From Paenarthrobacter sp. GOM3 (GTDB lineage: Bacteria; Actinomycetota; Actinomycetes; Actinomycetales; Micrococcaceae), in the NCBI RefSeq assembly GCF_018215265.2, contig NZ_CP136562.1:4092001-4156000 (forward strand): 64,000 nucleotides of DNA. Direction: 5' to 3'. The notes beneath the pieces are model-generated. The model made no database searches. It had not been told where the DNA came from and saw only the letters and a program-made list of their open reading frames with translations. The position numbers and the translations under genes are program-made. Of this stretch, positions 1 to 64,000 are shown piece after piece (position 1 is the stretch's first letter; the number at the start of each line of letters is the position of its first letter).

Positions 1-266
1 GCAGTCACCCGGGCCTCGAAGGCGGCCATGGTCCCGCGGTCCACCTGGCGCAGCGTCACGAAAACAATCGCCTCAAAGCCGAGCCCCACGGCGGACGGAT
101 CGATATCAGCCCGGTAGCCGCGGATCACTCCGGTGGACTCCAGATCCCGGAGTCGTCGGTGGCAGGGGGCCACCGTCAAGCCCACCTTCGAGGCGAGGGC
201 CGTGGCAGTCATTCTTCCGTCTTCGCGGAGATGCCGCAAAATACTTCTGTCTATTCCATCGATCAC
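1..266 (-). CDS. Lrp/AsnC family transcriptional regulator (partial, C-terminus outside window)
   Basis: Amino-terminal 88 residues of an Lrp/AsnC-type regulator; the gene runs off the left edge. The GTG start at 266 opens with VIDGIDRSILRHLREDGRMT, followed by the typical winged HTH of the family (TATALASKVGLTVAPCHRRL, about residues 18-37) and the beginning of the RAM ligand-sensing domain. Such proteins act in the cytoplasm as amino-acid-responsive repressors or activators. It is divergent from a LysE-family exporter 104 bp away, the classical arrangement in which the Lrp protein controls the exporter. The family call is clear; the ligand cannot be read. Confidence 0.85.
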   Translation of the reverse strand, partial: MIDGIDRSILRHLREDGRMTATALASKVGLTVAPCHRRLRDLESTGVIRGYRADIDPSAVGLGFEAIVFVTLRQVDRGTMAAFEARVT

Positions 267-370
267 GCAATTATCTTACTCAGATAGCGGGATTTTGAGC
301 GAAATAGGGGAACACTTATGGGCCAATTTTGCCTAGAGTTTTCCTAGCTCAACAACCTTTGGAGAACCCC
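267..370. promoter_or_regulatory. Divergent promoter region between Lrp regulator and LysE exporter
   Basis: AT-rich 104-bp gap between the two divergent start codons, where both promoters and any Lrp sites must lie. I see AT-rich tracts such as GGATTTTGAGCGAAAT but no operator clear enough to name. The exporter has a GGAGA ribosome-binding site at 361-365. Confidence 0.45.
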
Positions 371-1027
371 GTGAATCCGCAGCTCTTCCTCGCCTTCATC
401 CTCGTGGCGGCCACCTTGGCCTGCACCCCAGGCGTCGACTGGGCATACTCCATTTCCGCAGGGCTAGGCCAGCGCAGCTTTGTCCCGGCAGTCGCCGGAT
501 TATGCAGCGGCTACGTCATCCACACCCTGCTGATGGCGGCAGGTTTGGCAGCACTCCTGGCGGGTGTGCCCGGACTTCTGGGCTGGCTCACCGTCGCGGG
601 GGCCGGTTACCTGCTGTGGCTCGGCGTCTCAACCATCCGCTCATGGCGAGGCGCCAGCTTCAGTGCGGAAGACGGCGTCGTGCAGTCCGCCAACCAGCTC
701 CGCACGTTCCTGCAGGGGATGGGCACCAGCGGCATCAACCCCAAGGGCTTGCTGTTCTTCGTGGCGCTGGTGCCGCAGTTCGTGAGCCCCGAAGCAGCGC
801 TTCCCATCCCCGTGCAGTCCGGCTTGCTGGGCCTGACATTCGTGCTCCTTGCGGCAATGGTCTACACCGCTGTGGCTTTGACATCGCGGAAGCTGCTGGC
901 GTCACGGCCCGGCGCCGCCAGGGTGGTCACTCTCGTCAGCGGGATCATCATGATCGGGCTGGGGGCAGTGCTGTTATCCGAACAACTGCTTCCGTTGGCG
1001 CAGGCCTGGGCAAACGCTCCAGCCTAG
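371..1027 (+). CDS. LysE/RhtB family amino-acid exporter
   Basis: Inner-membrane exporter of the LysE/RhtB superfamily, 218 residues, the usual family length, with about six hydrophobic segments. The N-terminal segment carries the conserved pattern around TPGVDWAYSISAGLGQ, and GTSGINPKGLLFFVALVPQF matches the family's conserved NPK region. I chose the GTG at 371 because GGAGA lies just upstream and the protein then begins at the first membrane segment; the in-frame ATG at 329 would add 14 non-conserved residues. The adjacent divergent Lrp gene is the likely regulator. Substrate is not determinable, but an amino acid is likely. The 3' end overlaps the convergent SRPBCC gene by 4 bp. Confidence 0.88.
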   Translation: MNPQLFLAFILVAATLACTPGVDWAYSISAGLGQRSFVPAVAGLCSGYVIHTLLMAAGLAALLAGVPGLLGWLTVAGAGYLLWLGVSTIRSWRGASFSAEDGVVQSANQLRTFLQGMGTSGINPKGLLFFVALVPQFVSPEAALPIPVQSGLLGLTFVLLAAMVYTAVALTSRKLLASRPGAARVVTLVSGIIMIGLGAVLLSEQLLPLAQAWANAPA

Positions 1028-1491
1028 GCGGCAAGCAACTCGTCGAGCCGCTCATAGCCCTCGATCACGCCGTAATTCATCCCGGTTGCCAGCGCCATGT
1101 CGCGCGCTTCCACCGAGGGGTAGACCTCGTGGGCTTGCATCCGGGTACGGCCGTCCACCTCTTCGAAAGTCGTGGTGCTGATGACCACCTGGTTCGGAGC
1201 GCCATCAAACTCCGATGTCATGATGATCAGCGCGTCAGCTTCCACCGTGTGGAAGACACCGCGGAAAGAAAACGGGTTGTTGACGTCACCGTTTTCGTAG
1301 CGCCAGCTGCCACCGGTCACCGCGTTGTACTCGGTGATGTTCATGGACGTGCTGCGTGGACCAAGCCATCTGGCCAGGAGATCCGGATCCACATGGGCCT
1401 TGAAGACCACACTGATCGGCGCATCGAAGTCCCTGACCGTGTCGACGAACGGAACGCCGTCGCTAGCGGTGATGGTGGTTGGATTGCTCAT
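1024..1491 (-). CDS. SRPBCC (AHSA1-like) domain protein
   Basis: 155-residue single-domain protein of the START/SRPBCC superfamily, AHSA1 (Aha1 C-terminal-like) branch. The family pattern is visible: FDAPISVVFKAHVDPDLLARWLGP near the N-terminus, then GGSWRYE and FRGVFHTVE, and a C-terminal helix ending YERLDELLAA. These proteins form a hydrophobic-cavity fold and usually bind a small lipophilic ligand; the ligand here is unknown. The gene lies 15 bp downstream of an ArsR-type regulator on the same strand, a very common pairing, so the two are probably co-transcribed and the regulator controls its partner. Confidence 0.85.
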   Translation of the reverse strand: MSNPTTITASDGVPFVDTVRDFDAPISVVFKAHVDPDLLARWLGPRSTSMNITEYNAVTGGSWRYENGDVNNPFSFRGVFHTVEADALIIMTSEFDGAPNQVVISTTTFEEVDGRTRMQAHEVYPSVEARDMALATGMNYGVIEGYERLDELLAA

Positions 1492-1506
1492 TTCAGTTCC
1501 TCTTCC

Positions 1507-1869
1507 CTATTTCTCCGCGGCCCCCGTGGGACCGTTGTCGGCCAGGAGTTCGTCGAGTAGCCGGAAGCGTCGCTCGGCGATCAACCGGTACTGGTCCAGC
1601 CAGGCCGTCAACCGCTCAAGGGCAGCGGAATCGAGGTGCACGGGGCGGCGCTGCGCGTCGCGTGAACGCGTCACCAATCCCGCATGCTCGAGGACCTGGA
1701 TGTGCTTGGAAACCGCTTGTTTAGTAATGGTGAAAGGTTCTGCGAGTTCATTGACTGTGGCGTCACCCCGGGAAAGACGGGCCACAATCGCCCGCCGCAC
1801 GGGATCGGCCAAGGCCATGAAGGCCCTGTCCAACGCTTCAGGGCCCAGTTCTGCCGGGTCCATACCCAC
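1507..1869 (-). CDS. ArsR family winged-helix transcriptional regulator
   Basis: 120-residue ArsR/SmtB-type DNA-binding protein. The core LADPVRRAIVARLSRGDATV followed by NELAEPFTITKQAVSKHIQVLEHAGLVTRS is the characteristic winged HTH (about residues 20-70). There are no cysteine pairs, so it is not a metal sensor. It belongs to the group paired with SRPBCC/AHSA1 genes, as here. Upstream (1870-1920) the repeated TCAACCT and AACCTTTGG-type sequences around the promoter could be its own operator. Confidence 0.88.
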   Translation of the reverse strand: MGMDPAELGPEALDRAFMALADPVRRAIVARLSRGDATVNELAEPFTITKQAVSKHIQVLEHAGLVTRSRDAQRRPVHLDSAALERLTAWLDQYRLIAERRFRLLDELLADNGPTGAAEK

Positions 1870-1954
1870 TCAACCTTTCGTAATCAACCTTTGGCTTTAT
1901 CAACCTCTAGGTTGAATACAACGATACGCGGGGACCTAGCCGCGCACAAGGGAT

Positions 1955-2926
1955 CTACTCGCCGCCGAGCTGCCTAAAATCGTTCTCCCACAAACGACGC
2001 ATCTCCGCGTCCTTACGGATGACTTCCAGCGTCTCCAGTTCTTCAGGAGGGGCAGGCCGCTTGGACCACGGCGTCAAGGTTCGACGCCCCTGGTCCAGCG
2101 CCAACAAAGCCCGGTCAGTCAGGGCGTCATTCCGCAGCACCATGCTGGTCTTACGGCGGCGAAGAACTTCCTTCAGGGCAGCCTGCGCGGAGTCAATATC
2201 ACCCCGCGCCCGCTGCGACCGCGCCCGGATGAGGAGCAACGCTGCCGAGAGATCGTCCGTATTCAACAAACCCTCGGTCCACAACACCACGTCACGGTGG
2301 CGGCCCAGCGAATAGGCCGCCGTGCAACGCGCCAACGCAGAAGGCAACGACGGCGGCAAACCCACCACCGCTTCCAAGGCCGACTCCGTCATCCCCATCT
2401 CCCTGAGGCAATGGGACAACGCCAGGAACACTGACTCTTCGCTGAACAAAACCGGCACCTCAATGCGTTCGGCAACCTCCACCCGGGTGACCACCTGCCC
2501 AAGGTAGATGGACGAGAACTGGCTCGCGTCGTCGTCGATCCTTGTTGTTAAACCGCGCTGCAACAGTTCCGACGCGCGCAGGTAGCCGCCATGCTTGTAG
2601 GTCAGGAGCCCAGCCACCACAAGGCACAACCCGGCCCACCCTGGATACATCCGGCCAAGCGCCAAGAGCCGCTCGGGCTCGGTGGACGTGAAGACGGCGT
2701 CATGCATGGCCTTGGCTGGCCTGGACGACAACACCCTCAGCCGGGGGACGTTTCCGACCACGGAAATCCTCGCTTGGTCCCTGCCACTCAGCACCCCGGA
2801 CAGCACTCCACCTACGCCATCCGCGAGGCCCCGGACAGGGGTTCGGACATGGCCGTCGCGGAAAGGCGTGAAATCACGGGTGTCGTGGAAGATCGTGTGC
2901 ACGCGTCCGTGGGGAGCTTGGCTCAT
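1955..2926 (-). CDS. Hypothetical protein with helical (TPR-like) repeats
   Basis: 323-residue protein with no catalytic motif that I recognise. From about residue 85 it is a run of amphipathic helices (GLCLVVAGLLTYKHGGYLRA, ALSHCLREMGMTESALEAVV, ALLLIRARSQRARGDIDSAQ, AALKEVLRRRKTSM) with the A/G spacing of TPR-like repeats. No signal peptide or membrane span is visible. It resembles conserved actinobacterial hypothetical proteins. The start at 2926 has only a weak ribosome-binding site, so a later start is possible. It stands alone between the ArsR pair and the DUF4383 gene. Confidence 0.7.
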   Translation of the reverse strand: MSQAPHGRVHTIFHDTRDFTPFRDGHVRTPVRGLADGVGGVLSGVLSGRDQARISVVGNVPRLRVLSSRPAKAMHDAVFTSTEPERLLALGRMYPGWAGLCLVVAGLLTYKHGGYLRASELLQRGLTTRIDDDASQFSSIYLGQVVTRVEVAERIEVPVLFSEESVFLALSHCLREMGMTESALEAVVGLPPSLPSALARCTAAYSLGRHRDVVLWTEGLLNTDDLSAALLLIRARSQRARGDIDSAQAALKEVLRRRKTSMVLRNDALTDRALLALDQGRRTLTPWSKRPAPPEELETLEVIRKDAEMRRLWENDFRQLGGE

Positions 2927-3081
2927 AAAACCATGCTAACCGTCGCTGAACTGGGCACATCCCCTGCTATCGGAGGCATTTCAGGAGTATTATGGCGGCG
3001 TCGGCAAGGTTTTGCCACACCCCTTGCCGCAGGTCGGCTCTCCATGAGAAGAGCCGGATAACCGCGTGAAAGGGAGGACTG

Positions 3082-3561
3082 ATGACCACCGCTTCGCACC
3101 CCGCCGAACACCACCACATGATGGGGTTGACACTTCGCAACACCGCCATGGGCGTTGGCGTTGTATTTCTGCTGGTTGGCGTCCTGGGCTTCATCCCGGG
3201 AATCACCACCAATTACGGCGCCATGACCTTTGCGGGACATGATTCCGGCGCCATGCTGCTTGGAGTCTTCCAAGTGTCCATACTCCACAACATCGTCCAT
3301 CTGTTGTTTGGCGCGGCCGGCTTGGCCATGGCAAGGAACGCACGCATGGCCCGCCTGTTCCTCCTCGGCGGCGGCGCCGTATACATCGTCCTTTGGATCT
3401 ACGGCCTGGTCATCAACCAGGAAACAGGCGCCAACTTCGTCCCGTTCAACACTGCTGACAACTGGCTGCACCTGATCCTTGGCGTTGCCATGATCGGTTT
3501 GGGCGTTTGGCTCGGCCGGGATGCCATGGACGAGGCACCCTCTGCGCGAAGGAACATGTAA
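3082..3561 (+). CDS. DUF4383 domain membrane protein
   Basis: 159-residue integral membrane protein with four hydrophobic segments: GVGVVFLLVGVLGFIPGI, IVHLLFGAAGLAMA, LFLLGGGAVYIVLWIYGL and LHLILGVAMIGLGVWLG. The order and the conserved polar NIVHLLFGAAG and DNWLHLILG patterns match DUF4383, common in actinobacteria and of unknown function. A GGGAGGA ribosome-binding site ends two bases before the ATG. The gene is monocistronic and followed by a strong hairpin terminator. Confidence 0.85.
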   Translation: MTTASHPAEHHHMMGLTLRNTAMGVGVVFLLVGVLGFIPGITTNYGAMTFAGHDSGAMLLGVFQVSILHNIVHLLFGAAGLAMARNARMARLFLLGGGAVYIVLWIYGLVINQETGANFVPFNTADNWLHLILGVAMIGLGVWLGRDAMDEAPSARRNM

Positions 3562-3589
3562 GTCTTCCGCGCGCCATATTAAACAACGA

Positions 3590-3629
3590 CGGCGGCTGCT
3601 CCCCTTAGCGGGACGGCCGCCGCTTTTTC
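3590..3629 (+). terminator. Rho-independent terminator after DUF4383 gene
   Basis: Stem CGGCGGC pairs with GCCGCCG around a partly paired loop and is followed by a T-rich run (CTTTTTCT). It lies 28 bp after the DUF4383 stop codon. Confidence 0.8.
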
Positions 3630-3683
3630 TTCCCGCCGAGATGCCACTTAGTGACAATGTTGGCGCCTGGGACTGTTATTAAC

Positions 3684-3720
3684 TGCCGTCTCGACGCGCG
3701 CTTAAGGGGCTCGACGGCGG
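3684..3720 (-). terminator. Possible hairpin terminator of IclR gene
   Basis: GCCGTC(T)CGA and TCGACGGC form a bulged stem just downstream of the IclR stop codon on the minus strand. The tail (AGTTAATAA) is only weakly T-rich. Confidence 0.35.
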
Positions 3721-3727
3721 GTGGGGA

Positions 3728-4543
3728 CTAGCGCGGGCCGCGCCCACCCAGGCGGGTGGTGACCTTGGCCGCCGCCTCGGCGCACGCCTCCCCCAGGCTG
3801 GCCAGGACGTCTTGCGAAACCCGGAATTTTGGCGCAGGGATCAGCACAGAGGCCACAATGTCGCCGCGGTGATCGTAGACAGGGGAAGCCACGCCTACTT
3901 CCTCAATGGATGTCTCCCCAAAATTCACTGACCACCCACGCTGCGCCGACTCCTCCAACCGGCCAAGGTAGGCCTCCATCGAGGCATCATCCAATCCAGG
4001 GAGCGTAATCGACCCGCTCTTCAACAGGTGACGTACCCTGTCCTTATTCTCCGCCGCCAGGAACACCTGGACGGACGAGCTCAGCGCCTCGCTATAGCGC
4101 GCCCCCAGCGGGGCGAGGTGCTTGACCTGGTGCCGGCTGGGGATCTGCTCCACGCACATGGACTCGACGCCGTTCCACACCATAAGCGCACTGGTCTCCC
4201 CTGTGCGTTCCGTGAGTTCGCGCAGTACGGGGTAGGCGACGCGGCGCTCTTCGAGTTCCGCCAGCAGCGGGCCCGCCATGGCGATCATCCCCAGCCCCAA
4301 ACGGAACCTGCGCGAATCGACGTCGCGCTCTACCAGGTTCTCCTGTTCCAGCGTCGCAAGGATGCGGGAGACAGTGCTCTTGTGCAGGCCCACGCGGCCC
4401 GCGATTTCGGTGACACCCAGGAGCGGTTCGTCGGCGGTAAAGCTCCGCAGCACGGCGATGGCGTTGACAATGACCGAGGTGCTTTTACTGTCACCATTGC
4501 TGTTGCTGTTTTCAGGAGCGTCGCTGGATTCCGTGGGAGTCAT
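3728..4543 (-). CDS. IclR family transcriptional regulator of the creatinase operon
   Basis: 271-residue IclR-type regulator. The N-terminal winged HTH (about residues 22-85) has VIVNAIAVLRSFTADEPLLG and EIAGRVGLHKSTVSRILATL; the C-terminal IclR effector-binding domain follows (ETSALMVWNG, IEEVGVASPVYDHRGDIVAS). It lies 74 bp downstream of creatinase on the same strand and is probably the last gene of the transporter-creatinase-regulator unit, so it likely controls creatine use, with creatine or a breakdown product as inducer (inference). The first 20 residues are Ser/Asn-rich and probably disordered. Confidence 0.87.
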   Translation of the reverse strand: MTPTESSDAPENSNSNGDSKSTSVIVNAIAVLRSFTADEPLLGVTEIAGRVGLHKSTVSRILATLEQENLVERDVDSRRFRLGLGMIAMAGPLLAELEERRVAYPVLRELTERTGETSALMVWNGVESMCVEQIPSRHQVKHLAPLGARYSEALSSSVQVFLAAENKDRVRHLLKSGSITLPGLDDASMEAYLGRLEESAQRGWSVNFGETSIEEVGVASPVYDHRGDIVASVLIPAPKFRVSQDVLASLGEACAEAAAKVTTRLGGRGPR

Positions 4544-4617
4544 GGGTTCACTATATTTCGCTGGAGAAGGGGCAAATGGCCGGTGGACACCACGCTGTGT
4601 CCACCGGTCACATCAAG

Positions 4618-5874
4618 CTAGGCTCCGATGATGTTGTGTTCGGGGCCGAACGGGAACTTGGTGATGTTCTCCGCACCGCCCTCACCCACCACCAGGATGT
4701 CGTGCTCGCGGTAGCCACCCGCGCCCGGCTGTCCGTCCAGCACCGTGATCATCGGCTCCATGGAAACCACCATGCCCGGTTCCAGCACGGTGTCGATGTC
4801 CTCGCGGAGTTCCAGCCCGGCTTCCCGGCCGTAGTAGTGGCTGAGCACACCAAACGAGTGGCCGTAGCCGAACGTCCGGTTGGCCAGGAGTCCATGGCTG
4901 ATGTAGATCTCGTTAAGCTCGGCGGCAATGTCCTTGCATACCGCGCCCGGCTTGATGAGTTCCAAACCACGCTTGTGGACCTCTACGTTGATGTTCCACA
5001 GCTCCAGTGAGCGGGCATCCGGTTCGCCGTAGAACAGGGTACGTTCCAGCGCTGTGTAGTAGCCGCTGGTCATGGGGAAGCAGTTCAAGGACAAGATGTC
5101 GTGTTCCTGGATCTTGCGGGTTGTTGCCCAGTTGTGGGCGCCGTCGGTGTTGATGCCCGACTGGAACCAAACCCACGTATCGCGGATTTCGGAGTCCGGG
5201 AAGGTGCGGGCGATCTCGTGGACCATGGCTTCGGTGCCAATCAAGGCAACCTCGTACTCGGTGATGCCGGCGGTGATGGCGTTGCGGATGGCTTCGCCAC
5301 CGAGATCGCCGATCCGGGCTCCGTGCTTGATGACCGCAATTTCCTCGGCGGACTTGATCATGCGCTGACGCATGGCCGCCTGGGCGATGTCCACCAGCGT
5401 TGCGCCGGAGAAAGCCGCTTGGATCTTGTTGCGGTTGTCCAGCGGCAACGAGTCATCTTCGACGCCGATACGGCGCGGGTTGATGCCACGGGTCCGCAGG
5501 ACCTCCTGGATGGCGTGGATGTAGTTGTCACGGCGCCAGTCCGTGTACACGAGGTTGTCGCCGTAGCTGCGGCGCCAAGGCATACCGGCGTCGATGTTTG
5601 CCGTAATGGTGACGGTGTCATCCTTGGTGACCACCATGCCGTAGGAACGCCCGAAGTAGGTGAAGAGGAAATCGGAGTAGTACTTGATGGAGTGGTAGCT
5701 GGTGAGGATGACGGCGTCGAGGTCCTTCTCGGCCATGATTCCCCGGAGGCCGGCGAGGCGACGTTCGAACTCGGCGTCGGAGAAGGTCAGCGAAACTTTT
5801 TCGCCGTTGTTCAGGACCTTGGTGCGCTCGAGCTTGGCGACATCGTTGACGGACTCGTTCTGGGTGAGGGTCAT
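4618..5874 (-). CDS. Creatinase (creatine amidinohydrolase)
   Basis: Cytosolic enzyme that hydrolyses creatine to sarcosine and urea; 418 residues against about 404-411 for characterised creatinases. The pita-bread (M24) fold is clear, but the sequence follows creatinase rather than aminopeptidase P: LTSYHSIKYYSDFLFTYFGR near residue 60, SGINTDGAHNWATTRK with the catalytic-type His247, LNCFPMTSGYYTALERTLF, RTFGYGHSFGVLSHYYGREA, and VLEPGMVVSMEP. It lacks the metal ligand set of true M24 peptidases, as creatinases do. I chose ATG 5874 because GAAAGGAA precedes it; an upstream in-frame start would add 31 unconserved residues. It follows an MHS transporter by 28 bp and sits beside a sarcosine oxidase operon, which consumes its product. 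Confidence 0.93.
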   Translation of the reverse strand: MTLTQNESVNDVAKLERTKVLNNGEKVSLTFSDAEFERRLAGLRGIMAEKDLDAVILTSYHSIKYYSDFLFTYFGRSYGMVVTKDDTVTITANIDAGMPWRRSYGDNLVYTDWRRDNYIHAIQEVLRTRGINPRRIGVEDDSLPLDNRNKIQAAFSGATLVDIAQAAMRQRMIKSAEEIAVIKHGARIGDLGGEAIRNAITAGITEYEVALIGTEAMVHEIARTFPDSEIRDTWVWFQSGINTDGAHNWATTRKIQEHDILSLNCFPMTSGYYTALERTLFYGEPDARSLELWNINVEVHKRGLELIKPGAVCKDIAAELNEIYISHGLLANRTFGYGHSFGVLSHYYGREAGLELREDIDTVLEPGMVVSMEPMITVLDGQPGAGGYREHDILVVGEGGAENITKFPFGPEHNIIGA

Positions 5875-5902
5875 GGTGGTTCCTTTCAATGGGTGGGTTG
5901 TT

Positions 5903-7252
5903 CTAGTCCTGCTGCAGAGGCTTCTTGGAAGTCTCGGCTGCGAACAGGACTGCGATGAGGGAAACAATGGAGGCGGCCACGAGGTACCAGCCGGGGGCCA
6001 GCTTGCTGTGGGTGGCGCCGATCAGGAGGGTAGCCATGAAGGGAGCAGTTCCCCCGAACAGGGCGTTGGAGAGGTTGAAGCTGACCGCAAAGCCCGTGTA
6101 GCGGACTTTGGTGGGGAAGAGTTCGGCGAGGAAGCTCGGGAGCGTGCCGTCATTAAGCGTGAGCATTCCACCCAACAGGATCTGAACCAGCACGATCACC
6201 AGGAAGTTGCGGGTGTCCAGGAGCATGAACGCGGGAACTGTTAGAAGAATGAACAGCACCGACGCCGTGAGGAGCATCCGCTTCCTGCCGAACTTGTCCG
6301 ACGCAATCCCAGTCAGGAAGATGAAGCCGATGTAGCTGGCCAAGGCAATGGTGGTGGCCAGGAACGATTCCGTGGCGCCAAAGCCCAATTCTTCCGAAAG
6401 GTACGTGGGCATGTAGCTGAGGATCACGTAGAACCCGACGGCGTTCAGCAACACCGCGCCTGTGGCGATGACGAGCTGCTTCCTATAGGTCTTGAACATG
6501 GCCAGCGCCGGTGCTTTGACGCCGTCGTCCTTCTCGGCCAGCTCCCGGAAGGCCGGAGTGTCCTCCAGCTTGGTCCGGATGTAACGGCCGATCAGGCCCA
6601 TGGGCGCAGCCAAAAGGAAGGGCAACCGCCAGCCCCACTCGCCCAGTTGCTCCGCGCTGAGCAAAGAGCTGAGGATCGCGGCCAGCAAGGACCCCAGCAG
6701 CAGTCCCGCTGCGGTACTTGCAGGCACGACGGCGGCATACAGTCCGCGGCGATTGGCCGGTGCGTACTCCACCAGGAAGGCGGACGCGCCGGCATATTCA
6801 CCGGCGGCGGAGAACCCTTGGACCACCCGGACGAGGAGGAGCAGGATCGGCGCCATCACACCGATGGTGGCGTATCCGGGAATCAGTGCGATGCAGAAAG
6901 TAGCAACTGACATCAGCACGATCGAAAGGCTCAGAGCCTGCTTGCGGCCCAGCTTGTCTCCGATGTGGCCCCAGATGAAACCGCCCAGGGGCCGAACGAA
7001 GAAACTGATGGCAAAGACGCCGAAGGTCGCGAGCAGCGCTGTCTGACGATCCGATTCCGGAAAGAAGACCGTAGAGATGACGCCAGCCAAGTAGCCGTAG
7101 ACGGCGTAATCGAACCACTCGACGAAGTTGCCGATGAAGCTGGCAGTGACCACTCGCCGTCGAGTGTCCTTGCTAACTGAATGGATTGCTGTGGGGCTGG
7201 AACCGGAGGCTTGAGTTTCCTGCTCGGCTGCCAATGAGGATTCATTGCTCAT
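5903..7252 (-). CDS. MFS transporter, metabolite:H+ symporter (MHS) type, probable creatine uptake
   Basis: 449-residue 12-helix major facilitator of the metabolite:H+ symporter group (ProP, ShiA and KgtP relatives). Visible signatures are NFVEWFDYAVYGYLAGVIS in helix 1, the loop GHIGDKLGRKQALSLS, VRVVQGFSAAGEYAGASAFL, and the second-half loop ASDKFGRKRMLL. ATG 7252 is preceded by GGTGGA; a longer frame upstream lacks a ribosome-binding site. It is the first gene of the transporter-creatinase-IclR unit, so creatine, creatinine or a related zwitterion is the likely substrate. This is inferred from context; the sequence alone cannot tell. Confidence 0.87.
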   Translation of the reverse strand: MSNESSLAAEQETQASGSSPTAIHSVSKDTRRRVVTASFIGNFVEWFDYAVYGYLAGVISTVFFPESDRQTALLATFGVFAISFFVRPLGGFIWGHIGDKLGRKQALSLSIVLMSVATFCIALIPGYATIGVMAPILLLLVRVVQGFSAAGEYAGASAFLVEYAPANRRGLYAAVVPASTAAGLLLGSLLAAILSSLLSAEQLGEWGWRLPFLLAAPMGLIGRYIRTKLEDTPAFRELAEKDDGVKAPALAMFKTYRKQLVIATGAVLLNAVGFYVILSYMPTYLSEELGFGATESFLATTIALASYIGFIFLTGIASDKFGRKRMLLTASVLFILLTVPAFMLLDTRNFLVIVLVQILLGGMLTLNDGTLPSFLAELFPTKVRYTGFAVSFNLSNALFGGTAPFMATLLIGATHSKLAPGWYLVAASIVSLIAVLFAAETSKKPLQQD

Positions 7253-7273
7253 GTGTCCACCAAAATCATTGGG

Positions 7274-7303
7274 GTTGCATTGAACGCAACGCTGTTGCAT
7301 TAG
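7274..7303. promoter_or_regulatory. Probable operator upstream of the MFS-creatinase operon
   Basis: GTTGC-N7-GCAAC (7274-7290) is an inverted repeat, followed at 7294 by a direct copy GTTGCATT. It lies 22-51 bp upstream of the transporter start. A further GCGTTGCACTGA occurs near 7392. IclR-type regulators bind such short palindromes, so the operon's own IclR protein is the candidate ligand. Confidence 0.5.
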
Positions 7304-7498
7304 ATTATGTGTGTGATGGATCACGGTCAAGAGGGTAAAGCAGCTCATTTTGTGAACAGAGCCAGTTTCGGAGAGTTAATGGGATTGCCAAAAGCGTTGC
7401 ACTGATCGGCTTCAGGTTGCGCTAATCGCGCGATCCCACTCCAAGCCCCACCACTTGGCAACGTCCGAGCCGATACGGCAGCCCGCGTGGACGCGCGG

Positions 7499-7754
7499 GA
7501 CGCGAGAGAGCGATCGGCTCAAACGGGCGGGACGTGAGAGAGCGATCGGCTCAAACGGGCGGGACGTGAGAGAGCGATCGGCTCAAGCAGGCGGGATGTG
7601 AGAGAGCGTCGGGAGGGGGCGGGGGTATCCGGCAGCGCGCGTCTAAGGGAGGAACGACCGAGCGCGCAGAGGATAGCCCCGCCCCCTCAGCCCCCGCCGA
7701 CACTTGACCTGAGAGAGCGATCGGCTCAAGCCGGCGGGACGTGAGGGAGGGTCA
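7499..7754. repeat. 32-bp tandem repeat array, interrupted by a long hairpin
   Basis: Units beginning GACGTGAGAGAGCG recur exactly every 32 bp at 7499, 7531, 7563 and 7595, then again at 7706 and 7738. The middle (7611-7705) is occupied by an imperfect inverted repeat: AGGGGGCGGGGGTATCC near 7615 pairs with GGATAGCCCCGCCCCCT near 7671. The last unit runs into the gntR gene and its TCA is the complement of that gene's stop codon. The rest of the 499-bp gap (7253-7751) holds only the transporter promoter; I see no gene in it. Confidence 0.9.
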
Positions 7755-8423
7755 GAGGACCTTGCGGATGGTCTCTTCGAAGCTGACTACGTGGTGCAGG
7801 GCGAGGTCGGCGGCGCGGTCTTCGTCGCCGTCGGCAATGGCGGTGAGCAAGTCGGCATGCTCGGAGATGTGCCCTGAGACGGACGGCATTTTCTCGAGCA
7901 TGTGGCACCAGATGCGGGTAGCGAGGTTGTCATAGCGAATGAGGACGTCCTCGAGGTGCGCGTTGGCCGAAGCCTTGTAAATGAGGCGGTGCACCTGGAT
8001 GTCGTAGCGCATGAGTTCCTGCGAGGTGTTGTCCTGCCCTTCAAGCTCCCGGATGGCGGTGGCAACGGAGCGTAGTTCCATCCGCATCGCAGGGCTGGCC
8101 ATGCGCGCGGCTTTCCGGGAGGCTAACGGCTCCAGCAGCTCACGGATTTCGGACACTTCGGCCAATTGGGTGATGTCCACGCCAGTGGCGAACGTTCCGC
8201 GCCGGGGATAGGAAACCACCAGGTGATCGCTTTCGAGCCGTTTGATGGCTTCGCGCACGGGCGTGCGCCCGATGCCGAGTTCAGTGGCGATTTGTCCGTC
8301 GTTGATGGGATCACCGGGTTTGATGTCGAGCATGATGAGCCTGTCGCGCAGCAGCAGGTAGGCGTTCTCGGCGAGGGACGTGCCCTGCGGAGCTGATTCC
8401 AGTGCTTCCAAAGCTGCGCTCAT
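7752..8423 (-). CDS. GntR family (FadR/FCD) regulator of the sarcosine-serine operon
   Basis: 223-residue regulator with an N-terminal GntR winged HTH (about residues 20-85: AENAYLLLRDRLIMLDIKPG, IATELGIGRTPVREAIKRLE) and a C-terminal all-helical FCD ligand domain (EIRELLEPLASRKAARMA, RYDIQVHRLIYKASANAHLE, EHADLLTAIADGDEDRAADL). ATG 8423 has GGGAGAG upstream and is preferred to an in-frame start 48 bp earlier. It is divergent from glyA-soxBDAG-sdaA-purU and most likely represses it, with sarcosine, glycine or serine as a possible effector (inference). Confidence 0.87.
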   Translation of the reverse strand: MSAALEALESAPQGTSLAENAYLLLRDRLIMLDIKPGDPINDGQIATELGIGRTPVREAIKRLESDHLVVSYPRRGTFATGVDITQLAEVSEIRELLEPLASRKAARMASPAMRMELRSVATAIRELEGQDNTSQELMRYDIQVHRLIYKASANAHLEDVLIRYDNLATRIWCHMLEKMPSVSGHISEHADLLTAIADGDEDRAADLALHHVVSFEETIRKVL

Positions 8424-8507
8424 TGCTCTCTCCCGTTGTCGCAATCCTTGTCTGTTGGATGAGTTACCCAAGACCTGTTGACGACTATGTGATCTCCAAC
8501 ATACTAT

Positions 8508-8534
8508 GGCAACAGTTCTAATATATCAGTTGCC
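8508..8534. promoter_or_regulatory. Inverted repeat in the gntR-glyA divergent promoter
   Basis: GGCAAC (8508) and GTTGCC (8529) form a 6-bp inverted repeat flanking an AT-rich centre (TTCTAATATATCA) that could contain the glyA -10 region. A related CTGTTG/CAACAG pair occurs at 8475-8515. A GntR-type dimer would suit such a site. Confidence 0.45.
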
Positions 8535-8573
8535 GAACAGACGGCCACTAGACACTCGTCGAAGGAGAACACC

Positions 8574-9947
8574 ATGGTTGAACCGCTGATCCGGCCGCTC
8601 GCACAAGCGGACCCGGAGGTCGATCAGGCGATCGCCCGCGAACTCATCCGCCAGCAGTCCACCCTGGAAATGATCGCCTCTGAAAACTTCGCCCCCACGG
8701 CCGTCATGGAAGCCCAGGGCTCGGTGCTGACCAACAAGTACGCCGAGGGCTACCCTGGCAAGCGCTACTACGGCGGCTGCGAACACGTCGACGTCATTGA
8801 ACAACTGGCCATCGACCGCCTGAAGTCCTTGTTTGGCGCGGAATTCGCAAACGTCCAGCCGCACTCCGGCGCCCAGGCCAACGCCTCCGCCATGCACGCA
8901 CTGATCAACGCGGGCGACACCATCATGGGCCTTAACCTTGCCCACGGCGGCCACCTTACCCACGGCATGCGGATCAACTTCTCCGGCAAGCTCTACAAGG
9001 TTGTTCCTTACGGCGTCCGCGAGGACACCCACACCGTAGACATGGCCGAGGTTGAAGCCCTTGCACAGGAGCACAAGCCGCAGCTGATCGTGGCTGGCTG
9101 GTCCGCGTATTCCCGCCACCTCGACTTCGCCGAGTTCCGCCGCATCGCCGACTCCGTAGGCGCCTACCTCATGGTGGATATGGCACACTTCGCCGGCCTG
9201 GTGGCAGCAGGGCTGCACCCCAGCCCAGTGCCGCACGCCCACATCGTCACGTCCACCACCCACAAGACGCTCGGCGGCCCCCGTGGCGGCGTGATCCTGA
9301 CCAACGACGCCGACATTGCCAAGAAGGTCAACTCCGCCGTCTTCCCTGGCCAGCAGGGCGGACCGTTGGAGCACGTGATCGCTGCCAAGGCCGTGGCCTT
9401 CAAGATGGCCGCGGAACCCGAGTTCCAGGAACGCCAGGTCCGCGTCCTTGAGGGCTCCAAGCTCTTGGCCCAGCGCCTCCTGCAGGACGACGTAGCCGCA
9501 GCCGGAATTTCCGTGGTCAGCGGCGGAACCGACGTCCACCTGGTGCTCGCTGACCTCCGTCATTCGGTGCTCAACGGCCAGCAGGCCGAGGACACGCTGC
9601 ACCGCATCGGTATCACGGTCAACCGCAACGCCGTCCCGTTCGATCCCCGCCCGCCGATGGTCTCCTCCGGCCTTCGCATCGGCACTCCGGCACTCGCCGC
9701 CCGCGGCTTCGGCGCTGACGACTTCGCTGAGGTCGCGGACATCATTGCGACGGCGTTGATCGCCGCAGCAAACAGCAGCACCACAGCGGACGGTTCACAA
9801 GAAGGCGACGTCACCCTGGACGATGCCACCGCCGTCGAACTCCGCAACCGCGTCACCGCCTTGGCGGACAAGTTCCCCCTCTACCCGCACCTGAACAACG
9901 GCAATGGCGCCGAACGTGAAGCAGAACTGATTGGAGCAGCCCAGTGA
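8574..9947 (+). CDS. glyA: Serine hydroxymethyltransferase
   Basis: PLP enzyme interconverting glycine plus 5,10-methylene-THF with serine plus THF. 457 residues, slightly longer than the usual 417-430, the excess being a C-terminal extension. Conserved blocks are [60 protein letters not shown], and the PLP-lysine motif [14 protein letters not shown] with Lys231. As first gene of the operon it can use both products of the downstream sarcosine oxidase, glycine and methylene-THF, to make serine. It overlaps soxB by 4 bp (GTGA), so the two are translationally coupled. It may be a pathway-specific paralogue of a housekeeping glyA. Confidence 0.95.
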
Positions 9948-11164
9948 GTGCAGACCACCTCCCCGAACACCCGGATTTCCTCTGGCGCAACCCGGACCCG
10001 AAGAAGTCGTACGACGCCGTAATTGTCGGCGGCGGCGGGCACGGCCTGGCCACTGCGTACTTCCTGGCGAAGAACCACGGAATGACGAACATCGCCATCC
10101 TGGAAAAGGGCTGGCTGGCCGGTGGAAACATGGCCCGCAACACCACCATCATCCGTTCCAACTACCTCTGGGACGAGAGCGCGGCCATCTACGAGCACGC
10201 CCTCAAGCTCTGGGAAATCCTGCCCGAAGAGCTCGAGTATGACTTCCTGTTCAGCCAGCGCGGCGTCATGAACCTCGCGCACACCCTGGGTGATGTCCGC
10301 GAAAGCGTTCGCCGTGTGGGTGCCAACCGGCTCAACGGCGTGGACGCAGAATGGCTGGATCCGCAGCAGGTCAAGGAACTCTGCCCCATCCTGAACATCA
10401 ACGACAACATCCGCTACCCCGTCATGGGCGCCACCTACCAGCCGCGCGCAGGTATCGCCAAGCACGACCACGTTGCTTGGGCCTTTGCCCGCAAGTGTGA
10501 CGAGCTGGGCGTGGACATCATCCAGAACTGTGAAGTCACCGGCTTCATCAAGGACGGCAACCGGGTCACTGGCGTCAAGACCACCCGCGGCGACATCAAC
10601 ACCGAAAAGGTGGGCCTGTGCGCCGCCGGCCACAGCTCCGTCCTGGCCGAGATGGCCGGCTTCCGCCTGCCGATCCAGTCGCACCCGCTCCAGGCGTTGG
10701 TTTCAGAACTCCACGAGCCGGTCCACCCCACGGTGGTCATGTCCAACCACGTCCACGTGTACGTCTCCCAGGCCCACAAGGGCGAACTGGTGATGGGCGC
10801 CGGCGTGGACTCCTACAACGGTTACGGCCAGCGCGGTTCATTCCACGTGATCGAGGAGCAGATGGCAGCAGCCGTGGAGCTCTTCCCGATCTTCGCCCGG
10901 GCCCACGTACTCCGGACCTGGGGCGGCATCGTGGACACCACTCTGGACGCTTCGCCGATCGTCGGGCTGAGCCCGGTTGAGAACATGTTCGTCAACTGTG
11001 GTTGGGGAACGGGCGGTTTCAAGGGCACCCCCGCGGCAGGCCTGACATTCGCGCACACCATCGCCACCGGCGCACCGCACAAGCTGAACAAGCCCTTCGC
11101 ATTGGAACGCTTCGAGACCGGTGCCTTGATCGACGAACACGGCGCCGCAGCCGTAGCCCACTAG
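9944..11164 (+). CDS. soxB: Sarcosine oxidase beta subunit
   Basis: Beta subunit of heterotetrameric sarcosine oxidase, which oxidatively demethylates sarcosine to glycine, H2O2 and, with THF, methylene-THF. 406 residues, the usual size. The N-terminal dinucleotide-binding motif [19 protein letters not shown] (about 23-41) binds [23 protein letters not shown] contains the KHD segment (His174) at the position of the histidine that carries covalent FMN in characterised TSox. The C-terminal [16 protein letters not shown] completes the FAD domain. GTG start at 9944 with GGAG upstream. Confidence 0.95.
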
Positions 11165-11185
11165 CCAGGACAGGACAGGAAAGAC

Positions 11186-11521
11186 ATGCTCCTCATTTCA
11201 TGCCCCAACTGCGGGCCACGCGACGAAACCGAATTCCACTACGGCGGCCAAGCACACATTGCCTACCCGGAGAACCCGAACGACCTTAGCGACCGTGAAT
11301 GGGCTGAATACCTTTTCTACCGCGAAAACACCAAGGGCACTTTCGCCGAGCGCTGGGTCCACAGCACCGGATGCCGGCAGTGGTTCAACATGCTCCGCGA
11401 CACCGTGAGCTACGACATCCACTCGATCTACGCGATGGGACAGCCCCGCCCGGATACGCAATCGGGCCTCGCACCCGGAGCCCCCACCGCAAGCGCACCC
11501 ACCTCCTCGGAAGGAGTCTAG
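11186..11521 (+). CDS. soxD: Sarcosine oxidase delta subunit
   Basis: Small zinc-binding subunit of the heterotetramer, 111 residues. The zinc ligands known for the family are all present: Cys6 and Cys9 in [16 protein letters not shown], His59 and Cys63 in [13 protein letters not shown]. The last 25 residues are Pro/Ala-rich and probably disordered. It lies between soxB and soxA in the standard B-D-A-G order. Confidence 0.95.
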
Positions 11522-11523
11522 AA

Positions 11524-14469
11524 GTGACCAGTAAGAACGCACGCCTCGCCACCGGCGGACGCATCGATCGCAGCATCTCCTGGCGCTTCACCGTGGACGG
11601 CCAGGAATTCACCGGCCACCCGGGTGACACCATTGCTTCGGCGCTGCTGGCCAACGGCCACATCAACGCCGGCAACTCCCTTTACGAGGACCGCCCACGC
11701 GGCATCATGGCCGCCGGCGTGGAAGAGTCCAACGCCTTGGTCAAGATCGCTCCCCGCTTCCGCGGACATGTTGCCGAGTCCATGCTTCCGGCCACCGCAG
11801 TTTCCCTGGTGGACGGCATGAACATTGAACTCCTCTCCGGCCTGGGCAAACTGGACCCGAACGAGGACAAGGCCGAGTACGACAAGAAGTACGTCCACAC
11901 GGACGTCCTGGTTGTCGGTGGCGGCGTTGCCGGGTTGGCAGCAGCCCGCGAAGCCGTCCGCACCGGAGCCCGCGTCATCCTGATCGATGACCAGCCCGAG
12001 CTCGGTGGTTCGCTGCTCTCCGGTTCCACCGCTGAGGGACTCGCCGAAACCATCGAGGGCCAGCCCGCCCTTGAGTGGGTCGCGGACGTAGAGGCAGAGC
12101 TGGTTTCTGCCGCTGAATGCACTGTGCTGAACCGCACCACGGCCTTCGGCTCCTACGACTCCAACTACTTCATCGCCGCCCAGAACCGCACGGACCACCT
12201 GAGCGTCCCGGCAGCATCGGGTGTCTCCCGCCAGCGTATTTGGCACATCCGTGCCAAGCAGGTTGTCCTGGCTCCCGGTGCCCATGAGCGTCCGCTGGTA
12301 TTCGAGAACAACGATCGCCCGGGCATCATGCTCGCTTCGGCCGCGCGGACGTACCTGAACCGTTACGCCGTCGCAGCCGGTTCGCGGGTGGTCATCAGCA
12401 CCACCAACGATTCCGCCTACGCACTTGCTGCGGACCTGAAGGCGGCAGGCGTGGCGGTTGCCGCCGTCGTCGATGCCCGTCCGCAGGTCAGCGCGAAGGC
12501 TGCTGCCGCCGTCGAGTCCGGTATCCGGGTCCTGATCGGCAGCGCCGTGGCGGATACCTCTGCAGATGAGAACGGCCGCCTGAGCGGCGTCACCGTCCGC
12601 AGTATTAACGACGACGGCGAACTCACCTCGGGCGTCGAACAGCTGGCTGCCGATCTCCTCGCCGTTTCCGGTGGCTGGAGCCCGGTGGTACACCTCCACA
12701 GCCAGCGCCAAGGCAAGCTGCGTTGGGATGACGGGCTCGCTGCATTCATTCCCGCCAAGCCGGTCCGTGACCAGCAGGTTGTGGGCGCAGGCCGTGGCAG
12801 CTACGAACTCCAGGACTGCCTCGCAGAAGGTATTTCCGCAGGTGCTGCCGCCTCCATCGCGGCTGGTTTCGAGTCCGCAACCAAGCCCGTCGAACTGCAG
12901 CCGCCCGTCCCTTCAGCACCGAGCCGCCAGCTCTGGCTGGTTCCCGGCCAGACCGGCGAACCGGGCGAATGGCACCACCACTTCGTGGACTTCCAGCGAG
13001 ACCAGTCCGTGGCCGACGTCCTTCGTTCCACGGGAGCGGGCATGCGGTCCGTGGAACACGTCAAGCGGTACACCTCCATCAGCACCGCCAACGACCAGGG
13101 CAAGACCTCCGGCGTCAACGCAATCGGCGTTATCGCCGCAGCGCTGAAGTACGGCGGAGCCGAGAACATTCCGGGCGTCGGCGAAATCGGGACCACGGCC
13201 TACCGGGCACCGTTCACCCCCGTGGCCTTCGCAGCGTTGGCCGGCCGTCAGCGCGGCGAGTTGTTCGACCCCGCCCGCGTAACTTCCATCCACCCGTGGC
13301 ACGTCGCCCAGGGTGCACTGTTCGAAGATGTTGGACAGTGGAAGCGCCCTTGGTACTACCCGCAGGCCGGCGAAGACATGGACACGGCCGTCCTGCGTGA
13401 ATGCGCAGCGGTCCGCGATTCGGTGGGCTTCATGGACGCCACCACGCTTGGCAAGATCGAAATCCGTGGCAAGGACGCAGGCGAATTCCTGAACCGCGTT
13501 TACACCAACGCGTTCAAGAAGCTCGCCCCCGGGTCCGCCCGCTACGGCGTCATGTGCACCCTGGATGGCATGATCTTCGACGACGGCGTGACGCTTCGCC
13601 TGGACGAGGACCGCTACTTCATGACCACCACCACCGGTGGCGCTGCCAAGGTGCTGGACTGGCTCGAAGAGTGGCACCAGACAGAGTGGCCGGAACTCGA
13701 TGTGGTCTGCACGTCGGTGACGGAGCAGTGGACCACGATCGCCGTCGTGGGTCCCAAGTCCCGCGCAGTGATCGCCAAGGTTGCTTCCCAGCTGGCCGAA
13801 AACGGCGGGTTGGATGCTGAAGCCTTCCCGTTCATGACCTTCCGCGAGACCACGTTGGCTTCCGGAGTGCAGGCCCGCGTCTGCCGAATCTCCTTCTCCG
13901 GCGAACTGGCTTACGAAATCAACGTGCCGGCCTGGTACGGACTCAACACTTGGGAAGCCGTTGCTGCCGCAGGTGCCGAGTTCAACATCACCCCCTACGG
14001 CACCGAAACCATGCACGTCCTTCGCGCCGAGAAGGGTTACCCGATCGTCGGTCAGGACACCGACGGCACGGTCACCCCGCAGGACGCCGGGATGGACTGG
14101 ATCGTTTCCAAGGCCAAGGACTTCATCGGCAAGCGCTCCTACCTTCGTGAGGACGCCAGCCGTGAGGACCGAAAGCACCTGGTCAGCGTCCTTCCTGTGG
14201 ACCACTCGCTGAGGTTGCCGGAAGGCACGCAGCTGGTGGAGAAGGGCATCCCGGTCAACCCTGCCAACGGACCCGTCCCCATGGAAGGCTTCGTGACTTC
14301 CAGTTACCACAGCGCCGCACTGGGCCGTTCCTTCGGCTTGGCACTGATCCAAAACGGCCGCAACCGCATCGGCGAAACCCTGGTGGCTTCGCTGGGAGAC
14401 CAATTGGTGGACGTGGTTGTTGGCGAAACCGTACTTTTCGATGCTGAAGGGACCCGCAAAGATGGCTGA
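11524..14469 (+). CDS. soxA: Sarcosine oxidase alpha subunit
   Basis: 981-residue alpha subunit. An N-terminal 2Fe-2S-like fold segment ([20 protein letters not shown]) precedes the NAD-binding half with [18 protein letters not shown] (about 128-145) and [20 protein letters not shown]. From about residue 600 a GcvT-like folate-binding domain follows ([73 protein letters not shown]), which captures the methyl carbon as methylene-THF. I use the GTG at 11524, two bases after the soxD stop and preceded by GGAAGGA; the frame is open to 11371 but that part lies inside soxD. It overlaps soxG by 8 bp. Confidence 0.95.
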
Positions 14470-15100
14470 AACAGCAACACCAGCAGAAACCGTGAACAGC
14501 GTCCGGGGCGCCCGCCGCAGCCCGGCCGAGCACCTGGCCGAGGCTTTCGTCTCCGGCTCGGTACCGGGAACGGTGACTCTCACCGAAATTCCGTACCAGG
14601 CCATGGTGGGGATCCGGGTTGACCGAACGTCCGACGCCGGTGCACGCGTTGCTTCCGTCATCGGCAGCTTGCCTGCCGCTTGCGGTGAGGTAACGGGCAA
14701 GGATTCCGTGAACACCCTGTGGCTCGGCCCCACCGAGTTCCTGGTGGTCGCACCGGAGGAGGCCCACGACTCCCTGGGCGGATCGCTGGTCAAGGACCTG
14801 ACCGCCGCATTGGGCTCTGACGCAGGCCAGGTGGTGGATTTGTCCGCCAACCGCACCACGTTCGAGCTCACTGGCAGCCACGCCCGCGCAGTGCTGGAAA
14901 AGACCTGTTCACTGGACCTCCACCCCCGTGTCTTCAAGCCCGGCACCGCGGTCTCCACGGAACTTGCGCACATCCCCGTGATGCTGTGGAAGACCTCGGA
15001 CGAGTCCTACCGGCTCTTTCCCCGGGCCTCGTTTGCCGACTTCCTGGGACGCTGGCTCCTGGACGCGATGCGGGAGTACGCCTCCCCTGAGGTCCCCTAA
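14462..15100 (+). CDS. soxG: Sarcosine oxidase gamma subunit
   Basis: 212-residue gamma subunit with the GcvT-like fold typical of Sox[55 protein letters not shown], and C-terminal [23 protein letters not shown] 14462 has GAAGGGA upstream and lies inside the end of soxA, so coupling is likely. The first 25 residues are an unconserved Ala/Thr-rich tail. Its stop overlaps the sdaA start by one base (TAATG). Confidence 0.94.
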
Positions 15101-16503
15101 TGGCACTGAGTGCGCTTGATCTGTTTTCTGTTGGCATCGGGCCGTCGTCTTCACACACGGTGGGCCCCATGCGCGCGGCAAAGCAGTTCACGGACGGTCT
15201 CGAATCGTCCGGCCAGCTTCCGGCCACGGTGCGCGTCCAGGCTGAGCTTTTCGGCTCACTGGGCGCCACCGGCCGGGGCCACGGCTCCGACAAGGCCGTG
15301 GTGCTGGGGCTGCAAGGCCACTCCCCCGAAACCGTGGACACCACAACGGCTGACGACCAGGTGGCCGCGGCGGCACTCGATGCCGAACTGCGCCTGGGCG
15401 GAAACCACCGGGTGGACTTCAACTGGGACGAGGACGTGGTCCTGCACCGCCGCAAGTCGCTGCCGGCCCACCCCAATGGCATGACGTTCCGGGCCTTGGA
15501 CCACACGGGCAGCGTGCTACGGGAACGCAGTTACTACTCCATCGGTGGCGGCTTCGTCGTGGATGGAGACGTCTCCGGCGCCGACAAGGTTGTCGCAGAC
15601 GAGACCGTCCTCCCCTACCCCTTCACCACTGCGGACGAACTGCTGGCCATCTGTGTCCGCGAAAACAAGTCCATCTCGGACATCATGCTGGCCAACGAAC
15701 TCGTGTGGCGCTCCGAGGAAGAGCTGCGTGAACGGCTCCTCGGCATTTGGGCCGTCATGCAGGAATGCGTGGACAACGGCTGCTCTGCCGAGGGAATCCT
15801 GCCGGGAGGTTTGAAGGTGAGGCGACGGGCGCCGTCGTTGTTCAAGACACTGGCCGCCACGGACGCCGCAAACAAGGCCGCAGGAGCTGCATCCAATCCT
15901 CAAGACCCTCTCCTGGCCATGGAATGGGTCAACTTGTTCGCGCTGGCCGTGAACGAGGAGAACGCTGCGGGCGGCAGGATCGTCACCGCGCCCACCAATG
16001 GTGCCGCCGGAATCGTCCCGGCCGTGCTGCACTATTACACCAAGTTTGTTCCCGGAGCCAACGACGACGGCGTCGTGCGCTTCCTGCTCGCGGCAGCCGC
16101 CGTCGGAATCCTGTTCAAAATCAACGCCTCCATCTCCGGGGCCGAAGTGGGCTGCCAGGGCGAGGTGGGTTCCGCCTGCTCCATGGCTGCTGCCGGTCTC
16201 TGCGAAGTCCTCGGCGGGACGCCCGAGCAAGTGGAAAATGCCGCCGAAGTGGGCATCGAACACAACCTGGGCCTCACCTGCGATCCCGTGGGCGGCCTGG
16301 TGCAGATTCCGTGCATCGAACGCAATGCCATCGCCAGCGTCAAGGCCATCAACGCCGCCCGCCTGGCCCTGCACGGCGACGGCAGCCACAAAGTGTCCCT
16401 CGACAAAGCCATCAAAACCATGCGCGAGACAGGCGCAGACATGAAATCCAAGTACAAGGAGACCTCCCGTGGGGGCCTCGCCGTCAACGTAGTGGAGTGC
16501 TAG
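15100..16503 (+). CDS. sdaA: L-serine dehydratase (iron-sulfur, single chain)
   Basis: Deaminates serine to pyruvate and ammonia with a [4Fe-4S] cluster. 467 residues, the one-chain type in which the beta domain ([20 protein letters not shown] at the N-terminus) and alpha domain are fused. The alpha part has [40 protein letters not shown] with cluster cysteines, and [20 protein letters not shown] with the other cysteines. In the operon it drains the serine formed by GlyA from sarcosine-derived glycine and C1 units, giving pyruvate for central metabolism. Confidence 0.95.
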
Positions 16504-16505
16504 CC

Positions 16506-17405
16506 ATGACTGCCATCCAAACTGAAACTGCCACTGAGTCCCCTGCCGGGACCACCGTGGAGCACGTACTCACCCTCGACTGCCCCGAAGGTCCCGGAAT
16601 CGTGCACGCGGTGTCCGGCTTCCTGCTGGAACACGGTTGCGACATCATCGACAACAAGCAGTTCGGTGAGCGCGCCGAGGGCCACTTCTTCATGCGGGTG
16701 CATTTCGCGTCCGACGGCGACGAGTCCACGCTGGAGACCCTGCGTTCATCTTTCTGTCCCGTGGGCGAGAAGTACGGTATGAACTGGCAGCTGGAACGCC
16801 AGGGATACAAGCGCCGGGTGCTGATCATGGTCTCGAAGTTCGGGCACTGCGTGAACGACCTGCTGTTCCGTGCCCGGATTGGGGAGCTGCCGATCGACGT
16901 CGTGGGCGTCGTGTCCAACCACACCGACCATCAGGGACTTGCTGAATGGCACGGAATTCCGTTCTTCCACGTCCCTGTCACGGCTGCCACCAAGCCGGCG
17001 GCCGAGGCGCGTCTCCTGGAGATCATCGACGAGTTGGACGTGGAACTCATTGTCCTGGCCCGCTACATGCAGGTTCTCAGCGACGATCTGGCCCGGAAGC
17101 TCGACGGCCGGGCCATCAACATCCACCACTCCTTCCTGCCCAGCTTCAAGGGCGCCAAGCCCTACCACCAGGCCTATGCACGTGGCGTGAAAACTGTGGG
17201 CGCCACCGCACACTACGTCAACGGCGAACTGGATGAAGGACCCATCATCGCGCAGCAAGTAGTGGAGGTGGACCACACGTTCGGGCCGGACGATCTTGTA
17301 GCCGCAGGCCGGGACACCGAATGCAAGGCACTCAGCAACGCCGTTCGCTGGCACTGCGAGGGGCGGATCATCCTGAATGGGAACCGGACGATCGTGTTGA
17401 AGTAG
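16506..17405 (+). CDS. purU: Formyltetrahydrofolate deformylase
   Basis: Hydrolyses 10-formyl-THF to formate and THF, restoring free THF when one-carbon units are in excess. 299 residues: an N-terminal ACT domain (about 20-95, TLDCPEGPGIVHAVSGFLLE) and a C-terminal formyltransferase-fold domain (RVLIMVSKFGHCVNDLLFRA, NIHHSFLPSFKGAKPYHQAY, GATAHYVNGELDEGPIIAQQ with catalytic His and Asp). I chose ATG 16506, two bases after sdaA; the frame is open far upstream but there it only shadows sdaA. Its place at the end of a sarcosine operon fits disposal of C1 units from demethylation. Confidence 0.95.
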   Translation: MTAIQTETATESPAGTTVEHVLTLDCPEGPGIVHAVSGFLLEHGCDIIDNKQFGERAEGHFFMRVHFASDGDESTLETLRSSFCPVGEKYGMNWQLERQGYKRRVLIMVSKFGHCVNDLLFRARIGELPIDVVGVVSNHTDHQGLAEWHGIPFFHVPVTAATKPAAEARLLEIIDELDVELIVLARYMQVLSDDLARKLDGRAINIHHSFLPSFKGAKPYHQAYARGVKTVGATAHYVNGELDEGPIIAQQVVEVDHTFGPDDLVAAGRDTECKALSNAVRWHCEGRIILNGNRTIVLK

Positions 17406-17420
17406 GGCATTGCTTACCCG

Positions 17421-17482
17421 ATTCGACGGCTTGCTGCACTATAGACGGTTTGAGCCGTCGAATGCGCAACGAGCCGTCGAAT
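17421..17482. repeat. Triple inverted-repeat element after purU
   Basis: ATTCGACGGCT (17421) is followed by two copies of its complement AGCCGTCGAAT at 17453 and 17472. The first can pair with either of the others, giving alternative hairpins between the convergent purU and DUF456 genes. There is no T-run, so it is a transcript-end structure or binding site rather than a canonical terminator. Confidence 0.6.
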
Positions 17483-17513
17483 TGGCTGTTTAAGGACGCC
17501 CGTCCTGAGGGGC

Positions 17514-18017
17514 TTAGCCGATCACGGCGTCGATCCACACACCGATGATCCAGGTACTTGCCGCAGCGCAGGCGAGCCCGAACTCCACCAGGATGCCGAT
17601 CCCGGTCGCCTTGAGCGCGGCACCACTGGATTTCAGGGCAGCGGGGAAGTTGCGGGTCCGCTGGACTTCACTGAGGAGAAGCCCGACGGCGAAGCCCACG
17701 AAGAGCCCCACGACAGGAATGACGAACATTCCCACCACGCCCAGGATCACGCCAATCAGCACCGACCTGTTGGGAATGCCGTGTTGCTTGAGCTTGCGTC
17801 CGGTCAGCACGGCACTGGCAGCCATACCCGCCACCACGAACACCATCCCGATGGCGAAGATCACCCAGCCCACCGGACCGGCACCTCCCCAGATGGCCCA
17901 GGCCAGCAGGCTCGCGCCAATGAGGATACTGCCCGGCAGCACGGGAATGATGGTTCCGGCGACACCCACCGCAATGGCCAGGCCGCAGAGGATGGTCACG
18001 ATGAGTTCGGCGTTCAT
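17514..18017 (-). CDS. DUF456 domain membrane protein
   Basis: 167-residue membrane protein rich in Gly/Val/Ile with about four or five hydrophobic segments. The DUF456 pattern is visible: GVAGTIIPVLPGSILIGASL near the N-terminus, the central GRKLKQHGIPNRSVLIGVIL, and GMFVIPVVGLFVGFAVGLLL with the conserved small-residue stretch. Function unknown. It is transcribed towards purU and is followed by the triple inverted repeat. Confidence 0.85.
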   Translation of the reverse strand: MNAELIVTILCGLAIAVGVAGTIIPVLPGSILIGASLLAWAIWGGAGPVGWVIFAIGMVFVVAGMAASAVLTGRKLKQHGIPNRSVLIGVILGVVGMFVIPVVGLFVGFAVGLLLSEVQRTRNFPAALKSSGAALKATGIGILVEFGLACAAASTWIIGVWIDAVIG

Positions 18018-18054
18018 GGCCCCAGTCTAGGTGCGCCCGGCAGCCCTGCCTGAC

Positions 18055-18104
18055 AACCAAAGAACGACGGCGACGCTCCCCAGCACGGGAGGCGTCGCCG
18101 TCGT
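18055..18104 (-). terminator. Hairpin terminator of malic enzyme gene
   Basis: Long stem in which CGACGGCGACGC (18065 onward) pairs with GCGTCGCCGTCG (ending near 18103), followed on the minus strand by TTCTTTGGTTG. It lies 20 bp beyond the malic enzyme stop. Confidence 0.75.
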
Positions 18105-18123
18105 CGGTCTTGAGTTGTAACCG

Positions 18124-19314
18124 CTATTCAGCCACGGCGGCAGCAACTGCCGCGGTGACGGCGGGCGCCACTCGGGCATCCAACGGGCTCGGCACGATGT
18201 AGTCGGCGGAGAGGTCCTCTGCAGCAAGCTCAGCAATGGCGTTGGCAGCAGCGATCTTCATGGCTGGGGTGATGCGGCGGGCGCCAGCGTCCAGAGCGCC
18301 GCGGAAGATGCCCGGGAAGGCAAGGACGTTGTTGATCTGGTTCGGGAAGTCGCTGCGGCCGGTGGCAACAACGGCAGCATACTTCTGCGCTACCTCGGGC
18401 AGTACTTCCGGGTCCGGGTTGGACAGTGCGAACACGATCGACTGGTCGTTCATGAGCTTCAGGTGCTCTTCGTCCAGCTTGGAGGAGGAGACGCCCACGA
18501 AGACGTCGGCGCCCGTGAGGCCCTCGCCCGGCCCACCGGAGATGCCGCGGGGGTTGGTGCGCTGGGCCATGCGGGCCTTGACGCTGCCGGGATCCGCCAC
18601 GAGGTCTGCGCGCTCGGCGTTGACCACACCCTTGGAGTCGAGCAGGATAACGTCCTTGATGCCAACGGCCAGGAGGATCTCCGCAATGGCGATACCGGCA
18701 GCACCGGCGCCGGAGACAACAACCTTCAGGCCTGCCAGTTCGCGCTGGGTCACCTTGGCAGCGTTGGTGAGGGCTGCGAGGACCACGACGGCGGTGCCGT
18801 GCTGGTCATCGTGCATGACGGGGCAATCGAGGGCTTCGATGAGGCGCTCTTCAAGTTCGAAGCAGCGGGGAGCCGAGATGTCCTCAAGGTTGACTGCGCC
18901 GAAGCTCGGGCGCAGCCTGACCAGGGTCTCGATGATCTCATCGACGTTGGTGGTGTTCAGTACCAGCGGGATGGAATCGAGGTCGCCGAAGGACTTGAAC
19001 AGCGCCGACTTGCCTTCCATGACGGGCAAGGAAGCGCTCGGTCCGATGTTGCCAAGGCCCAGGACTGCGGTGCCATCGCTGACGACCACAACGAGGCGCT
19101 CTGCCCAGGTGTGCGTCCGGGCAAGCTCGGGATTGGCGTGGATTGCGCGGCTGACCTGCGCAACTCCGGGAGTGTAGGCGATGGAAAGGTCGCGCTTGTT
19201 GTTCAGGGGAACGGTGCTGGAAATGGTCAGCTTGCCGCCCTCGTGCGCTGCGAAGATCTCTTCTTCGCTCAGTACCAGGGCGTCATTGTCAGTAGCGATT
19301 GTCTCGATGGACAC
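18124..19314 (-). CDS. Malic enzyme (NAD(P)-dependent malate dehydrogenase, decarboxylating)
   Basis: Converts malate to pyruvate and CO2. 396 residues, the short bacterial type without a phosphotransacetylase domain. Conserved features are SIAYTPGVAQVSRAIHANPE, VVSDGTAVLGLGNIGPSASL, the catalytic-metal block GAVNLEDISAPRCFELEERL, PVMHDDQHGTAVVVLAAL, the nucleotide-binding VVVSGAGAAGIAIAEILL, and ALSNPDPEVLPEVA. Coenzyme preference cannot be read. The 283 bp upstream (19315-19597) hold several TTGAA-type AT-rich stretches, presumably its promoter, but no gene that I can support. Confidence 0.93.
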   Translation of the reverse strand: MSIETIATDNDALVLSEEEIFAAHEGGKLTISSTVPLNNKRDLSIAYTPGVAQVSRAIHANPELARTHTWAERLVVVVSDGTAVLGLGNIGPSASLPVMEGKSALFKSFGDLDSIPLVLNTTNVDEIIETLVRLRPSFGAVNLEDISAPRCFELEERLIEALDCPVMHDDQHGTAVVVLAALTNAAKVTQRELAGLKVVVSGAGAAGIAIAEILLAVGIKDVILLDSKGVVNAERADLVADPGSVKARMAQRTNPRGISGGPGEGLTGADVFVGVSSSKLDEEHLKLMNDQSIVFALSNPDPEVLPEVAQKYAAVVATGRSDFPNQINNVLAFPGIFRGALDAGARRITPAMKIAAANAIAELAAEDLSADYIVPSPLDARVAPAVTAAVAAAVAE

Positions 19315-19597
19315 GTCTTTGTCTCCTCAGGCTAGCCGTGGACCCACGGCACGTTTTCAGGGCAGGAACAGAACTGCTGGTGCGGGCCAAGGGTGGCTGG
19401 CCCGGCGTTGCTTCTGCAGATAAGGGGGCTGCTAGCCGCTTCGGTGTTTCCAGCCTACGGAAACGTGGAGGGTACAAGATTCAATACCAAGAGAGACGAT
19501 TCAAGAGTAAAACGTTCAACCAGTCCAAAGTGTGAGCCACGTCATGCCATAAAGCGGCTTCTCGAAGGGGATCGGTCTAGACCACTGGCCGTTATTA

Positions 19598-20206
19598 CTA
19601 ATCCCCGGTCAGCAGGGTGCAGGCCTTCTTCAGGTCCTTCTCTGCCTCGAACAGGGACAACCGACGACACCGGACCGCCTGGACGAGCCCACTCACCAAG
19701 TGCAGCAGGATGCGGGCCCGCACGGTGTCCTTGCCGGTGTCCTTGCTCAGGGAACCAACGACTTCCTCGGACAACGCATCGATTTCACGCAGCAGCTGCG
19801 CCGAATCCTCATCCTTGCCTGCAGGCCGGATCAGGCAGTGCTCCACACCGGGCTGCATCACCCTCAGGTGGAAGATCTCCATCATCAAACCCGCGAGCGC
19901 GTGCCCCTTGCCTTCCCGGCGACGGACGCCGTCCCTGAGCTCACGCAGCTGTTGCCGGTAGACGGCGAGCATGAGGTGGGCGGTCGAGGGAAAATACCGG
20001 TACAGCGTGCCCAGCGGGACGTCGGCGCGCGCAGCGACGTCGGAGAGGCTCAGGGTATCGAACTGCCGCTGGGCAAAGCCGGCAGCTGTCTTGAGGATGC
20101 GGGCATAGCGCAGCTGCTGTCGCGGCGTGGTGGGCGCGGCAGCCATACGGGGCAACCCCGTGGTCAGGTCAAGGGAGTACGGTTCCAGTGAGTTTGATAC
20201 GGGCAT
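19598..20206 (-). CDS. TetR family transcriptional regulator
   Basis: 202-residue TetR-type regulator. The HTH is AGFAQRQFDTLSLSDVAARA followed by DVPLGTLYRYFPSTAHLMLA (about residues 35-75), of the KstR-like kind; the C-terminal helical domain is divergent. I use ATG 20206 because GGAA precedes it and the conserved region starts soon after; the frame remains open upstream without conservation. It is divergent from the first FG-GAP gene (204 bp gap). Ligand and targets unknown. Confidence 0.82.
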   Translation of the reverse strand: MPVSNSLEPYSLDLTTGLPRMAAAPTTPRQQLRYARILKTAAGFAQRQFDTLSLSDVAARADVPLGTLYRYFPSTAHLMLAVYRQQLRELRDGVRRREGKGHALAGLMMEIFHLRVMQPGVEHCLIRPAGKDEDSAQLLREIDALSEEVVGSLSKDTGKDTVRARILLHLVSGLVQAVRCRRLSLFEAEKDLKKACTLLTGD

Positions 20207-20409
20207 TTCCGGCGATCTCTTGGCAGGCTGACAAGGAAACGGCCGGCTGCGTAAAGACCCGCGGCTGGCCGATCGCATCAATGATACGGGAGCTAAATGA
20301 CCGTTTCCTGAGAGCTGGCCCGACGCCGCAGCGTGCACGCCGCTCCCGGCTATTGCCCCTGCCCGCACATACACTGCATGCAGGCTTGGAACCCATACGG
20401 GAGGAACAG

Positions 20410-21537
20410 ATGAGGACATTTCGACGTCGGGTGGCAGCAGCACTGCTGGCCGCCACTGTGGCGGCCATGGCATTTAGCCCCCTGCCGGCGTCGGCTGCCC
20501 CCAGCAGCGGGCCCGATCCCATCCTCAACGGAGAAGCTTTCGTCGGCAAGAAGCTGACCGCGGATATTGGCCTGTACACGTTCTACGGCTGCGGAGGCGG
20601 GAAGGGGCCGGACTTCACCGTCTATTGGACCCGGGACGGTTTCCTGGTGGCCGGCGAGACGGCGCGGAGCTACGTCCTGGAGCCGGAAGACGCCGGCGCA
20701 CGCATGGCTGTTCACGTTACCGCCAGCAAAACTGCCTGCGGCGGAGAGTCCCTGCACAGCACGGAGACCAGGCCAGTGGGAGACGTCAACAGGGCAGCCG
20801 GTTTCACCGGCCGGAGCTTCGAACTCCTGACCCGCGCCAACGATGGATCGCTGCTGCTGTACGGGCGGAAAGGCGGCGCCTGGGATCCCGCACGAACGGT
20901 GGGCTGGGGCTTCAACATCTTCAACCTTGTCCTCTCGCCCGGCGACTTCGACGGGGACGGCAAGAGCGATGTGATCGTCCGTGACACCGCAGGAGGCCTC
21001 TATCTGTTTAGTGGCGACGGTGCCGGGGGCTGGAAGCCTGCCCGGAGCATCGGCAACGGGTGGAACGTCTTCGATTCCATCGTCAGCCCAGGCGATTTCA
21101 ACGGCGACGGGCACAACGACATCCTCGCCCGCGAGCCCGGGGGCGCCCTCTACCTCTACCCCGGAAACGGCGCCGGAGGCTGGCTGGCGCGTACCGCCGT
21201 CGGGACTGGTTGGAACGTGATGGATGCGCTGGTGACCCCGGGAGATTTCAACGGCGACGGCACCGTGGACGTCCTCGCTCGGGACCGCAATGGCTACCTG
21301 TACTTCTATGGCGGAAACGGCTCCGGCGGATGGACCCGGTCCTGGTTGATCGGTGTCGGCTGGAATGCGTTGAAGTCCATCGGCGCTGCCGGGGACTTCA
21401 ATGGCGACGGCTTCCCCGATGTCCATGCCGTAGACCAACAGGGACGACTGGTGGCCTACTACAGTGACGGTCGCAGCGGCTGGAAGGGGTCGGAGGCCGT
21501 GGGCGCAGGCTTCGGATGGTTCACAGGGATCTTCTAG
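20410..21537 (+). CDS. Secreted FG-GAP/VCBS repeat protein, copy 1
   Basis: 375-residue exported protein. A Sec signal peptide (RRRVAAALLAATVAAMAFSP, cleavage after PASA) leads into an Ig-like or bacterial repeat domain of about 85 residues (VYWTRDGFLVAGETARSYVL) with a cysteine pair, then a beta-propeller-like set of FG-GAP/VCBS repeats. Each has a calcium-loop motif: GDFDGDGKSD, GDFNGDGHND, GDFNGDGTVD, GDFNGDGFPD. Blades repeat about every 48 residues with GxGWN(V/I) strands. GGGAGGAA precedes ATG 20410. Probably binds a surface ligand or polysaccharide; no catalytic domain is seen. First of three tandem paralogues. Confidence 0.85.
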   Translation: MRTFRRRVAAALLAATVAAMAFSPLPASAAPSSGPDPILNGEAFVGKKLTADIGLYTFYGCGGGKGPDFTVYWTRDGFLVAGETARSYVLEPEDAGARMAVHVTASKTACGGESLHSTETRPVGDVNRAAGFTGRSFELLTRANDGSLLLYGRKGGAWDPARTVGWGFNIFNLVLSPGDFDGDGKSDVIVRDTAGGLYLFSGDGAGGWKPARSIGNGWNVFDSIVSPGDFNGDGHNDILAREPGGALYLYPGNGAGGWLARTAVGTGWNVMDALVTPGDFNGDGTVDVLARDRNGYLYFYGGNGSGGWTRSWLIGVGWNALKSIGAAGDFNGDGFPDVHAVDQQGRLVAYYSDGRSGWKGSEAVGAGFGWFTGIF

Positions 21538-21589
21538 CAACATTCCAGCCGCGGTACCATTAACCCCATAAAAGTCTGGGGAGGACACA

Positions 21590-22735
21590 ATGAGTGCTTC
21601 ATCACGCCCTACGTTCGGCGTGCGCCGGGCGTTGGCTGGGCTCGCGGCGGCTGTCGTCGCCATTGCAACCTTTGCACCGGCGCCCGCCATGGCAACAATG
21701 GATCCCGAACCGCCGGTCATCACAGGAGCCCCCTTCGCCGGATCGACGCTCACCGTTTCCTGGGACCCGTACGCCTATAAGGGCTGCGGCGCCGGAGCCG
21801 GCCCCGACACGCGCATCTACTGGACCCGCGACGGCGAGGTGGCCACGGACCACCCCACATGGCCCAACTACGTCCTCGACGAAGAGGACCGCGGCAAGAC
21901 CATAGCCGCCCACCTTGTTGCGAACTACCCCTGCGAAGACCTGGAGGTGGCCAGCGAAGAGACCGCGCCCATCTCCGCTTCGCACCGTCCCAGTGGATTC
22001 ACCAGCCGGAGCGCCTTCGAACTGCTGGCCCGCCGCTCCGACGGCGCACTGATGATGTACCCGCGCATCAACAACACCTGGGAGCCGGCCCGCACGGTTG
22101 GCGCCGGCTGGAACATCTTCCCCACGGTCCTGTCCCCGGGTGATTTCGACGGCGACGGCAATAACGACGTACTCGGCAGGGACTCCGCAGGCGGCCTCTA
22201 CCTGTACAGCGGCGACGGCTCCGGCGGCTGGACCGGCCCACGCAAGGTGGGTACGGGCTGGAACATCTTCACAGCACTCGTCTCACCCGGGGACTTCAAC
22301 AGCGACGGCACCAACGATGTGCTCGCCCGCGACTCCAACGGCATCCTCTACCTCTACCCCGGCGATGGACACGGCGGATGGTTGCCGCGTTCCGTAGCTG
22401 GACAGGGTTGGAACGCCCTGAACACCCTCATCACTCCCGGCGATTTCGACGGCGATACCAACGTCGACGTGCTGGCCCGCGACTCGACCGGGAACTTGAA
22501 GCTATACCGCGGCAACGGCGCCGGTGGCTGGAACGGCATGAGCGTCGTGGGCCAGGGCTGGAGCGGCATGAGCAAGATCGGCAGTGCCGGAGACATCAAC
22601 GGCGACGGCAACTTTGACGTCTTCGCCGTGGATGGATCAGGCCAGCTGAAGGCCTATTACGGGAACGGCAAGGCCGGTTGGAACGGGTCCGCCGTAGTTG
22701 GTTGGGGCTGGGGCGGGTTCACGGACCTTTTCTAG
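21590..22735 (+). CDS. Secreted FG-GAP/VCBS repeat protein, copy 2
   Basis: 381 residues, same architecture as copy 1: signal peptide (ALAGLAAAVVAIATFAPAPA, cleavage near AMA), Ig-like domain (IYWTRDGEVATDHPTWPNYV) with cysteines, then FG-GAP blades with GDFDGDGNND, GDFNSDGTND, GDFDGDTNVD and GDINGDGNFD. One loop has Ser in place of Gly. GGGGAGGA precedes the ATG by five bases. It starts 52 bp after copy 1 and has its own short leader, so it may be co-transcribed or separately promoted. Confidence 0.86.
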   Translation: MSASSRPTFGVRRALAGLAAAVVAIATFAPAPAMATMDPEPPVITGAPFAGSTLTVSWDPYAYKGCGAGAGPDTRIYWTRDGEVATDHPTWPNYVLDEEDRGKTIAAHLVANYPCEDLEVASEETAPISASHRPSGFTSRSAFELLARRSDGALMMYPRINNTWEPARTVGAGWNIFPTVLSPGDFDGDGNNDVLGRDSAGGLYLYSGDGSGGWTGPRKVGTGWNIFTALVSPGDFNSDGTNDVLARDSNGILYLYPGDGHGGWLPRSVAGQGWNALNTLITPGDFDGDTNVDVLARDSTGNLKLYRGNGAGGWNGMSVVGQGWSGMSKIGSAGDINGDGNFDVFAVDGSGQLKAYYGNGKAGWNGSAVVGWGWGGFTDLF

Positions 22736-22748
22736 CCTTCACGGCGTA

Positions 22749-22783
22749 GGGAACCCTCCGGCGACATCCGGACGGGTTCCTTC
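22749..22783 (+). terminator. Hairpin terminator after FG-GAP copy 2
   Basis: GGAACCC-TCCGG and CCGGA-CGGGTTCC form an interrupted stem with a six-base loop, followed by TTCG, just after the stop codon. The tail is short. Confidence 0.6.
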
Positions 22784-22888
22784 GCCATAAACGGGCACTC
22801 TCTATTCCCGCGCTCCCGCAGGCGGTACTGTCATCCCAATTGATCTCTTTCGGCAATCTCCATGCCGCCTAATTTCCTGGGGGAATCC

Positions 22889-23881
22889 TTGGTCTTCAAA
22901 CCTGCCCTGCGCGCGCCTGCGCGCCGCCTGCTCTCCGTGTTAAGTGTGCCCTTCCTGGCCGCAGGACTGTTGGCAACTGCACTGCCGGTTTCCGCAGCGA
23001 CGGCGACCACAGAAACCGCCTCGACTTTCCGGACCGCAGCGGGCCTGGAAACGGCCAACGCCATGCCTATCGAAGCAAACCCCCGCTCAAAGGGCTTCGA
23101 TGGCGACGGCACCTTCGACTTGTTCGCCCGCGACAACGCCGGCCGCTTGCTCCTCTACCCCACCGACGGACGCGGCAACTGGCAGGCACCGCGAGTGATC
23201 GGCAATGGCTGGCACATCTACAACCTCCTGGTTTCGCCGGGAGATTTCGACGGCGACGGCACAGTGGACGTCATGGGCCGCGACGGCTACGGACGGCTTT
23301 TCCTCTACCAGGGAAATGGTGCCGGAGCCTGGAAGCAGGCCTTCCAAATCGGCCAAGGCTGGCAAGGTTTCGTCAACCTCATCGCACCCGGCGACCTGAA
23401 CGGCGATGGCACCAATGACATCCTTGCCCAGGATGCAGCCGGCAACGTGTTCCTCTACCCCGGAAACGGGCGGGGCGGCTGGCTGGCACCAAGCAAGGTC
23501 TCCTCGGCCTGGCAGGGACTTGATGCTGCCGGAGCCGGGCATTTCTATGGCACACCCGAGGCTGTGGTCCTTAGCCGCAACAGGTTTGGGGACCTTCAGG
23601 TCCGCTCGTCGCCGCGCAACGGATTCTTCTTTGAATACGGTGATCCCAGCGGCTACGACGGAGTCATTGGGAGGGGTTGGGAGGCCCTCAGTCGTTTTGG
23701 GGTTGCCGGTGACTTCAATGGAGATGGCTACAACGACGTTTACGGCATCGCTCCGAACGGCCTGCTGACGATGTATCTCGCCGATCCTTCAGGCTTCAGC
23801 AGCCGGGGCATCTATGGCTTCAAGTGGAAAGGGCAGCCCGTGGTGGGCAGCGGCTGGAACGTCATGAACTACGTCTTCTAG
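22889..23881 (+). CDS. Secreted FG-GAP/VCBS repeat protein, copy 3 (lacks Ig-like domain)
   Basis: About 330 residues. Signal peptide (LLSVLSVPFLAAGLLATALP, cleavage near VSA), then directly FG-GAP blades: FDGDGTFDLFARD, GDFDGDGTVD, GDLNGDGTND, GDFNGDGYND. Unlike copies 1 and 2 it has no Ig-like domain, and the fourth blade is degenerate. I prefer the TTG at 22889 (GGGGGA four bases upstream), which gives a normal signal peptide; an ATG at 22862 is in frame but without a ribosome-binding site. It ends three bases before the stop of the convergent MFS gene. Confidence 0.8.
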   Translation: MVFKPALRAPARRLLSVLSVPFLAAGLLATALPVSAATATTETASTFRTAAGLETANAMPIEANPRSKGFDGDGTFDLFARDNAGRLLLYPTDGRGNWQAPRVIGNGWHIYNLLVSPGDFDGDGTVDVMGRDGYGRLFLYQGNGAGAWKQAFQIGQGWQGFVNLIAPGDLNGDGTNDILAQDAAGNVFLYPGNGRGGWLAPSKVSSAWQGLDAAGAGHFYGTPEAVVLSRNRFGDLQVRSSPRNGFFFEYGDPSGYDGVIGRGWEALSRFGVAGDFNGDGYNDVYGIAPNGLLTMYLADPSGFSSRGIYGFKWKGQPVVGSGWNVMNYVF

Positions 23882-23884
23882 GAA

Positions 23885-25189
23885 CTAGTCGACGCTCTTG
23901 ATCTTCACCACGAACACGGCGCCCAGGAGCCCGATGACTGCGGCGGCTACGTACAGCGAGACGTAGCCGCCCCAGAACTGAACGAACACGAAGGCGATCG
24001 CCGGGGCGAGGACTTGGGGCAGGGAATTCGCGATGTTGATGACGCCAAGGTCCCGGCCGCGGTCCAAAGCCGTGGGCAGTACCTGGGTAATGAGCGCGAA
24101 GTCCACCGCAAGGTAGGCCCCAAAACCGATTCCGAGCACGGCCGCGCCGGCAAGTCCGCCGATCCACGTCGGAGCAAAAGCAAGAATCAGAGATGCCGCG
24201 GCAATGATGACCGACGACGCTATGACCAAGGGCTTCCGCTTTCCCATCCGGTCACTCAAGCGTCCGCCCAGAACACTGGTGATGATGACGGTCACCGCGT
24301 AAAGACCGGTCAGGACCAGCACGCCGAACTCAGGCTCAATCCCTTGGGTCTCCTTCAGGCGCACAATGTCGCTGAGGAAGAAGAGAAGATACAGGGTGAT
24401 CATGTGGTTGCCCGTGCTGACCAGCAGCCTTGTAAGCCAGGCCCACGCAAAGTCGGGATAGCGTTTGGGCGAAACCCAAAACCCCTTGATGAACTGCCAC
24501 AGGCTGAACGGCGGCCGCTCCTGCTGCGGCAAGGGTTGGTCGTCGCTCTTGAACAGATAAAGCACGACGCCGGCCAACAGCGCCGCTGCGCACACCCAGT
24601 ACCCGGCGGCAAAGTTTCCGGCCACGACGGCCGCGATCACGGCGCCAACGAGGATGCCCACCGTTTGTCCCATGGCAGCCAGGCCGCCGACCGTTCCACG
24701 CTGGGGCACAGGAACGCGGTCCGGGACAGCGGCCGTTATGGCGGCGTACATGGCGTTGGCGCCGGCCTGCACCAGGCACCACAGGAACGCCATCACGGCA
24801 ACGTTCGGAGCACCTGCCAAAGCCACGAGCGCGACTGCGCCGAGAATGGCACCCATGAGGACCCATGGGACACGGCGACCAAAGCGGGAGGTAGTCCGGT
24901 CGCTGAAGGCGCCAAATAAGGGGTTGGCCACCATGGAAACGGCCGCACCGCACCCCGTCACCAGCGCGAGGATCGCTTCCTTCTGGCCCTCGTCAAAATG
25001 GGCGGCCTGTTGCCCCAGAAGCACCTGCAGGGGACCAAAAAACGCAGCGTTGATACCCAGGTTAACCAGCACTACACCCGTAACCCAGAGCGGCCGGACC
25101 CGATCAACCGGCTCGGCGAGTGCCGTCGTGGCACCGCCGTGGACGGCGGTTGGGTCCGGCACCGGGCCCGGAAGGTCGGACAGGCTCAT
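23885..25189 (-). CDS. MFS transporter (12 helices, unknown substrate)
   Basis: 434-residue major facilitator. The helix 2-3 loop is GAFSDRTTSRFGRRVPWVLM, with DRTT-R-GRR-P as in the sugar-cation/SLC45-like branch, and the matching second-half loop is GGRLSDRMGKRKPLVIA. AVPDRVPVPQRGTVGGLAAM lies in the helix 4-5 region. About 12 hydrophobic segments. No neighbouring catabolic gene points to the substrate; a sugar or glycoside is a guess from the branch. It is convergent with FG-GAP copy 3. Confidence 0.82.
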   Translation of the reverse strand: MSLSDLPGPVPDPTAVHGGATTALAEPVDRVRPLWVTGVVLVNLGINAAFFGPLQVLLGQQAAHFDEGQKEAILALVTGCGAAVSMVANPLFGAFSDRTTSRFGRRVPWVLMGAILGAVALVALAGAPNVAVMAFLWCLVQAGANAMYAAITAAVPDRVPVPQRGTVGGLAAMGQTVGILVGAVIAAVVAGNFAAGYWVCAAALLAGVVLYLFKSDDQPLPQQERPPFSLWQFIKGFWVSPKRYPDFAWAWLTRLLVSTGNHMITLYLLFFLSDIVRLKETQGIEPEFGVLVLTGLYAVTVIITSVLGGRLSDRMGKRKPLVIASSVIIAAASLILAFAPTWIGGLAGAAVLGIGFGAYLAVDFALITQVLPTALDRGRDLGVINIANSLPQVLAPAIAFVFVQFWGGYVSLYVAAAVIGLLGAVFVVKIKSVD

Positions 25190-25346
25190 GGAAGATTCCC
25201 CCTCGTATCAATCTTTGGATTCAGCCTAGCGTGGCGGGACGACACCGGACCGCCATCCTGACCTTTATCCACATATGCCCGAAAAGTGCACGGTGGGAGG
25301 GAACGCGGGAGGTTAGTGTGGCATGAACCGACGAAGGAGCAGCATT

Positions 25347-25820
25347 GTGAACGAGCACCCCAATACCGCCGACCTCTACGATGAACGCGGTGAAGAACTT
25401 GAGTCCATATCCCTGCAGTTCCAGGACCTCGGCGGACACTCGCACTTCGGCGGGCCCGTGCGGACCATCCGGTGCCTCGAGGACAATGCCTTGGTCAAGA
25501 CTGTGCTCGGGTCACCAGGAGAGGGAGCCGTCCTGGTGATCGATGGCCAGGGATCCCTGCGAACGGCACTCATGGGCGACATGATCGCTGAGAGCGCCGT
25601 AGCCAACGGATGGGCCGGCGTGGTCATCAACGGTGCTGTGCGCGACAGAGTGGCCATCGCCCACTTGCCCTTGGGCGTCAAAGCCCTCGGCAGCAACCCC
25701 CGGAAGAGCGCCAAAACCGGTGCAGGCGAGGCAGATGTCGAGCTTGTCATCGATGGCGTTCGTGTTCTACCGGGCGTGATGATTTACTGCGACCCGGACG
25801 GCATCCTGGTGGAGCGCTGA
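25347..25820 (+). CDS. RraA-like protein / putative HMG aldolase
   Basis: 157-residue RraA-family protein. The family core GDMIAESAVANGWAGVVING leads into AVRDRVAI; from the Asp of GDM to the Arg of AVRD there are exactly 20 residues between, giving the D-X20-R-D arrangement described for 4-hydroxy-4-methyl-2-oxoglutarate (class II pyruvate) aldolases of this family. So it may be an aldolase rather than an RNase E inhibitor. GTG 25347 has GGAG at 25335; an ATG at 25323 is in frame but poorly placed. No pathway neighbours. Confidence 0.8.
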   Translation: MNEHPNTADLYDERGEELESISLQFQDLGGHSHFGGPVRTIRCLEDNALVKTVLGSPGEGAVLVIDGQGSLRTALMGDMIAESAVANGWAGVVINGAVRDRVAIAHLPLGVKALGSNPRKSAKTGAGEADVELVIDGVRVLPGVMIYCDPDGILVER

Positions 25821-25889
25821 TACCGCCGGATCCGTCAACAACGGACCCTGCCCAGGAAATGTTCTCACTCCGGGAATCAAACAGGCATT

Positions 25890-25916
25890 AGGATAGTTAC
25901 TGAAAGCAACTATCCT
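25890..25916. promoter_or_regulatory. Palindromic operator upstream of DHA2 MFS gene
   Basis: AGGATAGTT-N9-AACTATCCT, a perfect 9-bp inverted repeat, ends 34 bp before the transporter start. The TAGTTACTGAAAGCAACTA core resembles MarR-type operators. No T-run follows, so an operator is more likely than a terminator of the preceding gene. Confidence 0.6.
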
Positions 25917-25950
25917 GCTTAATCCCTTTTCTGCCATCTCTGGAGAAGAT

Positions 25951-27603
25951 ATGTCCAAATCCACGCCCGTGCGGGCCGCCGGTGAGGTGCTGACGCATCG
26001 TCAGACGCTCACCGTCATGGTGGGACTCATGCTCGGCATGTTCCTGTCGTCGTTGGACCAAACCATCGTGTCCACGTCCATCTACACCATCGCCAACGAC
26101 CTGGACGGACTGTCCCTCCAGGCTTGGGCCACCACTGCTTACCTCATTACGTCGACCGTCAGCACGCCGCTCTATGGCAAGCTCAGCGACATCTTTGGCC
26201 GTCGGCCGCTGTACCTCACTGCCATCCTGGTGTTCCTGGCTGGCTCCCTGTACGCGGGATCGGTCCACTCCATGACTGAGCTCGCCATTGCCCGTGGCAT
26301 CCAGGGGCTTGGTGCCGGTGGCTTGCTGGCATTGGCGCTGACCATCATCGGCGACATCGTTGCTCTGAAGGACAGGGCAAAATACCAGGGCTATTTCATG
26401 TCCGTCTTCGGCATTTCCTCGGTTCTTGGCCCTGTGATTGGCGGCGCTTTCGCCGGCTCGGCCAACATCCTGGGCTTCGACGGCTGGCGCTGGGTGTTCT
26501 TCATCAACCTGCCTATCGGCCTCGCTGCGCTGGTTGTGGTCTTCATGTACCTGCACCTGCCCGCGCGGCACGTGAAACAGAAGATCGACTACTGGGGCGC
26601 GGCAGCCATCACCTTGGCCATCGTTCCGTTGCTGCTGGTTGCTGAACAGGGACGCACGTGGGGCTGGTCCTCGGGCGGATCGTGGCTCTGCTACGGCCTC
26701 GGCGTCATCGGCATCGTAGCGTTCCTGCTGGCTGAGAAGCGTGCCGGCGACTACGCCTTGATTCCGCTGCGCCTCTTCAAGAACACCACCTTCGGCTTGT
26801 CGTCGCTGTTGAACTTCATCATCGGTATCGGCATGTTCGGCGCGATTGCCATGCTGCCCATGTACTTACAGCTGGTGAAGGGCCTCACCCCCACCGAGGC
26901 TGGCCTGATGATGATCACCTTCACCGTAGGCATCCTCTTCGGTTCCATCTCCGCCGGACGGACCATCTCCTCTTCCGGCGTCTACAGGATCTTCCCCATC
27001 ATGGGAACGGCAGTCCTGGCAGCCGCGGCAACCGTCATGGGCTTCGTACTCGGAGTCGACACGGGCCTCTGGGTTCCCGGATTGATTGCGGTGTTCTTCG
27101 GTGTCGGCCTAGGCTTCTGCATGCAGCCGCTGACGCTGGCCATGCAGGTCTCCGTCCCACCCAAGGACATGGGTGTGGGTACTTCCACGGCTGCGTTCTT
27201 CCGCTCCATGGGTGGCGCAGTGGGCACGGCCGTGTTCATCTCGATGCTGTTCAGCACGGCAGCAGACAAGATCGCTGATGGCATGAAGACAGCCGCCTCC
27301 AGCCCGGATTACCAAGCCGTCATGCGGGATCCGGCAGTTGCCTCCGACCCCGCGAATGCCAAGCTTTTTGATTTCTTCAAAAACGGCGCCAATAACGACT
27401 CACTGAATGACACCAGCTGGTTGCATTCGGCCAACAGCACGCTCACCCGGCCCATCACCGAGGGTTTTGCCCAAGCCATTGATGTGGTCATGCTGACCGC
27501 GGCTGGGCTCATGATCATCGCATTCCTGATCAGCTTCGCATTGCCCAACAAGAAGCTCACGGATCCCAAGGCTGCGGCCAAGGATTCTGTTCCGGCGCAC
27601 TAA
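25951..27603 (+). CDS. DHA2-family (14-helix) MFS multidrug exporter
   Basis: 550-residue EmrB/QacA-type drug:H+ antiporter. Markers are LMLGMFLSSLDQTIVSTSIY in helix 1 (acidic LDQTIV motif), the loop LYGKLSDIFGRRPLYLTAIL, ARGIQGLGAGGLLALALTII with motif C-like glycines in helix 5 (SVFGISSVLGPVIGGAFAG), and WRWVFFINLPIGLAALVVVF. About 14 hydrophobic segments; an extra soluble loop before the last helix contains KNGANNDSLNDTSWL. ATG 25951 has GGAGAAG upstream. The palindrome 34 bp upstream suggests control by a MarR or TetR protein encoded elsewhere. Confidence 0.9.
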   Translation: MSKSTPVRAAGEVLTHRQTLTVMVGLMLGMFLSSLDQTIVSTSIYTIANDLDGLSLQAWATTAYLITSTVSTPLYGKLSDIFGRRPLYLTAILVFLAGSLYAGSVHSMTELAIARGIQGLGAGGLLALALTIIGDIVALKDRAKYQGYFMSVFGISSVLGPVIGGAFAGSANILGFDGWRWVFFINLPIGLAALVVVFMYLHLPARHVKQKIDYWGAAAITLAIVPLLLVAEQGRTWGWSSGGSWLCYGLGVIGIVAFLLAEKRAGDYALIPLRLFKNTTFGLSSLLNFIIGIGMFGAIAMLPMYLQLVKGLTPTEAGLMMITFTVGILFGSISAGRTISSSGVYRIFPIMGTAVLAAAATVMGFVLGVDTGLWVPGLIAVFFGVGLGFCMQPLTLAMQVSVPPKDMGVGTSTAAFFRSMGGAVGTAVFISMLFSTAADKIADGMKTAASSPDYQAVMRDPAVASDPANAKLFDFFKNGANNDSLNDTSWLHSANSTLTRPITEGFAQAIDVVMLTAAGLMIIAFLISFALPNKKLTDPKAAAKDSVPAH

Positions 27604-27628
27604 CACCGGAACACGCTCTCTACGGCAA

Positions 27629-27669
27629 GAAGAACGGCAGGCAGTCCACGGACTGCCTGCCGTTCTTTT
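27629..27669. terminator. Bidirectional terminator between MFS and HAL-family genes
   Basis: Perfect stem AGAACGGCAGGCAGTCC / GGACTGCCTGCCGTTCT with a one-base gap, then TTTTG on the plus strand and a matching run on the minus strand. It serves the convergent MFS and lyase genes. Confidence 0.9.
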
Positions 27670-27690
27670 GTCGTGAGAAGCCGGTCCAGA

Positions 27691-29139
27691 TCAGTAGGCG
27701 GCGCGAACAAGCTGGAGCGCACGTTCAACATCGCGCCGCAGGTCACGGTCGCCCATCTCCGACGGCAACGTGAATCCAGCCTCCATCATGGCGCGCAGCT
27801 TCGGGCTGCTGAACTCGTCGGCTCTCCGCTTTTGCAGTCTCAGGGCCCGCGCAGCACAAACCAGTTCGACGGCGGTAATGGTCGCCAGGGCTTCGGCCGT
27901 GGACTCCAGCTGAGCCGAGGCCAGGCTTGCGAAGCTCGCGTCTTCCTCAGCGCCCAAGGACAGCACGACGGTCTGCAGGCTTGTTGGCTGGGCATTGGCG
28001 CGGATCTTTCCCGCTGCAGCCGCCGCAACGTACTCCAGCATCATGACGCCGGACTGACCCGCTGCATCCTCAGCCAGGAAGGGGTGCATGCCCGTGTAGT
28101 TGGGGTCGCAAAGGAGATCAATCCTTCGCAAATGAGTTGCACACGCGGCACCCACAGCCACCTGAAGGGCATCGATGCGCCTAGCGAGGTTGGTCATTTG
28201 GAACAGCCCATGATGGGCCACATCGTTGCTGCCGTCGACCGGGGAGCCATGAACCAAAGGATTCTCGTTGCCTGCGGAGACCAGACGGCCCAGCAGGGAA
28301 CCCAGCGACGCCAATTCCTCCCATTGGGAACCGAAAATTTGCGGCAGTGTCCGCAGGCAGTACGGGTCTTGGATTCGGGCCGGTGTGCCACTGCCCTGGA
28401 CCAGCCCATGGAACGCATTAGCTGCCTGTGCCACAGCCGGGGTGTCCGCAGCCGCTGCCACCGCCGGGCTAAGCGTCTCCGCGTTGCCGGACATCGCTAC
28501 GAAGGACATCGCGGCCACCGAGGCAGCGTTGTCCAGGAGCCTGGACAACTCCTGATGCACCAGTACCGCCCGGGCAATGGTCAATGCGCTGGAGCTGAGA
28601 AAGGGGAGGGCATCGGCCGTAGCCCAGCTCTCCACGAAGGCCCGGGCCACTCCCCCGCCCAGGGGCTCACGTTCACCGAGCATCGTCAGCGCCGTTCCGG
28701 AGAGGGCTTGGAGGTCAGCAGTACCAATGCCTCCAAACTCCCGGACCTCAGGAACGACATCAGAGTTGATCAGCTCAGCAAGTGCCTCGGCAATTGCTGG
28801 ATTGATCCCCGAGGCGCCAGCGGCCAATTGGGAGAGCCGGACAACCAACATGGCACGGACGGTGCGCCGTTCCAGCGGCTTCCCGGCATCCACGGCATGG
28901 CTGCGCAGGAGCTTGAGCCCGTGGCTGTCTCCACCATCAGCTTCAGCCAGCGACACCGTCCGGTTCGCCCCAACACCTGTGGAGCGACCATAGACGGGTC
29001 GTTGCAAAGCGGTGGCCTCCGCGGACCGTCGCGATTCTTCCATGCGTGCCAAGGCTTCCGGAGAAAGCACAACCTGTTCGCCGTCCGCTACGGAGACGAT
29101 GTCCCGGAAGTCCAACCGCTGGCCATCAATCACGATCAT
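27691..29139 (-). CDS. HAL/PAL-family lyase lacking the MIO triad (candidate ergothionase- or hercynine-type lyase)
   Basis: 482-residue aromatic amino-acid lyase homologue. Family landmarks are VYGRSTGVGANRTV (Tyr50, usual catalytic Tyr), LAAGASGINPAIAEAL, RIQDPYCLRTLPQ (257-263 region), NENPLVHGS and LSLGAEEDASFASLA. The segment that in histidine ammonia-lyase reads GxVGASGDLxPLxH is here FGGIGTADLQALSGTAL (residues 135-151): the Ala-Ser-Gly that cyclises to MIO is replaced by Thr-Ala and is one residue shorter. I rechecked the codons at about 28705-28740. A MIO-independent elimination, as reported for ergothionase acting on a trimethylammonium leaving group, is therefore more plausible than histidine deamination. 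It lies 253 bp downstream of hutU. An inactive homologue is the alternative. Confidence 0.85.
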   Translation of the reverse strand: MIVIDGQRLDFRDIVSVADGEQVVLSPEALARMEESRRSAEATALQRPVYGRSTGVGANRTVSLAEADGGDSHGLKLLRSHAVDAGKPLERRTVRAMLVVRLSQLAAGASGINPAIAEALAELINSDVVPEVREFGGIGTADLQALSGTALTMLGEREPLGGGVARAFVESWATADALPFLSSSALTIARAVLVHQELSRLLDNAASVAAMSFVAMSGNAETLSPAVAAAADTPAVAQAANAFHGLVQGSGTPARIQDPYCLRTLPQIFGSQWEELASLGSLLGRLVSAGNENPLVHGSPVDGSNDVAHHGLFQMTNLARRIDALQVAVGAACATHLRRIDLLCDPNYTGMHPFLAEDAAGQSGVMMLEYVAAAAAGKIRANAQPTSLQTVVLSLGAEEDASFASLASAQLESTAEALATITAVELVCAARALRLQKRRADEFSSPKLRAMMEAGFTLPSEMGDRDLRRDVERALQLVRAAY

Positions 29140-29183
29140 GGATCGGTCCTTTCAATCGCGGTCAAAGGTGGATCACCCACAGA

Positions 29184-29234
29184 CCGGCAGTGGTGGTGGT
29201 CAGGTTGTTTCGCGACGACCACCACCACGGCCGG
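29184..29234 (-). other. Hairpin in the hutU-lyase intergenic region
   Basis: CCGG-C-AGTGGTGGTGGTC and GACCACCACCAC-GGCCGG form a long stem between hutU and the lyase gene, without a T-run. It may protect or attenuate the transcript. The rest of the 253-bp gap holds the GAAAGGA ribosome-binding site of the lyase and no gene. Confidence 0.6.
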
Positions 29235-29392
29235 CTAATCCGTTTCCGGGGCAAACCGGACGGGGTTCCAATCGGTGGCAGCGCGGGCAGGAGCCTGCTG
29301 CCGTGAAGCCGGCTGCATTGAGGGCACGGCTTCAGTATGCCGCGTCTCCGAATCGGAGCACACCCGCGATGTTTGGGACCTGGTGGACAAGG

Positions 29393-31138
29393 TCATTTGC
29401 TTGCTTCCGAGGAGATGACCTGGTTCATCGGGATGCGGACGCCGCGCTCTTTGGCGACTTCGACGGCGCGGTCGTAGCCGGCGTCGACGTGGCGGATGAC
29501 GCCCATGCCGGGGTCGTTGGTCAGGAGTCGTTCGAGCTTCTGCGCGGCCAACTCCGTGCCGTCAGCGACGGAGACCTGACCGGTGTGAAGGGACCGGCCG
29601 ATGCCGACGCCGCCACCGTGATGGATCGACACCCAGGTAGCGCCCGAAGAGGCCGCCGTCAAAGCGTTCAGCAACGGCCAGTCAGCGATCGCGTCCGACC
29701 CGTCCTTCATCGACTCCGTCTCGCGGTAAGGCGATGCCACCGAGCCGGAGTCCAGGTGGTCGCGGCCGATCACGATCGGGGCCTTGACCTTACCCTCGGC
29801 AACGAGCCTGTTGAACAACAACCCGGCCTGGTGGCGTTCGCCGTATCCGAGCCAGCAAATACGTGCCGGCAGGCCTTCGAATTCCACCCGTTCCTGGGCC
29901 GCGTCGATCCACTTATGCAGGTGCTTGTTCTCCGGGAACAACTCCTTGATCGCTTCATCGGTCACCCGGATGTCCTCCGGGTCACCCGAGAGCGCGACCC
30001 ACCGGAACGGCCCCAGACCCTCGCAGAACAACGGACGGATGTACGCCGGAACAAACCCCGGGAACTCGAACGCCCGGTCATAGCCGCCCTTGCGGGCCTC
30101 GTCACGGATCGAGTTGCCGTAATCGAAGACCTCAGCCCCCGCATCCTGGAACTCCACCATCGCCTGCACCTGTCGGGCCATGGAGGCCTGCGCCTTCTTG
30201 GTGAACCCTTCCGGATCCGCCTCGGCTTCGGTGTGCCACTCATCGACGCTGATGCCCTCGGGAAGGTAGGACAACGGATCATGCGCGGAGGTCTGGTCCG
30301 TGACCACATCAATGGTCAGCTCACCGGCCTTGTGCCGGCGCAGCAGCTCCGGGAACACCTCAGCGGCATTACCCACGTAGCCGACGGACCAGCCACGACG
30401 CTCTTCCTTGGCCTTGTTCACCTTGGCGATCGCGGTGTCCAGGTCCGTTTCGACCTCGTCCAGGTAGCGCTTCCCCAGCCGGCGGCGCAGGCGGGTTTCG
30501 TCAACATCAACAATCAGGCACGCGCCGTCGTTCAGGGTGACAGCCAACGGCTGCGCACCGCCCATGCCGCCACACCCACCGGTCAACGTCAGCGTGCCCG
30601 CCAACGGGCCCTCGGTGGAGCCGGCTGCTGCCGGTGCCGGGTGACGACCCTCCGCAGCGAGCTTCTCACCGACCGCAGCGAACGTCTCATACGTGCCCTG
30701 CAGAATGCCCTGCGTGCCGATATAGATCCAGGAACCGGCGGTCATCTGGCCGTACATCATCAGGCCCTCAGCCTCGAGGCGGCGGAACTCCGGCCAGGTC
30801 GCCCAGTCACCCACAAGGTTGGAGTTAGCCAACAACACCCGCGGTGCCCACTCATTCGTGCGGAACACACCTACCGGCTTACCGGACTGGACCAGGAGGG
30901 TCTCATCCTTTTCCATGGTTTCCAGGGTCCGGGTGATCGCATCGAAAGCAGCCCACGAGCGGACAGCACGGCCCGTGCCGCCATAAACCACCAGATCATC
31001 CGGGCGCTCGGCAACCTCGGGGTCCAGGTTGTTCATCAGCATGCGCAACGGCGCCTCTGTCTGCCACGACTTAGCGGACAGCTCCGTACCCCGGGCAGCC
31101 TTGACCGGACGGGCCCCTGTAGTGAAATCGGCAGTCAT
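29393..31138 (-). CDS. hutU: Urocanate hydratase
   Basis: Adds water to urocanate to give 4-imidazolone-5-propionate, using tightly bound NAD+ as electrophile. 581 residues, slightly above the usual 550-560. Strong conservation: [54 protein letters not shown] with the conserved cysteine (372), [48 protein letters not shown], and [23 protein letters not shown] precedes ATG 31138. It follows the ABC transporter genes by 44 bp and is probably in the same operon. A role on thiourocanate is possible from the context but there is nothing in the sequence to show it. Confidence 0.95.
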
Positions 31139-31182
31139 TCTTTACTCCTAAAAAGCCGGTATTCCGGGTAATAACAGTGGGC

Positions 31183-32097
31183 TTAGCCCAGGTTCTTGTT
31201 CTTGAGCCATTCCTTGGCGATTTCGCCGATGTCTTCGAACTTGGCCACGCGGCCGTTCATCTTGATCAGGTCCTCAGTGGTGAGCGCAGCTGATACCTTG
31301 TCGAGGGTTTCCTTGACGGTGCCAGTGGACTTCTTCTGGTTGATGACCGGAACGATGTTCTCCGAGAGGAAGAGGTTCTTGTTGTCCTCCAGTGCCACAA
31401 GGTTGTTCTCCGCCAGGGCAGGATCGGTGCTGAAGAGGTCGGCAACCTGGATCTGGCCCGAAAGCAGGGCGTTCAGCGTAAGCGGACCACCGGCGTCGAG
31501 CGCTGAAAATTCCTTGAACTCAAGGTTGTAGACGGACTTCAGCCCGGCCACGCCGTTGAGGCGGGTCTTCCACTCCGGCGGCCCGCCGAGGACGAGGTCC
31601 TTGGCAACGGGCTGGAGGTCCTCGATGGTCTTGAGCTTGTACTGGTCGGCGATTTCCTTCTTGACGGTCAGGACATCCTTGTCCTCCGCCTCGGATGCCG
31701 TGAGCGCAGTCAGGCCGGACGGGATCTTGGTGGCGAGTTCCTTGGTGACGTCCTCGGAAGACACCGCCTTCGTGCCGGAATCGAGGTACTGCAGGAGGGC
31801 TCCGCCGTACTCGGGCATGAGGTCGATGGAGCCGTCCTTGAGGGCCGGGATGGTGACTTCACGGCTGCCGATGCTCGGCTTCTCGGTGACCTCAACGCCC
31901 TTTGCCTTGAGGGCCTCGGCATAGATCTTGGCGATCAGCTGACTCTCCGGGAAGTCCGCCGAGCCGACGATGATGCTGTCGCCCGAGGCTCCCGCTGCGG
32001 CTGTGTTGGACGTGCTCATGGGGTCCCCGCCGCCGCAGGCGCTCAGGGTGATGGCGGCGACCGCCGCGAGGGTGAAACCGGTCAGGTACTTCTTCAT
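31183..32097 (-). CDS. ABC transporter substrate-binding lipoprotein, ProX/OpuBC (quaternary amine) type
   Basis: 304-residue lipoprotein: signal LTGFTLAAVAAITLSAC with lipobox LSAC (Cys21), then the OpuAC-type periplasmic-binding fold beginning IIVGSADFPESQLIAKIYAE, and SIDLMPEYGGALLQYLDSGT. These receptors bind betaine-like quaternary amines such as glycine betaine, choline, carnitine or ergothioneine. ATG 32097 has AGGAGAG upstream. With the two permeases and ATPase it forms an importer upstream of hutU, suggesting that the imported compound feeds the lyase and HutU; histidine betaines would fit. Confidence 0.88.
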   Translation of the reverse strand: MKKYLTGFTLAAVAAITLSACGGGDPMSTSNTAAAGASGDSIIVGSADFPESQLIAKIYAEALKAKGVEVTEKPSIGSREVTIPALKDGSIDLMPEYGGALLQYLDSGTKAVSSEDVTKELATKIPSGLTALTASEAEDKDVLTVKKEIADQYKLKTIEDLQPVAKDLVLGGPPEWKTRLNGVAGLKSVYNLEFKEFSALDAGGPLTLNALLSGQIQVADLFSTDPALAENNLVALEDNKNLFLSENIVPVINQKKSTGTVKETLDKVSAALTTEDLIKMNGRVAKFEDIGEIAKEWLKNKNLG

Positions 32098-32168
32098 GTC
32101 AACTCTCCTGGGTTGGCGCTCACAGGGCATGCGGCGGCCAGATGGGGGTGGGGTGGGAGGTGAAGCGA

Positions 32169-32885
32169 TTAGACCGTGGCGGGGGTTTTCACGGTCTCGG
32201 CTGCGGGAGCCGACTTGATGGTGCGCCGTGTCAGTCCTGGTGAGACAACCCGGCGGGTGATGAACGCGAGAAGCTGGTCGAAGAACAGGGCCAGCAGGGC
32301 AACCAGGACGGCGCCGGCAACCATTTGGCTGTAGTCGTTCTGGGCCTTGCCGTCGATCAGCAGACGGCCGAGGCCGCCGAGCGAAATGTATGCGGCGATG
32401 GTGGCGGTCGAGATGATTTGCAACAGGGCGCTGCGGACACCGGACAAAACCAGCGGAAGCGAGCACGGCAACTGGACATCCGTGAGAATCTTCATGGTGC
32501 GGAAGCCCATGCCTTTGGCAGCGTCGACGGCGGCAGCATCCACTGCGCGCACGCCGGCGTAGGTGTTGGTCAGGATCGGCGGAACTGCAAGCAGTACCAG
32601 CACGATGAGGCTCGGCAGGATGTAACCCATCCGGGACGGGAACGCGGGCGAGATCAGCAGGACCAATAGAATCAGCAGGCCGACGCTGGGAAGTGCCCGG
32701 AGGGCGTTGGCCAGTCCTGCGATCATGAACACACCCTTGCCCGTGACGCCGATGTAGATGCCCAGGGGTATGGCGATGATGGCAGCTACGGCCAGTGCGA
32801 TGAGGGAGTAGAGGAGGTGCTCGGCGATCAGGGTTGGGATGCCGTCGGCGCCGCTCCAATGTGCGGGGTCGAACAAGTAGTTCAC
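32169..32885 (-). CDS. ABC transporter permease, ProW/OpuC type (2)
   Basis: 238-residue inner-membrane permease with about six helices. The EAA-like loop AVDAAAVDAAKGMGFRTMKI then LTDVQLPCSLPLVLSGVRSA is the BPD_transp_1 signature contacting the ATPase. The GTG start at 32885 overlaps the upstream permease by 4 bp (GTGA); the frame is open further upstream only as a shadow of that permease. Paired permeases are usual for OpuC/YehWXYZ-type importers. Confidence 0.9.
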   Translation of the reverse strand: MNYLFDPAHWSGADGIPTLIAEHLLYSLIALAVAAIIAIPLGIYIGVTGKGVFMIAGLANALRALPSVGLLILLVLLISPAFPSRMGYILPSLIVLVLLAVPPILTNTYAGVRAVDAAAVDAAKGMGFRTMKILTDVQLPCSLPLVLSGVRSALLQIISTATIAAYISLGGLGRLLIDGKAQNDYSQMVAGAVLVALLALFFDQLLAFITRRVVSPGLTRRTIKSAPAAETVKTPATV

Positions 32886-33532
32886 GATGCCACCACCTTG
32901 GGGGTCCACGGTGTCAGCCACCGGTTGATGAGGATGATCAGCCCGTCCAGGATCATGGCCAGGACCACGCAGAGCACGATGCCCGCGATGATCGGGGTGA
33001 AGAAGCGGAGCTGGAAGCCCTGTGTGAAGAGCGAGCCAAGTTGGGGTATGCCCAGCAGCGCGGCTACGGAAACGAGGCTGACGTTGGAGACGGCGGCAAC
33101 GCGCAAACCGGCGCAAATGACCGGGACGCCTACGGGAAGCTCCACCTTCAGGAGGCTTTGGTACCCGCGGTAACCCATGGCCTTGGCAGCCTGCACGGTG
33201 TCCTCGGGAACGGAATCCAGCGCGTCGGCCACCACGCGGACCAGAAGAGCCACGGTGTAGATGGTGAGTGCGGCCACGATGTTGAGCGGATCAAGGATCT
33301 TGGTGCCCAGGACCAGCGGGAGCAACACGAACAAGGCAAGCGAAGGAACCGTGTAGAGCAGCCCCGCCACGCCAACAAGGAGCGGGTAAATGCGGCGGCT
33401 TCGGTGCGCCCACCAGCCAAGGGGCAAGGCAATGAGCAGCCCCAGGATCAGTGGGGTGACGGCCAACAGGACGTGCCAGCCGAGCAGGAATACGATGTTG
33501 TCGAACTGGCGGCCCAGCCATTCAAAGTTCAT
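32882..33532 (-). CDS. ABC transporter permease, ProW/OpuC type (1)
   Basis: 216-residue permease with five to six membrane segments. EAA-type loop ADALDSVPEDTVQAAKAMGY and RGYQSLLKVELPVGVPVICA, then LRVAAVSNVSLVSVAALLGI. It overlaps the ATPase gene upstream by 4 bp and the second permease downstream by 4 bp, so the transporter genes are tightly coupled. Confidence 0.9.
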   Translation of the reverse strand: MNFEWLGRQFDNIVFLLGWHVLLAVTPLILGLLIALPLGWWAHRSRRIYPLLVGVAGLLYTVPSLALFVLLPLVLGTKILDPLNIVAALTIYTVALLVRVVADALDSVPEDTVQAAKAMGYRGYQSLLKVELPVGVPVICAGLRVAAVSNVSLVSVAALLGIPQLGSLFTQGFQLRFFTPIIAGIVLCVVLAMILDGLIILINRWLTPWTPKVVAS

Positions 33533-34635
33533 CGCGCCGTCTCCAGGTGGGGTTCGGCTTCGATGGCCTTGACCACGTCGGTGGCTGTCACGGTGCCGAT
33601 CAGTTCGCCATGCTCATTGACCACCACACCTCGCCGGCTTGGCGAAGAGAGGGCTGCGTCAAGGAGTTGGCGCATGGTGCCGGAGGCCGCTGCAGAAATT
33701 CCGCTGAGGTTCAGGTGTTCGCGCTTCAGCTCACCGGTAACCTGCTCCGGCTGCGCCCATCCGAGCGGCTTCCTGCCGCCGTCGACTACCAACACCCAAG
33801 CACCCGACGCCTTGGCGCGGGCCTCATCTGCGGAGGCACCAAGCTGGACAACGGCTTCTTCACCGATGGCCACAGCCCCGGCAGTTTTGGTGAACCCGAG
33901 AGAACGGTAGCCGCGGTCACGGCCAACGAAATCGGCAACGAATTCGTCCGCGGGCGAGGTCAGCAACTCGGACGGCGTAGCCATCTGGGCCAGCTTGCCG
34001 CCAACGCGCATCACGGCCACCTGGTCGCCAAGCTTAAGGGCTTCGTCGATGTCGTGCGTGACCATAATGATGGTCTTGCCGATTTCACGCTGCAAGCGAA
34101 GGAATTCTTCCTGGAGCTGCGCGCGAACCACGGGGTCCACGGCACTGAAGGGCTCGTCCATCAGCATGAACGCCGGGTCCGAGGCGAGCGCCCGGGCCAC
34201 GCCCACGCGCTGCTGCTGGCCACCGGAAAGCTGCCACGGGTAGCGCTTGGCGAAGCTGGCGGGGAGGCCCACCCGCTCCATCAATTCCAGTGCGGTGGTC
34301 CGGGCCTTCTGGCGGCTTTCGCCGAGGAGGACCGGCATGGTGGCAACGTTGTCCACGATTGTTTTGTGCGGGAAGAGCCCGGCGTGCTGGATGACGTAGC
34401 CAATCCGGCGGCGGAGCAACGCTGCGTCCATGCCGGAAGTAGGTTCGTCGTCGAGGTAGATGGTGCCGCTGGTGGGTTCGATGAGGCGGTTGATCATCCT
34501 CAGCGAGGTGGTCTTGCCGCAGCCGGAGGGACCAACCAGGATGGTCAGCTTTCCGGTGGGTGCTTCCAGATTGAGGCCGTCGACGGCGACAGTACCGTCG
34601 GGGTAGGCCTTGGTGACATTTTCAAACTTGATCAT
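33529..34635 (-). CDS. ABC transporter ATP-binding protein, ProV/OpuCA type with CBS domains
   Basis: 368-residue ATPase: Walker A GPSGCGKTT (35-43), Q-loop VIQHAGLFPH, signature LSGGQQQRVGVARAL (136-150), Walker B FMLMDEPFSAVDP, H-loop MVTHDIDEALKLGD. The C-terminal part (about 250-368) holds tandem CBS-like segments (RGVVVNEHGELIGTVTATDV), which in OpuA-type systems sense ionic strength or nucleotide. It follows the IclR gene with an ATGA overlap. Confidence 0.92.
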   Translation of the reverse strand: MIKFENVTKAYPDGTVAVDGLNLEAPTGKLTILVGPSGCGKTTSLRMINRLIEPTSGTIYLDDEPTSGMDAALLRRRIGYVIQHAGLFPHKTIVDNVATMPVLLGESRQKARTTALELMERVGLPASFAKRYPWQLSGGQQQRVGVARALASDPAFMLMDEPFSAVDPVVRAQLQEEFLRLQREIGKTIIMVTHDIDEALKLGDQVAVMRVGGKLAQMATPSELLTSPADEFVADFVGRDRGYRSLGFTKTAGAVAIGEEAVVQLGASADEARAKASGAWVLVVDGGRKPLGWAQPEQVTGELKREHLNLSGISAAASGTMRQLLDAALSSPSRRGVVVNEHGELIGTVTATDVVKAIEAEPHLETAR

Positions 34636-35318
34636 TTTGCTTCCATGCTTTCCTGGGGTAGCTCATGGGTGTCGGTGTTCAGGGTGAGGATGTTGTCAGC
34701 TTCCTCCACCAGTTGCTGGCCGATCTTGAGGGCCTTCAGCTCATCCACGCGGTAGCTGGGAACCACGATGCTCAGTGAAGCCACCGTTCGGCCTCCCATC
34801 ACCACGGGCGCGGCAATGGCCGTAACGTCGTCCTCCACACCGCTGCGAACCACGGCAAAGCCACGCTCGGGCTGTTCGCCCTTGAGTACCTGGCCGGACG
34901 CTGTGCCTTCGAGCGGGATACTCCGCCCAACCCAGCTGGAGTGCCTGATCGAGTGGGTTCCCTCAACGATCGCGATGTAGATTCCCGTGTCCCCAACCCC
35001 GGGAATGCTCAGATAGCAGGACTCGCGCGTTGTTGCCACGAGCCGCTTCATGGCGGGCGTGCACAACGAGACGAGTGATTCCTTGCCGAGCGCGAGCGCA
35101 CCCAGCTGGATGATGCTGGCGCCCGGACGGAAGTTGCCGCCGTCGTCCCTCGAGACGAAGCCGACACCTTCAAGGGTGCGCAGAAGGCGAAGAGCCGTGC
35201 TGGGCGAGAGGTCCGCGACCCGTGCGGCGTCGCTCAATGCAATGGCTCCCTCGGAGCACACGGCCCCCAAGAGGGCGAGCGCACGCTCTACCGTCCGGGT
35301 CGAAGAATCTGCTGCCAT
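34632..35318 (-). CDS. IclR family regulator of the ABC-hutU operon
   Basis: 228-residue IclR-type regulator. HTH: TRTVERALALLGAVCSEGAI, ALSDAARVADLSPSTALRLL; C-terminal sensing domain with RESCYLSIPGVGDTGIYIAI, IPLEGTASGQVL and VTAIAAPVVMGGRTVASLSI. I use the ATG at 35318; another ATG at 35363 is in frame and neither has a strong ribosome-binding site. It is the first gene of the transporter-hutU unit and divergent from the M20-hutF pair. The symmetric promoter elements between them suggest that it controls both directions. Confidence 0.85.
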   Translation of the reverse strand: MAADSSTRTVERALALLGAVCSEGAIALSDAARVADLSPSTALRLLRTLEGVGFVSRDDGGNFRPGASIIQLGALALGKESLVSLCTPAMKRLVATTRESCYLSIPGVGDTGIYIAIVEGTHSIRHSSWVGRSIPLEGTASGQVLKGEQPERGFAVVRSGVEDDVTAIAAPVVMGGRTVASLSIVVPSYRVDELKALKIGQQLVEEADNILTLNTDTHELPQESMEAK

Positions 35319-35357
35319 TGCCTGGCCTGCTTTCAAGTGGTCTGGATCACCATGTCT

Positions 35358-35541
35358 TGCCACTTAGTAAAAACCAATTTTCACAGCATGGCAAGAGTCT
35401 TTTCTAAATTTCGCGGGATTCCGGGAAATATGTCGCTCCACATCACCACGGCGTGACGCCCATGTTTCCGGTCCGTTAAATACCGCTCTCCCAGCCTCGA
35501 ACCCTTGCCATGTGATGACAACTGCTTTTTACTTGGTGGCA
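35358..35541. promoter_or_regulatory. Nested inverted repeats in the divergent IclR / M20-hutF promoter region
   Basis: TGCCACTTAGTAAAAA (35358) and TTTTTACTTGGTGGCA (35526) are near-perfect inverted copies, so each divergent gene has TTTTTACT..GTGGCA close to its start. Inside them CATGGCAAG (35387) and CTTGCCATG (35504) form a second, perfect pair. The spacing is mirror-like, which suits one regulator, probably the adjacent IclR protein, acting on both promoters. Confidence 0.6.
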
Positions 35542-35563
35542 GTCGTCAATATCGGAGGAACAC

Positions 35564-36763
35564 GTGGAAACCGTCAATAAGCTCCTTGGGTCCATCCAGG
35601 ACGTAGGCCGGGATGGCGTGCGCGGAGGCTACTCCAGGGCCGTATATTCAACGCCCGAACTCGATCTCCGCGAGTGGTTCATAGAGCAAGCCGCGCAGCG
35701 GGGCCTGGACGTCGAGACAGACCGCAACGGCATCATCTGGGCCTGGTGGGGCGAGCCACAGGACGGTGCCTTGGTCACTGGAAGCCACCTCGATTCGGTC
35801 CCCGGCGGAGGCGCTTTCGACGGGCCCCTCGGCGTCGCTTCCGCACTGGCCGCCGTCGACATCCTTAAGGACCGCGGGCTCCAGCCGCGGCGCTCCCTGG
35901 CGGTCACCGTCTTTCCGGAGGAAGAAGGGTCCCGATTCGGCGTCGCATGCCTGGGTTCCCGGCTCCTGACAGGTGCGATCGACGTCGACAAGGCGCTGAA
36001 CCTGCGTGACGTGAACGGTGACACTTTCGCGGATGTCGCACGTTCCAATGGCTTGGATCCCCGGTACGTCGGCGCCGATCCGGAAGCGATGGCCCGAATC
36101 GGTGACTTTGTGGAACTGCACGTGGAGCAAGGCAAGGGACTGGGGCAGGATGGTGCGGCTATCGCCGTCGGAAGTTCGATCCTGGGTCACGGGCGCTGGA
36201 AGATCAGCGTCAGCGGGCAAGGAAACCATGCGGGCACCACGCTGATGGCAGACCGCGCTGATCCGATGGTGGCTGCAGCCCAGATCGTCCTGGCTGTGCG
36301 CGACACCGCGGCGAAGCAGCCGGACGCCAGGGCAACGGTGGGCCGCTTGACCCCTGTTCCCGGCGGCACCAACGTCATCGCCTCCCGCGTTGACCTGTGG
36401 CTCGACGCCCGCCACCCGGATGACGCCGTAACCGCCCGCCTTATCGAGGCCATCTATGCCGCGGCGCAGGAAGTCGCCGCAGCCGAAGGTTGCACAGCGA
36501 CCCTCACCGAGGAGTCCTACAGCGGGACCGTTCATTTTGACTCAGAGCTAAGCCGTCGGATCGGTGGCTTGCTGCCGGGCGCGCCGGTGCTGGCCACGGG
36601 TGCCGGGCATGACGCCGGCGTGCTGGCCGGATACGTACCCTCCGCCATGCTTTTTGTCCGCAATCCCAGCGGCATCTCGCATTCACCCGAAGAATACGTT
36701 GCCGATGAAGACGCTTCGTCCGGAGCCGTTGCCCTCGCAGATGTTTTGGCTGGCCTCCTGTGA
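35564..36763 (+). CDS. M20-family amidohydrolase (allantoate/N-carbamoyl/N-formyl amino acid hydrolase type)
   Basis: 399-residue zinc-dependent M20 hydrolase of the hydantoinase/carbamoylase (HyuC/AllC) branch. Metal-site motifs are VTGSHLDSVPGGGAFDGPLG (His75, Asp86), VFPEEEGSRFG, ELHVEQG and a C-terminal GAGHDAGVLAGYVPSAMLFV; the dimerisation insert has GNHAGTTLMADRADPMVAAA. A perfect GGAGGA precedes GTG 35564. It overlaps hutF by 4 bp, so its substrate is probably N-formyl-L-glutamate (replacing HutG) or N-carbamoyl-L-glutamate. Which of these cannot be read from the sequence. Confidence 0.85.
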   Translation: METVNKLLGSIQDVGRDGVRGGYSRAVYSTPELDLREWFIEQAAQRGLDVETDRNGIIWAWWGEPQDGALVTGSHLDSVPGGGAFDGPLGVASALAAVDILKDRGLQPRRSLAVTVFPEEEGSRFGVACLGSRLLTGAIDVDKALNLRDVNGDTFADVARSNGLDPRYVGADPEAMARIGDFVELHVEQGKGLGQDGAAIAVGSSILGHGRWKISVSGQGNHAGTTLMADRADPMVAAAQIVLAVRDTAAKQPDARATVGRLTPVPGGTNVIASRVDLWLDARHPDDAVTARLIEAIYAAAQEVAAAEGCTATLTEESYSGTVHFDSELSRRIGGLLPGAPVLATGAGHDAGVLAGYVPSAMLFVRNPSGISHSPEEYVADEDASSGAVALADVLAGLL

Positions 36764-38115
36764 CCGCGTTCTGGTGTGAAACGGCGATCATCGCGTCCAA
36801 GAGCGGGTCACGGGAGCCCGAGGCCGCTTCTGGAGTGCGCTTGGAAACCCACGACGGACGGATCACCAGTGTCACGGCAGGCAGCCGGCCTCAGCCCGGC
36901 GACAAAAGACTGGAGGGCATCGTCTTCCCGGCAGCTGCCAACGCCCACTCTCACGCCTTCCACAGGGTCCTGCGTGGCCGCACCCATGAAGGGCGTGGGG
37001 ACTTCTGGGTATGGCGGGAGCAGATGTACACCAGCGCGTCTGAGCTGACCCCGGAGAAATACGAAAAGCTTGCGACCGCCGTTTTTGCGGAGATGGTGGT
37101 GACCGGTTTCAGCAGCGTTGCGGAGTTCCACTACGTCCACCACCAGCCCGATGGTGCACCTTATCCGGAGCCCCACGCCATGGAATTGGCGCTGGCCCGC
37201 GCCGCCATGGCAGCCGGAATCCGCCTGACCCTTCTGGATACCCTGTACCTGGCCGGCGGAATCGGAACGCCCCTCAGCCCCGAGCAGGCACGGTTCGGAG
37301 ACTCGGACGTCCATGCATGGCTGGACCGCCTGGCCTCGCTCCGAGCTGCCATAGCCGGGAGCTTTCCTGCGGATCGTGTGAGCGTCGGGGCTGCCTTGCA
37401 CTCGGTGCGTGCGGTCCCCGAAGAGGACTTGAAGGTGGTGGCCGCGAAATTGCCGGCAGACATTCCCCTCCATATCCACCTGAGCGAACAGCCCGCCGAG
37501 AACCAGGCCTGCCTCGAGGCTTACGGCACTACCCCGGCTGGCCTCCTGGAACGTCACGGGCTGTTGACGGAAAGGCTCTCGGCCGTTCACTCAACCCACC
37601 TGACGCCGGAAGACATCACCTCGCTTGGTGAAGCCGGCACCACCGTGGTGATGTGCCCCAGCACCGAAGCCGACCTCGCAGATGGAATTGGCCCGGCGAG
37701 GGAACTTTCGGATGCGGGAGCCACCATCGCACTGGGTACCGACCAGCACGCCGTGATCGATCCATGGACTGAAATGCGGACCCTTGAACACGGGGAGCGG
37801 TTGGGCAGCGGCCAGCGCGGGAGGTTCTCACCGCAGGAATTGCTGCGGGCCGCAACCGAAGGAGCAGCCCGTTCCATGGCCACCCCGGTGGCTGGCCCGG
37901 TCCTTGAAGTGGGCGGTGTTTGCGACCTCATGGTCATCGATCCCGCCTCCACGCGCACCGCCGGATCGCGGCCCCTGCAGATGGCATTCAGCGCGACAGC
38001 CAGCGACGTCACCGATGTGGTCATCGCTGGGGAGTTGCTCGCCTCGCACGGCGTACATGCACGGCTGGGCAAGCCTGGCACCGTGCTGGCGGAGGCGCTG
38101 AAGGAGCTCTCCTAG
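36760..38115 (+). CDS. hutF: Formimidoylglutamate deiminase-type amidohydrolase
   Basis: 451-residue amidohydrolase-superfamily enzyme of the HutF type, which converts N-formimino-L-glutamate to N-formylglutamate and ammonia. Zinc-site and family motifs: VFPAAANAHSHAFHRVLRG, GDFWVWREQMYTSASELTPE, TGFSSVAEFHYVHHQPDG, PLHIHLSEQPAENQACLEAY, LSAVHSTHLTPEDI, ALGTDQHAVIDPWTEMR. GTG 36760 is coupled to the M20 gene (GTGA). No hutI follows, unlike typical hut operons, so imidazolonepropionase must be elsewhere or the pathway differs. Confidence 0.9.
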   Translation: MTAFWCETAIIASKSGSREPEAASGVRLETHDGRITSVTAGSRPQPGDKRLEGIVFPAAANAHSHAFHRVLRGRTHEGRGDFWVWREQMYTSASELTPEKYEKLATAVFAEMVVTGFSSVAEFHYVHHQPDGAPYPEPHAMELALARAAMAAGIRLTLLDTLYLAGGIGTPLSPEQARFGDSDVHAWLDRLASLRAAIAGSFPADRVSVGAALHSVRAVPEEDLKVVAAKLPADIPLHIHLSEQPAENQACLEAYGTTPAGLLERHGLLTERLSAVHSTHLTPEDITSLGEAGTTVVMCPSTEADLADGIGPARELSDAGATIALGTDQHAVIDPWTEMRTLEHGERLGSGQRGRFSPQELLRAATEGAARSMATPVAGPVLEVGGVCDLMVIDPASTRTAGSRPLQMAFSATASDVTDVVIAGELLASHGVHARLGKPGTVLAEALKELS

Positions 38116-38141
38116 CGCTGGCACTCCGGCTCACAGGCGGC

Positions 38142-38190
38142 CGACGGCGGCCCTTGGGTTTGGCACCAGACTCAAGGGCCGCCGTCGTGC
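38142..38190 (+). terminator. Terminator after hutF
   Basis: CGACGGCGGCCCTTG and CAAGGGCCGCCGTCG form a perfect stem with a short loop, followed by TGCTTTG. The rest of the 331-bp gap up to 38446 contains no gene that I can support; TTGACT near 38324 may be part of the next promoter. Confidence 0.8.
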
Positions 38191-38446
38191 TTTGCGTTCA
38201 ATTAGTTGATCCAACCGGAAGGATCAGCCCCCCGAAAACGCCATGCCAATGCTCCCAGGGAACATACAGCTGACAGCCAGAGCCTATTGGGTTAAGGAAG
38301 TGAACACAGGTCATCTGACACGGCTTGACTGGAACTTGCGTGAGGGGCCGTGCCACACTGTGTAGCGCGAGTGCACCGGCGTCCCCGTCGGCAGCCGACG
38401 ACGTCCCGCACCGCGATCCCACACCACCATTCCCAAAGGGAGTCCC

Positions 38447-39916
38447 ATGTCCAGTTCCAGCACCGAAGGCGCACCCCCAGTTTCGCGGAAGGTGATCGGC
38501 CTGGCCGTTGCCGGCGCGGTGGGCGGCTTCCTCTTCGGCTTCGATTCGTCCGTGGTCAACGGCGCCGTGGACGCAATGGCGGACGAGTTCGTCATGAGCG
38601 AGGCCGTAACGGGCTTCGCTGTCGCCGTCGCCTTGTTGGGCTGTGCCGCCGGCGCCTACCTGGCCGGCAAGGTGGCCGACCGCTACGGACGCATCCCCGC
38701 CATGAAGATCGGCGCACTCCTGTTCCTGGTGAGTGCTGTGGGAACCGGCCTGGCGTTCAGCGTGTGGGACCTTGTCTTCTGGCGGCTGGTGGGCGGTTTG
38801 GGCATTGGACTGGCGTCCGTCATTGCTCCCGCGTACATTTCCGAGATCTCCCCCCGCCACGTGCGCGGGCGCCTCGCTTCACTTCAGCAACTGGCCATCA
38901 CCACCGGTATCTTCGCCGCGCTCCTGTCCGACGCAGTCCTTGCCAACTCAGCCGGCGGCGCCGGTGGAATGCTGTGGCTGGGGATCGAAGCCTGGCGCTG
39001 GATGTTCATAGCCTGCGCCATTCCGGCTGCCGTGTACGGGTTGATTGCGTTCCGTTTGCCCGAGTCCCCGCACTTCCTGGTGCTTAATGGCAAGGAAGAC
39101 CAGGCCCGCACCATTTTCCAGAGGCTTATTCCGGGTGACGACATCGAACGGCACATCCGTGAGATCCGTGAGTCCATCCAGCAGGAAAAGCTCTCCACCA
39201 AGAAGGGCTCGCTCCGCGGCAACCGGTTCGGCCTGCTTCCCGTGGTGTGGATCGGCATCATCCTGTCGGTCCTGCAGCAGTTCGTGGGCATCAACGTGAT
39301 CTTCTACTACTCAACCACCCTCTGGAAGGCAGTCGGGTTCCAGGAAAAGGACTCCCTGACCATCTCCGTCGCCACCTCAGTCACCAACATCCTGGTGACA
39401 CTGGTGGCCATCGCCCTGGTGGACCGCATCGGCCGCCGCCCCATCCTGTTGACCGGTTCGATCGGCATGGCCGTGTCCCTGGCTGTCTTGGCGTTGGCGT
39501 TCTCCTCGGCAACCGGAACGGGTTCCGAGATCTCACTGCCCGGCGCCTGGGGTCCCGTCGCCCTGGTGGCGGCCAACGTCTTCGTCATCAGCTTCGGAGC
39601 CTCCTGGGGGCCGCTGGTGTGGGTCCTGCTGGGCGAGATCTTCCCGTCCCGTATCCGTGCCCGCGCCCTGGGCCTGGCAGCGGCCGCTCAATGGATCGCG
39701 AACTTTGCCATCACGCTCAGCTTCCCCATCATGGCGGCGGGTTCGCTGCCCCTGACGTACGCCATGTACGCAGCGTTCGCGGCGGCGTCGTTCTTCTTTG
39801 TGATGTTCAAGGTTCCCGAGACGAACGGCATGTCCCTTGAGCAGGCCGAGACACTGTTCGTTCCCAAGGGGGCGCCGGTAGCGCCGCTGCCGGTCACCTC
39901 GGACGAAACCAAGTAG
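38447..39916 (+). CDS. Sugar porter family MFS transporter
   Basis: 489-residue member of the sugar porter family. Signatures: AVGGFLFGFDSSVVNGAVDA in helix 1, AGKVADRYGRIPAMKIGALL, RLVGGLGIGLASVIAPAYIS then EISPRHVRGRLASLQQLAIT, FRLPESPHFLVLNGKEDQAR (PESPR-type motif), LQQFVGINVIFYYSTTLWKA, VDRIGRRPILL and PETNG near the C-terminus. Twelve helices; H+ symport of a hexose, pentose or polyol is likely. No catabolic neighbour narrows the substrate. Confidence 0.92.
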   Translation: MSSSSTEGAPPVSRKVIGLAVAGAVGGFLFGFDSSVVNGAVDAMADEFVMSEAVTGFAVAVALLGCAAGAYLAGKVADRYGRIPAMKIGALLFLVSAVGTGLAFSVWDLVFWRLVGGLGIGLASVIAPAYISEISPRHVRGRLASLQQLAITTGIFAALLSDAVLANSAGGAGGMLWLGIEAWRWMFIACAIPAAVYGLIAFRLPESPHFLVLNGKEDQARTIFQRLIPGDDIERHIREIRESIQQEKLSTKKGSLRGNRFGLLPVVWIGIILSVLQQFVGINVIFYYSTTLWKAVGFQEKDSLTISVATSVTNILVTLVAIALVDRIGRRPILLTGSIGMAVSLAVLALAFSSATGTGSEISLPGAWGPVALVAANVFVISFGASWGPLVWVLLGEIFPSRIRARALGLAAAAQWIANFAITLSFPIMAAGSLPLTYAMYAAFAAASFFFVMFKVPETNGMSLEQAETLFVPKGAPVAPLPVTSDETK

Positions 39917-39922
39917 ACGCAC

Positions 39923-39959
39923 AACGAGCCCCGCGGATTACCGCGGGGCTCGTTTTTTC
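39923..39959. terminator. Strong terminator between convergent MFS genes
   Basis: ACGAGCCCCGCGG and CCGCGGGGCTCGT with a four-base loop, followed by TTTTTT. It stops the sugar porter transcript and may serve the convergent gene too. Confidence 0.92.
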
Positions 39960-39971
39960 TGGCGGGAAGCG

Positions 39972-41210
39972 TTAGACCAGGTGTGGCTCGTGCGAACTGA
40001 GGTAAATGCGGCCTCCGAAGGCTACGAGGATCGCGATCACCATGGCCACAGCGCCTGCAAAGAACGGAACCTGCGGCCCGAAGTGCTCGCCGAGCTGGGC
40101 CGCCGCGAACGGGGCCAGCGCACCACCCATCCAACGCACAAAGTTGTAGCCGGCCGACGCGACGGGCCGCGGCGAATCCGAGACGCCCATGGCCAGCTCG
40201 GTGTAGACCGTGTTGTTGATGCCCAGCAGTGCACCGGCCACGATGACAAGCACGACGACGGCAGTTACCGAGTGCCCGGCAGCCAGTCCCAGCCCGACCA
40301 GGTCGAGCATCAGGGCCGCGAGAGTGCCGGTCAGGACCTTGACGGCACCGAAGCGCTTCTGCAACACGGGAGCCACGAACACGGAGAAGACGGCCACAGC
40401 GACGCCCCACCCGAAGAACACTCCGCCGATCCCGTAGGCGTCCATGCCCAGGATGAAGGGCGTGAAGGCCAGGATGGTGAAGAAGCCGTAGTTGTAGAAC
40501 AGTGCGCTGGCCGCAGTGGTGCGGAGGCCTTTGTGCCCAAGCGCCAGGAGCGGGTCGCGGAGCCGGGATTTCTTTGCCGGGGCAGGTGTTTTAGGCAGCA
40601 GTGCCAGCAGGGCAATGAAGGCGGCAGCCATCAGGACTGCCGTGCCGAAGAACGGCGCGCGCCACTGCCAGCCGCCAAGGAGTGCTCCGAGCAGCGGGCC
40701 AAGCGAGATGCCCAAGCCGAGGGCGGCTTCGTACAGGATGATGGCCGTGCCGGTTCCACCGCTGGCCACGCCCACGATCACAGCCAAGGCCGTTGCAACG
40801 AACAACGCGTTACCGAGGCCCCAGCCGGCGCGGAAGCCCACCAGCTGTTCAACGCTGCCGGACAAACCGGAGAGCGACGCGAACACCACGATGATTGCCA
40901 AACCGATCAGCAGCGTCTTCTTGCCGCCGATGCGGGAGGACACGAAACCACTGATCAGCATTGCCACGGCCGTCACCAGGAAGTAGCTGGTGAACAGCAA
41001 CGAGACTTCACTGGTGGACGCCTCAAGGTTCTTGGCGATCGCCGGGAGGATGGGGTCCACGAGGCCGATGCCCATGAACGCGAAAACTGCCGCGAGGGCG
41101 GTGGCCCATACAGCCTTCGGCTGTTTGAGGAGGGATGCCTTCTCTGCCTCGAGGGTGTTTTCGATGGTTGGTTCGGCGCTTGCTGAAGCGTCAGCCAACT
41201 GGCGTGACAT
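39972..41210 (-). CDS. MFS exporter (DHA1-like), MarR-linked
   Basis: 412-residue 12-helix major facilitator. AFMGIGLVDPILPAIAKNLE in helix 1 and FVSSRIGGKKTLLIGLAIIV in the helix 2-3 loop fit the drug:H+ antiporter-1 group; YEAALGLGISLGPLLGALLG is a motif-C-like antiporter signature in helix 5. The gene follows a MarR regulator by 32 bp on the same strand, a standard arrangement for a self-regulated efflux pump. Substrate unknown. Confidence 0.87.
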   Translation of the reverse strand: MSRQLADASASAEPTIENTLEAEKASLLKQPKAVWATALAAVFAFMGIGLVDPILPAIAKNLEASTSEVSLLFTSYFLVTAVAMLISGFVSSRIGGKKTLLIGLAIIVVFASLSGLSGSVEQLVGFRAGWGLGNALFVATALAVIVGVASGGTGTAIILYEAALGLGISLGPLLGALLGGWQWRAPFFGTAVLMAAAFIALLALLPKTPAPAKKSRLRDPLLALGHKGLRTTAASALFYNYGFFTILAFTPFILGMDAYGIGGVFFGWGVAVAVFSVFVAPVLQKRFGAVKVLTGTLAALMLDLVGLGLAAGHSVTAVVVLVIVAGALLGINNTVYTELAMGVSDSPRPVASAGYNFVRWMGGALAPFAAAQLGEHFGPQVPFFAGAVAMVIAILVAFGGRIYLSSHEPHLV

Positions 41211-41242
41211 TCAATGGCTCCTTGTCGGTGCGTTGATTCTGG

Positions 41243-41686
41243 TTAGTTCTGGAATGAGCTGTTGAGCTTGGCGATCACGGGCAGGGCGGCCGCGAGCTGC
41301 TCAATCTCCTGGCTGTCGAGGCCCTGGAGCAGTTCGGCCACCATGGCGTTGCGCCGCTGGTCGGCGGATTCGACGGCGGCTGTCCCGGCCCGGGTAATGG
41401 CCACCTGGACGGCGCGGGAATCGTCCTGGTCGGGTTGGCGGGTGACCAGGCCTGCGCGCTCGAGCTTGATGATCTGCTCTGTGGCGCTCGGGACTTTGAT
41501 CCCCAGGTTCTTGGCGATGTCTCCCACGCGGAGGCCGGCGTCGAAGATCATGGAGAGCAGGCTCAGCTGCGCGGCAGTGAGTTCGCCCTCCGGGTCCAGA
41601 CGGCGGAACATGTATACGCCCAAACGGAGGGCCTCACGGTATTCCTTTGCGAGGTGGGTGAGGCTGGGATCGAAAGTACCGTTCAT
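41243..41686 (-). CDS. MarR family transcriptional regulator
   Basis: 147-residue MarR-type regulator: LTAAQLSLLSMIFDAG, RVGDIAKNLGIKVPSATEQI (recognition helix), IKLERAGLVTRQPDQDDSRA with the wing DDSRAVQVAITRAG. First gene of a two-gene unit with the MFS exporter. There is no Shine-Dalgarno sequence; the operator and likely -10 box run almost into the ATG, so the mRNA may be leaderless. Confidence 0.9.
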   Translation of the reverse strand: MNGTFDPSLTHLAKEYREALRLGVYMFRRLDPEGELTAAQLSLLSMIFDAGLRVGDIAKNLGIKVPSATEQIIKLERAGLVTRQPDQDDSRAVQVAITRAGTAAVESADQRRNAMVAELLQGLDSQEIEQLAAALPVIAKLNSSFQN

Positions 41687-41687
41687 A

Positions 41688-41719
41688 TTTAGGTAGCCTA
41701 ATAGTTAGGGTACCTAATA
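41688..41719. promoter_or_regulatory. MarR operator and promoter overlapping the marR start region
   Basis: Two half-palindromic copies, TTAGGTAGCCTAA (about 41689) and TTAGGGTACCTAA (about 41705), are inverted copies of each other with one mismatch. On the minus strand TTGACT lies 18 bp before TAGGCT, placing the transcription start within a few bases of the ATG. MarR dimers bind such sites, so autorepression is likely. Confidence 0.7.
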
Positions 41720-41727
41720 GTCAAGTG

Positions 41728-42234
41728 CTAGAGCGCGAGCTTCATGCCTTCGTGGCTCGCAACGAATCCCAGCCGCTCGTAGAAACGGTGTGCATCAACC
41801 CGGGACTTATCCGTGGTGAGCTGGACCAGCGAGCAGCCACGCTCCCGCGCCTGGCCAATGGCCCACTCGATCATCAGGGCCCCAACGCCTTGCCCTCGGA
41901 GCACGCCCGAGACCCGCACCGCCTCCACCTGCGCACGCCAGGATCCCCTGCGGGACAGGCCCGGAATGAAGCTGAGCTGGAAGGTGGCCACGACGTCGCC
42001 ATTGAGTTCGCCCACCACCAGAAGGTGGGAGGGGTCGGCGTCGATCGCTTCAAAAGCCAGCTCATAGGGCGCCAGGTCGTCGGCGCTTTCGCGCGCAGCG
42101 CCGAGCTGGTCATCAGCAAGCAGCGCCAGGATCCGCGGTAGGTCGCCCTTTTGGGCGCGGCGGAGGCTGAAGATTCCAGGCTCGACGGCGGCAGTCATCA
42201 AAGTGGGCGAAAAACCGGATTCTGTAGTCACCAC
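41728..42234 (-). CDS. GNAT family N-acetyltransferase
   Basis: 168-residue GNAT protein. The acetyl-CoA site is VEAVRVSGVLRGQGVGALMI (RGQGVG, motif A), followed by LVQLTTDKSRVDAHRFYERL and GFVASHEGMKLAL typical of the C-terminal strands. Substrate unknown. The start is uncertain: GTG 42234 is used; an ATG at 42198 would give a 156-residue protein still containing the whole domain. It lies upstream of marR on the same strand and is divergent from the PadR operon. Confidence 0.85.
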   Translation of the reverse strand: MVTTESGFSPTLMTAAVEPGIFSLRRAQKGDLPRILALLADDQLGAARESADDLAPYELAFEAIDADPSHLLVVGELNGDVVATFQLSFIPGLSRRGSWRAQVEAVRVSGVLRGQGVGALMIEWAIGQARERGCSLVQLTTDKSRVDAHRFYERLGFVASHEGMKLAL

Positions 42235-42257
42235 CCCAGCATGTCATTTGTCGTGGA

Positions 42258-42320
42258 ACTCAGTATTGCTAAGTACCGGTACTTAGTTCTACTATGTAGT
42301 GGTAGCTAGTAATACTGAGT
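42258..42320. promoter_or_regulatory. Nested palindromes upstream of the PadR-ABC operon
   Basis: A perfect 18-bp palindrome, CTAAGTACCGGTACTTAG (42269-42286), is flanked by the inverted pair ACTCAGTATT (42258) and AATACTGAGT (42311). All contain AGTA/TACT half-sites, and they cover the expected promoter 20-80 bp before padR. The likely ligand is the PadR protein itself. Confidence 0.7.
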
Positions 42321-42338
42321 AGCGAATGGAGGTGTCTG

Positions 42339-42668
42339 ATGGGCAAGCAAATGACCGAGATGCTCAAAGGCACATTGGAGGGAATCGTACTGGCCCTCCT
42401 GACCGGAAAGGCAGCCTACGGATACGAAATCACCACACTCCTCCGGGAGCAGGGATTCACCGAGATCGCCGAAGGGACCGTGTACGCCCTACTGGTCCGG
42501 ATCGAACAAAAGGGGCTGGTGGACGTGGAGAAGCGGCCGTCCGAAAAAGGGCCACCCCGCAAGGTGTACACCCTCAACACCCAAGGCAAAAAAGAACTCA
42601 ACGAATTTTGGAACACCTGGAGCTTCTTGTCCGAACGGCTTGAACAGCTCCGCAAGGAAGGAAAATAA
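42339..42668 (+). CDS. PadR family transcriptional regulator
   Basis: 109-residue PadR-type repressor with the winged HTH: MLKGTLEGIVLALLTGKAAY, GYEITTLLREQGFTEIAEGT, VYALLVRIEQKGLVDVEKRP, and wing KGPPRKVYTLNTQGKKEL. GGAGG lies seven bases before the ATG. Opens a four-gene unit with a DUF1048 protein and an ABC exporter; PadR/DUF1048/DrrAB-type clusters are common in Gram-positive bacteria and typically respond to a toxic compound. Confidence 0.9.
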   Translation: MGKQMTEMLKGTLEGIVLALLTGKAAYGYEITTLLREQGFTEIAEGTVYALLVRIEQKGLVDVEKRPSEKGPPRKVYTLNTQGKKELNEFWNTWSFLSERLEQLRKEGK

Positions 42669-42669
42669 C

Positions 42670-43035
42670 ATGGCAGCAAAATGGATCGAACTGGTCACCG
42701 GATCACTCGAGCAGAAGAAGCAGTTCAAGCAGGCAAAGGCCCGGCTGGAGGCCCTGCCGGAGCCGTACCGCACCGTAGCCACAGCTTTCAATCGGTACCT
42801 CATGTACTACGGCGGCGTCACCGAAGGCGACACCATGGTGCAGATGTTCACCGACCTCGCCGACCTCTGGGAACGGGCCGCAATCGAGGGCACGCCCGTG
42901 AGCGAAATCGTCGGCGACGACCCCATCGAATTCGCCGAAGCGTTCGCACTGGCCTACGGCGGAAAGCGCTGGATCGATAAAGAACGCGATCGCCTCATCA
43001 AGGCCATCGATAAGGCAAAGGAGGCCGAATCATGA
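42670..43035 (+). CDS. DUF1048 family protein
   Basis: 121-residue small helical protein: WIELVTGSLEQKKQFKQAKA, YRTVATAFNRYLMYYGGVTE, VQMFTDLADLWERAAIEGTP, and IEFAEAFALAYGGKRWIDKE, matching DUF1048. Function unknown; it is regularly encoded between PadR regulators and ABC exporters. ATG 42670 follows padR by one base with AAGGAAGG upstream. The stop overlaps the ATPase start (ATGA). Confidence 0.87.
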   Translation: MAAKWIELVTGSLEQKKQFKQAKARLEALPEPYRTVATAFNRYLMYYGGVTEGDTMVQMFTDLADLWERAAIEGTPVSEIVGDDPIEFAEAFALAYGGKRWIDKERDRLIKAIDKAKEAES

Positions 43036-43826
43036 CATCAGCGGCCATCAGCGTCCAAGGCATAGAGAAGTCCTACAAGGACCTCCATGTGCTCCGCGGG
43101 GTGGACTTCGAGGTAGCGTCAGGCAGCATTTTCGCCCTCCTTGGCTCCAACGGGGCGGGCAAGACCACCATGGTGAAAATCCTGTCCACGCTGCTCAAAG
43201 CGGATGGCGGAACGGCCGCCGTCGAAGGCTTTGACGTCGCGGCAGAGTCGCTGCAGGTGAGGGCGTCCATCAGCCTCACCGGGCAGTTCGCCGCGGTGGA
43301 CGAGATCCTCACCGGCAAGGAGAACCTGATTCTGGTGGCGAAGCTGCGCCATCTGAAGAACCCGGGCCAGATCGCCGACGAGTTGCTGGCTCAGTTCAGC
43401 CTCACCGACGCCGGATCCCGGAAAGTGGCGGCCTACTCCGGCGGCATGCGCCGGCGGCTGGACATCGCGATGAGCCTGATCGGCGAACCCAAGGTGATTT
43501 TCCTTGACGAGCCCACCACGGGGCTCGATCCCGAAGCCCGGTTGGAGGTCTGGCACATCATCAAGAGGCTCGCCACCCAAGGGACCACCGTCCTGCTCAC
43601 CACGCAGTACCTCGACGAAGCTGAGCAACTCGCAGACCGCATTGCCATTCTTCATGAAGGCCGCATCATTGCGAACGGCACACTCGCCGAGCTCAAACAG
43701 CTCCTTCCGCCGGCCAAAATCGAATACGTCGAGAAGCAGCCGAGCCTGGAGGACATCTTCCTGGCGCTCGTGGGCACCGGTAACGAGTCAAACCACAGCA
43801 GCGAGTCAGTAAAGGACAGGTCATGA
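43032..43826 (+). CDS. ABC exporter ATP-binding protein (DrrA-like)
   Basis: 264-residue ATPase of the drug-resistance (DrrA/CcmA) type: Walker A LLGSNGAGKTTMVK (37-50), Q-loop ISLTGQFAAVDEILTG, signature YSGGMRRRLDIAMSLIG, Walker B VIFLDEPTTGLDPEARLEVW, H-loop LLTTQYLDEAEQLADRIAIL. The signature has YSGGM rather than LSGGQ, usual for this branch. Coupled to both neighbours by ATGA overlaps. Confidence 0.93.
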   Translation: MTSAAISVQGIEKSYKDLHVLRGVDFEVASGSIFALLGSNGAGKTTMVKILSTLLKADGGTAAVEGFDVAAESLQVRASISLTGQFAAVDEILTGKENLILVAKLRHLKNPGQIADELLAQFSLTDAGSRKVAAYSGGMRRRLDIAMSLIGEPKVIFLDEPTTGLDPEARLEVWHIIKRLATQGTTVLLTTQYLDEAEQLADRIAILHEGRIIANGTLAELKQLLPPAKIEYVEKQPSLEDIFLALVGTGNESNHSSESVKDRS

Positions 43827-44584
43827 ACACCCACTTCTTCGCAGACACCTCTGTCCTGCTGGGACGGTCCATGCGGCACATCTTCCGCAGCGTGGACACC
43901 ATCATCACCACCGCCATTACACCCATCGCCCTGATGCTGCTGTTCGTCTATGTCTTTGGCGGCGCCATCAGGACCGACACAGAGAACTACGTCAACTACC
44001 TGCTCCCCGGCATCATGCTCATCGCCATCGCTTCGGGCATCGCCTACACCGCGGTCCGCTTGTTCACCGATATGCAGAGCGGGATCTTCGAGCGTTTCCA
44101 GTCCATGCCGATCGCACGCTCGTCGGTGCTGTGGGCACACGTCCTGACCTCCCTTGTGGCCAACGGGCTCTCGCTGGTGATCATCGTGCTGGTGGCGCTC
44201 CTCATGGGGTTCCGCACCTCGGCCAACGTGCTGGATTGGCTCGCTGTTGCAGGAATCCTGGCATTATTCACCCTGGCACTCACCTGGATCGCCATCATCG
44301 CAGGCCTCTCCGCAAAGTCCGTGGATGGTGCCGGCGGCTTCTCCTACCCGCTGATCTTCCTGCCGTTCATCAGCTCGGCCTTCGTCCCCACAGAGACAAT
44401 GCCGGGTCCGGTTCGCTGGTTTGCGGAGAATCAACCGGTCACGTCAATTGTGAACAGCATCCAGGATCTGTTCGCGCAGCAACCGGTGGGCAGCAACATT
44501 TGGGTAGCCTTGGCCTGGTGTTTGGGAATCCTGGTCCTCGCCTACGCATTTGCCACTGCGGCCTACAAGCGCCAAATCGCCTGA
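43823..44584 (+). CDS. ABC-2 type exporter permease (DrrB-like)
   Basis: 253-residue permease with about six membrane segments: TAITPIALMLLFVYVFGGAI, YVNYLLPGIMLIAIASGIAY, GLSLVIIVLVALLMGFRTSA, LALFTLALTWIAIIAGLSAK and the C-terminal FISSAFVPTETMPGPVRWFA typical of ABC-2 membrane proteins. Forms the exporter with the preceding ATPase; the substrate is probably an antibiotic-like compound. Confidence 0.9.
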   Translation: MNTHFFADTSVLLGRSMRHIFRSVDTIITTAITPIALMLLFVYVFGGAIRTDTENYVNYLLPGIMLIAIASGIAYTAVRLFTDMQSGIFERFQSMPIARSSVLWAHVLTSLVANGLSLVIIVLVALLMGFRTSANVLDWLAVAGILALFTLALTWIAIIAGLSAKSVDGAGGFSYPLIFLPFISSAFVPTETMPGPVRWFAENQPVTSIVNSIQDLFAQQPVGSNIWVALAWCLGILVLAYAFATAAYKRQIA

Positions 44585-44607
44585 TTCCACCAGCCAAAAC
44601 AACGGCC

Positions 44608-44637
44608 GAAGCTCCCCTTCTGATCAGGGGAGCTTTC
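44608..44637 (+). terminator. Terminator of the PadR-ABC operon
   Basis: AAGCTCCCC and GGGGAGCTT stem with a nine-base loop (TTCTGATCA), followed by TCG rather than a clean T-run. Confidence 0.65.
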
Positions 44638-44745
44638 GCCATGCAGACCGATTCGCAATTGGTCAGACATTAGCTATAACTTTATCGAACACATTTGTAA
44701 CGGCCGTCACTATTGTGGCGGGTCCTTCGAAGGGTTCTTGAACTA

Positions 44746-46206
44746 ATGTCCGACCAGACAACACAGGGGCGACTCCGCGCCTCCAGCAGGGACAGCGAGC
44801 CCCACCTGTCACGCTCGCTCAGCAACCGCCACATCCAACTCCTGGCCATCGGCGGCGCCATCGGTACGGGCCTCTTCATGGGCTCCGGCAAGACCATCTC
44901 GGTTGCCGGTCCCTCCGTAATCTTCGTGTACATGATCATCGGCTTCATGCTCTTCTTCGTCATGCGGGCCATGGGCCAGCTCCTGCTGTCCAACCTGAAC
45001 TACAAGTCCTTCAGCGACTTCGCCGGCGACCTTCTGGGCCCGTGGGCAGGCTTCTTCACCGGCTGGACCTACTGGTTCTGCTGGGTGGTCACCGGCGTCG
45101 CGGACGTCATCGCGATCGCCGGCTACGCCGACGCGCTATGGCCGGGAATCCAGCTATGGATCCCGGGGCTGGCCACCATCATCATCCTTCTGCTCCTGAA
45201 CCTGCCCACCGTCAAAGCCTTCGGCGAAACCGAGTTCTGGTTCGCGCTCATCAAGATCGTGGCCATCGTTGCGCTGATCGTAGTGGGCCTGGTCATGATC
45301 TTCACCGGCTTCCAATCCAACGCCGGCACCGCCAGCTTCACCAACCTCTGGAGCCACGGCGGGTTCTTCCCCAAGGAATTCATGGGCTTCGTGGCCGGCT
45401 TCCAGATCGCCGTCTTCGCGTTCGTGGGCATCGAACTGGTGGGCACCGCCGCCGCTGAAACCAAGAACCCGGAGCACAACCTCCCCCGCGCCATCAACGC
45501 CATCCCCTTGCGCGTCATGCTCTTCTACGTGGGCGCCCTCATCATCCTGATGTCCGTCACCCCATGGACCGAGTTCAAAGCAGGCCAAAGCCCGTTCATC
45601 GCCATGTTCTCCCTTGCAGGCCTCGGCATGGCCGCCACCGTCGTGAACCTCGTAGTCCTCACGTCCGCCATGTCCTCGGCCAACTCCGGCATCTATTCGA
45701 CGTCGCGTATGGTCTACGGCCTGGCCAACGACGGCGACGCACCCAAGCTCTTCGGCCGGCTCTCCAGCCGCAAAGTACCCCAGAACGCACTGTTCCTCTC
45801 GTGCGTCCTGCTGCTGGCCGGCGTCGCGCTCCTCTACGCAGGCAAGGACGTTGGCGTGGCGTTCGACATGGTGACCACCGTGTCCGCCGTCTGCTTCATG
45901 TTCGTTTGGTCCATCATCCTGGCCAGCTACCTGGTGTACCGCAAGCGCCGCCCCGAGCAGCACGCCGCTTCACCGTTCAAGATGCCCGGCGGCATTCCGA
46001 TGGTGTGGGTGGTGTTCGCGTTCTTCGCATTCCTCGTGTGGGCCCTGACCACGCAGCCGGACACATCCACAGCACTGCTGGTGACACCCATTTGGTTCGC
46101 GATCCTCGGCGTTGCCTACGCGGTGGTTCGTAAGTCCCCGCTGCACCAGGCCCGCGTGGCCGAATGGAAGGCGATGTCCGAAGCCGAAACCGCGGCAGCG
46201 CGCTAA
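44746..46206 (+). CDS. cycA: D-serine/D-alanine/glycine permease (CycA-type APC transporter)
   Basis: 486-residue amino acid-polyamine-organocation permease, close to E. coli CycA over its whole length: LSNRHIQLLAIGGAIGTGLF, MGSGKTISVAGPSVIFVYMI, FFTGWTYWFCWVVTGVADVI, FQIAVFAFVGIELVGTAAAE, SSANSGIYSTSRMVYGLAND and FMFVWSIILASYLVYRKRRP. Twelve helices; H+ symport of glycine, D-alanine and D-serine is expected. ATG 44746 is chosen by alignment of the N-terminus; an in-frame start 33 bp upstream is unlikely. Monocistronic, ending in a strong terminator. Confidence 0.92.
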   Translation: MSDQTTQGRLRASSRDSEPHLSRSLSNRHIQLLAIGGAIGTGLFMGSGKTISVAGPSVIFVYMIIGFMLFFVMRAMGQLLLSNLNYKSFSDFAGDLLGPWAGFFTGWTYWFCWVVTGVADVIAIAGYADALWPGIQLWIPGLATIIILLLLNLPTVKAFGETEFWFALIKIVAIVALIVVGLVMIFTGFQSNAGTASFTNLWSHGGFFPKEFMGFVAGFQIAVFAFVGIELVGTAAAETKNPEHNLPRAINAIPLRVMLFYVGALIILMSVTPWTEFKAGQSPFIAMFSLAGLGMAATVVNLVVLTSAMSSANSGIYSTSRMVYGLANDGDAPKLFGRLSSRKVPQNALFLSCVLLLAGVALLYAGKDVGVAFDMVTTVSAVCFMFVWSIILASYLVYRKRRPEQHAASPFKMPGGIPMVWVVFAFFAFLVWALTTQPDTSTALLVTPIWFAILGVAYAVVRKSPLHQARVAEWKAMSEAETAAAR

Positions 46207-46218
46207 ACCCGCGCTCCT

Positions 46219-46269
46219 GAAAAGGCCCGACGCCGGGCACCCAGTTGGGTGCCCGACGTCGGGCTTTTC
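46219..46269 (+). terminator. Terminator after cycA
   Basis: Long stem: AAAGGCCCGACGCCGGGCACC pairs (with one mismatch) with GGTGCCCGACGTCGGGCTTT, then TTCTG. It begins 13 bp after the cycA stop. Confidence 0.88.
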
Positions 46270-46276
46270 TGTTGCC

Positions 46277-46354
46277 GACCCTCACTCACATCCCTACCGC
46301 TTCCCACCGACCCTCACTCACATCCCTACCGCTTCCCACCGCCCCTCACTCACC
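46277..46354 (+). repeat. 32-bp tandem repeats, opposite orientation
   Basis: Units start at 46277, 46309 and 46341 with GACCCTCACTCACATCCC, exactly 32 bp apart; the third is partial. Read on the plus strand they resemble the reverse complement of the GTGAGAGAGCG units in the other two arrays, GACGCTCTCTCACGTTCC, and so have the same orientation relative to their upstream gene (here cycA). Confidence 0.8.
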
Positions 46355-46360
46355 GGCACG

Positions 46361-46410
46361 GAAAGGCCCGGCGTCGGACACTCAAGTGAGTGCTCGACGT
46401 CGGGCCTTTA
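46361..46410. terminator. Second hairpin between cycA and the mtlD-side repeats
   Basis: AAAGGCCCGGCGTCGGACACT and AGTGCTCGACGTCGGGCCTTT form an imperfect long stem, close in sequence to the cycA terminator 90 bp upstream and with T-runs on both sides. Probably ends the convergent mtlD transcript or backs up cycA termination. Confidence 0.75.
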
Positions 46411-46414
46411 TGTG

Positions 46415-46560
46415 GAACGTGAGAGAGCGTCACGCCCAACCGGGCGGAACGTGAGAGAGCGTCACGCCCAACCGGGCGGAACGTGAGAGAGCGTCACGCC
46501 CAATCAGGCGGAACGTGAGAGAGCGTCACGCCCAACCGGGCGGAACGTGAGAGAGCGTCA
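46415..46560 (-). repeat. 32-bp tandem repeat array ending at mtlD stop codon
   Basis: Five units at 46415, 46447, 46479, 46511 and 46543, each beginning GAACGTGAGAGAGCGTCACG, with exactly 32-bp period and almost identical sequence. In the last unit the TCA is the complement of the mtlD stop codon. The offset from ACGTGAG to TCA (13 bases) is identical to that of the array at the gntR end. The remaining parts of this 351-bp gap are two hairpins and the inverse array; no gene is seen. Confidence 0.92.
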
Positions 46561-47706
46561 CAGCTCCGCTTGGCGGTCCTCCACGAGCTTCTGCAGCGCC
46601 GGGAAAAGCGGGTGCGCAGGCGTCAGTTCCGTGACACGCTCGACGACGGCGGCCGCGTCCAGCTCGGACAGCATGTTGGCGAGCTCCACGGCTTCGTCGT
46701 CCGCTCCGTCATCGAACCGCAGGGCTGCGGACATCGCCTCAAGCAGTGCCACGGGGGTGACGCCGCGCTCGGCGAGCTCAGCTGCCGGACCAACGAACCG
46801 CTCGTGCCGGCCGAGCTTACGCAGGGGCGCGCGGCCCACGCGGTTCACGGTGTCGGGGAGGTGCGGGTTGGAGAAGCGCGACAGGATCTTCTGCACATAC
46901 GCCTCCTGCTCGGCCTCAACGAAACCGTGCTTGGCCACCAGGAGTTCCTTGGTCTCCTCCAGCACAGCCCGGACCTTGGCGGCCACCGAAGGATCGGCCA
47001 TGGCGTCCGAAATCTTCTCAATGCCGGCCGCGTAACCGAAGTAGGCCGCCGAAGCGTGACCGGTGTTCACGGTGAACAGCTTCCGCTCGATGTACGGTCC
47101 CAACTCGTCCACGAACGTGGCGCCCGGGATCACCGGCGCGTTGCCCTTGAAGGGCGTGCGGTCGATGACCCACTCGTAGAACGTCTCCACCGTGACATCC
47201 AAGCCCTGGCCCGGCGCCTGGTTGGGGACGATACGGTCCACCGCGGTGTTGGCGAAAACGGCGACGGCGTCAAGATCCCCGGCCGAGTCATCCCAGGCAG
47301 CCCGTATCTCGGCGTGCAGCAGATGGGTGGCATTGATGGCGTTCTCGCACGCCATTACCTGCAAGGGCGGCAAATCCGTGGGGCGGACAGCCAGCCCGCG
47401 GGCTATCACCGGCGCCACGAACTTCAGGATGTGGGGCCCCACAGCGGTGGTGACCACATCCGCCGTCGAGATTTCCTCCACGACGGTGGCTTCCTGCGTA
47501 GCCGAGTTCAAAGCCCGGAAGCCTTCGACAGTTTTCACCGAAGGGTTGTCGCCGACCTCATGGACGTCATAGCTGGTGGCCTCGGCGAGCTGGCTGATCA
47601 AGGCATCCGCGACGTCGGCGAACACCACCTCATAGCCTGCTTCGTGGAGCAGCAACCCCACGAAGCCGCGCCCGATATTGCCTGCACCGAAATGGACTGC
47701 CTTCAC
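46558..47706 (-). CDS. mtlD: Mannitol-1-phosphate 5-dehydrogenase
   Basis: Oxidises mannitol 1-phosphate to fructose 6-phosphate with NAD+. 382 residues, the normal MtlD length. N-terminal NAD-binding [20 protein letters not shown], then [20 protein letters not shown], and the catalytic region VEPFYEW-like [20 protein letters not shown] and [20 protein letters not shown]. The GTG start overlaps the mtlA stop (TAGTG), so the two are coupled. Its stop codon lies in the last unit of a 32-bp repeat array. Confidence 0.95.
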
Positions 47707-49739
47707 TATGCGTTGACCTTTCCGAACAGCTCCAGGACTTCCTCAACCGTGGTGGCTTCCTCCAACTGGGCAACCTGCGCCTTGTTGGTGAAGATCTTCG
47801 CGATGGAGGACAGGATGTGGAGGTGTTCGTTGTTGATGCCGGCAACGCCGACCACGAACTTCACTTGCTTGCCGCCCCAATCGATGCCCTCGGGGTAGCG
47901 GATGATGGACACTGCCGAGTGCATGATGTGCTCTTTGGCATCGTTGGTGCCGTGCGGAATGGCCAGGAAGCTGCCCATGTAGGTGGACACTGATTCTTCG
48001 CGTTCGTGCATTGCGTGGACGTAGCTCATGTCCACTGCACCACGGTCCAGCAGGAGCTGCCCGGCTTCGTCGATCGCCGAGTCGCGGTCCCGTGCCTTGC
48101 CGTCCAGGATCACGCTCTCGCGCATCAGTACTGATTTACCTTCGACGTCGGCGGCCGGCTCAGCGGCATGTGCACCATGGGCGGCGGCTGCTTCAGTTGT
48201 GGCAGCGGCTGGTTCCGTGATCGTGCCCGTACCCGAAGCCGCGTCTTCGCTGTTGCTGGAGCGGACCAGGTCGACGATTTCGTCGTACTTAGGGCTGTTC
48301 ATGAAGTTGTCCACCGAGTAGTGCACGGCGCTGGCGGTACGGGGCTGCGCACGTTCGGTGAGGTCCTGGTGCGTGACAACGACGTCGTAGCTGTCGTTGA
48401 GGTTGGCGATGGCCGAGTTGGTGACCTTGACGTCCGGGAAGCCGGCGGCCTTGATCTTGTTGCGCAGGACCGAGGCGCCCATGGCACTGGAGCCCATGCC
48501 GGCGTCGCAGGCGAAGACGATGGTCTGCACGGGGCGAGTCAGGACAGTGCCTTCACCCTGGGCAGCGACCCTGTCGCCCACCAGAGCCGACGAGACCGAG
48601 CTCTTCTTGCCCTTCATGGCTTCCATTCGGGACGTGGCTGCGGATAGATCGTCTTCCCCCTTGTTCTTGGAGGTCCGGAGAATCAGCGAGGCAATGAGGA
48701 AGGACACGGTGGTTGCAAGGACAACCGCGAGGATGACGCCAACGTAGCTGTCGCGTGATGTCTGGGCAATGACCGCAATGATGGAACCTGGAGCAGCAGG
48801 TGCCACCAGGCCGGAGTTGGTGATGGCCAGGGTTGCGATACCGGTCATACCGCCACCAATGGCAGCGAGGATCAGGATGGGCTTCATCAGGACGTACGGG
48901 AAGTAGATCTCGTGGATGCCGCCCAGGAAGTGGATGATCGCTGCACCCGGAGCTGAAGCCCTTGCCGCGCCACGGCCAAAGAACATGTACGCCAGCAGGA
49001 TGCCCAGGCCCGGGCCGGGGTTGGCTTCGAGCAGGAACAGGATGGACTTGCCCTGGTCCAGCGATTGCTGGATGCCCAAGGGAGTCAGCACGCCGTGGTT
49101 GATGGCGTTGTTCAGGAAGAGGACCTTGGCAGGCTCGATGAAGATGCTGGTCAGCGGGAGCAAGCCGTTGTCCACCAGGAACTGGACCACTGAACCCGCG
49201 CCGGCGGTGAAGGCCTTGACCACAGGGGTGAGGCCGTAGAACCCGAGCAGGGTCAAAATCCCGCCCCAGATACCGGCGGAAAAGTTGTTGACAAGCATCT
49301 CGAAGCCGGGCCGGATCTTGCCGTCCCAGATGCTGTCGATCTTCTTCATGGTCCAGCCGCCCAGCGGGCCCATGATCATGGCGCCAATGAACATGGGGAT
49401 GCCGGTGCCAACGATCACGCCCATGGTGGCAATGGCACCCACCACGCCGCCTCGAACGTCATAGACCATCCGGCCACCGGTGTAGGCGATCAGCAGGGGA
49501 AGCAGGTAGTTGACCATGGGACCCACAAGGCCCACGTTGGCTACGCCGTCAGCGTTGGTGCCGAAGCCACCGAGCGCAGGAACCGGAATCCAGCCCTTCT
49601 CGATGAACAGGGCTGTAATGAGGCCCCAGGCGATGAAAGCGCCAATGTTGGGCATGATCATGCCGGACAGGAATGTTCCGAACTTTTGGACGCCAACGCG
49701 GGCGCTGGTGCGGGGCTTCGCAACTGTCTCTGTTGCCAT
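47706..49739 (-). CDS. mtlA: PTS mannitol transporter EIICBA
   Basis: 677-residue mannitol permease with all three domains fused. EIIC (about 15-355) has eight or so membrane segments and [20 protein letters not shown] with the conserved GIHE. EIIB (about 400-495) has [20 protein letters not shown] with the phosphorylated Cys411. After an Ala-rich linker, EIIA (about 535-677) has [20 protein letters not shown] with the phosphorylated His596. It takes up and phosphorylates mannitol, receiving phosphate from the EI and HPr encoded nearby. Followed by mtlD. Confidence 0.95.
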
Positions 49740-49805
49740 GTGAATTCCTAACGTGTGTCCCGCGGCGGCGCGGGGTCAGTCGATACAGATCGAGCGAGAA
49801 CAGCC

Positions 49806-50528
49806 TTAGGAGCTGCTGGAAATGCGGTGAAGCCACTCAAGGAAAAGCTTCAGTTCAGAGCTGGATAGTTGGTCCGAATGCGAGGCCTGCAGTGCCGCAT
49901 TCAGGGCGATTGCCGCAACAACAACCGAGGACTTACCGGAGTCTTCCGCTGCGGCGCCACGGGCGGTGTCCGTGGAGACGGCAAAAATCATGGAATCCCG
50001 GGTCATCGTTGAGAGCTCGAGGTTCCGTTCTTCCACCGGTTCTGCGATCAGCATGAGCGTGACGCCCACGTTGGCCGCCAGGATGCTTCGGGCCGCTTCG
50101 CGGGGCGGCACGTTGATCTGACCGGAGATCGCGGCCTTGTTCAGCATCTCTTCCAGAAGCGCTTCAGCATCGGCCACGATTGCTGGGCGGCTTTCCGGCC
50201 TGATGTTGCCGAACATCACCAGATACAGGTGGGGTTGGGTCAGGCCGAACTGGACGTGGTTGTCCCACATCCGCCGGACATCTTCCAAAGGCTCCCCGGA
50301 CGGTGCAAAATCCCGCTCCCCCGCCACATACTCTTCGAAACCGGCGGAAACGACGGCGTCGAAGAGCCCTTCTTTGTCGCCAAAGTGGTGGTAGAGCGTA
50401 GGCGCCGTGACCCCGGCAAGCTTGGTGATCTGGCGCGTTGAGACCGCTGACCCCTCCGAATTCGCCAGCAATTCGGCAGCTGCGCGAAGCAACCGAATTT
50501 TGGGCGGAAGCTGGTCATCGAAACTCAT
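49806..50528 (-). CDS. TetR family regulator of the mannitol/PTS region
   Basis: 240-residue TetR-type regulator: HTH region IRLLRAAAELLANSEGSAVS, TRQITKLAGVTAPTLYHHFG and DKEGLFDAVVSAGFEEYVAG. It lies 66 bp upstream of mtlA on the same strand and is divergent from ptsI, with a palindrome in between, so it probably regulates ptsI, itself and perhaps mtlAD. Ligand unknown. Confidence 0.87.
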   Translation of the reverse strand: MSFDDQLPPKIRLLRAAAELLANSEGSAVSTRQITKLAGVTAPTLYHHFGDKEGLFDAVVSAGFEEYVAGERDFAPSGEPLEDVRRMWDNHVQFGLTQPHLYLVMFGNIRPESRPAIVADAEALLEEMLNKAAISGQINVPPREAARSILAANVGVTLMLIAEPVEERNLELSTMTRDSMIFAVSTDTARGAAAEDSGKSSVVVAAIALNAALQASHSDQLSSSELKLFLEWLHRISSSS

Positions 50529-50546
50529 AACCGCTACCCTAGCACC

Positions 50547-50561
50547 TATAGCGTTGCTATA
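50547..50561. promoter_or_regulatory. Operator between tetR and ptsI
   Basis: TATAGC-GTT-GCTATA, a perfect 6-bp inverted repeat 19 bp upstream of the tetR start and 85 bp before ptsI. The size suits a TetR dimer. Confidence 0.65.
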
Positions 50562-50645
50562 TGAAGTGGCTCACAAGAGTTATTTATGGGGCTCCCGGTG
50601 CCGTCGCCGGCGGGTCTGAACCAACAAGCAGGAACAGAGGATTCA

Positions 50646-52331
50646 GTGCAGAATTTCCAAGGCGTAGGGGTAAGCCCTGGCCGCATCATTGGTTCCGTCC
50701 GCCAGATGCCCAAGCCGGTGAGCGAACCGCCGTCGGGCGAACGGTTGGCCGCGGGCGTCAGCCCGGAAGACGCCGTCGCCGGCTTGAAAGCGGCAGCCCA
50801 GTCGGTTCACGACGAACTCAAGAGCCGCGCGGACACCGCCTCGGGCGATGGCAAAGCTGTCCTTGAAGCCACGGCCCTCATGGCCAAGGACACCATGCTC
50901 TTGAAATCGGCGGCCAAACTCATCAACGCGGGTTCCTCGGCTGAGCGCGCCATCTGGGAAGCCGGCGCATCCGTGTCCGAAATGCTGCACAACCTCGGCG
51001 GCTACATGGCTGAACGCGCCACGGATGTCCTGGACGTTCGTGCACGCATCGTCGCCGAACTTCGCGGCGTCCCCGCGCCCGGCATCCCGTCCTCCGAGAC
51101 CCCCTTCATCCTGGTGGCCGAGGACCTCGCCCCCGCCGACACCGCGACGCTGAACCCGGCCGTGGTGCTCGCCCTGGTAACGTCCGGAGGCGGACCGCAG
51201 TCGCACACCGCGATCATCGCGCGCTCACTCGGCCTGCCGGCAGTCGTTGCGGCCCACGGCGTCGACTCCATCGCCGATGGCTCCGAAGTGTACGTTGACG
51301 GCGCGGCCGGTTCCGTCGCCCTGGAACCCGGCGAGGAACAGCGTGCCGCTGCAACCGCCTGGGCGGAAACGTCCGCCACGCTCGCCGAATTCGACGGAAA
51401 CGGCACGACGGCGGACGGTCACCTGGTGCCGCTACTCGCCAACGTTGGTGGAGCCAAGGATGCCGTGGCAGCCGCTGGCCTCGGAGCACAGGGAGTCGGC
51501 CTGTTCCGCACCGAATTCTGTTTCCTTGAACGCGACACCGAACCCTCCGTGGACGAGCAGGCCGCAGCGTACAAGGCCGTGTTTGACGCATTCCCGGGCA
51601 AGAAGGTAGTACTCCGGACCCTGGATGCGGGCGCCGACAAGCCCCTCCCGTTCCTCACGGACGCCACCGAACCCAACCCCGCACTGGGTGTGCGCGGGTA
51701 CCGTACGGACTTCACGACGCCGGGCGTCCTCGAGCGACAGCTGGAAGCAATCGCCCGCGCAGCTTCCGGGTCCGAGGCCGACGTCTGGGTCATGGCTCCC
51801 ATGATCTCCACGGCAGCCGAAGCCGGACGCTTTGCCTCGCTTTGTGCTGCGGCCGGACTTCAGACGCCGGGCGTGATGGTAGAGGTTCCCTCTGCCGCCC
51901 TCACAGCCGCCACCGTCCTTCGCGAAGTCGGATTCGCCTCCCTTGGCACCAACGACCTCACGCAGTACGCCATGGCCGCCGACCGCCAACTCGGGCCCCT
52001 CGCGGAACTGAACACCCCGTGGCAGCCCGCAGTCCTCCGGCTCGTGCAGCTCACGGTGGAAGGTTCAGCACAGGAGGGCAACAACAAACCGGTGGGTGTC
52101 TGCGGTGAGGCGGCCGCGGACCCGGCCCTCGCCGTCGTTCTGACCGGGCTGGGTGTCACCACACTGTCAATGACCGCACGCTCGTTGGCCGCCGTCGGCA
52201 CTGTGTTGAAAACGGTCACGCTGGAACAGGCACAGGAGCTGGCCCGCCTTGCCCTGTCAGCCCCCAGCGCCACCGAAGCGCGCGACTGGGTCCGTGCCAA
52301 GCTCCCCGTGCTTGAAGAGCTCGGCCTCTAG
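50646..52331 (+). CDS. ptsI: PTS phosphoenolpyruvate-protein phosphotransferase (Enzyme I)
   Basis: Cytosolic Enzyme I, transferring phosphate from PEP to HPr. 561 residues. The phosphohistidine motif is GGGPQSHTAIIARSLGLPAV (His187). The PEP-binding domain contains GAQGVGLFRTEFCFLERDTE, VVLRTLDAGADKPLPFLTDA, NPALGVRGYR, and SLGTNDLTQYAMAADRQLGP. I choose GTG 50646 (GAGG six bases upstream); an in-frame ATG at 50586 would add 20 unconserved residues. ptsH follows at 32 bp. Confidence 0.94.
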   Translation: MQNFQGVGVSPGRIIGSVRQMPKPVSEPPSGERLAAGVSPEDAVAGLKAAAQSVHDELKSRADTASGDGKAVLEATALMAKDTMLLKSAAKLINAGSSAERAIWEAGASVSEMLHNLGGYMAERATDVLDVRARIVAELRGVPAPGIPSSETPFILVAEDLAPADTATLNPAVVLALVTSGGGPQSHTAIIARSLGLPAVVAAHGVDSIADGSEVYVDGAAGSVALEPGEEQRAAATAWAETSATLAEFDGNGTTADGHLVPLLANVGGAKDAVAAAGLGAQGVGLFRTEFCFLERDTEPSVDEQAAAYKAVFDAFPGKKVVLRTLDAGADKPLPFLTDATEPNPALGVRGYRTDFTTPGVLERQLEAIARAASGSEADVWVMAPMISTAAEAGRFASLCAAAGLQTPGVMVEVPSAALTAATVLREVGFASLGTNDLTQYAMAADRQLGPLAELNTPWQPAVLRLVQLTVEGSAQEGNNKPVGVCGEAAADPALAVVLTGLGVTTLSMTARSLAAVGTVLKTVTLEQAQELARLALSAPSATEARDWVRAKLPVLEELGL

Positions 52332-52363
52332 CCCCTATCCATACGGAATACCAGGAGAAACAC

Positions 52364-52642
52364 ATGCCTGAACGCACAGCCACCATCGCCAGCCGCTCCG
52401 GCTTGCACGCCCGCCCGGCCGCCCTCTTCGCCGAGGCTGCGGGCGAACAGCCCGTTGAGGTCACCATCGCCATGCAGGGTGCCCCTGCCGATGACGCGCT
52501 CGACGCCGCCAGCATCCTTTCGCTCATGACGCTCGGCGCAGCGAATGGGGACGTTGTTGTGCTTCGGGCCGAGGGCGATGGCGCGGACGCTGCGCTGGAC
52601 GCACTGGTGAAGCTGCTGGAGACGGACCTGGACGCGGAGTAG
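52364..52642 (+). CDS. ptsH: Phosphocarrier protein HPr
   Basis: 92-residue HPr with the phosphorylation site SRSGLHARPAALFAEAAGEQ (His15). The regulatory-serine region reads ALDAASILSLMTLGA, so a serine is present at the Ser46-like position, though whether an HPr kinase phosphorylates it is unknown. Passes phosphate from Enzyme I to the mannitol EIIA encoded in this cluster and to other permeases. Confidence 0.95.
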   Translation: MPERTATIASRSGLHARPAALFAEAAGEQPVEVTIAMQGAPADDALDAASILSLMTLGAANGDVVVLRAEGDGADAALDALVKLLETDLDAE

Positions 52643-52666
52643 GTTCTTCCGGGCTAGGCTTCTGCC

Positions 52667-53068
52667 ATGGCACTGATAGCTCCCCGCGTCACGGCCGGGC
52701 TCCCCGCCGACGACGCCCGGAATCTCGCGCGTTCCCTCCAGGACAGCAACGACATCACCGTGTTCGTGGATGGCACAGTCCACCGCCTGCCCGACCAGGC
52801 GAGGGACGCCGTCGTCGACCTCCTGGCGCGACTGGGCCGGGGCGAAACGGTGACGGTCAGCAGCGTGGAGGAAATGCTCACCACATCCCAGGCAGCGGAA
52901 CTCGCGGGCATCTCGCACACGTACCTGCGCAATATGACCGATCGAGGCGAGATTCCCGTGGAGTACCGGGGTACGCATCGTCGGATCCGGCAGGCAGCGA
53001 TCATGGAGTGGCTGGAAACGCAGAGAAAGAAGCAGTCCGGGGATGGCGATGACCACATCAGCGAGTAG
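52667..53068 (+). CDS. Excisionase/MerR-like helix-turn-helix protein
   Basis: 133-residue DNA-binding protein. The first 75 residues are an unassigned helical domain (SLQDSNDITVFVDGTVHRLP); the C-terminal half is a MerR-like winged HTH of the excisionase type: LTTSQAAELAGISHTYLRNM, then EIPVEYRGTHRRIRQAAIME. Such proteins are often antitoxins paired with PIN-domain toxins, but no PIN gene follows; the 3' end overlaps an alpha/beta hydrolase by 20 bp. Role unknown. Confidence 0.82.
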   Translation: MALIAPRVTAGLPADDARNLARSLQDSNDITVFVDGTVHRLPDQARDAVVDLLARLGRGETVTVSSVEEMLTTSQAAELAGISHTYLRNMTDRGEIPVEYRGTHRRIRQAAIMEWLETQRKKQSGDGDDHISE

Positions 53069-53858
53069 GCAGCGGCCCACGTTTGAGGTGGCGGACGTCG
53101 AGGTTTCGGGCCTGACCGGCCGGATCCACTGGACCAAAGGGACACCGGCGCCAGGTGAGGGCCCCGGGAACGAACCGGCGTACATCCTGATCCACGGCAT
53201 TGGAGTGTCGCATCGGTACTTGGCGCGGCTCCACGCCGTCCTCGCCGCCCACGCGCCAACCTATTCCTTCGACCTTCCCGGTTTCGCGGGGACTCCCAGG
53301 CCGGGCCGCCAACTCCAGGTGGAGGATTACGGCGCCTTCATCGCGGAGGCCCTGGCGTCGCGGGGCATCGAATCGTACGTCCTTGTGGGTCATTCCATGG
53401 GAGTGCAGTTTGCCATCGAAGCAGCATTGCATGCGCCCGACCGGGTTCAGCGCCTGGTGTTGATGGGACCGGTGGTTGATTCCAGGCACAAGAGCGTTTT
53501 CCGGCAATCACTGGCGCTCACCTTGGACGGCGTCCTTCGCGAGAGTCCTTCATCCAACTGGATCGTGGTCTCCGACTACTTCCGCTGCGGGCCCCGCTGG
53601 TACCTCACCGAACTCCCTGTGATGATGGGCTATCCCACGGAAAAGCGGTTGGCCGGCATCAAGGTGCCGGTGCTGGTCCTGCGTGGGAGCCGCGACCAGG
53701 TGGCGGGCCCTGACTGGTCACTGCGGCTTTCCCGGACCGTGGACCAAGGACGCCTGGTGGAGATTCCCGGGGTGGGACACGTGGCGCAGCACATGCGTCC
53801 GCAAGCGGTTGCGGATGCCATCCGCAGCTTCGTCGCCGCGACCACCCAGCGCAGTTAG
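53049..53858 (+). CDS. Alpha/beta hydrolase
   Basis: 269-residue alpha/beta-fold hydrolase. The oxyanion loop is YILIHGIGVSHRYLARL, the nucleophile elbow VLVGHSMGVQFAIEAALHAP (Ser116), the acid is in VLVLRGSRDQVAGPDWS, and the base His in IPGVGHVAQHMRPQAVADAI. There is no signal peptide. The start is ambiguous: ATG 53049 has GGGGA upstream; ATG 53043 adds two residues. Substrate unknown. Overlap with the HTH gene suggests co-translation. Confidence 0.87.
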   Translation: MTTSASRQRPTFEVADVEVSGLTGRIHWTKGTPAPGEGPGNEPAYILIHGIGVSHRYLARLHAVLAAHAPTYSFDLPGFAGTPRPGRQLQVEDYGAFIAEALASRGIESYVLVGHSMGVQFAIEAALHAPDRVQRLVLMGPVVDSRHKSVFRQSLALTLDGVLRESPSSNWIVVSDYFRCGPRWYLTELPVMMGYPTEKRLAGIKVPVLVLRGSRDQVAGPDWSLRLSRTVDQGRLVEIPGVGHVAQHMRPQAVADAIRSFVAATTQRS

Positions 53859-53990
53859 GCAACGCGGCACAGTTAGGCGCTTGGGCACGACGTCGGAGCG
53901 CGGGTTGGGTGCCCCTTGTTGGCCCCGGTTGGATCAGGCTAGGCTGGCCAGGCAAGCGAATAGTAAGTCTGCTTACGAAAGGGTTTGACC

Positions 53991-54254
53991 ATGACCAGCT
54001 ATGACCCGGAAGACGATCCCCAAACCTTCGGCGTGAGCGGCGCGACCGGACCCTTCGACACCACCGCCGATGCCGACAGCACCCACGAAGATCCAGACAT
54101 GCGCCAGGACGAGGACGACGATCCTGCCGCCTCCGCCAACCCCGATCCCCTGGACGGCAACGTCACGGGATTGGAGCCGGGCGGCGGGGTACCCCCGGGT
54201 GAAACGCCGCCCGCCGAGGGCAGCATGAGCAGCGACCAGGGGCACGAAGAGTAA
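53991..54254 (+). CDS. Small acidic protein, DUF6480-like
   Basis: 87-residue, very acidic, low-complexity protein without cysteine, membrane span or signal. The tail [20 protein letters not shown] followed by EGSMSS matches, as I recall, the conserved region of the actinobacterial DUF6480 family. Probably disordered; function unknown. ATG 53991 has GAAAGGG seven bases upstream. Confidence 0.7.
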
Positions 54255-54262
54255 CTACGTCG

Positions 54263-54299
54263 CCAACCCGCTGTTGCGTTGCGGGCCAGCAACGTAATA
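54263..54299. terminator. Intergenic palindrome / terminator after DUF6480-like gene
   Basis: CGCTGTTGCGTTGC and GCAACGTAATAGCG form an imperfect stem-loop just after the small acidic gene and before the convergent ligase stop. Nearly the same palindrome follows ald at 59578, so it looks like a dispersed repeat that can act as a terminator. Confidence 0.7.
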
Positions 54300-54317
54300 G
54301 CGGACTGGCAACGTGCC

Positions 54318-55382
54318 CTACGGCAGGCTCAGGATCTCCCCGAGATCGTAATCCGCAGGCTCCTCCAACTGCGCGTAGGTGCAGCTTTCCGGAGTCCTGT
54401 CCGGCCGCCACCGGCGGAACTGCGTGGTGTGGCGGAACCTGTCGCCCTCCATGTAGTCGTACGCCACTTCGATCACGAGCTCGGGGCGCAGTGGCACAAA
54501 CGAGAAGTCCTTACCCCCGCTCCACCTGCTTTGCGCACCTGGCATCCGCGAACCACCGGCAGTTTCGTCCTGCTTGGCCCACTCGCCCCACGGATGATCG
54601 CCAAGATCCACCTGGTACGGCTCAAGCTCGGCAACCAGCGCTTCACGCTTGGCCATGGGGAACGATGCCACCACCCCCACATGGTGCAGCCGACCGGCGT
54701 CGTCGTGAAGCCCCAACAGCATGGAACCCACCACTTTGGCAGTCTTGTGCCAGCGGAAACCGGCAACCACACAGTCCGCCGTCCGAACATGCTTGGTCTT
54801 GAACATCACACGCTTATTTGGTTGATAGGTTCCACCCAGCGGCTTGGACAGAATTCCATCCAGGCCCGCGCCCTCCAACTGCACGAACCACTCCTTGGCC
54901 CGCTCGAGGTCCGTTACTGCTGGAGTGACGTAGACAGGCGGTTCGGCCTTGGCAAGCGCGGATTCCAGGATGGCCCGGCGCTCCGAGAACGGCTTGCCCA
55001 TCAGGTCTTCCTCGCCCAAGGCCAGGATGTCGAACGCGATCATGGAGGACGGCGTTTTCTCGGCCAGCATCCTGACCCTGCTGTCGGCGGGGTGGATCCG
55101 TTGTTGGAGGACCTCGAATTCCAGCCTGTTGCCCTCGATCAGCACGATTTCGCCGTCGATCACGCACTTCTCCGGCAGATTCTTCCTCAGCGCCTCAACC
55201 AGCTCGGGAAAGTAGCGCGTCATGGGCTTCTCGTTGCGGCTGCCCAGAATGACCTCGTCACCGTCCTTGAAGACGATGGTTCGGAACCCATCCCACTTGG
55301 GCTCGTAGTGCCCCACGTCGGGGATGTCCGGAACTGATTTGGCAAGCATGGGCGAGACGGGCGGCATCACTGGCAGGTCCAT
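54318..55382 (-). CDS. ligC: ATP-dependent DNA ligase (LigC-type)
   Basis: 354-residue ligase with a nucleotidyltransferase domain and OB fold. Motif I is HYEPKWDGFRTIVFKDGDE, with the adenylated Lys29; others are VIDGEIVLIEG (motif III), FDILALGEEDL, GLDGILSKPLGGTYQPNKRV (motif IV), and KTKHVRTADCVVAGFRWHKT (motif V). It lacks the polymerase and nuclease domains of LigD and the N-terminal domain of LigB, which fits LigC, a repair or back-up ligase in actinobacteria. No ku or primase gene is in this window. Confidence 0.9.
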   Translation of the reverse strand: MDLPVMPPVSPMLAKSVPDIPDVGHYEPKWDGFRTIVFKDGDEVILGSRNEKPMTRYFPELVEALRKNLPEKCVIDGEIVLIEGNRLEFEVLQQRIHPADSRVRMLAEKTPSSMIAFDILALGEEDLMGKPFSERRAILESALAKAEPPVYVTPAVTDLERAKEWFVQLEGAGLDGILSKPLGGTYQPNKRVMFKTKHVRTADCVVAGFRWHKTAKVVGSMLLGLHDDAGRLHHVGVVASFPMAKREALVAELEPYQVDLGDHPWGEWAKQDETAGGSRMPGAQSRWSGGKDFSFVPLRPELVIEVAYDYMEGDRFRHTTQFRRWRPDRTPESCTYAQLEEPADYDLGEILSLP

Positions 55383-55535
55383 AGGAAATGTCTACCCTGC
55401 CGTCGGACGCCGAAGCTAGTCTTAGGCGGTGGATATCTTGGCCGTTTTGGCGGCAGTACTCGGAGTTCCAGTGCTCCCGCGCCGGCCCCGAAGCCTAGGC
55501 GCCCAGAGCCTCCCGCGTAGCTCGACGTACCGTCC

Positions 55536-55551
55536 GTTACATTAATGTGAC
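55536..55551 (-). promoter_or_regulatory. MtrA-like box upstream of the riboswitch
   Basis: On the minus strand GTCACA-N5-GTAACG is a tandem direct repeat of the kind recognised by the actinobacterial response regulator MtrA. It lies about 60 bp upstream of the riboswitch. Read on the plus strand it is also an imperfect palindrome. Tentative. Confidence 0.35.
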
Positions 55552-55597
55552 TTTACTTTCCGGCTCATGTACCGTCGTAGGGCGACCCGTATCTCCG

Positions 55598-55766
55598 CTG
55601 GGCCGCTTCCGGATTGACGCCGAGCTCTGCCGCAATCCGGGATCCGCCAGACCCGCGGCAGAGGCGGGGGACCCACAGTTCCCGGGCTTGTTTCCAAGCC
55701 CTCGGGGTGAAGCCGCTGAGGCGGCCGGACGGCCTCGTCCGAACCCGACAGCTAACCTCGAAGGCG
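55598..55766 (+). promoter_or_regulatory. Cyclic di-AMP riboswitch (ydaO/yuaA type)
   Basis: The leader carries the hallmarks of the ydaO/yuaA class: a purine-rich GGGGGACCC segment near 55666, GGGGTGAAGCCGC near 55704, and the invariant 3' part GAACCCGACAGCTAACCTCG followed by AAGGCG near 55741-55766. The intervening segments can form the expected helices (for example GGGCTTG...CAAGCCC and CGGCC...GGCCT). Binding of c-di-AMP usually turns expression off; in actinobacteria these leaders precede cell-wall genes. The next start codon is 17 bp beyond. The remaining part of this 400-bp gap (55383-55597) shows only promoter-like sequence. Confidence 0.82.
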
Positions 55767-55782
55767 TTGAGAGGCAACCACC

Positions 55783-56850
55783 ATGTCCCCAACCATGGAT
55801 CAGCCGCGCCGCGCCCACATCGAACGCGAGCGCACCAAGCCAACCGGACGCCGTCGGGCCGAACCCAGCGGATCCCCCACCGGACAAGCAACAGCGCCTG
55901 AGGCACCAAGCACGACGCCGGAACCCGCCGCCGCTGCCACGCCCACCACGCGCGCGGCCGCCCGCGCTGCGGAGCGGGAACGGGCAGCCCGGGCTGAAGC
56001 CGAACCCGCAGAACCGGCCACCGCCGCGATCCCGGCAGTACAGGCAGCCCAAGCCGCGGCTCCGAGGTCGACCACGCCGGGCCCTCCCACGGCAGCCCTC
56101 CCCGTAGTGGCCGTTAGCAGGAAGGCACCTACTCCCAGTCCGGCCAGGACTGGCTTTGGATCTACGGGCTCGTTCAACCGTGAACCACAGTCCGTGCTTA
56201 GGAAGGCCGCCTCGGTCAAGCACATGAGCCAGCGCATGGCCGTGGTCGCCGGCGCCGTCGGACTGGTCCTTACGGCAGGAGGCCTCGGCCAAGCACTTGA
56301 GCTGCCGTTCTTCGGCCATGAAACGCCAGCCAAGGATGCGAGCGCCCGGGGCGACCGGCAGTCGGCTTCAGCTGCGCCGGGGCCTCGCGCTTCCTATTCC
56401 ACCGCGTCTTCGCCGTCGGCCTCGGCCGCGGCAGCGCCAACAGCTTCCTCCTCATCCGCAGCCGGCCAGCCGGCGACTGTCCCGGAGGCACCTTCTGCAG
56501 TGTCGCCGTCGTCGGTTCCGGCCCCGCACGTCTCGCTTGCGGCCCCTGTGTGGGTACCTTCGGCAGCGCCGTCGGCAGCCAACCCTGCGCCCGGTGCCAC
56601 CGCGGCAGTCCCGACGCAGCCTGCCCCGGCTCCCACCGATGTGCCCGCCGATACGATCACCACGGCCCCGTCTCCGGTCCCGACAACCACGCCCGCGCCG
56701 ACCGTCACCCCCACGCCGACGCCCACGCCGACGCCGACCCAGACATCCAAGCCGCGCCCCACCGGAAACCCCAACGCCGGTACCAACCCGCAATCCACTG
56801 GAACGGCCCTCGACACGATCCTGGACGCGGCCAAGAAAGTAGTGAAATGA
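55783..56850 (+). CDS. Pro/Ala-rich single-pass membrane protein under c-di-AMP riboswitch
   Basis: 355-residue protein with three parts: a charged, disordered cytoplasmic segment (1-150) rich in Arg, Ala and Pro; one membrane helix (about 153-171, VVAGAVGLVLTAGGLGQAL); and an extracellular region of low complexity, rich in Ala, Ser, Pro and Thr with a TPTPTP tract near residue 310. No catalytic domain is visible, in contrast to the hydrolases and Rpf proteins usually behind this riboswitch. The C-terminus (ALDTILDAAKKVVK) is amphipathic. It may anchor or span the cell wall. Codon use matches its neighbours. Confidence 0.82.
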   Translation: MSPTMDQPRRAHIERERTKPTGRRRAEPSGSPTGQATAPEAPSTTPEPAAAATPTTRAAARAAERERAARAEAEPAEPATAAIPAVQAAQAAAPRSTTPGPPTAALPVVAVSRKAPTPSPARTGFGSTGSFNREPQSVLRKAASVKHMSQRMAVVAGAVGLVLTAGGLGQALELPFFGHETPAKDASARGDRQSASAAPGPRASYSTASSPSASAAAAPTASSSSAAGQPATVPEAPSAVSPSSVPAPHVSLAAPVWVPSAAPSAANPAPGATAAVPTQPAPAPTDVPADTITTAPSPVPTTTPAPTVTPTPTPTPTPTQTSKPRPTGNPNAGTNPQSTGTALDTILDAAKKVVK

Positions 56851-57018
56851 GCACGCGGCTACCCCGCACGGCAACGCCCGTCGGCTGGCATGGCCGGTAC
56901 TGCACCAGCAGCCGGACCGCTACCTTTCGGCGAAGGATGGGCCGGTGGAGCTGCCAGCGTCTGAGGCGTTTTTAGCGGTCCGATGCCGGCAACCCGGGAA
57001 CCCGCGCGCGCAGGTCGC

Positions 57019-58233
57019 CTAGATCCTGGGGCGCCGTGCCCAGCGGTGGGCCTTTAGTGCCGCGTGCAGTTCAAGCCGGATCGCGCCACTCAACGGGTCA
57101 GCCCCGATGAGCTGGCGGATCCGGCCGAGCCGGTTGTAGATGCTGCTCCTGTGCAGGTGGAGCTTCACTGCGACATCCCGGACGGAACTGTCATTGTCGT
57201 AGAGCAACTCCAGGACCGGCAGGAGCTCGCCGTTCCTGTCCTGGTCCTCCAACGTCCTGTAGTGGACCGATCCGGTGTCATCCCAGCCACCGGGCGCCAA
57301 CAGGCGATCGAAAAGCTGGTAGACGCCTACTGCCCGGCTTTCCACGAGCTCGCCCAGCGGCAGGTCCACCGCGGCAGCCTGGGCCGCCACCTTGGACTGG
57401 CGGTACGCACCAGCGAGCTGCCGGATTACCTGGAATGGTTCGCTGATGCCCAGGATGACCCGGTCCACGGTCCTTCCGGCCCGCTTGGCGAGCTCCAGTT
57501 GATAGTGCACCAGCACCTGCGCATGGTCAGCCCGCCCGCCGGATTCCCGGAACAGGACCACCGAATGCGTCTCCGTTCCGGCACTGAACAGGGCAGCATT
57601 GACACCGATCGTGGACTGCAGCGCCGCGGAGCGGTGGGTCAGGGTTGCCGCAATGGGGTCGACGGCGGATCCGGCACCGTCCGGGTCCAGGATGGTCACC
57701 AGTTGCCACGGACCCCGCCCTTGGATTTCCTTCCACCCGGCAACGGCAGCCACCGCGTTGGATTCACCGTTGCAAGCGGAAAGGAACTCCTGTTCGCGGC
57801 GGCGCCGAAACTCCGATTCGGCCGTGTTTGAGTCAAGGAGCAGCCCCGCCAGCAGGTCCAGTTCGTCCCGTACGCCGGGCAATTCGGCGAGTATCGCCGT
57901 CGCGCTTTGCTCTTCGACATCCAGTTGCACCCACAGGTAGCCGACGCGGAATCCGCGGACCAGGAGTGGGACGCAGACCCTGCCCAACATCCCCAGTTCA
58001 TCGTTGGCGGGGACTACCACTGGGCGCACTGCCGTGGAGATGCCGTGGGAGAGCTGCCATGCGCTGACGTCGGTGGGGACGCGCTTGCTGAGCAGGAAGT
58101 TTACCCGGACGCGGTCGGCGTGCGACTGGTTGGAGCTGTAGGCGAGGAGGACGCCGTCGAGGTCTTCCAGTGACAAGCCGCGGCCGAGCTTCAGCGCGAC
58201 GCGTTCAACAATCTGTTCCACGTCCTGCTGCAT
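57019..58233 (-). CDS. PucR/CdaR family transcriptional regulator, probable regulator of ald
   Basis: 404-residue PucR-type regulator. The C-terminal HTH-30 domain has NGELLPVLELLYDNDSSVRD followed by VAVKLHLHRSSIYNRLGRIR, the hallmark of the family; the N-terminal and central parts have the GGDEF-like/CdaR sensing fold. The start at 58233 has GGAG directly before it; the frame stays open 498 bp further upstream across the divergent promoter and ald, which is not credible as coding. It is divergent from alanine dehydrogenase and probably activates it. Confidence 0.87.
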   Translation of the reverse strand: MQQDVEQIVERVALKLGRGLSLEDLDGVLLAYSSNQSHADRVRVNFLLSKRVPTDVSAWQLSHGISTAVRPVVVPANDELGMLGRVCVPLLVRGFRVGYLWVQLDVEEQSATAILAELPGVRDELDLLAGLLLDSNTAESEFRRRREQEFLSACNGESNAVAAVAGWKEIQGRGPWQLVTILDPDGAGSAVDPIAATLTHRSAALQSTIGVNAALFSAGTETHSVVLFRESGGRADHAQVLVHYQLELAKRAGRTVDRVILGISEPFQVIRQLAGAYRQSKVAAQAAAVDLPLGELVESRAVGVYQLFDRLLAPGGWDDTGSVHYRTLEDQDRNGELLPVLELLYDNDSSVRDVAVKLHLHRSSIYNRLGRIRQLIGADPLSGAIRLELHAALKAHRWARRPRI

Positions 58234-58276
58234 CTCCAAAGCGTACCAACAGGAGGCGACACCTGACGCTCCAGTC

Positions 58277-58292
58277 CTCGACAAATGTCGAG
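58277..58292. promoter_or_regulatory. Palindrome in the pucR-ald promoter region
   Basis: CTCGACAAATGTCGAG is a perfect 16-bp palindrome, 44 bp upstream of the regulator start and about 150 bp before ald. It is the best candidate operator for the PucR protein. Confidence 0.6.
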
Positions 58293-58443
58293 TCCACGTG
58301 AAGAAGATCGTTGAATTTCCGGGCTTTAAGCACTGACCTCCGCCGGCATTCCATGTCGCCTGCCTCACAGCCGGATTTATTCTGGAATCACAGCCCGCAG
58401 CAAATTTTTCGGCCGAACAGGCCGCTAACGATGGAGCCAGCAA

Positions 58444-59562
58444 ATGATCATCGGCGTCCCCAAAGAAATCAAGAACAACGAGTTCCGCGTAGCCATCACG
58501 GCCGCCGGTGTCCACGAGTTCCGCACCCACGGACACACCGTCCTGGTTGAGCGCGGCGCAGGACTGGGCTCGGGCATCACCGACGAGGAATACTCGATTG
58601 CCGGCGCCGAAATCGTCAACGAAGCCGATGACGTGTGGGGCCGCGCTGACATGGTCATGAAGGTCAAGGAACCCATCGCGGCCGAGTACCACCGCTTCCG
58701 CAAGGGCCTGATCCTCTTCACCTACCTGCACCTCGCTGCTGAGCCCGAACTCACCGCCGAGCTCATCAACTCCGGCGTGACGGCCATCGCCTACGAAACC
58801 GTGCAGGAAGGCCGCACCCTTCCGCTGCTCGCCCCGATGTCAGAGGTTGCAGGCCGCCTGTCCGTCGTGGTCGGCGCTTCCTCGCTGATGGCTCCGGCCG
58901 GCGGCAAGGGCGTCCTGCTGGGCGGCGTACCGGGTGTCCGTCCGGCCAAGGTTGTTGTCCTCGGCGCCGGCGTTGCGGGAACCAACGCCGCTGCCATGGC
59001 GCTGGGCCTCGGTGCCGATGTCACCATCATGGACATCAACATCAACCGGCTGCGCGAACTCGACGCCCTCTACCAGGGCCGCCTGAAGACCGTTGCCTCC
59101 AACGCCTACGAGATCGAGAAGTCAGTCATCGACGCAGATCTCGTGATCGGCTCCGTCCTGATCCCGGGTGCCAAGGCTCCCAAGCTGGTCACCAACGAAC
59201 TCGTCTCCCGCATGAAGCCGGGATCGGTCCTGGTGGACATCGCCGTTGACCAGGGCGGCTGCTTCGAGGACACGCACCCCACCACCCACCAGGAACCGAC
59301 GTACAAGGTCCACAACTCGATCTTCTACTGCGTTGCCAACATGCCTGGCGCCGTTCCGAACACCTCCACGTACGCACTGACCAACGTCACCCTGCGCTAC
59401 GCCGTGGCACTGGCCAACCTGGGCGTCAAGGCCGCTTTCGACCGCGACCCCGCCCTCGCAGCCGGCCTCAACATCGCCGGTGGCCACGTGGCACACCACT
59501 CCGTTTCCGAGGCGCACAACCTGCCGCTCGTGAACGACTGGCACAGCCTGGTTTCCGCCTAG
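58444..59562 (+). CDS. ald: Alanine dehydrogenase
   Basis: NAD-dependent reversible deamination of L-alanine to pyruvate and ammonia. 372 residues, the family length. Substrate-binding residues Arg15 and Lys75 (MKVKEP), catalytic His96 (TYLHLA) and Asp269 ([13 protein letters not shown]) are all present; the Rossmann motif is [20 protein letters not shown] (about 170-189), and [20 protein letters not shown] is typical of the N-terminal domain. Followed by a palindromic terminator. Confidence 0.96.
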
Positions 59563-59577
59563 CGTTGACCGTCGTTG

Positions 59578-59617
59578 GCCCGCTGTTTCGTTGCTGCCCA
59601 GCAACGAAACAGCGGGC
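59578..59617. terminator. Palindromic terminator after ald
   Basis: CCCGCTGTTTCGTTGCTG and CAGCAACGAAACAGCGGG form an almost perfect stem with a short loop, followed by CTTTCC. The same palindrome in a variant form occurs at 54263. Confidence 0.85.
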
Positions 59618-59643
59618 TTTCCACGTATTAGCGGCCGAGTCGT

Positions 59644-60357
59644 CTACGGCGTGTTCGGAACCTTCGGAACTGCGTGAGAGGGAACAGGCACAGGGAGGTC
59701 CGACGGGCGGAGCTGTGATGGATCGATAGTGGACGGATCGATGGCAGGCGGCGTCACGGGTACCACCGGGGGCGCGGGAATAACGCCCTTGCCTGGCACA
59801 TCGCGCTGGGGAGCCTTGGGGGTTTGCGATGGTACCGCCCCGCCAGGCTGCGGAACGCCAGCAGGGACTCCCGGGGCCGAAGACACCGGGGCCGGTACTG
59901 GCTGGCTCTGCGAAGGAGTCGGCTGGGCTTCTTCCAGTGGTGGCTGCGGGCTCGAACCGCCCGGGGCGCCTTGCTGGGGAGCATGCCCGGAGCCCGGAAC
60001 CAACTGCGAGGCCACCGATCCGATTGCTGCCCCAAGATGCTGGAAAGCACCCGGGATTCCGCCCTCGGACGCGGCCGCTGCCGTGGCACCGCCGGCCAAG
60101 GAGACAACGACAGCCAAGCCCGCGATGGCTGCGCGGCGCTTGTTCCGTCTCCGCACGGCCAGCTCGTCGCGCACAGCGGGTTCTGCGACCATCAGCGCCC
60201 GGACTGCTTCCGACGGCGAAGGCGCTGTGGCCGCCAGTGAGCGGAGTTCGAGCAGTTCGGCGCGGATCCCGGCGTCGCCTTCCAAGCCGGAACCGGCCAA
60301 CAGGTGGTCGATCGCGTCCGCGTCGTTACGCCCGTGCGGCGGAAAGTGTTCGCTCAT
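59644..60357 (-). CDS. Anti-sigma factor-like single-pass membrane protein
   Basis: 237-residue protein directly behind an ECF sigma factor with an ATGA overlap. Cytoplasmic part 1-75 (AIDHLLAGSGLEGDAGIRAE, LLELRSLAATAPSPSEAVRA) is short and helical, then one membrane helix (about 76-96, AAIAGLAVVVSLAGGATAAA), then a Pro/Gly/Gln-rich outer part of 140 residues. Position and topology fit an anti-sigma factor with a Pro-rich extracytoplasmic part, like RsdA. There is no zinc-binding HxxxCxxC motif. Confidence 0.72.
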   Translation of the reverse strand: MSEHFPPHGRNDADAIDHLLAGSGLEGDAGIRAELLELRSLAATAPSPSEAVRALMVAEPAVRDELAVRRRNKRRAAIAGLAVVVSLAGGATAAAASEGGIPGAFQHLGAAIGSVASQLVPGSGHAPQQGAPGGSSPQPPLEEAQPTPSQSQPVPAPVSSAPGVPAGVPQPGGAVPSQTPKAPQRDVPGKGVIPAPPVVPVTPPAIDPSTIDPSQLRPSDLPVPVPSHAVPKVPNTP

Positions 60358-60905
60358 GATGTGCCGTTCGATCGTTGTGCCCGTTTTTTCAGTGCGGCCA
60401 ATGCCCTGCGCTGCAACTGCTTCACTGCTCCTTGCGACTTGCCCATGATGGCCGCTGTCTCCTCAACGGAGAGGTCGGCAACGACCCTCAGCGCAAGCAC
60501 TTCCCGGTAGTCGTCCGCGAGGCCCTCCAGGAGGTCCGAAACCCCCAGGCCAGCGGCCCGCCCGAACGCCTGGTCCTCGGCCGACGGGGCGCGTCGGCCG
60601 TCCAGGTCCGGCTCGTAGGGGGTGGAACCGGGTGTTCGTGCACGCTTGCGGTAATGGTCCACCATGCGGGCGTGGGCGATGGAGAACAACAGGGACTTTG
60701 CCCCTCGGAGCCCGCCTTGAAGGGTTTCCAGCTGGGGATGGAGGGCCAGGAAAACGTCCTGCGTGACGGCCTCGGGGTCGTCCACGCCCCGGGCGCGGAG
60801 GTAGCCGAAGACGGGCCCCGCGAAGCTGTTATAGGCAGCCGTGAAGAGCAGTGCGGGGTCGTCCTGATCCGCCTGCACATATTCATCAGCCAAAGGGTCA
60901 AGCAC
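60354..60905 (-). CDS. ECF-type RNA polymerase sigma factor
   Basis: 183-residue sigma-70 family member. Region 2 is FTAAYNSFAGPVFGYLRARG through VTQDVFLALHP and LLFSIAHARMVDHYRKR; region 4 is LADDYREVLALRVVADLSVE, ETAAIMGKSQGAVKQLQRRA. I choose the GTG at 60905 because GGAGG lies nine bases upstream; an in-frame GTG at 60926 is less well placed. It is coupled to the anti-sigma-like gene, and its region resembles the SigD/RsdA arrangement. Confidence 0.87.
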   Translation of the reverse strand: MLDPLADEYVQADQDDPALLFTAAYNSFAGPVFGYLRARGVDDPEAVTQDVFLALHPQLETLQGGLRGAKSLLFSIAHARMVDHYRKRARTPGSTPYEPDLDGRRAPSAEDQAFGRAAGLGVSDLLEGLADDYREVLALRVVADLSVEETAAIMGKSQGAVKQLQRRALAALKKRAQRSNGTS

Positions 60906-60933
60906 CCGTGGACGCCTCCATCCCACGTTACGT

Positions 60934-60968
60934 AGCGGGGCTCCTTGTCCTAAGCCAAGGAGCCCCGC
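60934..60968 (-). terminator. Hairpin between the secreted Ala-rich protein and the sigma gene
   Basis: GCGGGGCTCCTTG and CAAGGAGCCCCGC form a perfect 13-bp stem with an eight-base loop, 24 bp after the upstream stop. There is no T-run on the minus strand, so read-through into the sigma gene may occur; it may act as an attenuator. Confidence 0.65.
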
Positions 60969-60992
60969 CCTTAAACCGTAGCCTCTGCCCGC

Positions 60993-61733
60993 TTAGCGGA
61001 CAGCATCGAGCGGAGCTCCAGGAACGGCCGGAACGTGGCTGGCAACCTGGCCCGGGACCGCAGGTGCAGCGGGGGTGGCGGGCACGGCCGGTACACCTGG
61101 GACAGTCGGCGTCGCGAGCACCGCGGGGGTTGCTGGGACTGCCGGAACTGCGGGCGTTGCCGGCAGTCCGGACCTGGCGGCAGCATCGACGTCGGCGTTT
61201 GCCTTGGCCGAGCCGTCCGCCTTCAGACCCGCGGCCTTGCCGGCGTCGACGACGGCGTGGCAATGCGCCTCAACCTTTGCGTCACCACCCGCGGCGATCG
61301 CCAGGGACTTGAAGCCCGGAACCGTGGTGTCGGACTTCAAGCCGCCATTGAGGAAGGCCGAGCACAGGCCGAAAGCCTCCGGGGAGGTGGCGAGGGCGTG
61401 CTGGGCTGTGGCCTTCGCGTCGGATACAGCGTCGGTGGCCTTTGCTTGGCCAGCCTCGGCAGCGTCGGCGGCCTTTGCCTGCGCGGTCCCGACGGCGTCA
61501 GTCACCTTGGACTTGGCGCTTTCGGCAGTGGCGGCTGCTTCAGAGGTGACTGCTTTGGCGGTGTTCCCGTCGACCGGAGCCGGAGCGCCAACAAGATCGT
61601 GCGCCGTCTGCTGGAAACCGGTGGGGAGCGCTCCGTTGAAGGCAGCTACGCCTGTTCCGCCGGCCGCTACGGCTCCCGCGGCCAGGACGCCCGCGGCGAC
61701 TTTGCTGGTGGCAAGGACAGTGAAAAAGGACAT
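60993..61733 (-). CDS. Ala/Pro-rich exported protein upstream of the sigma factor
   Basis: 246 residues. N-terminal hydrophobic segment (KVAAGVLAAGAVAAGGTGVA) serves as signal or anchor; then an Ala/Lys-rich helical region with repeated (A/S)xAxAADAAEAGQAKATDAV-like units (about 60-110), a short domain with a cysteine pair (LCSAFLNGG, VEAHCHAVVDAGKAAG), and a C-terminal tail of VPATPAVPAVPATPA-type repeats. No known domain. A SigD-like promoter lies about 90 bp upstream, so it may be a target of the ECF factor that follows it. Confidence 0.75.
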   Translation of the reverse strand: MSFFTVLATSKVAAGVLAAGAVAAGGTGVAAFNGALPTGFQQTAHDLVGAPAPVDGNTAKAVTSEAAATAESAKSKVTDAVGTAQAKAADAAEAGQAKATDAVSDAKATAQHALATSPEAFGLCSAFLNGGLKSDTTVPGFKSLAIAAGGDAKVEAHCHAVVDAGKAAGLKADGSAKANADVDAAARSGLPATPAVPAVPATPAVLATPTVPGVPAVPATPAAPAVPGQVASHVPAVPGAPLDAVR

Positions 61734-61823
61734 GAAACCCTCCGAAAAACTTGGGATTGCCCCGGCAGCTGTTGGGTCGCTGCCGGATGATCAATGCACG
61801 GGCATGGCCCGCACACCTCCTAC

Positions 61824-61849
61824 ATCGCTTGGGGCTGCTGCGAGGTTAC
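61824..61849 (-). promoter_or_regulatory. SigD-like ECF promoter of the Ala/Pro-rich protein gene
   Basis: Read on the minus strand, GTAACC is followed after exactly 16 bases by CGATGT. This matches the GTAAC(G/C)-N16-CGAT form known for mycobacterial SigD promoters. A start about seven bases downstream would give a leader of about 85 nt. It suggests autoregulation of the sigma cluster. Confidence 0.5.
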
Positions 61850-62014
61850 TCACTTGGTCAAAGTTTTTCGGCCGGCTTTGTCCACACCGGTAGTTCTCCC
61901 CATGGCAGCCCCAATCCGCAGTAGTTATGCTCGGGAGACACCTGACGCCAAACTGGTCTGCAGGTTTTCTAATGTCGCAACGTTCAGGGGATACGTGATG
62001 GGACTGGTTTGGTA

Positions 62015-63208
62015 ATGGCACAGGGATTGGTGGGCGCCGACGTCGGAGATCTCCGGCGGCTCTCGGCGGTAATGGACTCTGAGGCCCAAAAGATCAGCGA
62101 CCTGCGGCTGCAGCTCAACGCATTGATCCAGCAGGGCAACTACTGGCGGGGCAACGACGCCGACCGTTTCCGCAGTGCCTGGCACAGCGATCTCCAGGGC
62201 CGGCTGGGCGCCGCTGCAGCATGCCTCAAGGACAACGCACGTGCCCTGAAACTCAATGCAGAACAGCAGGAGCAAGCCTCCTTGGGTGGAGCGGGACGCG
62301 GGCTGGGCGACGGAAAGGGCAGGAGCCCCTCGGAGACACTGGGGTTCACGTTTGATCCCACCACCTACGGACCCGTCACGGTTGAAGGCAAAGGTTCGTT
62401 CGACAGCCAGGCAACAGGCGAAGCGCACGGCTCCCTGGGCCCGGAGGGAATCGCAGCGGGCGGCTCCGGCGAAGCATCCACCGGCGGCCAGATGACGTGG
62501 ACAGCGAAGGGCGGGTACGGGCCCATGAACACCACTGTCACCAACGAAACGTTCGTCGGAGCGCGCGCCAACGGCGAGTTCGAGGCCAGCGTGCCGTTCG
62601 GGCTGGGACTCCCCAACGCCAGCGCCAAGGGTGAAGCGTTTGCAGGGGCCGAGAACACCACCACGGTTCGTTCCGACTTCTTCGACGGCTGGATTACCAA
62701 CACCTCCACAACCCGGGCCATGACCGGGGTAGAGGCCAGTGCCCATGCCAACGCGAGCAGCCCCTTCCTCTTTTCCGCCGGCGGCGAGGGGTTCGCCGGT
62801 CAAAAAATCACCACGGACAATGAAACCGAGTTTGCCGGAGGCTTGTTCAGTGTGGGCCAGGGCGGAGAGATACGGGGCGGCGCCTGGGCCAGTGCCGGCG
62901 AAGGCGAAGTCAGCGTCAAGAACAAGGACGTCACAGGCAGCGCATTCAGCGCCGGAGCCGGAGCGGAACTGACCGGGAGCCAATACGTGGAGGTGCTGGG
63001 GCAGAAAATAACCCTCAACGGCACCGTTGCTGCGGGCGCAGGTGAGAGTCACTTCTACACCGTCTCCCTGGACGAAGACGGACTCACCCTCGGCGCGGGC
63101 GCCAAGATCACCGCAGAGCTGGGACTTGGCGCTGGCGGTCAGATCACGCTCAGCCCCAAAGGATTTGTGGACTCCGTTACCGGATTCATCGACTTCGTCA
63201 AGAACTAG
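62015..63208 (+). CDS. WXG100-domain protein with C-terminal Gly/Ala-rich repeat domain
   Basis: 397 residues. The N-terminal 95 residues are a WXG100/ESAT-6-like helical hairpin: DVGDLRRLSAVMDSEAQKIS, then the turn NYWRGNDADRFRSAWHSDLQ (W44-R45-G46) and ACLKDNARALKLNAEQQEQA. After a linker, residues 110-397 are rich in Gly, Ala and Thr with alternating strand-like patterns and at least two related units (GARANGEFEAS...GEAFAGAENTTT and GVEASAHANAS...GEGFAGQKITTD). This is the layout of a type VII secretion substrate. No nuclease, NADase or deaminase motif is seen. Start ATG 62015; a TTG six bases earlier is in frame. Confidence 0.8.
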   Translation: MAQGLVGADVGDLRRLSAVMDSEAQKISDLRLQLNALIQQGNYWRGNDADRFRSAWHSDLQGRLGAAAACLKDNARALKLNAEQQEQASLGGAGRGLGDGKGRSPSETLGFTFDPTTYGPVTVEGKGSFDSQATGEAHGSLGPEGIAAGGSGEASTGGQMTWTAKGGYGPMNTTVTNETFVGARANGEFEASVPFGLGLPNASAKGEAFAGAENTTTVRSDFFDGWITNTSTTRAMTGVEASAHANASSPFLFSAGGEGFAGQKITTDNETEFAGGLFSVGQGGEIRGGAWASAGEGEVSVKNKDVTGSAFSAGAGAELTGSQYVEVLGQKITLNGTVAAGAGESHFYTVSLDEDGLTLGAGAKITAELGLGAGGQITLSPKGFVDSVTGFIDFVKN

Positions 63209-63225
63209 CCTCCGAAAGGGCTCCC

Positions 63226-63726
63226 GTGACATCGCAGCAGGTTTTCCCGTCCGAAGCATTCCCCGCCTACCCCACCATCAAACTCAACCCACCCGCCGGT
63301 TGGACCCAGCAAGTAGTCCCCGAAGCGGTGGGCGCACTGATGGCACCGGCCGCGGAAGGAAATTACACCGCGAACGTGGTCATCTCCGTATCGCGCCGCC
63401 AGCCCGGGTACGGACTCCAGGACATCGCCGCTTCCGTGGACCGGTTCCTGGATTCCTTGCCGGAGGCTGTCCTGCTCGGCACAGAGCCGGTGACCATCAA
63501 CGGCCGCGATTGGCACGTCCGGGAAGCCCGTTACACGCACCCCCAGGCCGGGCCCCTGGCGCAGTTCACGGCCGTCACCGTGGTGGACCAGGAGGCTTCT
63601 GCGGATGTTGTCCAGCTGACGGGAAGTTGCCAGCCGCTGGAGGGCAGCCAGGACCTGAAGGCGATCTACTCCGTGGTTGCGAGCGCCGAAATCACACCAG
63701 CTCCCGGGCCTGATCGATCAGTTTGA
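63226..63726 (+). CDS. Hypothetical protein linked to WXG100 gene (LpqN-like fold possible)
   Basis: 166-residue cytosolic-looking protein, no signal peptide or membrane span. Pattern (FPAYPTIKLNPPAGWTQQ, NVVISVSRRQPGYGLQDIAA, NGRDWHVREARYTHPQAGPL, DVVQLTGSCQPLEGSQDLKA) suggests an alpha/beta fold resembling the LpqN/DUF1795 type, which often accompanies type VII secretion genes. The GTG start has GAAAGGG upstream and lies 17 bp after the WXG100 gene, so they are likely co-transcribed. Family call is tentative. Confidence 0.7.
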   Translation: MTSQQVFPSEAFPAYPTIKLNPPAGWTQQVVPEAVGALMAPAAEGNYTANVVISVSRRQPGYGLQDIAASVDRFLDSLPEAVLLGTEPVTINGRDWHVREARYTHPQAGPLAQFTAVTVVDQEASADVVQLTGSCQPLEGSQDLKAIYSVVASAEITPAPGPDRSV

Positions 63727-64000
63727 GTACCTCCACCGAATCAGCCGGATCAACAGGTAACGGCCGCCCTGAAGCCGTACCGCCGTCGTCGAGCTTGTCC
63801 GCCAGCAACCGGTAGAACTCCGGATAGGCCCCCCGTTCGGTGGGGACCGCGGTGCGCTCGCCGTCGACCGCCAAGGTTCCATGGTTTTGCGACGACTCGA
63901 CGCCGTACTCCGGGTCTGTAGGCAGGCCGCCACCGGACAGATAAGGTTCCTGCGGGTCGGCCCCGAACTTCACGAAACCGCCGCGGGTCCCCAGAACCCG
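63692..64000 (-). CDS. Gfo/Idh/MocA family oxidoreductase (partial, N-terminus outside window)
   Basis: C-terminal 102 residues of an oxidoreductase, cut by the right edge. The visible segment, VLGTRGGFVKFGADPQEPYL through ERGAYPEFYRLLADKLDDGG and PVDPADSVEVLKLIDQAREL, matches the end of Gfo/Idh/MocA-type dehydrogenases, with a GGF(V)KFG strand typical of the C-terminal beta-sheet. The NAD(P)-binding half lies outside. It overlaps the previous gene's 3' end by 35 bp in convergent orientation. Confidence 0.82.
   Translation of the reverse strand, partial: RVLGTRGGFVKFGADPQEPYLSGGGLPTDPEYGVESSQNHGTLAVDGERTAVPTERGAYPEFYRLLADKLDDGGTASGRPLPVDPADSVEVLKLIDQARELV

Follow-up and report, generated by a model that had tools for sequence, protein, structure and literature searches.

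Gene organization of the locus

The window analysed here, that is, the whole stretch of 64,000 nucleotides from the genome of Paenarthrobacter sp. GOM3, carries on its minus strand a run of genes in the order IclR regulator, ATPase, permease A, permease B, receptor, HutU and lyase, from which the genes of an M20 hydrolase and of HutF diverge (Table 1). That HutU, a betaine-family importer and an IclR regulator share the strand of the lyase had been proposed in a sequence-only reading of this DNA, and the open reading frames and profile matches bear it out. A scan for promoters and terminators gave scores near chance.

Table 1. Features of the lyase locus, with positions in the window
Feature	Position	Strand	Basis
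MIO-less HAL-superfamily lyase, proposed hercynine trimethylamine-lyase	27691..29139	-	ORF of 482 aa, profile scores, alignment
Thr140-Ala141-Asp142 codons, site of the lost Ala-Ser-Gly (MIO)	28714..28722	-	counted from ORF start 29139
HutU, urocanate hydratase	29393..31138	-	profile scores; second copy in genome
OpuAC/ProX-type importer substrate-binding protein (receptor)	31183..32097	-	profiles; lipoprotein by eye, start inferred
Importer permease B	32169..32885	-	profile; start inferred from permease A overlap and L102
Importer permease A	32882..33532	-	ORF, profile
Importer ATPase, ProV-like	33529..34635	-	294 bits (cut-off 327); CBS match just below cut-off
IclR-family regulator, first gene of presumed operon	34632..35318	-	profile; GTG start at 35363 possible
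M20 amidohydrolase, divergent	35564..36763	+	profile
HutF, formimidoylglutamate deiminase	36760..38115	+	NF006681 545 bits (cut-off 362); TIGR02022 407 bits, just under 413

The HutU of the window reaches 868 bits with TIGR01228 against a cut-off of 375. It is 95% identical to the copy in the hut locus of the genome, and a canonical pair of HutH and HutU is present elsewhere in the genome. The NCBIfam models for ergothioneine breakdown belong to the same superfamilies as HutU and M20, but the window proteins stay below their cut-offs: HutU below both thiourocanate hydratase models, and M20, which was rejected as an ErtE, at 277 bits against 520. The sole HutI above cut-off lies at 1.51 Mb, away from the window at 4.09-4.16 Mb, and the window HutF is the only strong copy of the genome; hence the HutF and HutI steps are common to histidine breakdown, as would be the presumed last step to glutamate by M20. 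M20 and HutF, which had been suggested earlier to complete the route to glutamate, are not special to the pathway. EgtD was not matched in the genome by a profile search that matched just one of 14 control genomes, and that one under the cut-off; on this result, hercynine would come from outside.

The lyase and its lost MIO triad

The lyase matches Pfam Lyase_aromatic with 303 bits and TIGR01225 (hutH) with 242 bits, far under the cut-off of 539 for the latter. Its residues 135-151 are FGGIGTADLQALSGTAL, exactly as read before, and in a pairwise alignment A142-S143-G144 of the Pseudomonas putida HAL stand opposite gap-T-A, which together with the Lyase_aromatic score confirms a HAL-family lyase minus the MIO triad. 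With HutH the protein shares the family, the Ser-His selectivity pair and all the residues for the base, the imidazole and the carboxylate; unlike HutH, it lacks the MIO-forming Ala/Cys/Thr-Ser-Gly triad and has Ser in place of Asn195. The HAL label which the best curated model gives to such proteins is probably wrong as to their chemistry. A sequencing slip, which the sequence-only reading had already discounted, or a decaying gene is ruled out, since the frame continues, the residue is missing in all 40 aligned rows of the lyase clade, and comparison with four related loci gives a dN/dS of 0.11-0.17 (at a dS of 1.1-1.6, which is near saturation). The lyase is under purifying selection. It is 82% identical to its counterpart in Paenarthrobacter aurescens TC1, and the neighbouring genes are 89-99% identical. 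Structure prediction from four sequences gave a mean pLDDT of 38.5, so that the model is unusable.

Throughout the 40 clade rows one residue of the MIO triad is absent and Ser is never found at HAL position 143, with HAL Tyr53, His83, Gln277, Arg283 and Glu414 kept in every row and Ser82 in 39; Ser82 with His83 is described as the marker that sets HAL apart from PAL/TAL (PMC3903478). The ergothionase of Treponema denticola (PDB 6s7j/6s7q) is alike in being a MIO-less member of the HAL family with a one-residue triad deletion, in the change of Asn195 to Ser, seen in 40 of 40 clade rows, and in keeping Tyr53, His83, Arg283 and Glu414. It differs at HAL position 386, where the clade has Tyr in all rows and ergothionase has Lys, and in tree position, and the clade lyase is hut-linked with an ordinary HutU. 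The lyase of locus L107 is another MIO-less type: it also has Lys at 386, while its position 83 is Arg and its position 195 Asn.

In two trees the lyases form a single clade (support 100), separate from HAL and not joined to the Treponema ergothionase. When the root is placed on HAL, all MIO-less rows fall on one side, and the split is supported by 94 in a tree of 59 rows and by 99 in one of 60. A comparison of the lyase with HALs and ergothionase had been called for from the outset: the separation from HAL came out, the grouping with ergothionase did not, although constraining the two together gave an AU p of 0.066 and the grouping is not rejected. The lyase of L163 branches first in the 60-row tree (91 for the rest) and has no resolved place in the 59-row tree. 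Both trees are quick ones. The smaller took 59 of 63 rows (omitting L072_AAGE, L094, L086 and L111), and the larger left out eight of the 63 (the AAGE rows of L071, L072 and L091, then L094, L086, L111, L112 and L098, the last being the L163 protein under a second locus name) and added five; the lyases of L101, L164, L165 and L173 are in neither. A search for PAL/TAL outgroups with TIGR03832 found none of 118 genomes above the cut-off.

Distribution and gene neighbourhood

The lyase is matched in 23 of 394 genomes (E up to 1e-52), against 184 for a related receptor (E up to 1e-35), and it is sporadic, occurring in one of the 12 genus members listed. Sixty plasmid records were matched, and most of the 40 listed are annotated as hutH; among six plasmid loci examined, L102 and L103 belong to the clade by motif, L104-L106 have the HAL triad and the remaining one is L107.

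Beside the window and L099, a 4-kb contig holding HutU, there are 38 related loci, several of them cut by contig ends, whose genes were called with a simple home-made gene caller. Importer genes adjoin the lyase in 25 of these loci, counting those with two or all three of receptor, permease A and permease B, and HutU lies within 9 kb of the lyase in 18; an importer or hut gene is found in 30, and neither is in reach in eight. By reading of the neighbours, an MFS transporter adjoins the lyase in four loci, a class undercounted in the 38-locus table. In the hut clusters L064, L077, L079, L084, L085 and L163 the lyase stands beside HutH, and L163 has the single-strand run HutH-importer-lyase-M20-HutU-HutF-HutI, where the receptor and lyase frames, taken from their first start codons, share 4 bp. 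The kept active-site residues, the recurrent linkage to HutU and importer, and the L163 operon all support the initial idea that the lyase bypasses MIO and feeds HutU.

The importer receptor

The window receptor resembles EgtU and other OpuC/ProX-type QAC importers in family, in keeping Glu375 and Arg379, and in having aromatics at 293 and 419 (EgtU numbering). It has lost two of the four cage aromatics, so the four-aromatic QAC cage is incomplete, and it has no equivalents of Lys242, Gly244, Tyr341 and Tyr443; its subfamily has Ala at Lys242 and no Tyr at 443. The ergothioneine-specific residues reported for EgtU are Gly244 and Phe293, and the EgtU receptor is fused to its permease (PMC9732360); the window has Phe and Tyr at these two positions and a separate receptor gene.

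At EgtU Tyr341 an Asp is found in all 21 in-register lyase-linked receptors besides L163. The same Asp occurs in 18 of 20 receptors (Asn in the other two) from genomes without a lyase match, as judged by a genome-wide lyase search, the receptor loci of about 4 kb being too short alone, and also in the second receptor of this genome. The Asp is thus not specific to lyase-linked receptors and was rejected as a lyase marker; nor does it suit a quaternary amine. Among the receptors read, the full cage with the carboxylate residues of QAC receptors is found only in four distant loci (L163, L172, L173 and L174), all with Phe244 and Tyr293 in place of the EgtU pair. The L163 receptor is nearest to acetylcholine/nicotine sensor receptors (186 bits, against 145 for EgtUC), which makes choline or glycine betaine a possible ligand; Glu375 is also present in the acetylcholine sensor. 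Of the original argument from a betaine receptor, the OpuAC/ProX family assignment stands and the full cage exists in the four distant loci; as proof of a betaine, the window receptor was dropped because the EgtU cage is absent from it.

Proposed pathway and alternatives

We put at about even the chance that the run from IclR to lyase forms a module devoted to taking up and degrading a histidine substituted at the alpha-N, with hercynine (histidine betaine) the most likely candidate. The substrate, leaving group and product, together with the roles of the importer and the IclR regulator, we infer as follows. The importer would take up hercynine, and the lyase would hold its imidazole and carboxylate in HAL fashion; without MIO, trimethylamine as a good leaving group could be expelled by a base-assisted 1,2-elimination. 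The neighbouring HutU would take the resulting urocanate, followed by HutI, encoded elsewhere, and finally by the divergent HutF and M20, to give glutamate. Hercynine and ergothioneine had both been named as candidates at first. The HutU scores and the missing ergothionase lysine favour hercynine, and ergothioneine appears the less likely substrate. One point against hercynine is that its imidazole is the weaker of the two in activating the beta-proton.

Other substrates were also weighed. It is unlikely, though worth considering, that the substrate is a different alpha-N-substituted histidine, such as mono- or dimethylhistidine or an opine like histopine, from which the lyase releases urocanate and an amine other than trimethylamine: the linkage to HutU and the kept imidazole- and carboxylate-binding residues would fit, and the receptor subfamily of the window, in which Asp stands for one aromatic of the cage and Glu, Gln or Ala for a second, would suit an N-H ammonium, but without MIO primary and secondary amines are poor leaving groups, and in L163 the lyase comes with a full-cage receptor. 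We consider it improbable that the enzyme is an ergothionase yielding thiourocanate and trimethylamine, with HutU or another hydratase to follow. The loss of MIO, the Ser at 195 and the HAL-rooted split speak for it; against it stand a HutU that curated cut-offs place among the urocanate hydratases, the Tyr at 386 where ergothionase has Lys (a sulfur contact of this lysine being a guess), the failure to group with ergothionase in either tree, albeit with the AU value above, and four full-cage receptors lacking Gly244 and Phe293.

Equally improbable in our judgement is a different source of trans-urocanate, for example cis-urocanate by isomerization or imidazole-lactate by dehydration. Such chemistry needs no MIO and would agree with the position beside HutH in several hut clusters, but a receptor for either compound could do without an ammonium site, and the OpuC-type importer is the commonest partner of the lyase. 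Least probable is a HAL paralogue without catalytic activity that serves as a regulator or subunit: MIO is indeed needed for ammonia release in HAL, and the neighbouring genes are better conserved than the lyase, but five catalytic or binding residues are invariant in the clade, the partners are conserved, and the dN/dS is low.

Significance

Returning to the hercynine reading, we tentatively propose, with slightly less than even confidence, that the clade is an undescribed family of hercynine trimethylamine-lyases, which lost MIO and made of the actinomycetotal hut pathway a general route for histidine betaine with its own importer and partly its own HutU, and which may help to remove histidine betaine from soil. 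A search limited to open-access papers found no description of a hercynine lyase. Hercynine is listed among the quaternary ammonium compounds of soil (PMC8550315), and histidine betaine is depleted in biocrust water, an account of which names no responsible organism (PMC4595634). A gene marker for hercynine breakdown would make the search for histidine-betaine consumers testable. If the proposal is true, the lyase would be an additional bacterial source of trimethylamine and an example of the MIO enzyme fold used without its cofactor.

The lyase locus

Re-reading of the window ORF, in which the MIO triad Ala-Ser-Gly has become gap-Thr-Ala, gave the same letters for residues 135-151 as the sequence-only reading, and the protein scores 242 bits with the hutH model against a cut-off of 539. 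Its upstream neighbours on the minus strand encode HutU, an OpuAC-type receptor, a pair of permeases, an ATPase like ProV and a regulator of the IclR family. Short gaps or overlaps separate the genes from IclR to lyase, with the exception of HutU and lyase (about 250 bp), and the M20 and HutF genes are divergent from this run. The same order is found in P. aurescens TC1 (L100) and Arthrobacter sp. StoSoilB13 (L102), and a different one, lyase-MFS-HutU, in the related locus L070. Compared with P. aurescens, the lyase shows 82% identity and dS 1.17, whereas seven neighbours show 89-99% and 0.22-0.70; such divergence above the operon partners, silent sites included, may point to a separate history through recombination, beyond mere faster change.

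Features with coordinates in the window and in other loci
Feature	Locus	Position	Strand	Description
Lyase	Window	27691-29139	minus	482 aa, aromatic amino acid lyase family (Pfam Lyase_aromatic)
Repeat proteins	Window	20188-23881		Three adjoining predicted proteins, repeats like DFDGDGxxDVxxRD, FG-GAP/VCBS-like by eye
MIO-less lyase	L074 (own genome, ~3.90 Mb)	7674-11634		Interval of the gene run with this lyase; motif GSVG-SS-DL
MIO-less lyase	L107 (Sinorhizobium sp. B11 plasmid)	1572-6476		Interval of the gene group with this lyase; motif GSIG-AG-DL
Divergent HAL-like protein	L071	10906-15602		Interval includes adjoining genes; a few genes from window-type lyase
Receptor	L077	14586-15533		Looks circularly permuted
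Receptor	L080	5510-6505		Looks circularly permuted

A clade of MIO-less lyases

Searches of 197, 394 and 396 genomes, which were overlapping draws with differing E limits, found members of the window lyase's clade in at least 10, 23 and 9 genomes respectively, the own genome being counted each time. Of the 12 loci that matched next in the 197-genome search, a script could read the motif in 8, and all 8 were ordinary HAL. Forty clade proteins were aligned with P. putida HAL (whose numbering is used), the own HutH, the T. denticola ergothionase and the other MIO-less lyase of the own genome. Residue 142 is absent and Asn195 replaced by Ser in all 40, which also keep Asp145, Tyr53, His83, Gln277, Arg283 and Glu414; Thr143 occurs in 39, Glu at 385 (Gln in HAL) likewise in 39, and Phe329 in 38. 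Ergothionase shares the one-residue deletion at 142 and Ser195, but has Lys at position 386, where all 40 have Tyr, as does the own HutH. Lys386 is also found in the L107 lyase, which is no simple ergothionase reference because its residues 83 and 195 are Arg and Asn; beside it lie genes for two LLM flavin monooxygenases, for a protein resembling ornithine cyclodeaminase and for an ABC importer. Only 6s7j and 6s7q bear the name ergothionase among the PDB entries listed, and a 2026 survey describes the enzyme as limited to a few genera (PMC13405746).

The sequence-only reading had called for a lyase tree. In two quick trees, computed without the motif columns and carrying long branches flagged by the tree tool, the clade forms a single group with support 100, separate from the 17 HAL rows and also from those lying near ergothionase. 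Grouping with ergothionase did not appear, yet a tree constrained to join the clade with ergothionase alone was not rejected (AU p 0.066); the two may or may not share one loss of MIO, the MIO-less side of the tree having support 94 or 99, varying with the rows kept. As a separate observation, a divergent HAL-like protein lies close to the window-type lyase also in L072 and L091, its MIO site being Ala-Ala-Gly-Glu in L071 and L072, and in these loci it adjoins genes that by eye resemble those for ornithine cyclodeaminase, LacI and amidohydrolase.

Gene neighbourhoods

In addition to the window and a short contig, 38 clade loci were read, each over roughly 20 kb as far as its contig extended; these are non-independent, eight belonging to one genus (g64). 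Two or more of the receptor and permease genes occur in 25, HutU in 18 (always within 9 kb), and 30 have an importer or a hut gene. By our estimate, chance alone would put one hutU no more than 10 kb from a given gene in far less than 1% of genomes this large. Most clade loci have the importer divergent from the lyase; the window group and L163 have it co-directional.

L163 is a 20-kb stretch from a phylum-level relative, whose lyase branches first in the clade with support 91 in one tree of two, the position being unresolved in the other. A single strand carries HutH (636 bits), an ATPase, two permeases, receptor, lyase (339, under the hutH cut-off), M20, HutU (935), HutF (530, NF006681) and HutI (437), the last three Hut proteins being scored as in-frame stretches of our choosing; receptor and lyase ORFs, as called, overlap by 4 bases. 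Since HutH lies in the same run, the lyase would work beside HutH and not as its replacement. Another MIO-less lyase (GSVG-QA-DL) lies near hut genes in 4 of the 38 other genomes searched in L163's order, and the three of these four placed in the tree fall outside the window clade. M20, HutU, HutF and HutI are near it in L172, L173 and L175, with HutH also in L172, and part of HutU only in L174, a truncated locus.

The receptor

In EgtU numbering, the L163 receptor has Lys242, Tyr293, Thr296, Asn339, Tyr341, Glu375, Arg379, Phe419 and Tyr443, so that aromatic cage and carboxylate site are complete; L163-type importers whose receptor has the same full set occur in three of the four loci with the GSVG-QA-DL lyase (L172, L173, L174). 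EgtU has Gly244 and Phe293, which give its site ergothioneine specificity (PMC9732360), whereas L163 has Phe and Tyr there. Its best matches are acetylcholine/nicotine sensor receptors (186 bits, against 145 for EgtUC), and thus a smaller betaine or choline is a possible ligand; the receptor's place inside a hut operon points instead to a histidine compound.

Among 26 lyase-linked receptors read, Glu375 and Arg379 are present in all. The 21 in register besides L163 have Asp for Tyr341 and Ala for Lys242 throughout, and Tyr443 in none; those of L077-L080 are out of register in their first half. In L077, L079 and L080 the domain-2 half appears before the usual N-terminal half. Asp341 is shared by 18 of 20 receptors taken from genomes with no lyase match and by a second receptor of the own genome (L166), and therefore the importer of the window is one of a broad subfamily in actinobacteria. 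We regard this as the main weakness of the betaine-importer claim for the window.

Substrate and histidine breakdown

HAL-type imidazole and carboxylate contacts are kept, MIO is lost and HutU adjoins, which argues for urocanate as product and, as substrate, for a derivative of histidine whose leaving group is better than ammonia. Conversion of an alpha-N-substituted histidine to urocanate is probably the reaction. A quaternary amine gains support from the full-cage receptors in L163 and L172-L174, and the identity of HutU disfavours the thio compound, ergothioneine. Among natural compounds known to us hercynine fits best, and we give it about an even chance of being the substrate; both estimates were slightly lowered because the L163 receptor is nearer to the choline type than to EgtU and because the L163 lyase is not firmly basal in the clade. 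The open-access literature searched yielded no description of a hercynine lyase.

The own 4.46-Mb genome holds three HAL-family genes, namely a true HutH (651 bits) adjoining the first HutU, the window lyase and, as the third, another MIO-less lyase (296 bits). The L074 lyase gene stands in one run with genes for a flavin monooxygenase of the NtaA/DmoA type and a protein resembling cysteine synthase, and relatives of the lyase (E up to 1e-60) occur in 4 of 296 genomes when the own one is counted; this run possibly, at a guess, recovers sulfur from ergothioneine or its sulfonate. EgtD gave no match in the own genome, which is modest evidence of absence because the same search matched just 1 of 14 control genomes. 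There are two HutU copies, 95% identical; HutI exceeds its cut-off at 1.51 Mb only, and the window HutF is the sole strong match (407 bits; next 140). Genes for histidine breakdown therefore occupy three or more loci, the window contributing a second HutU along with the lyase.
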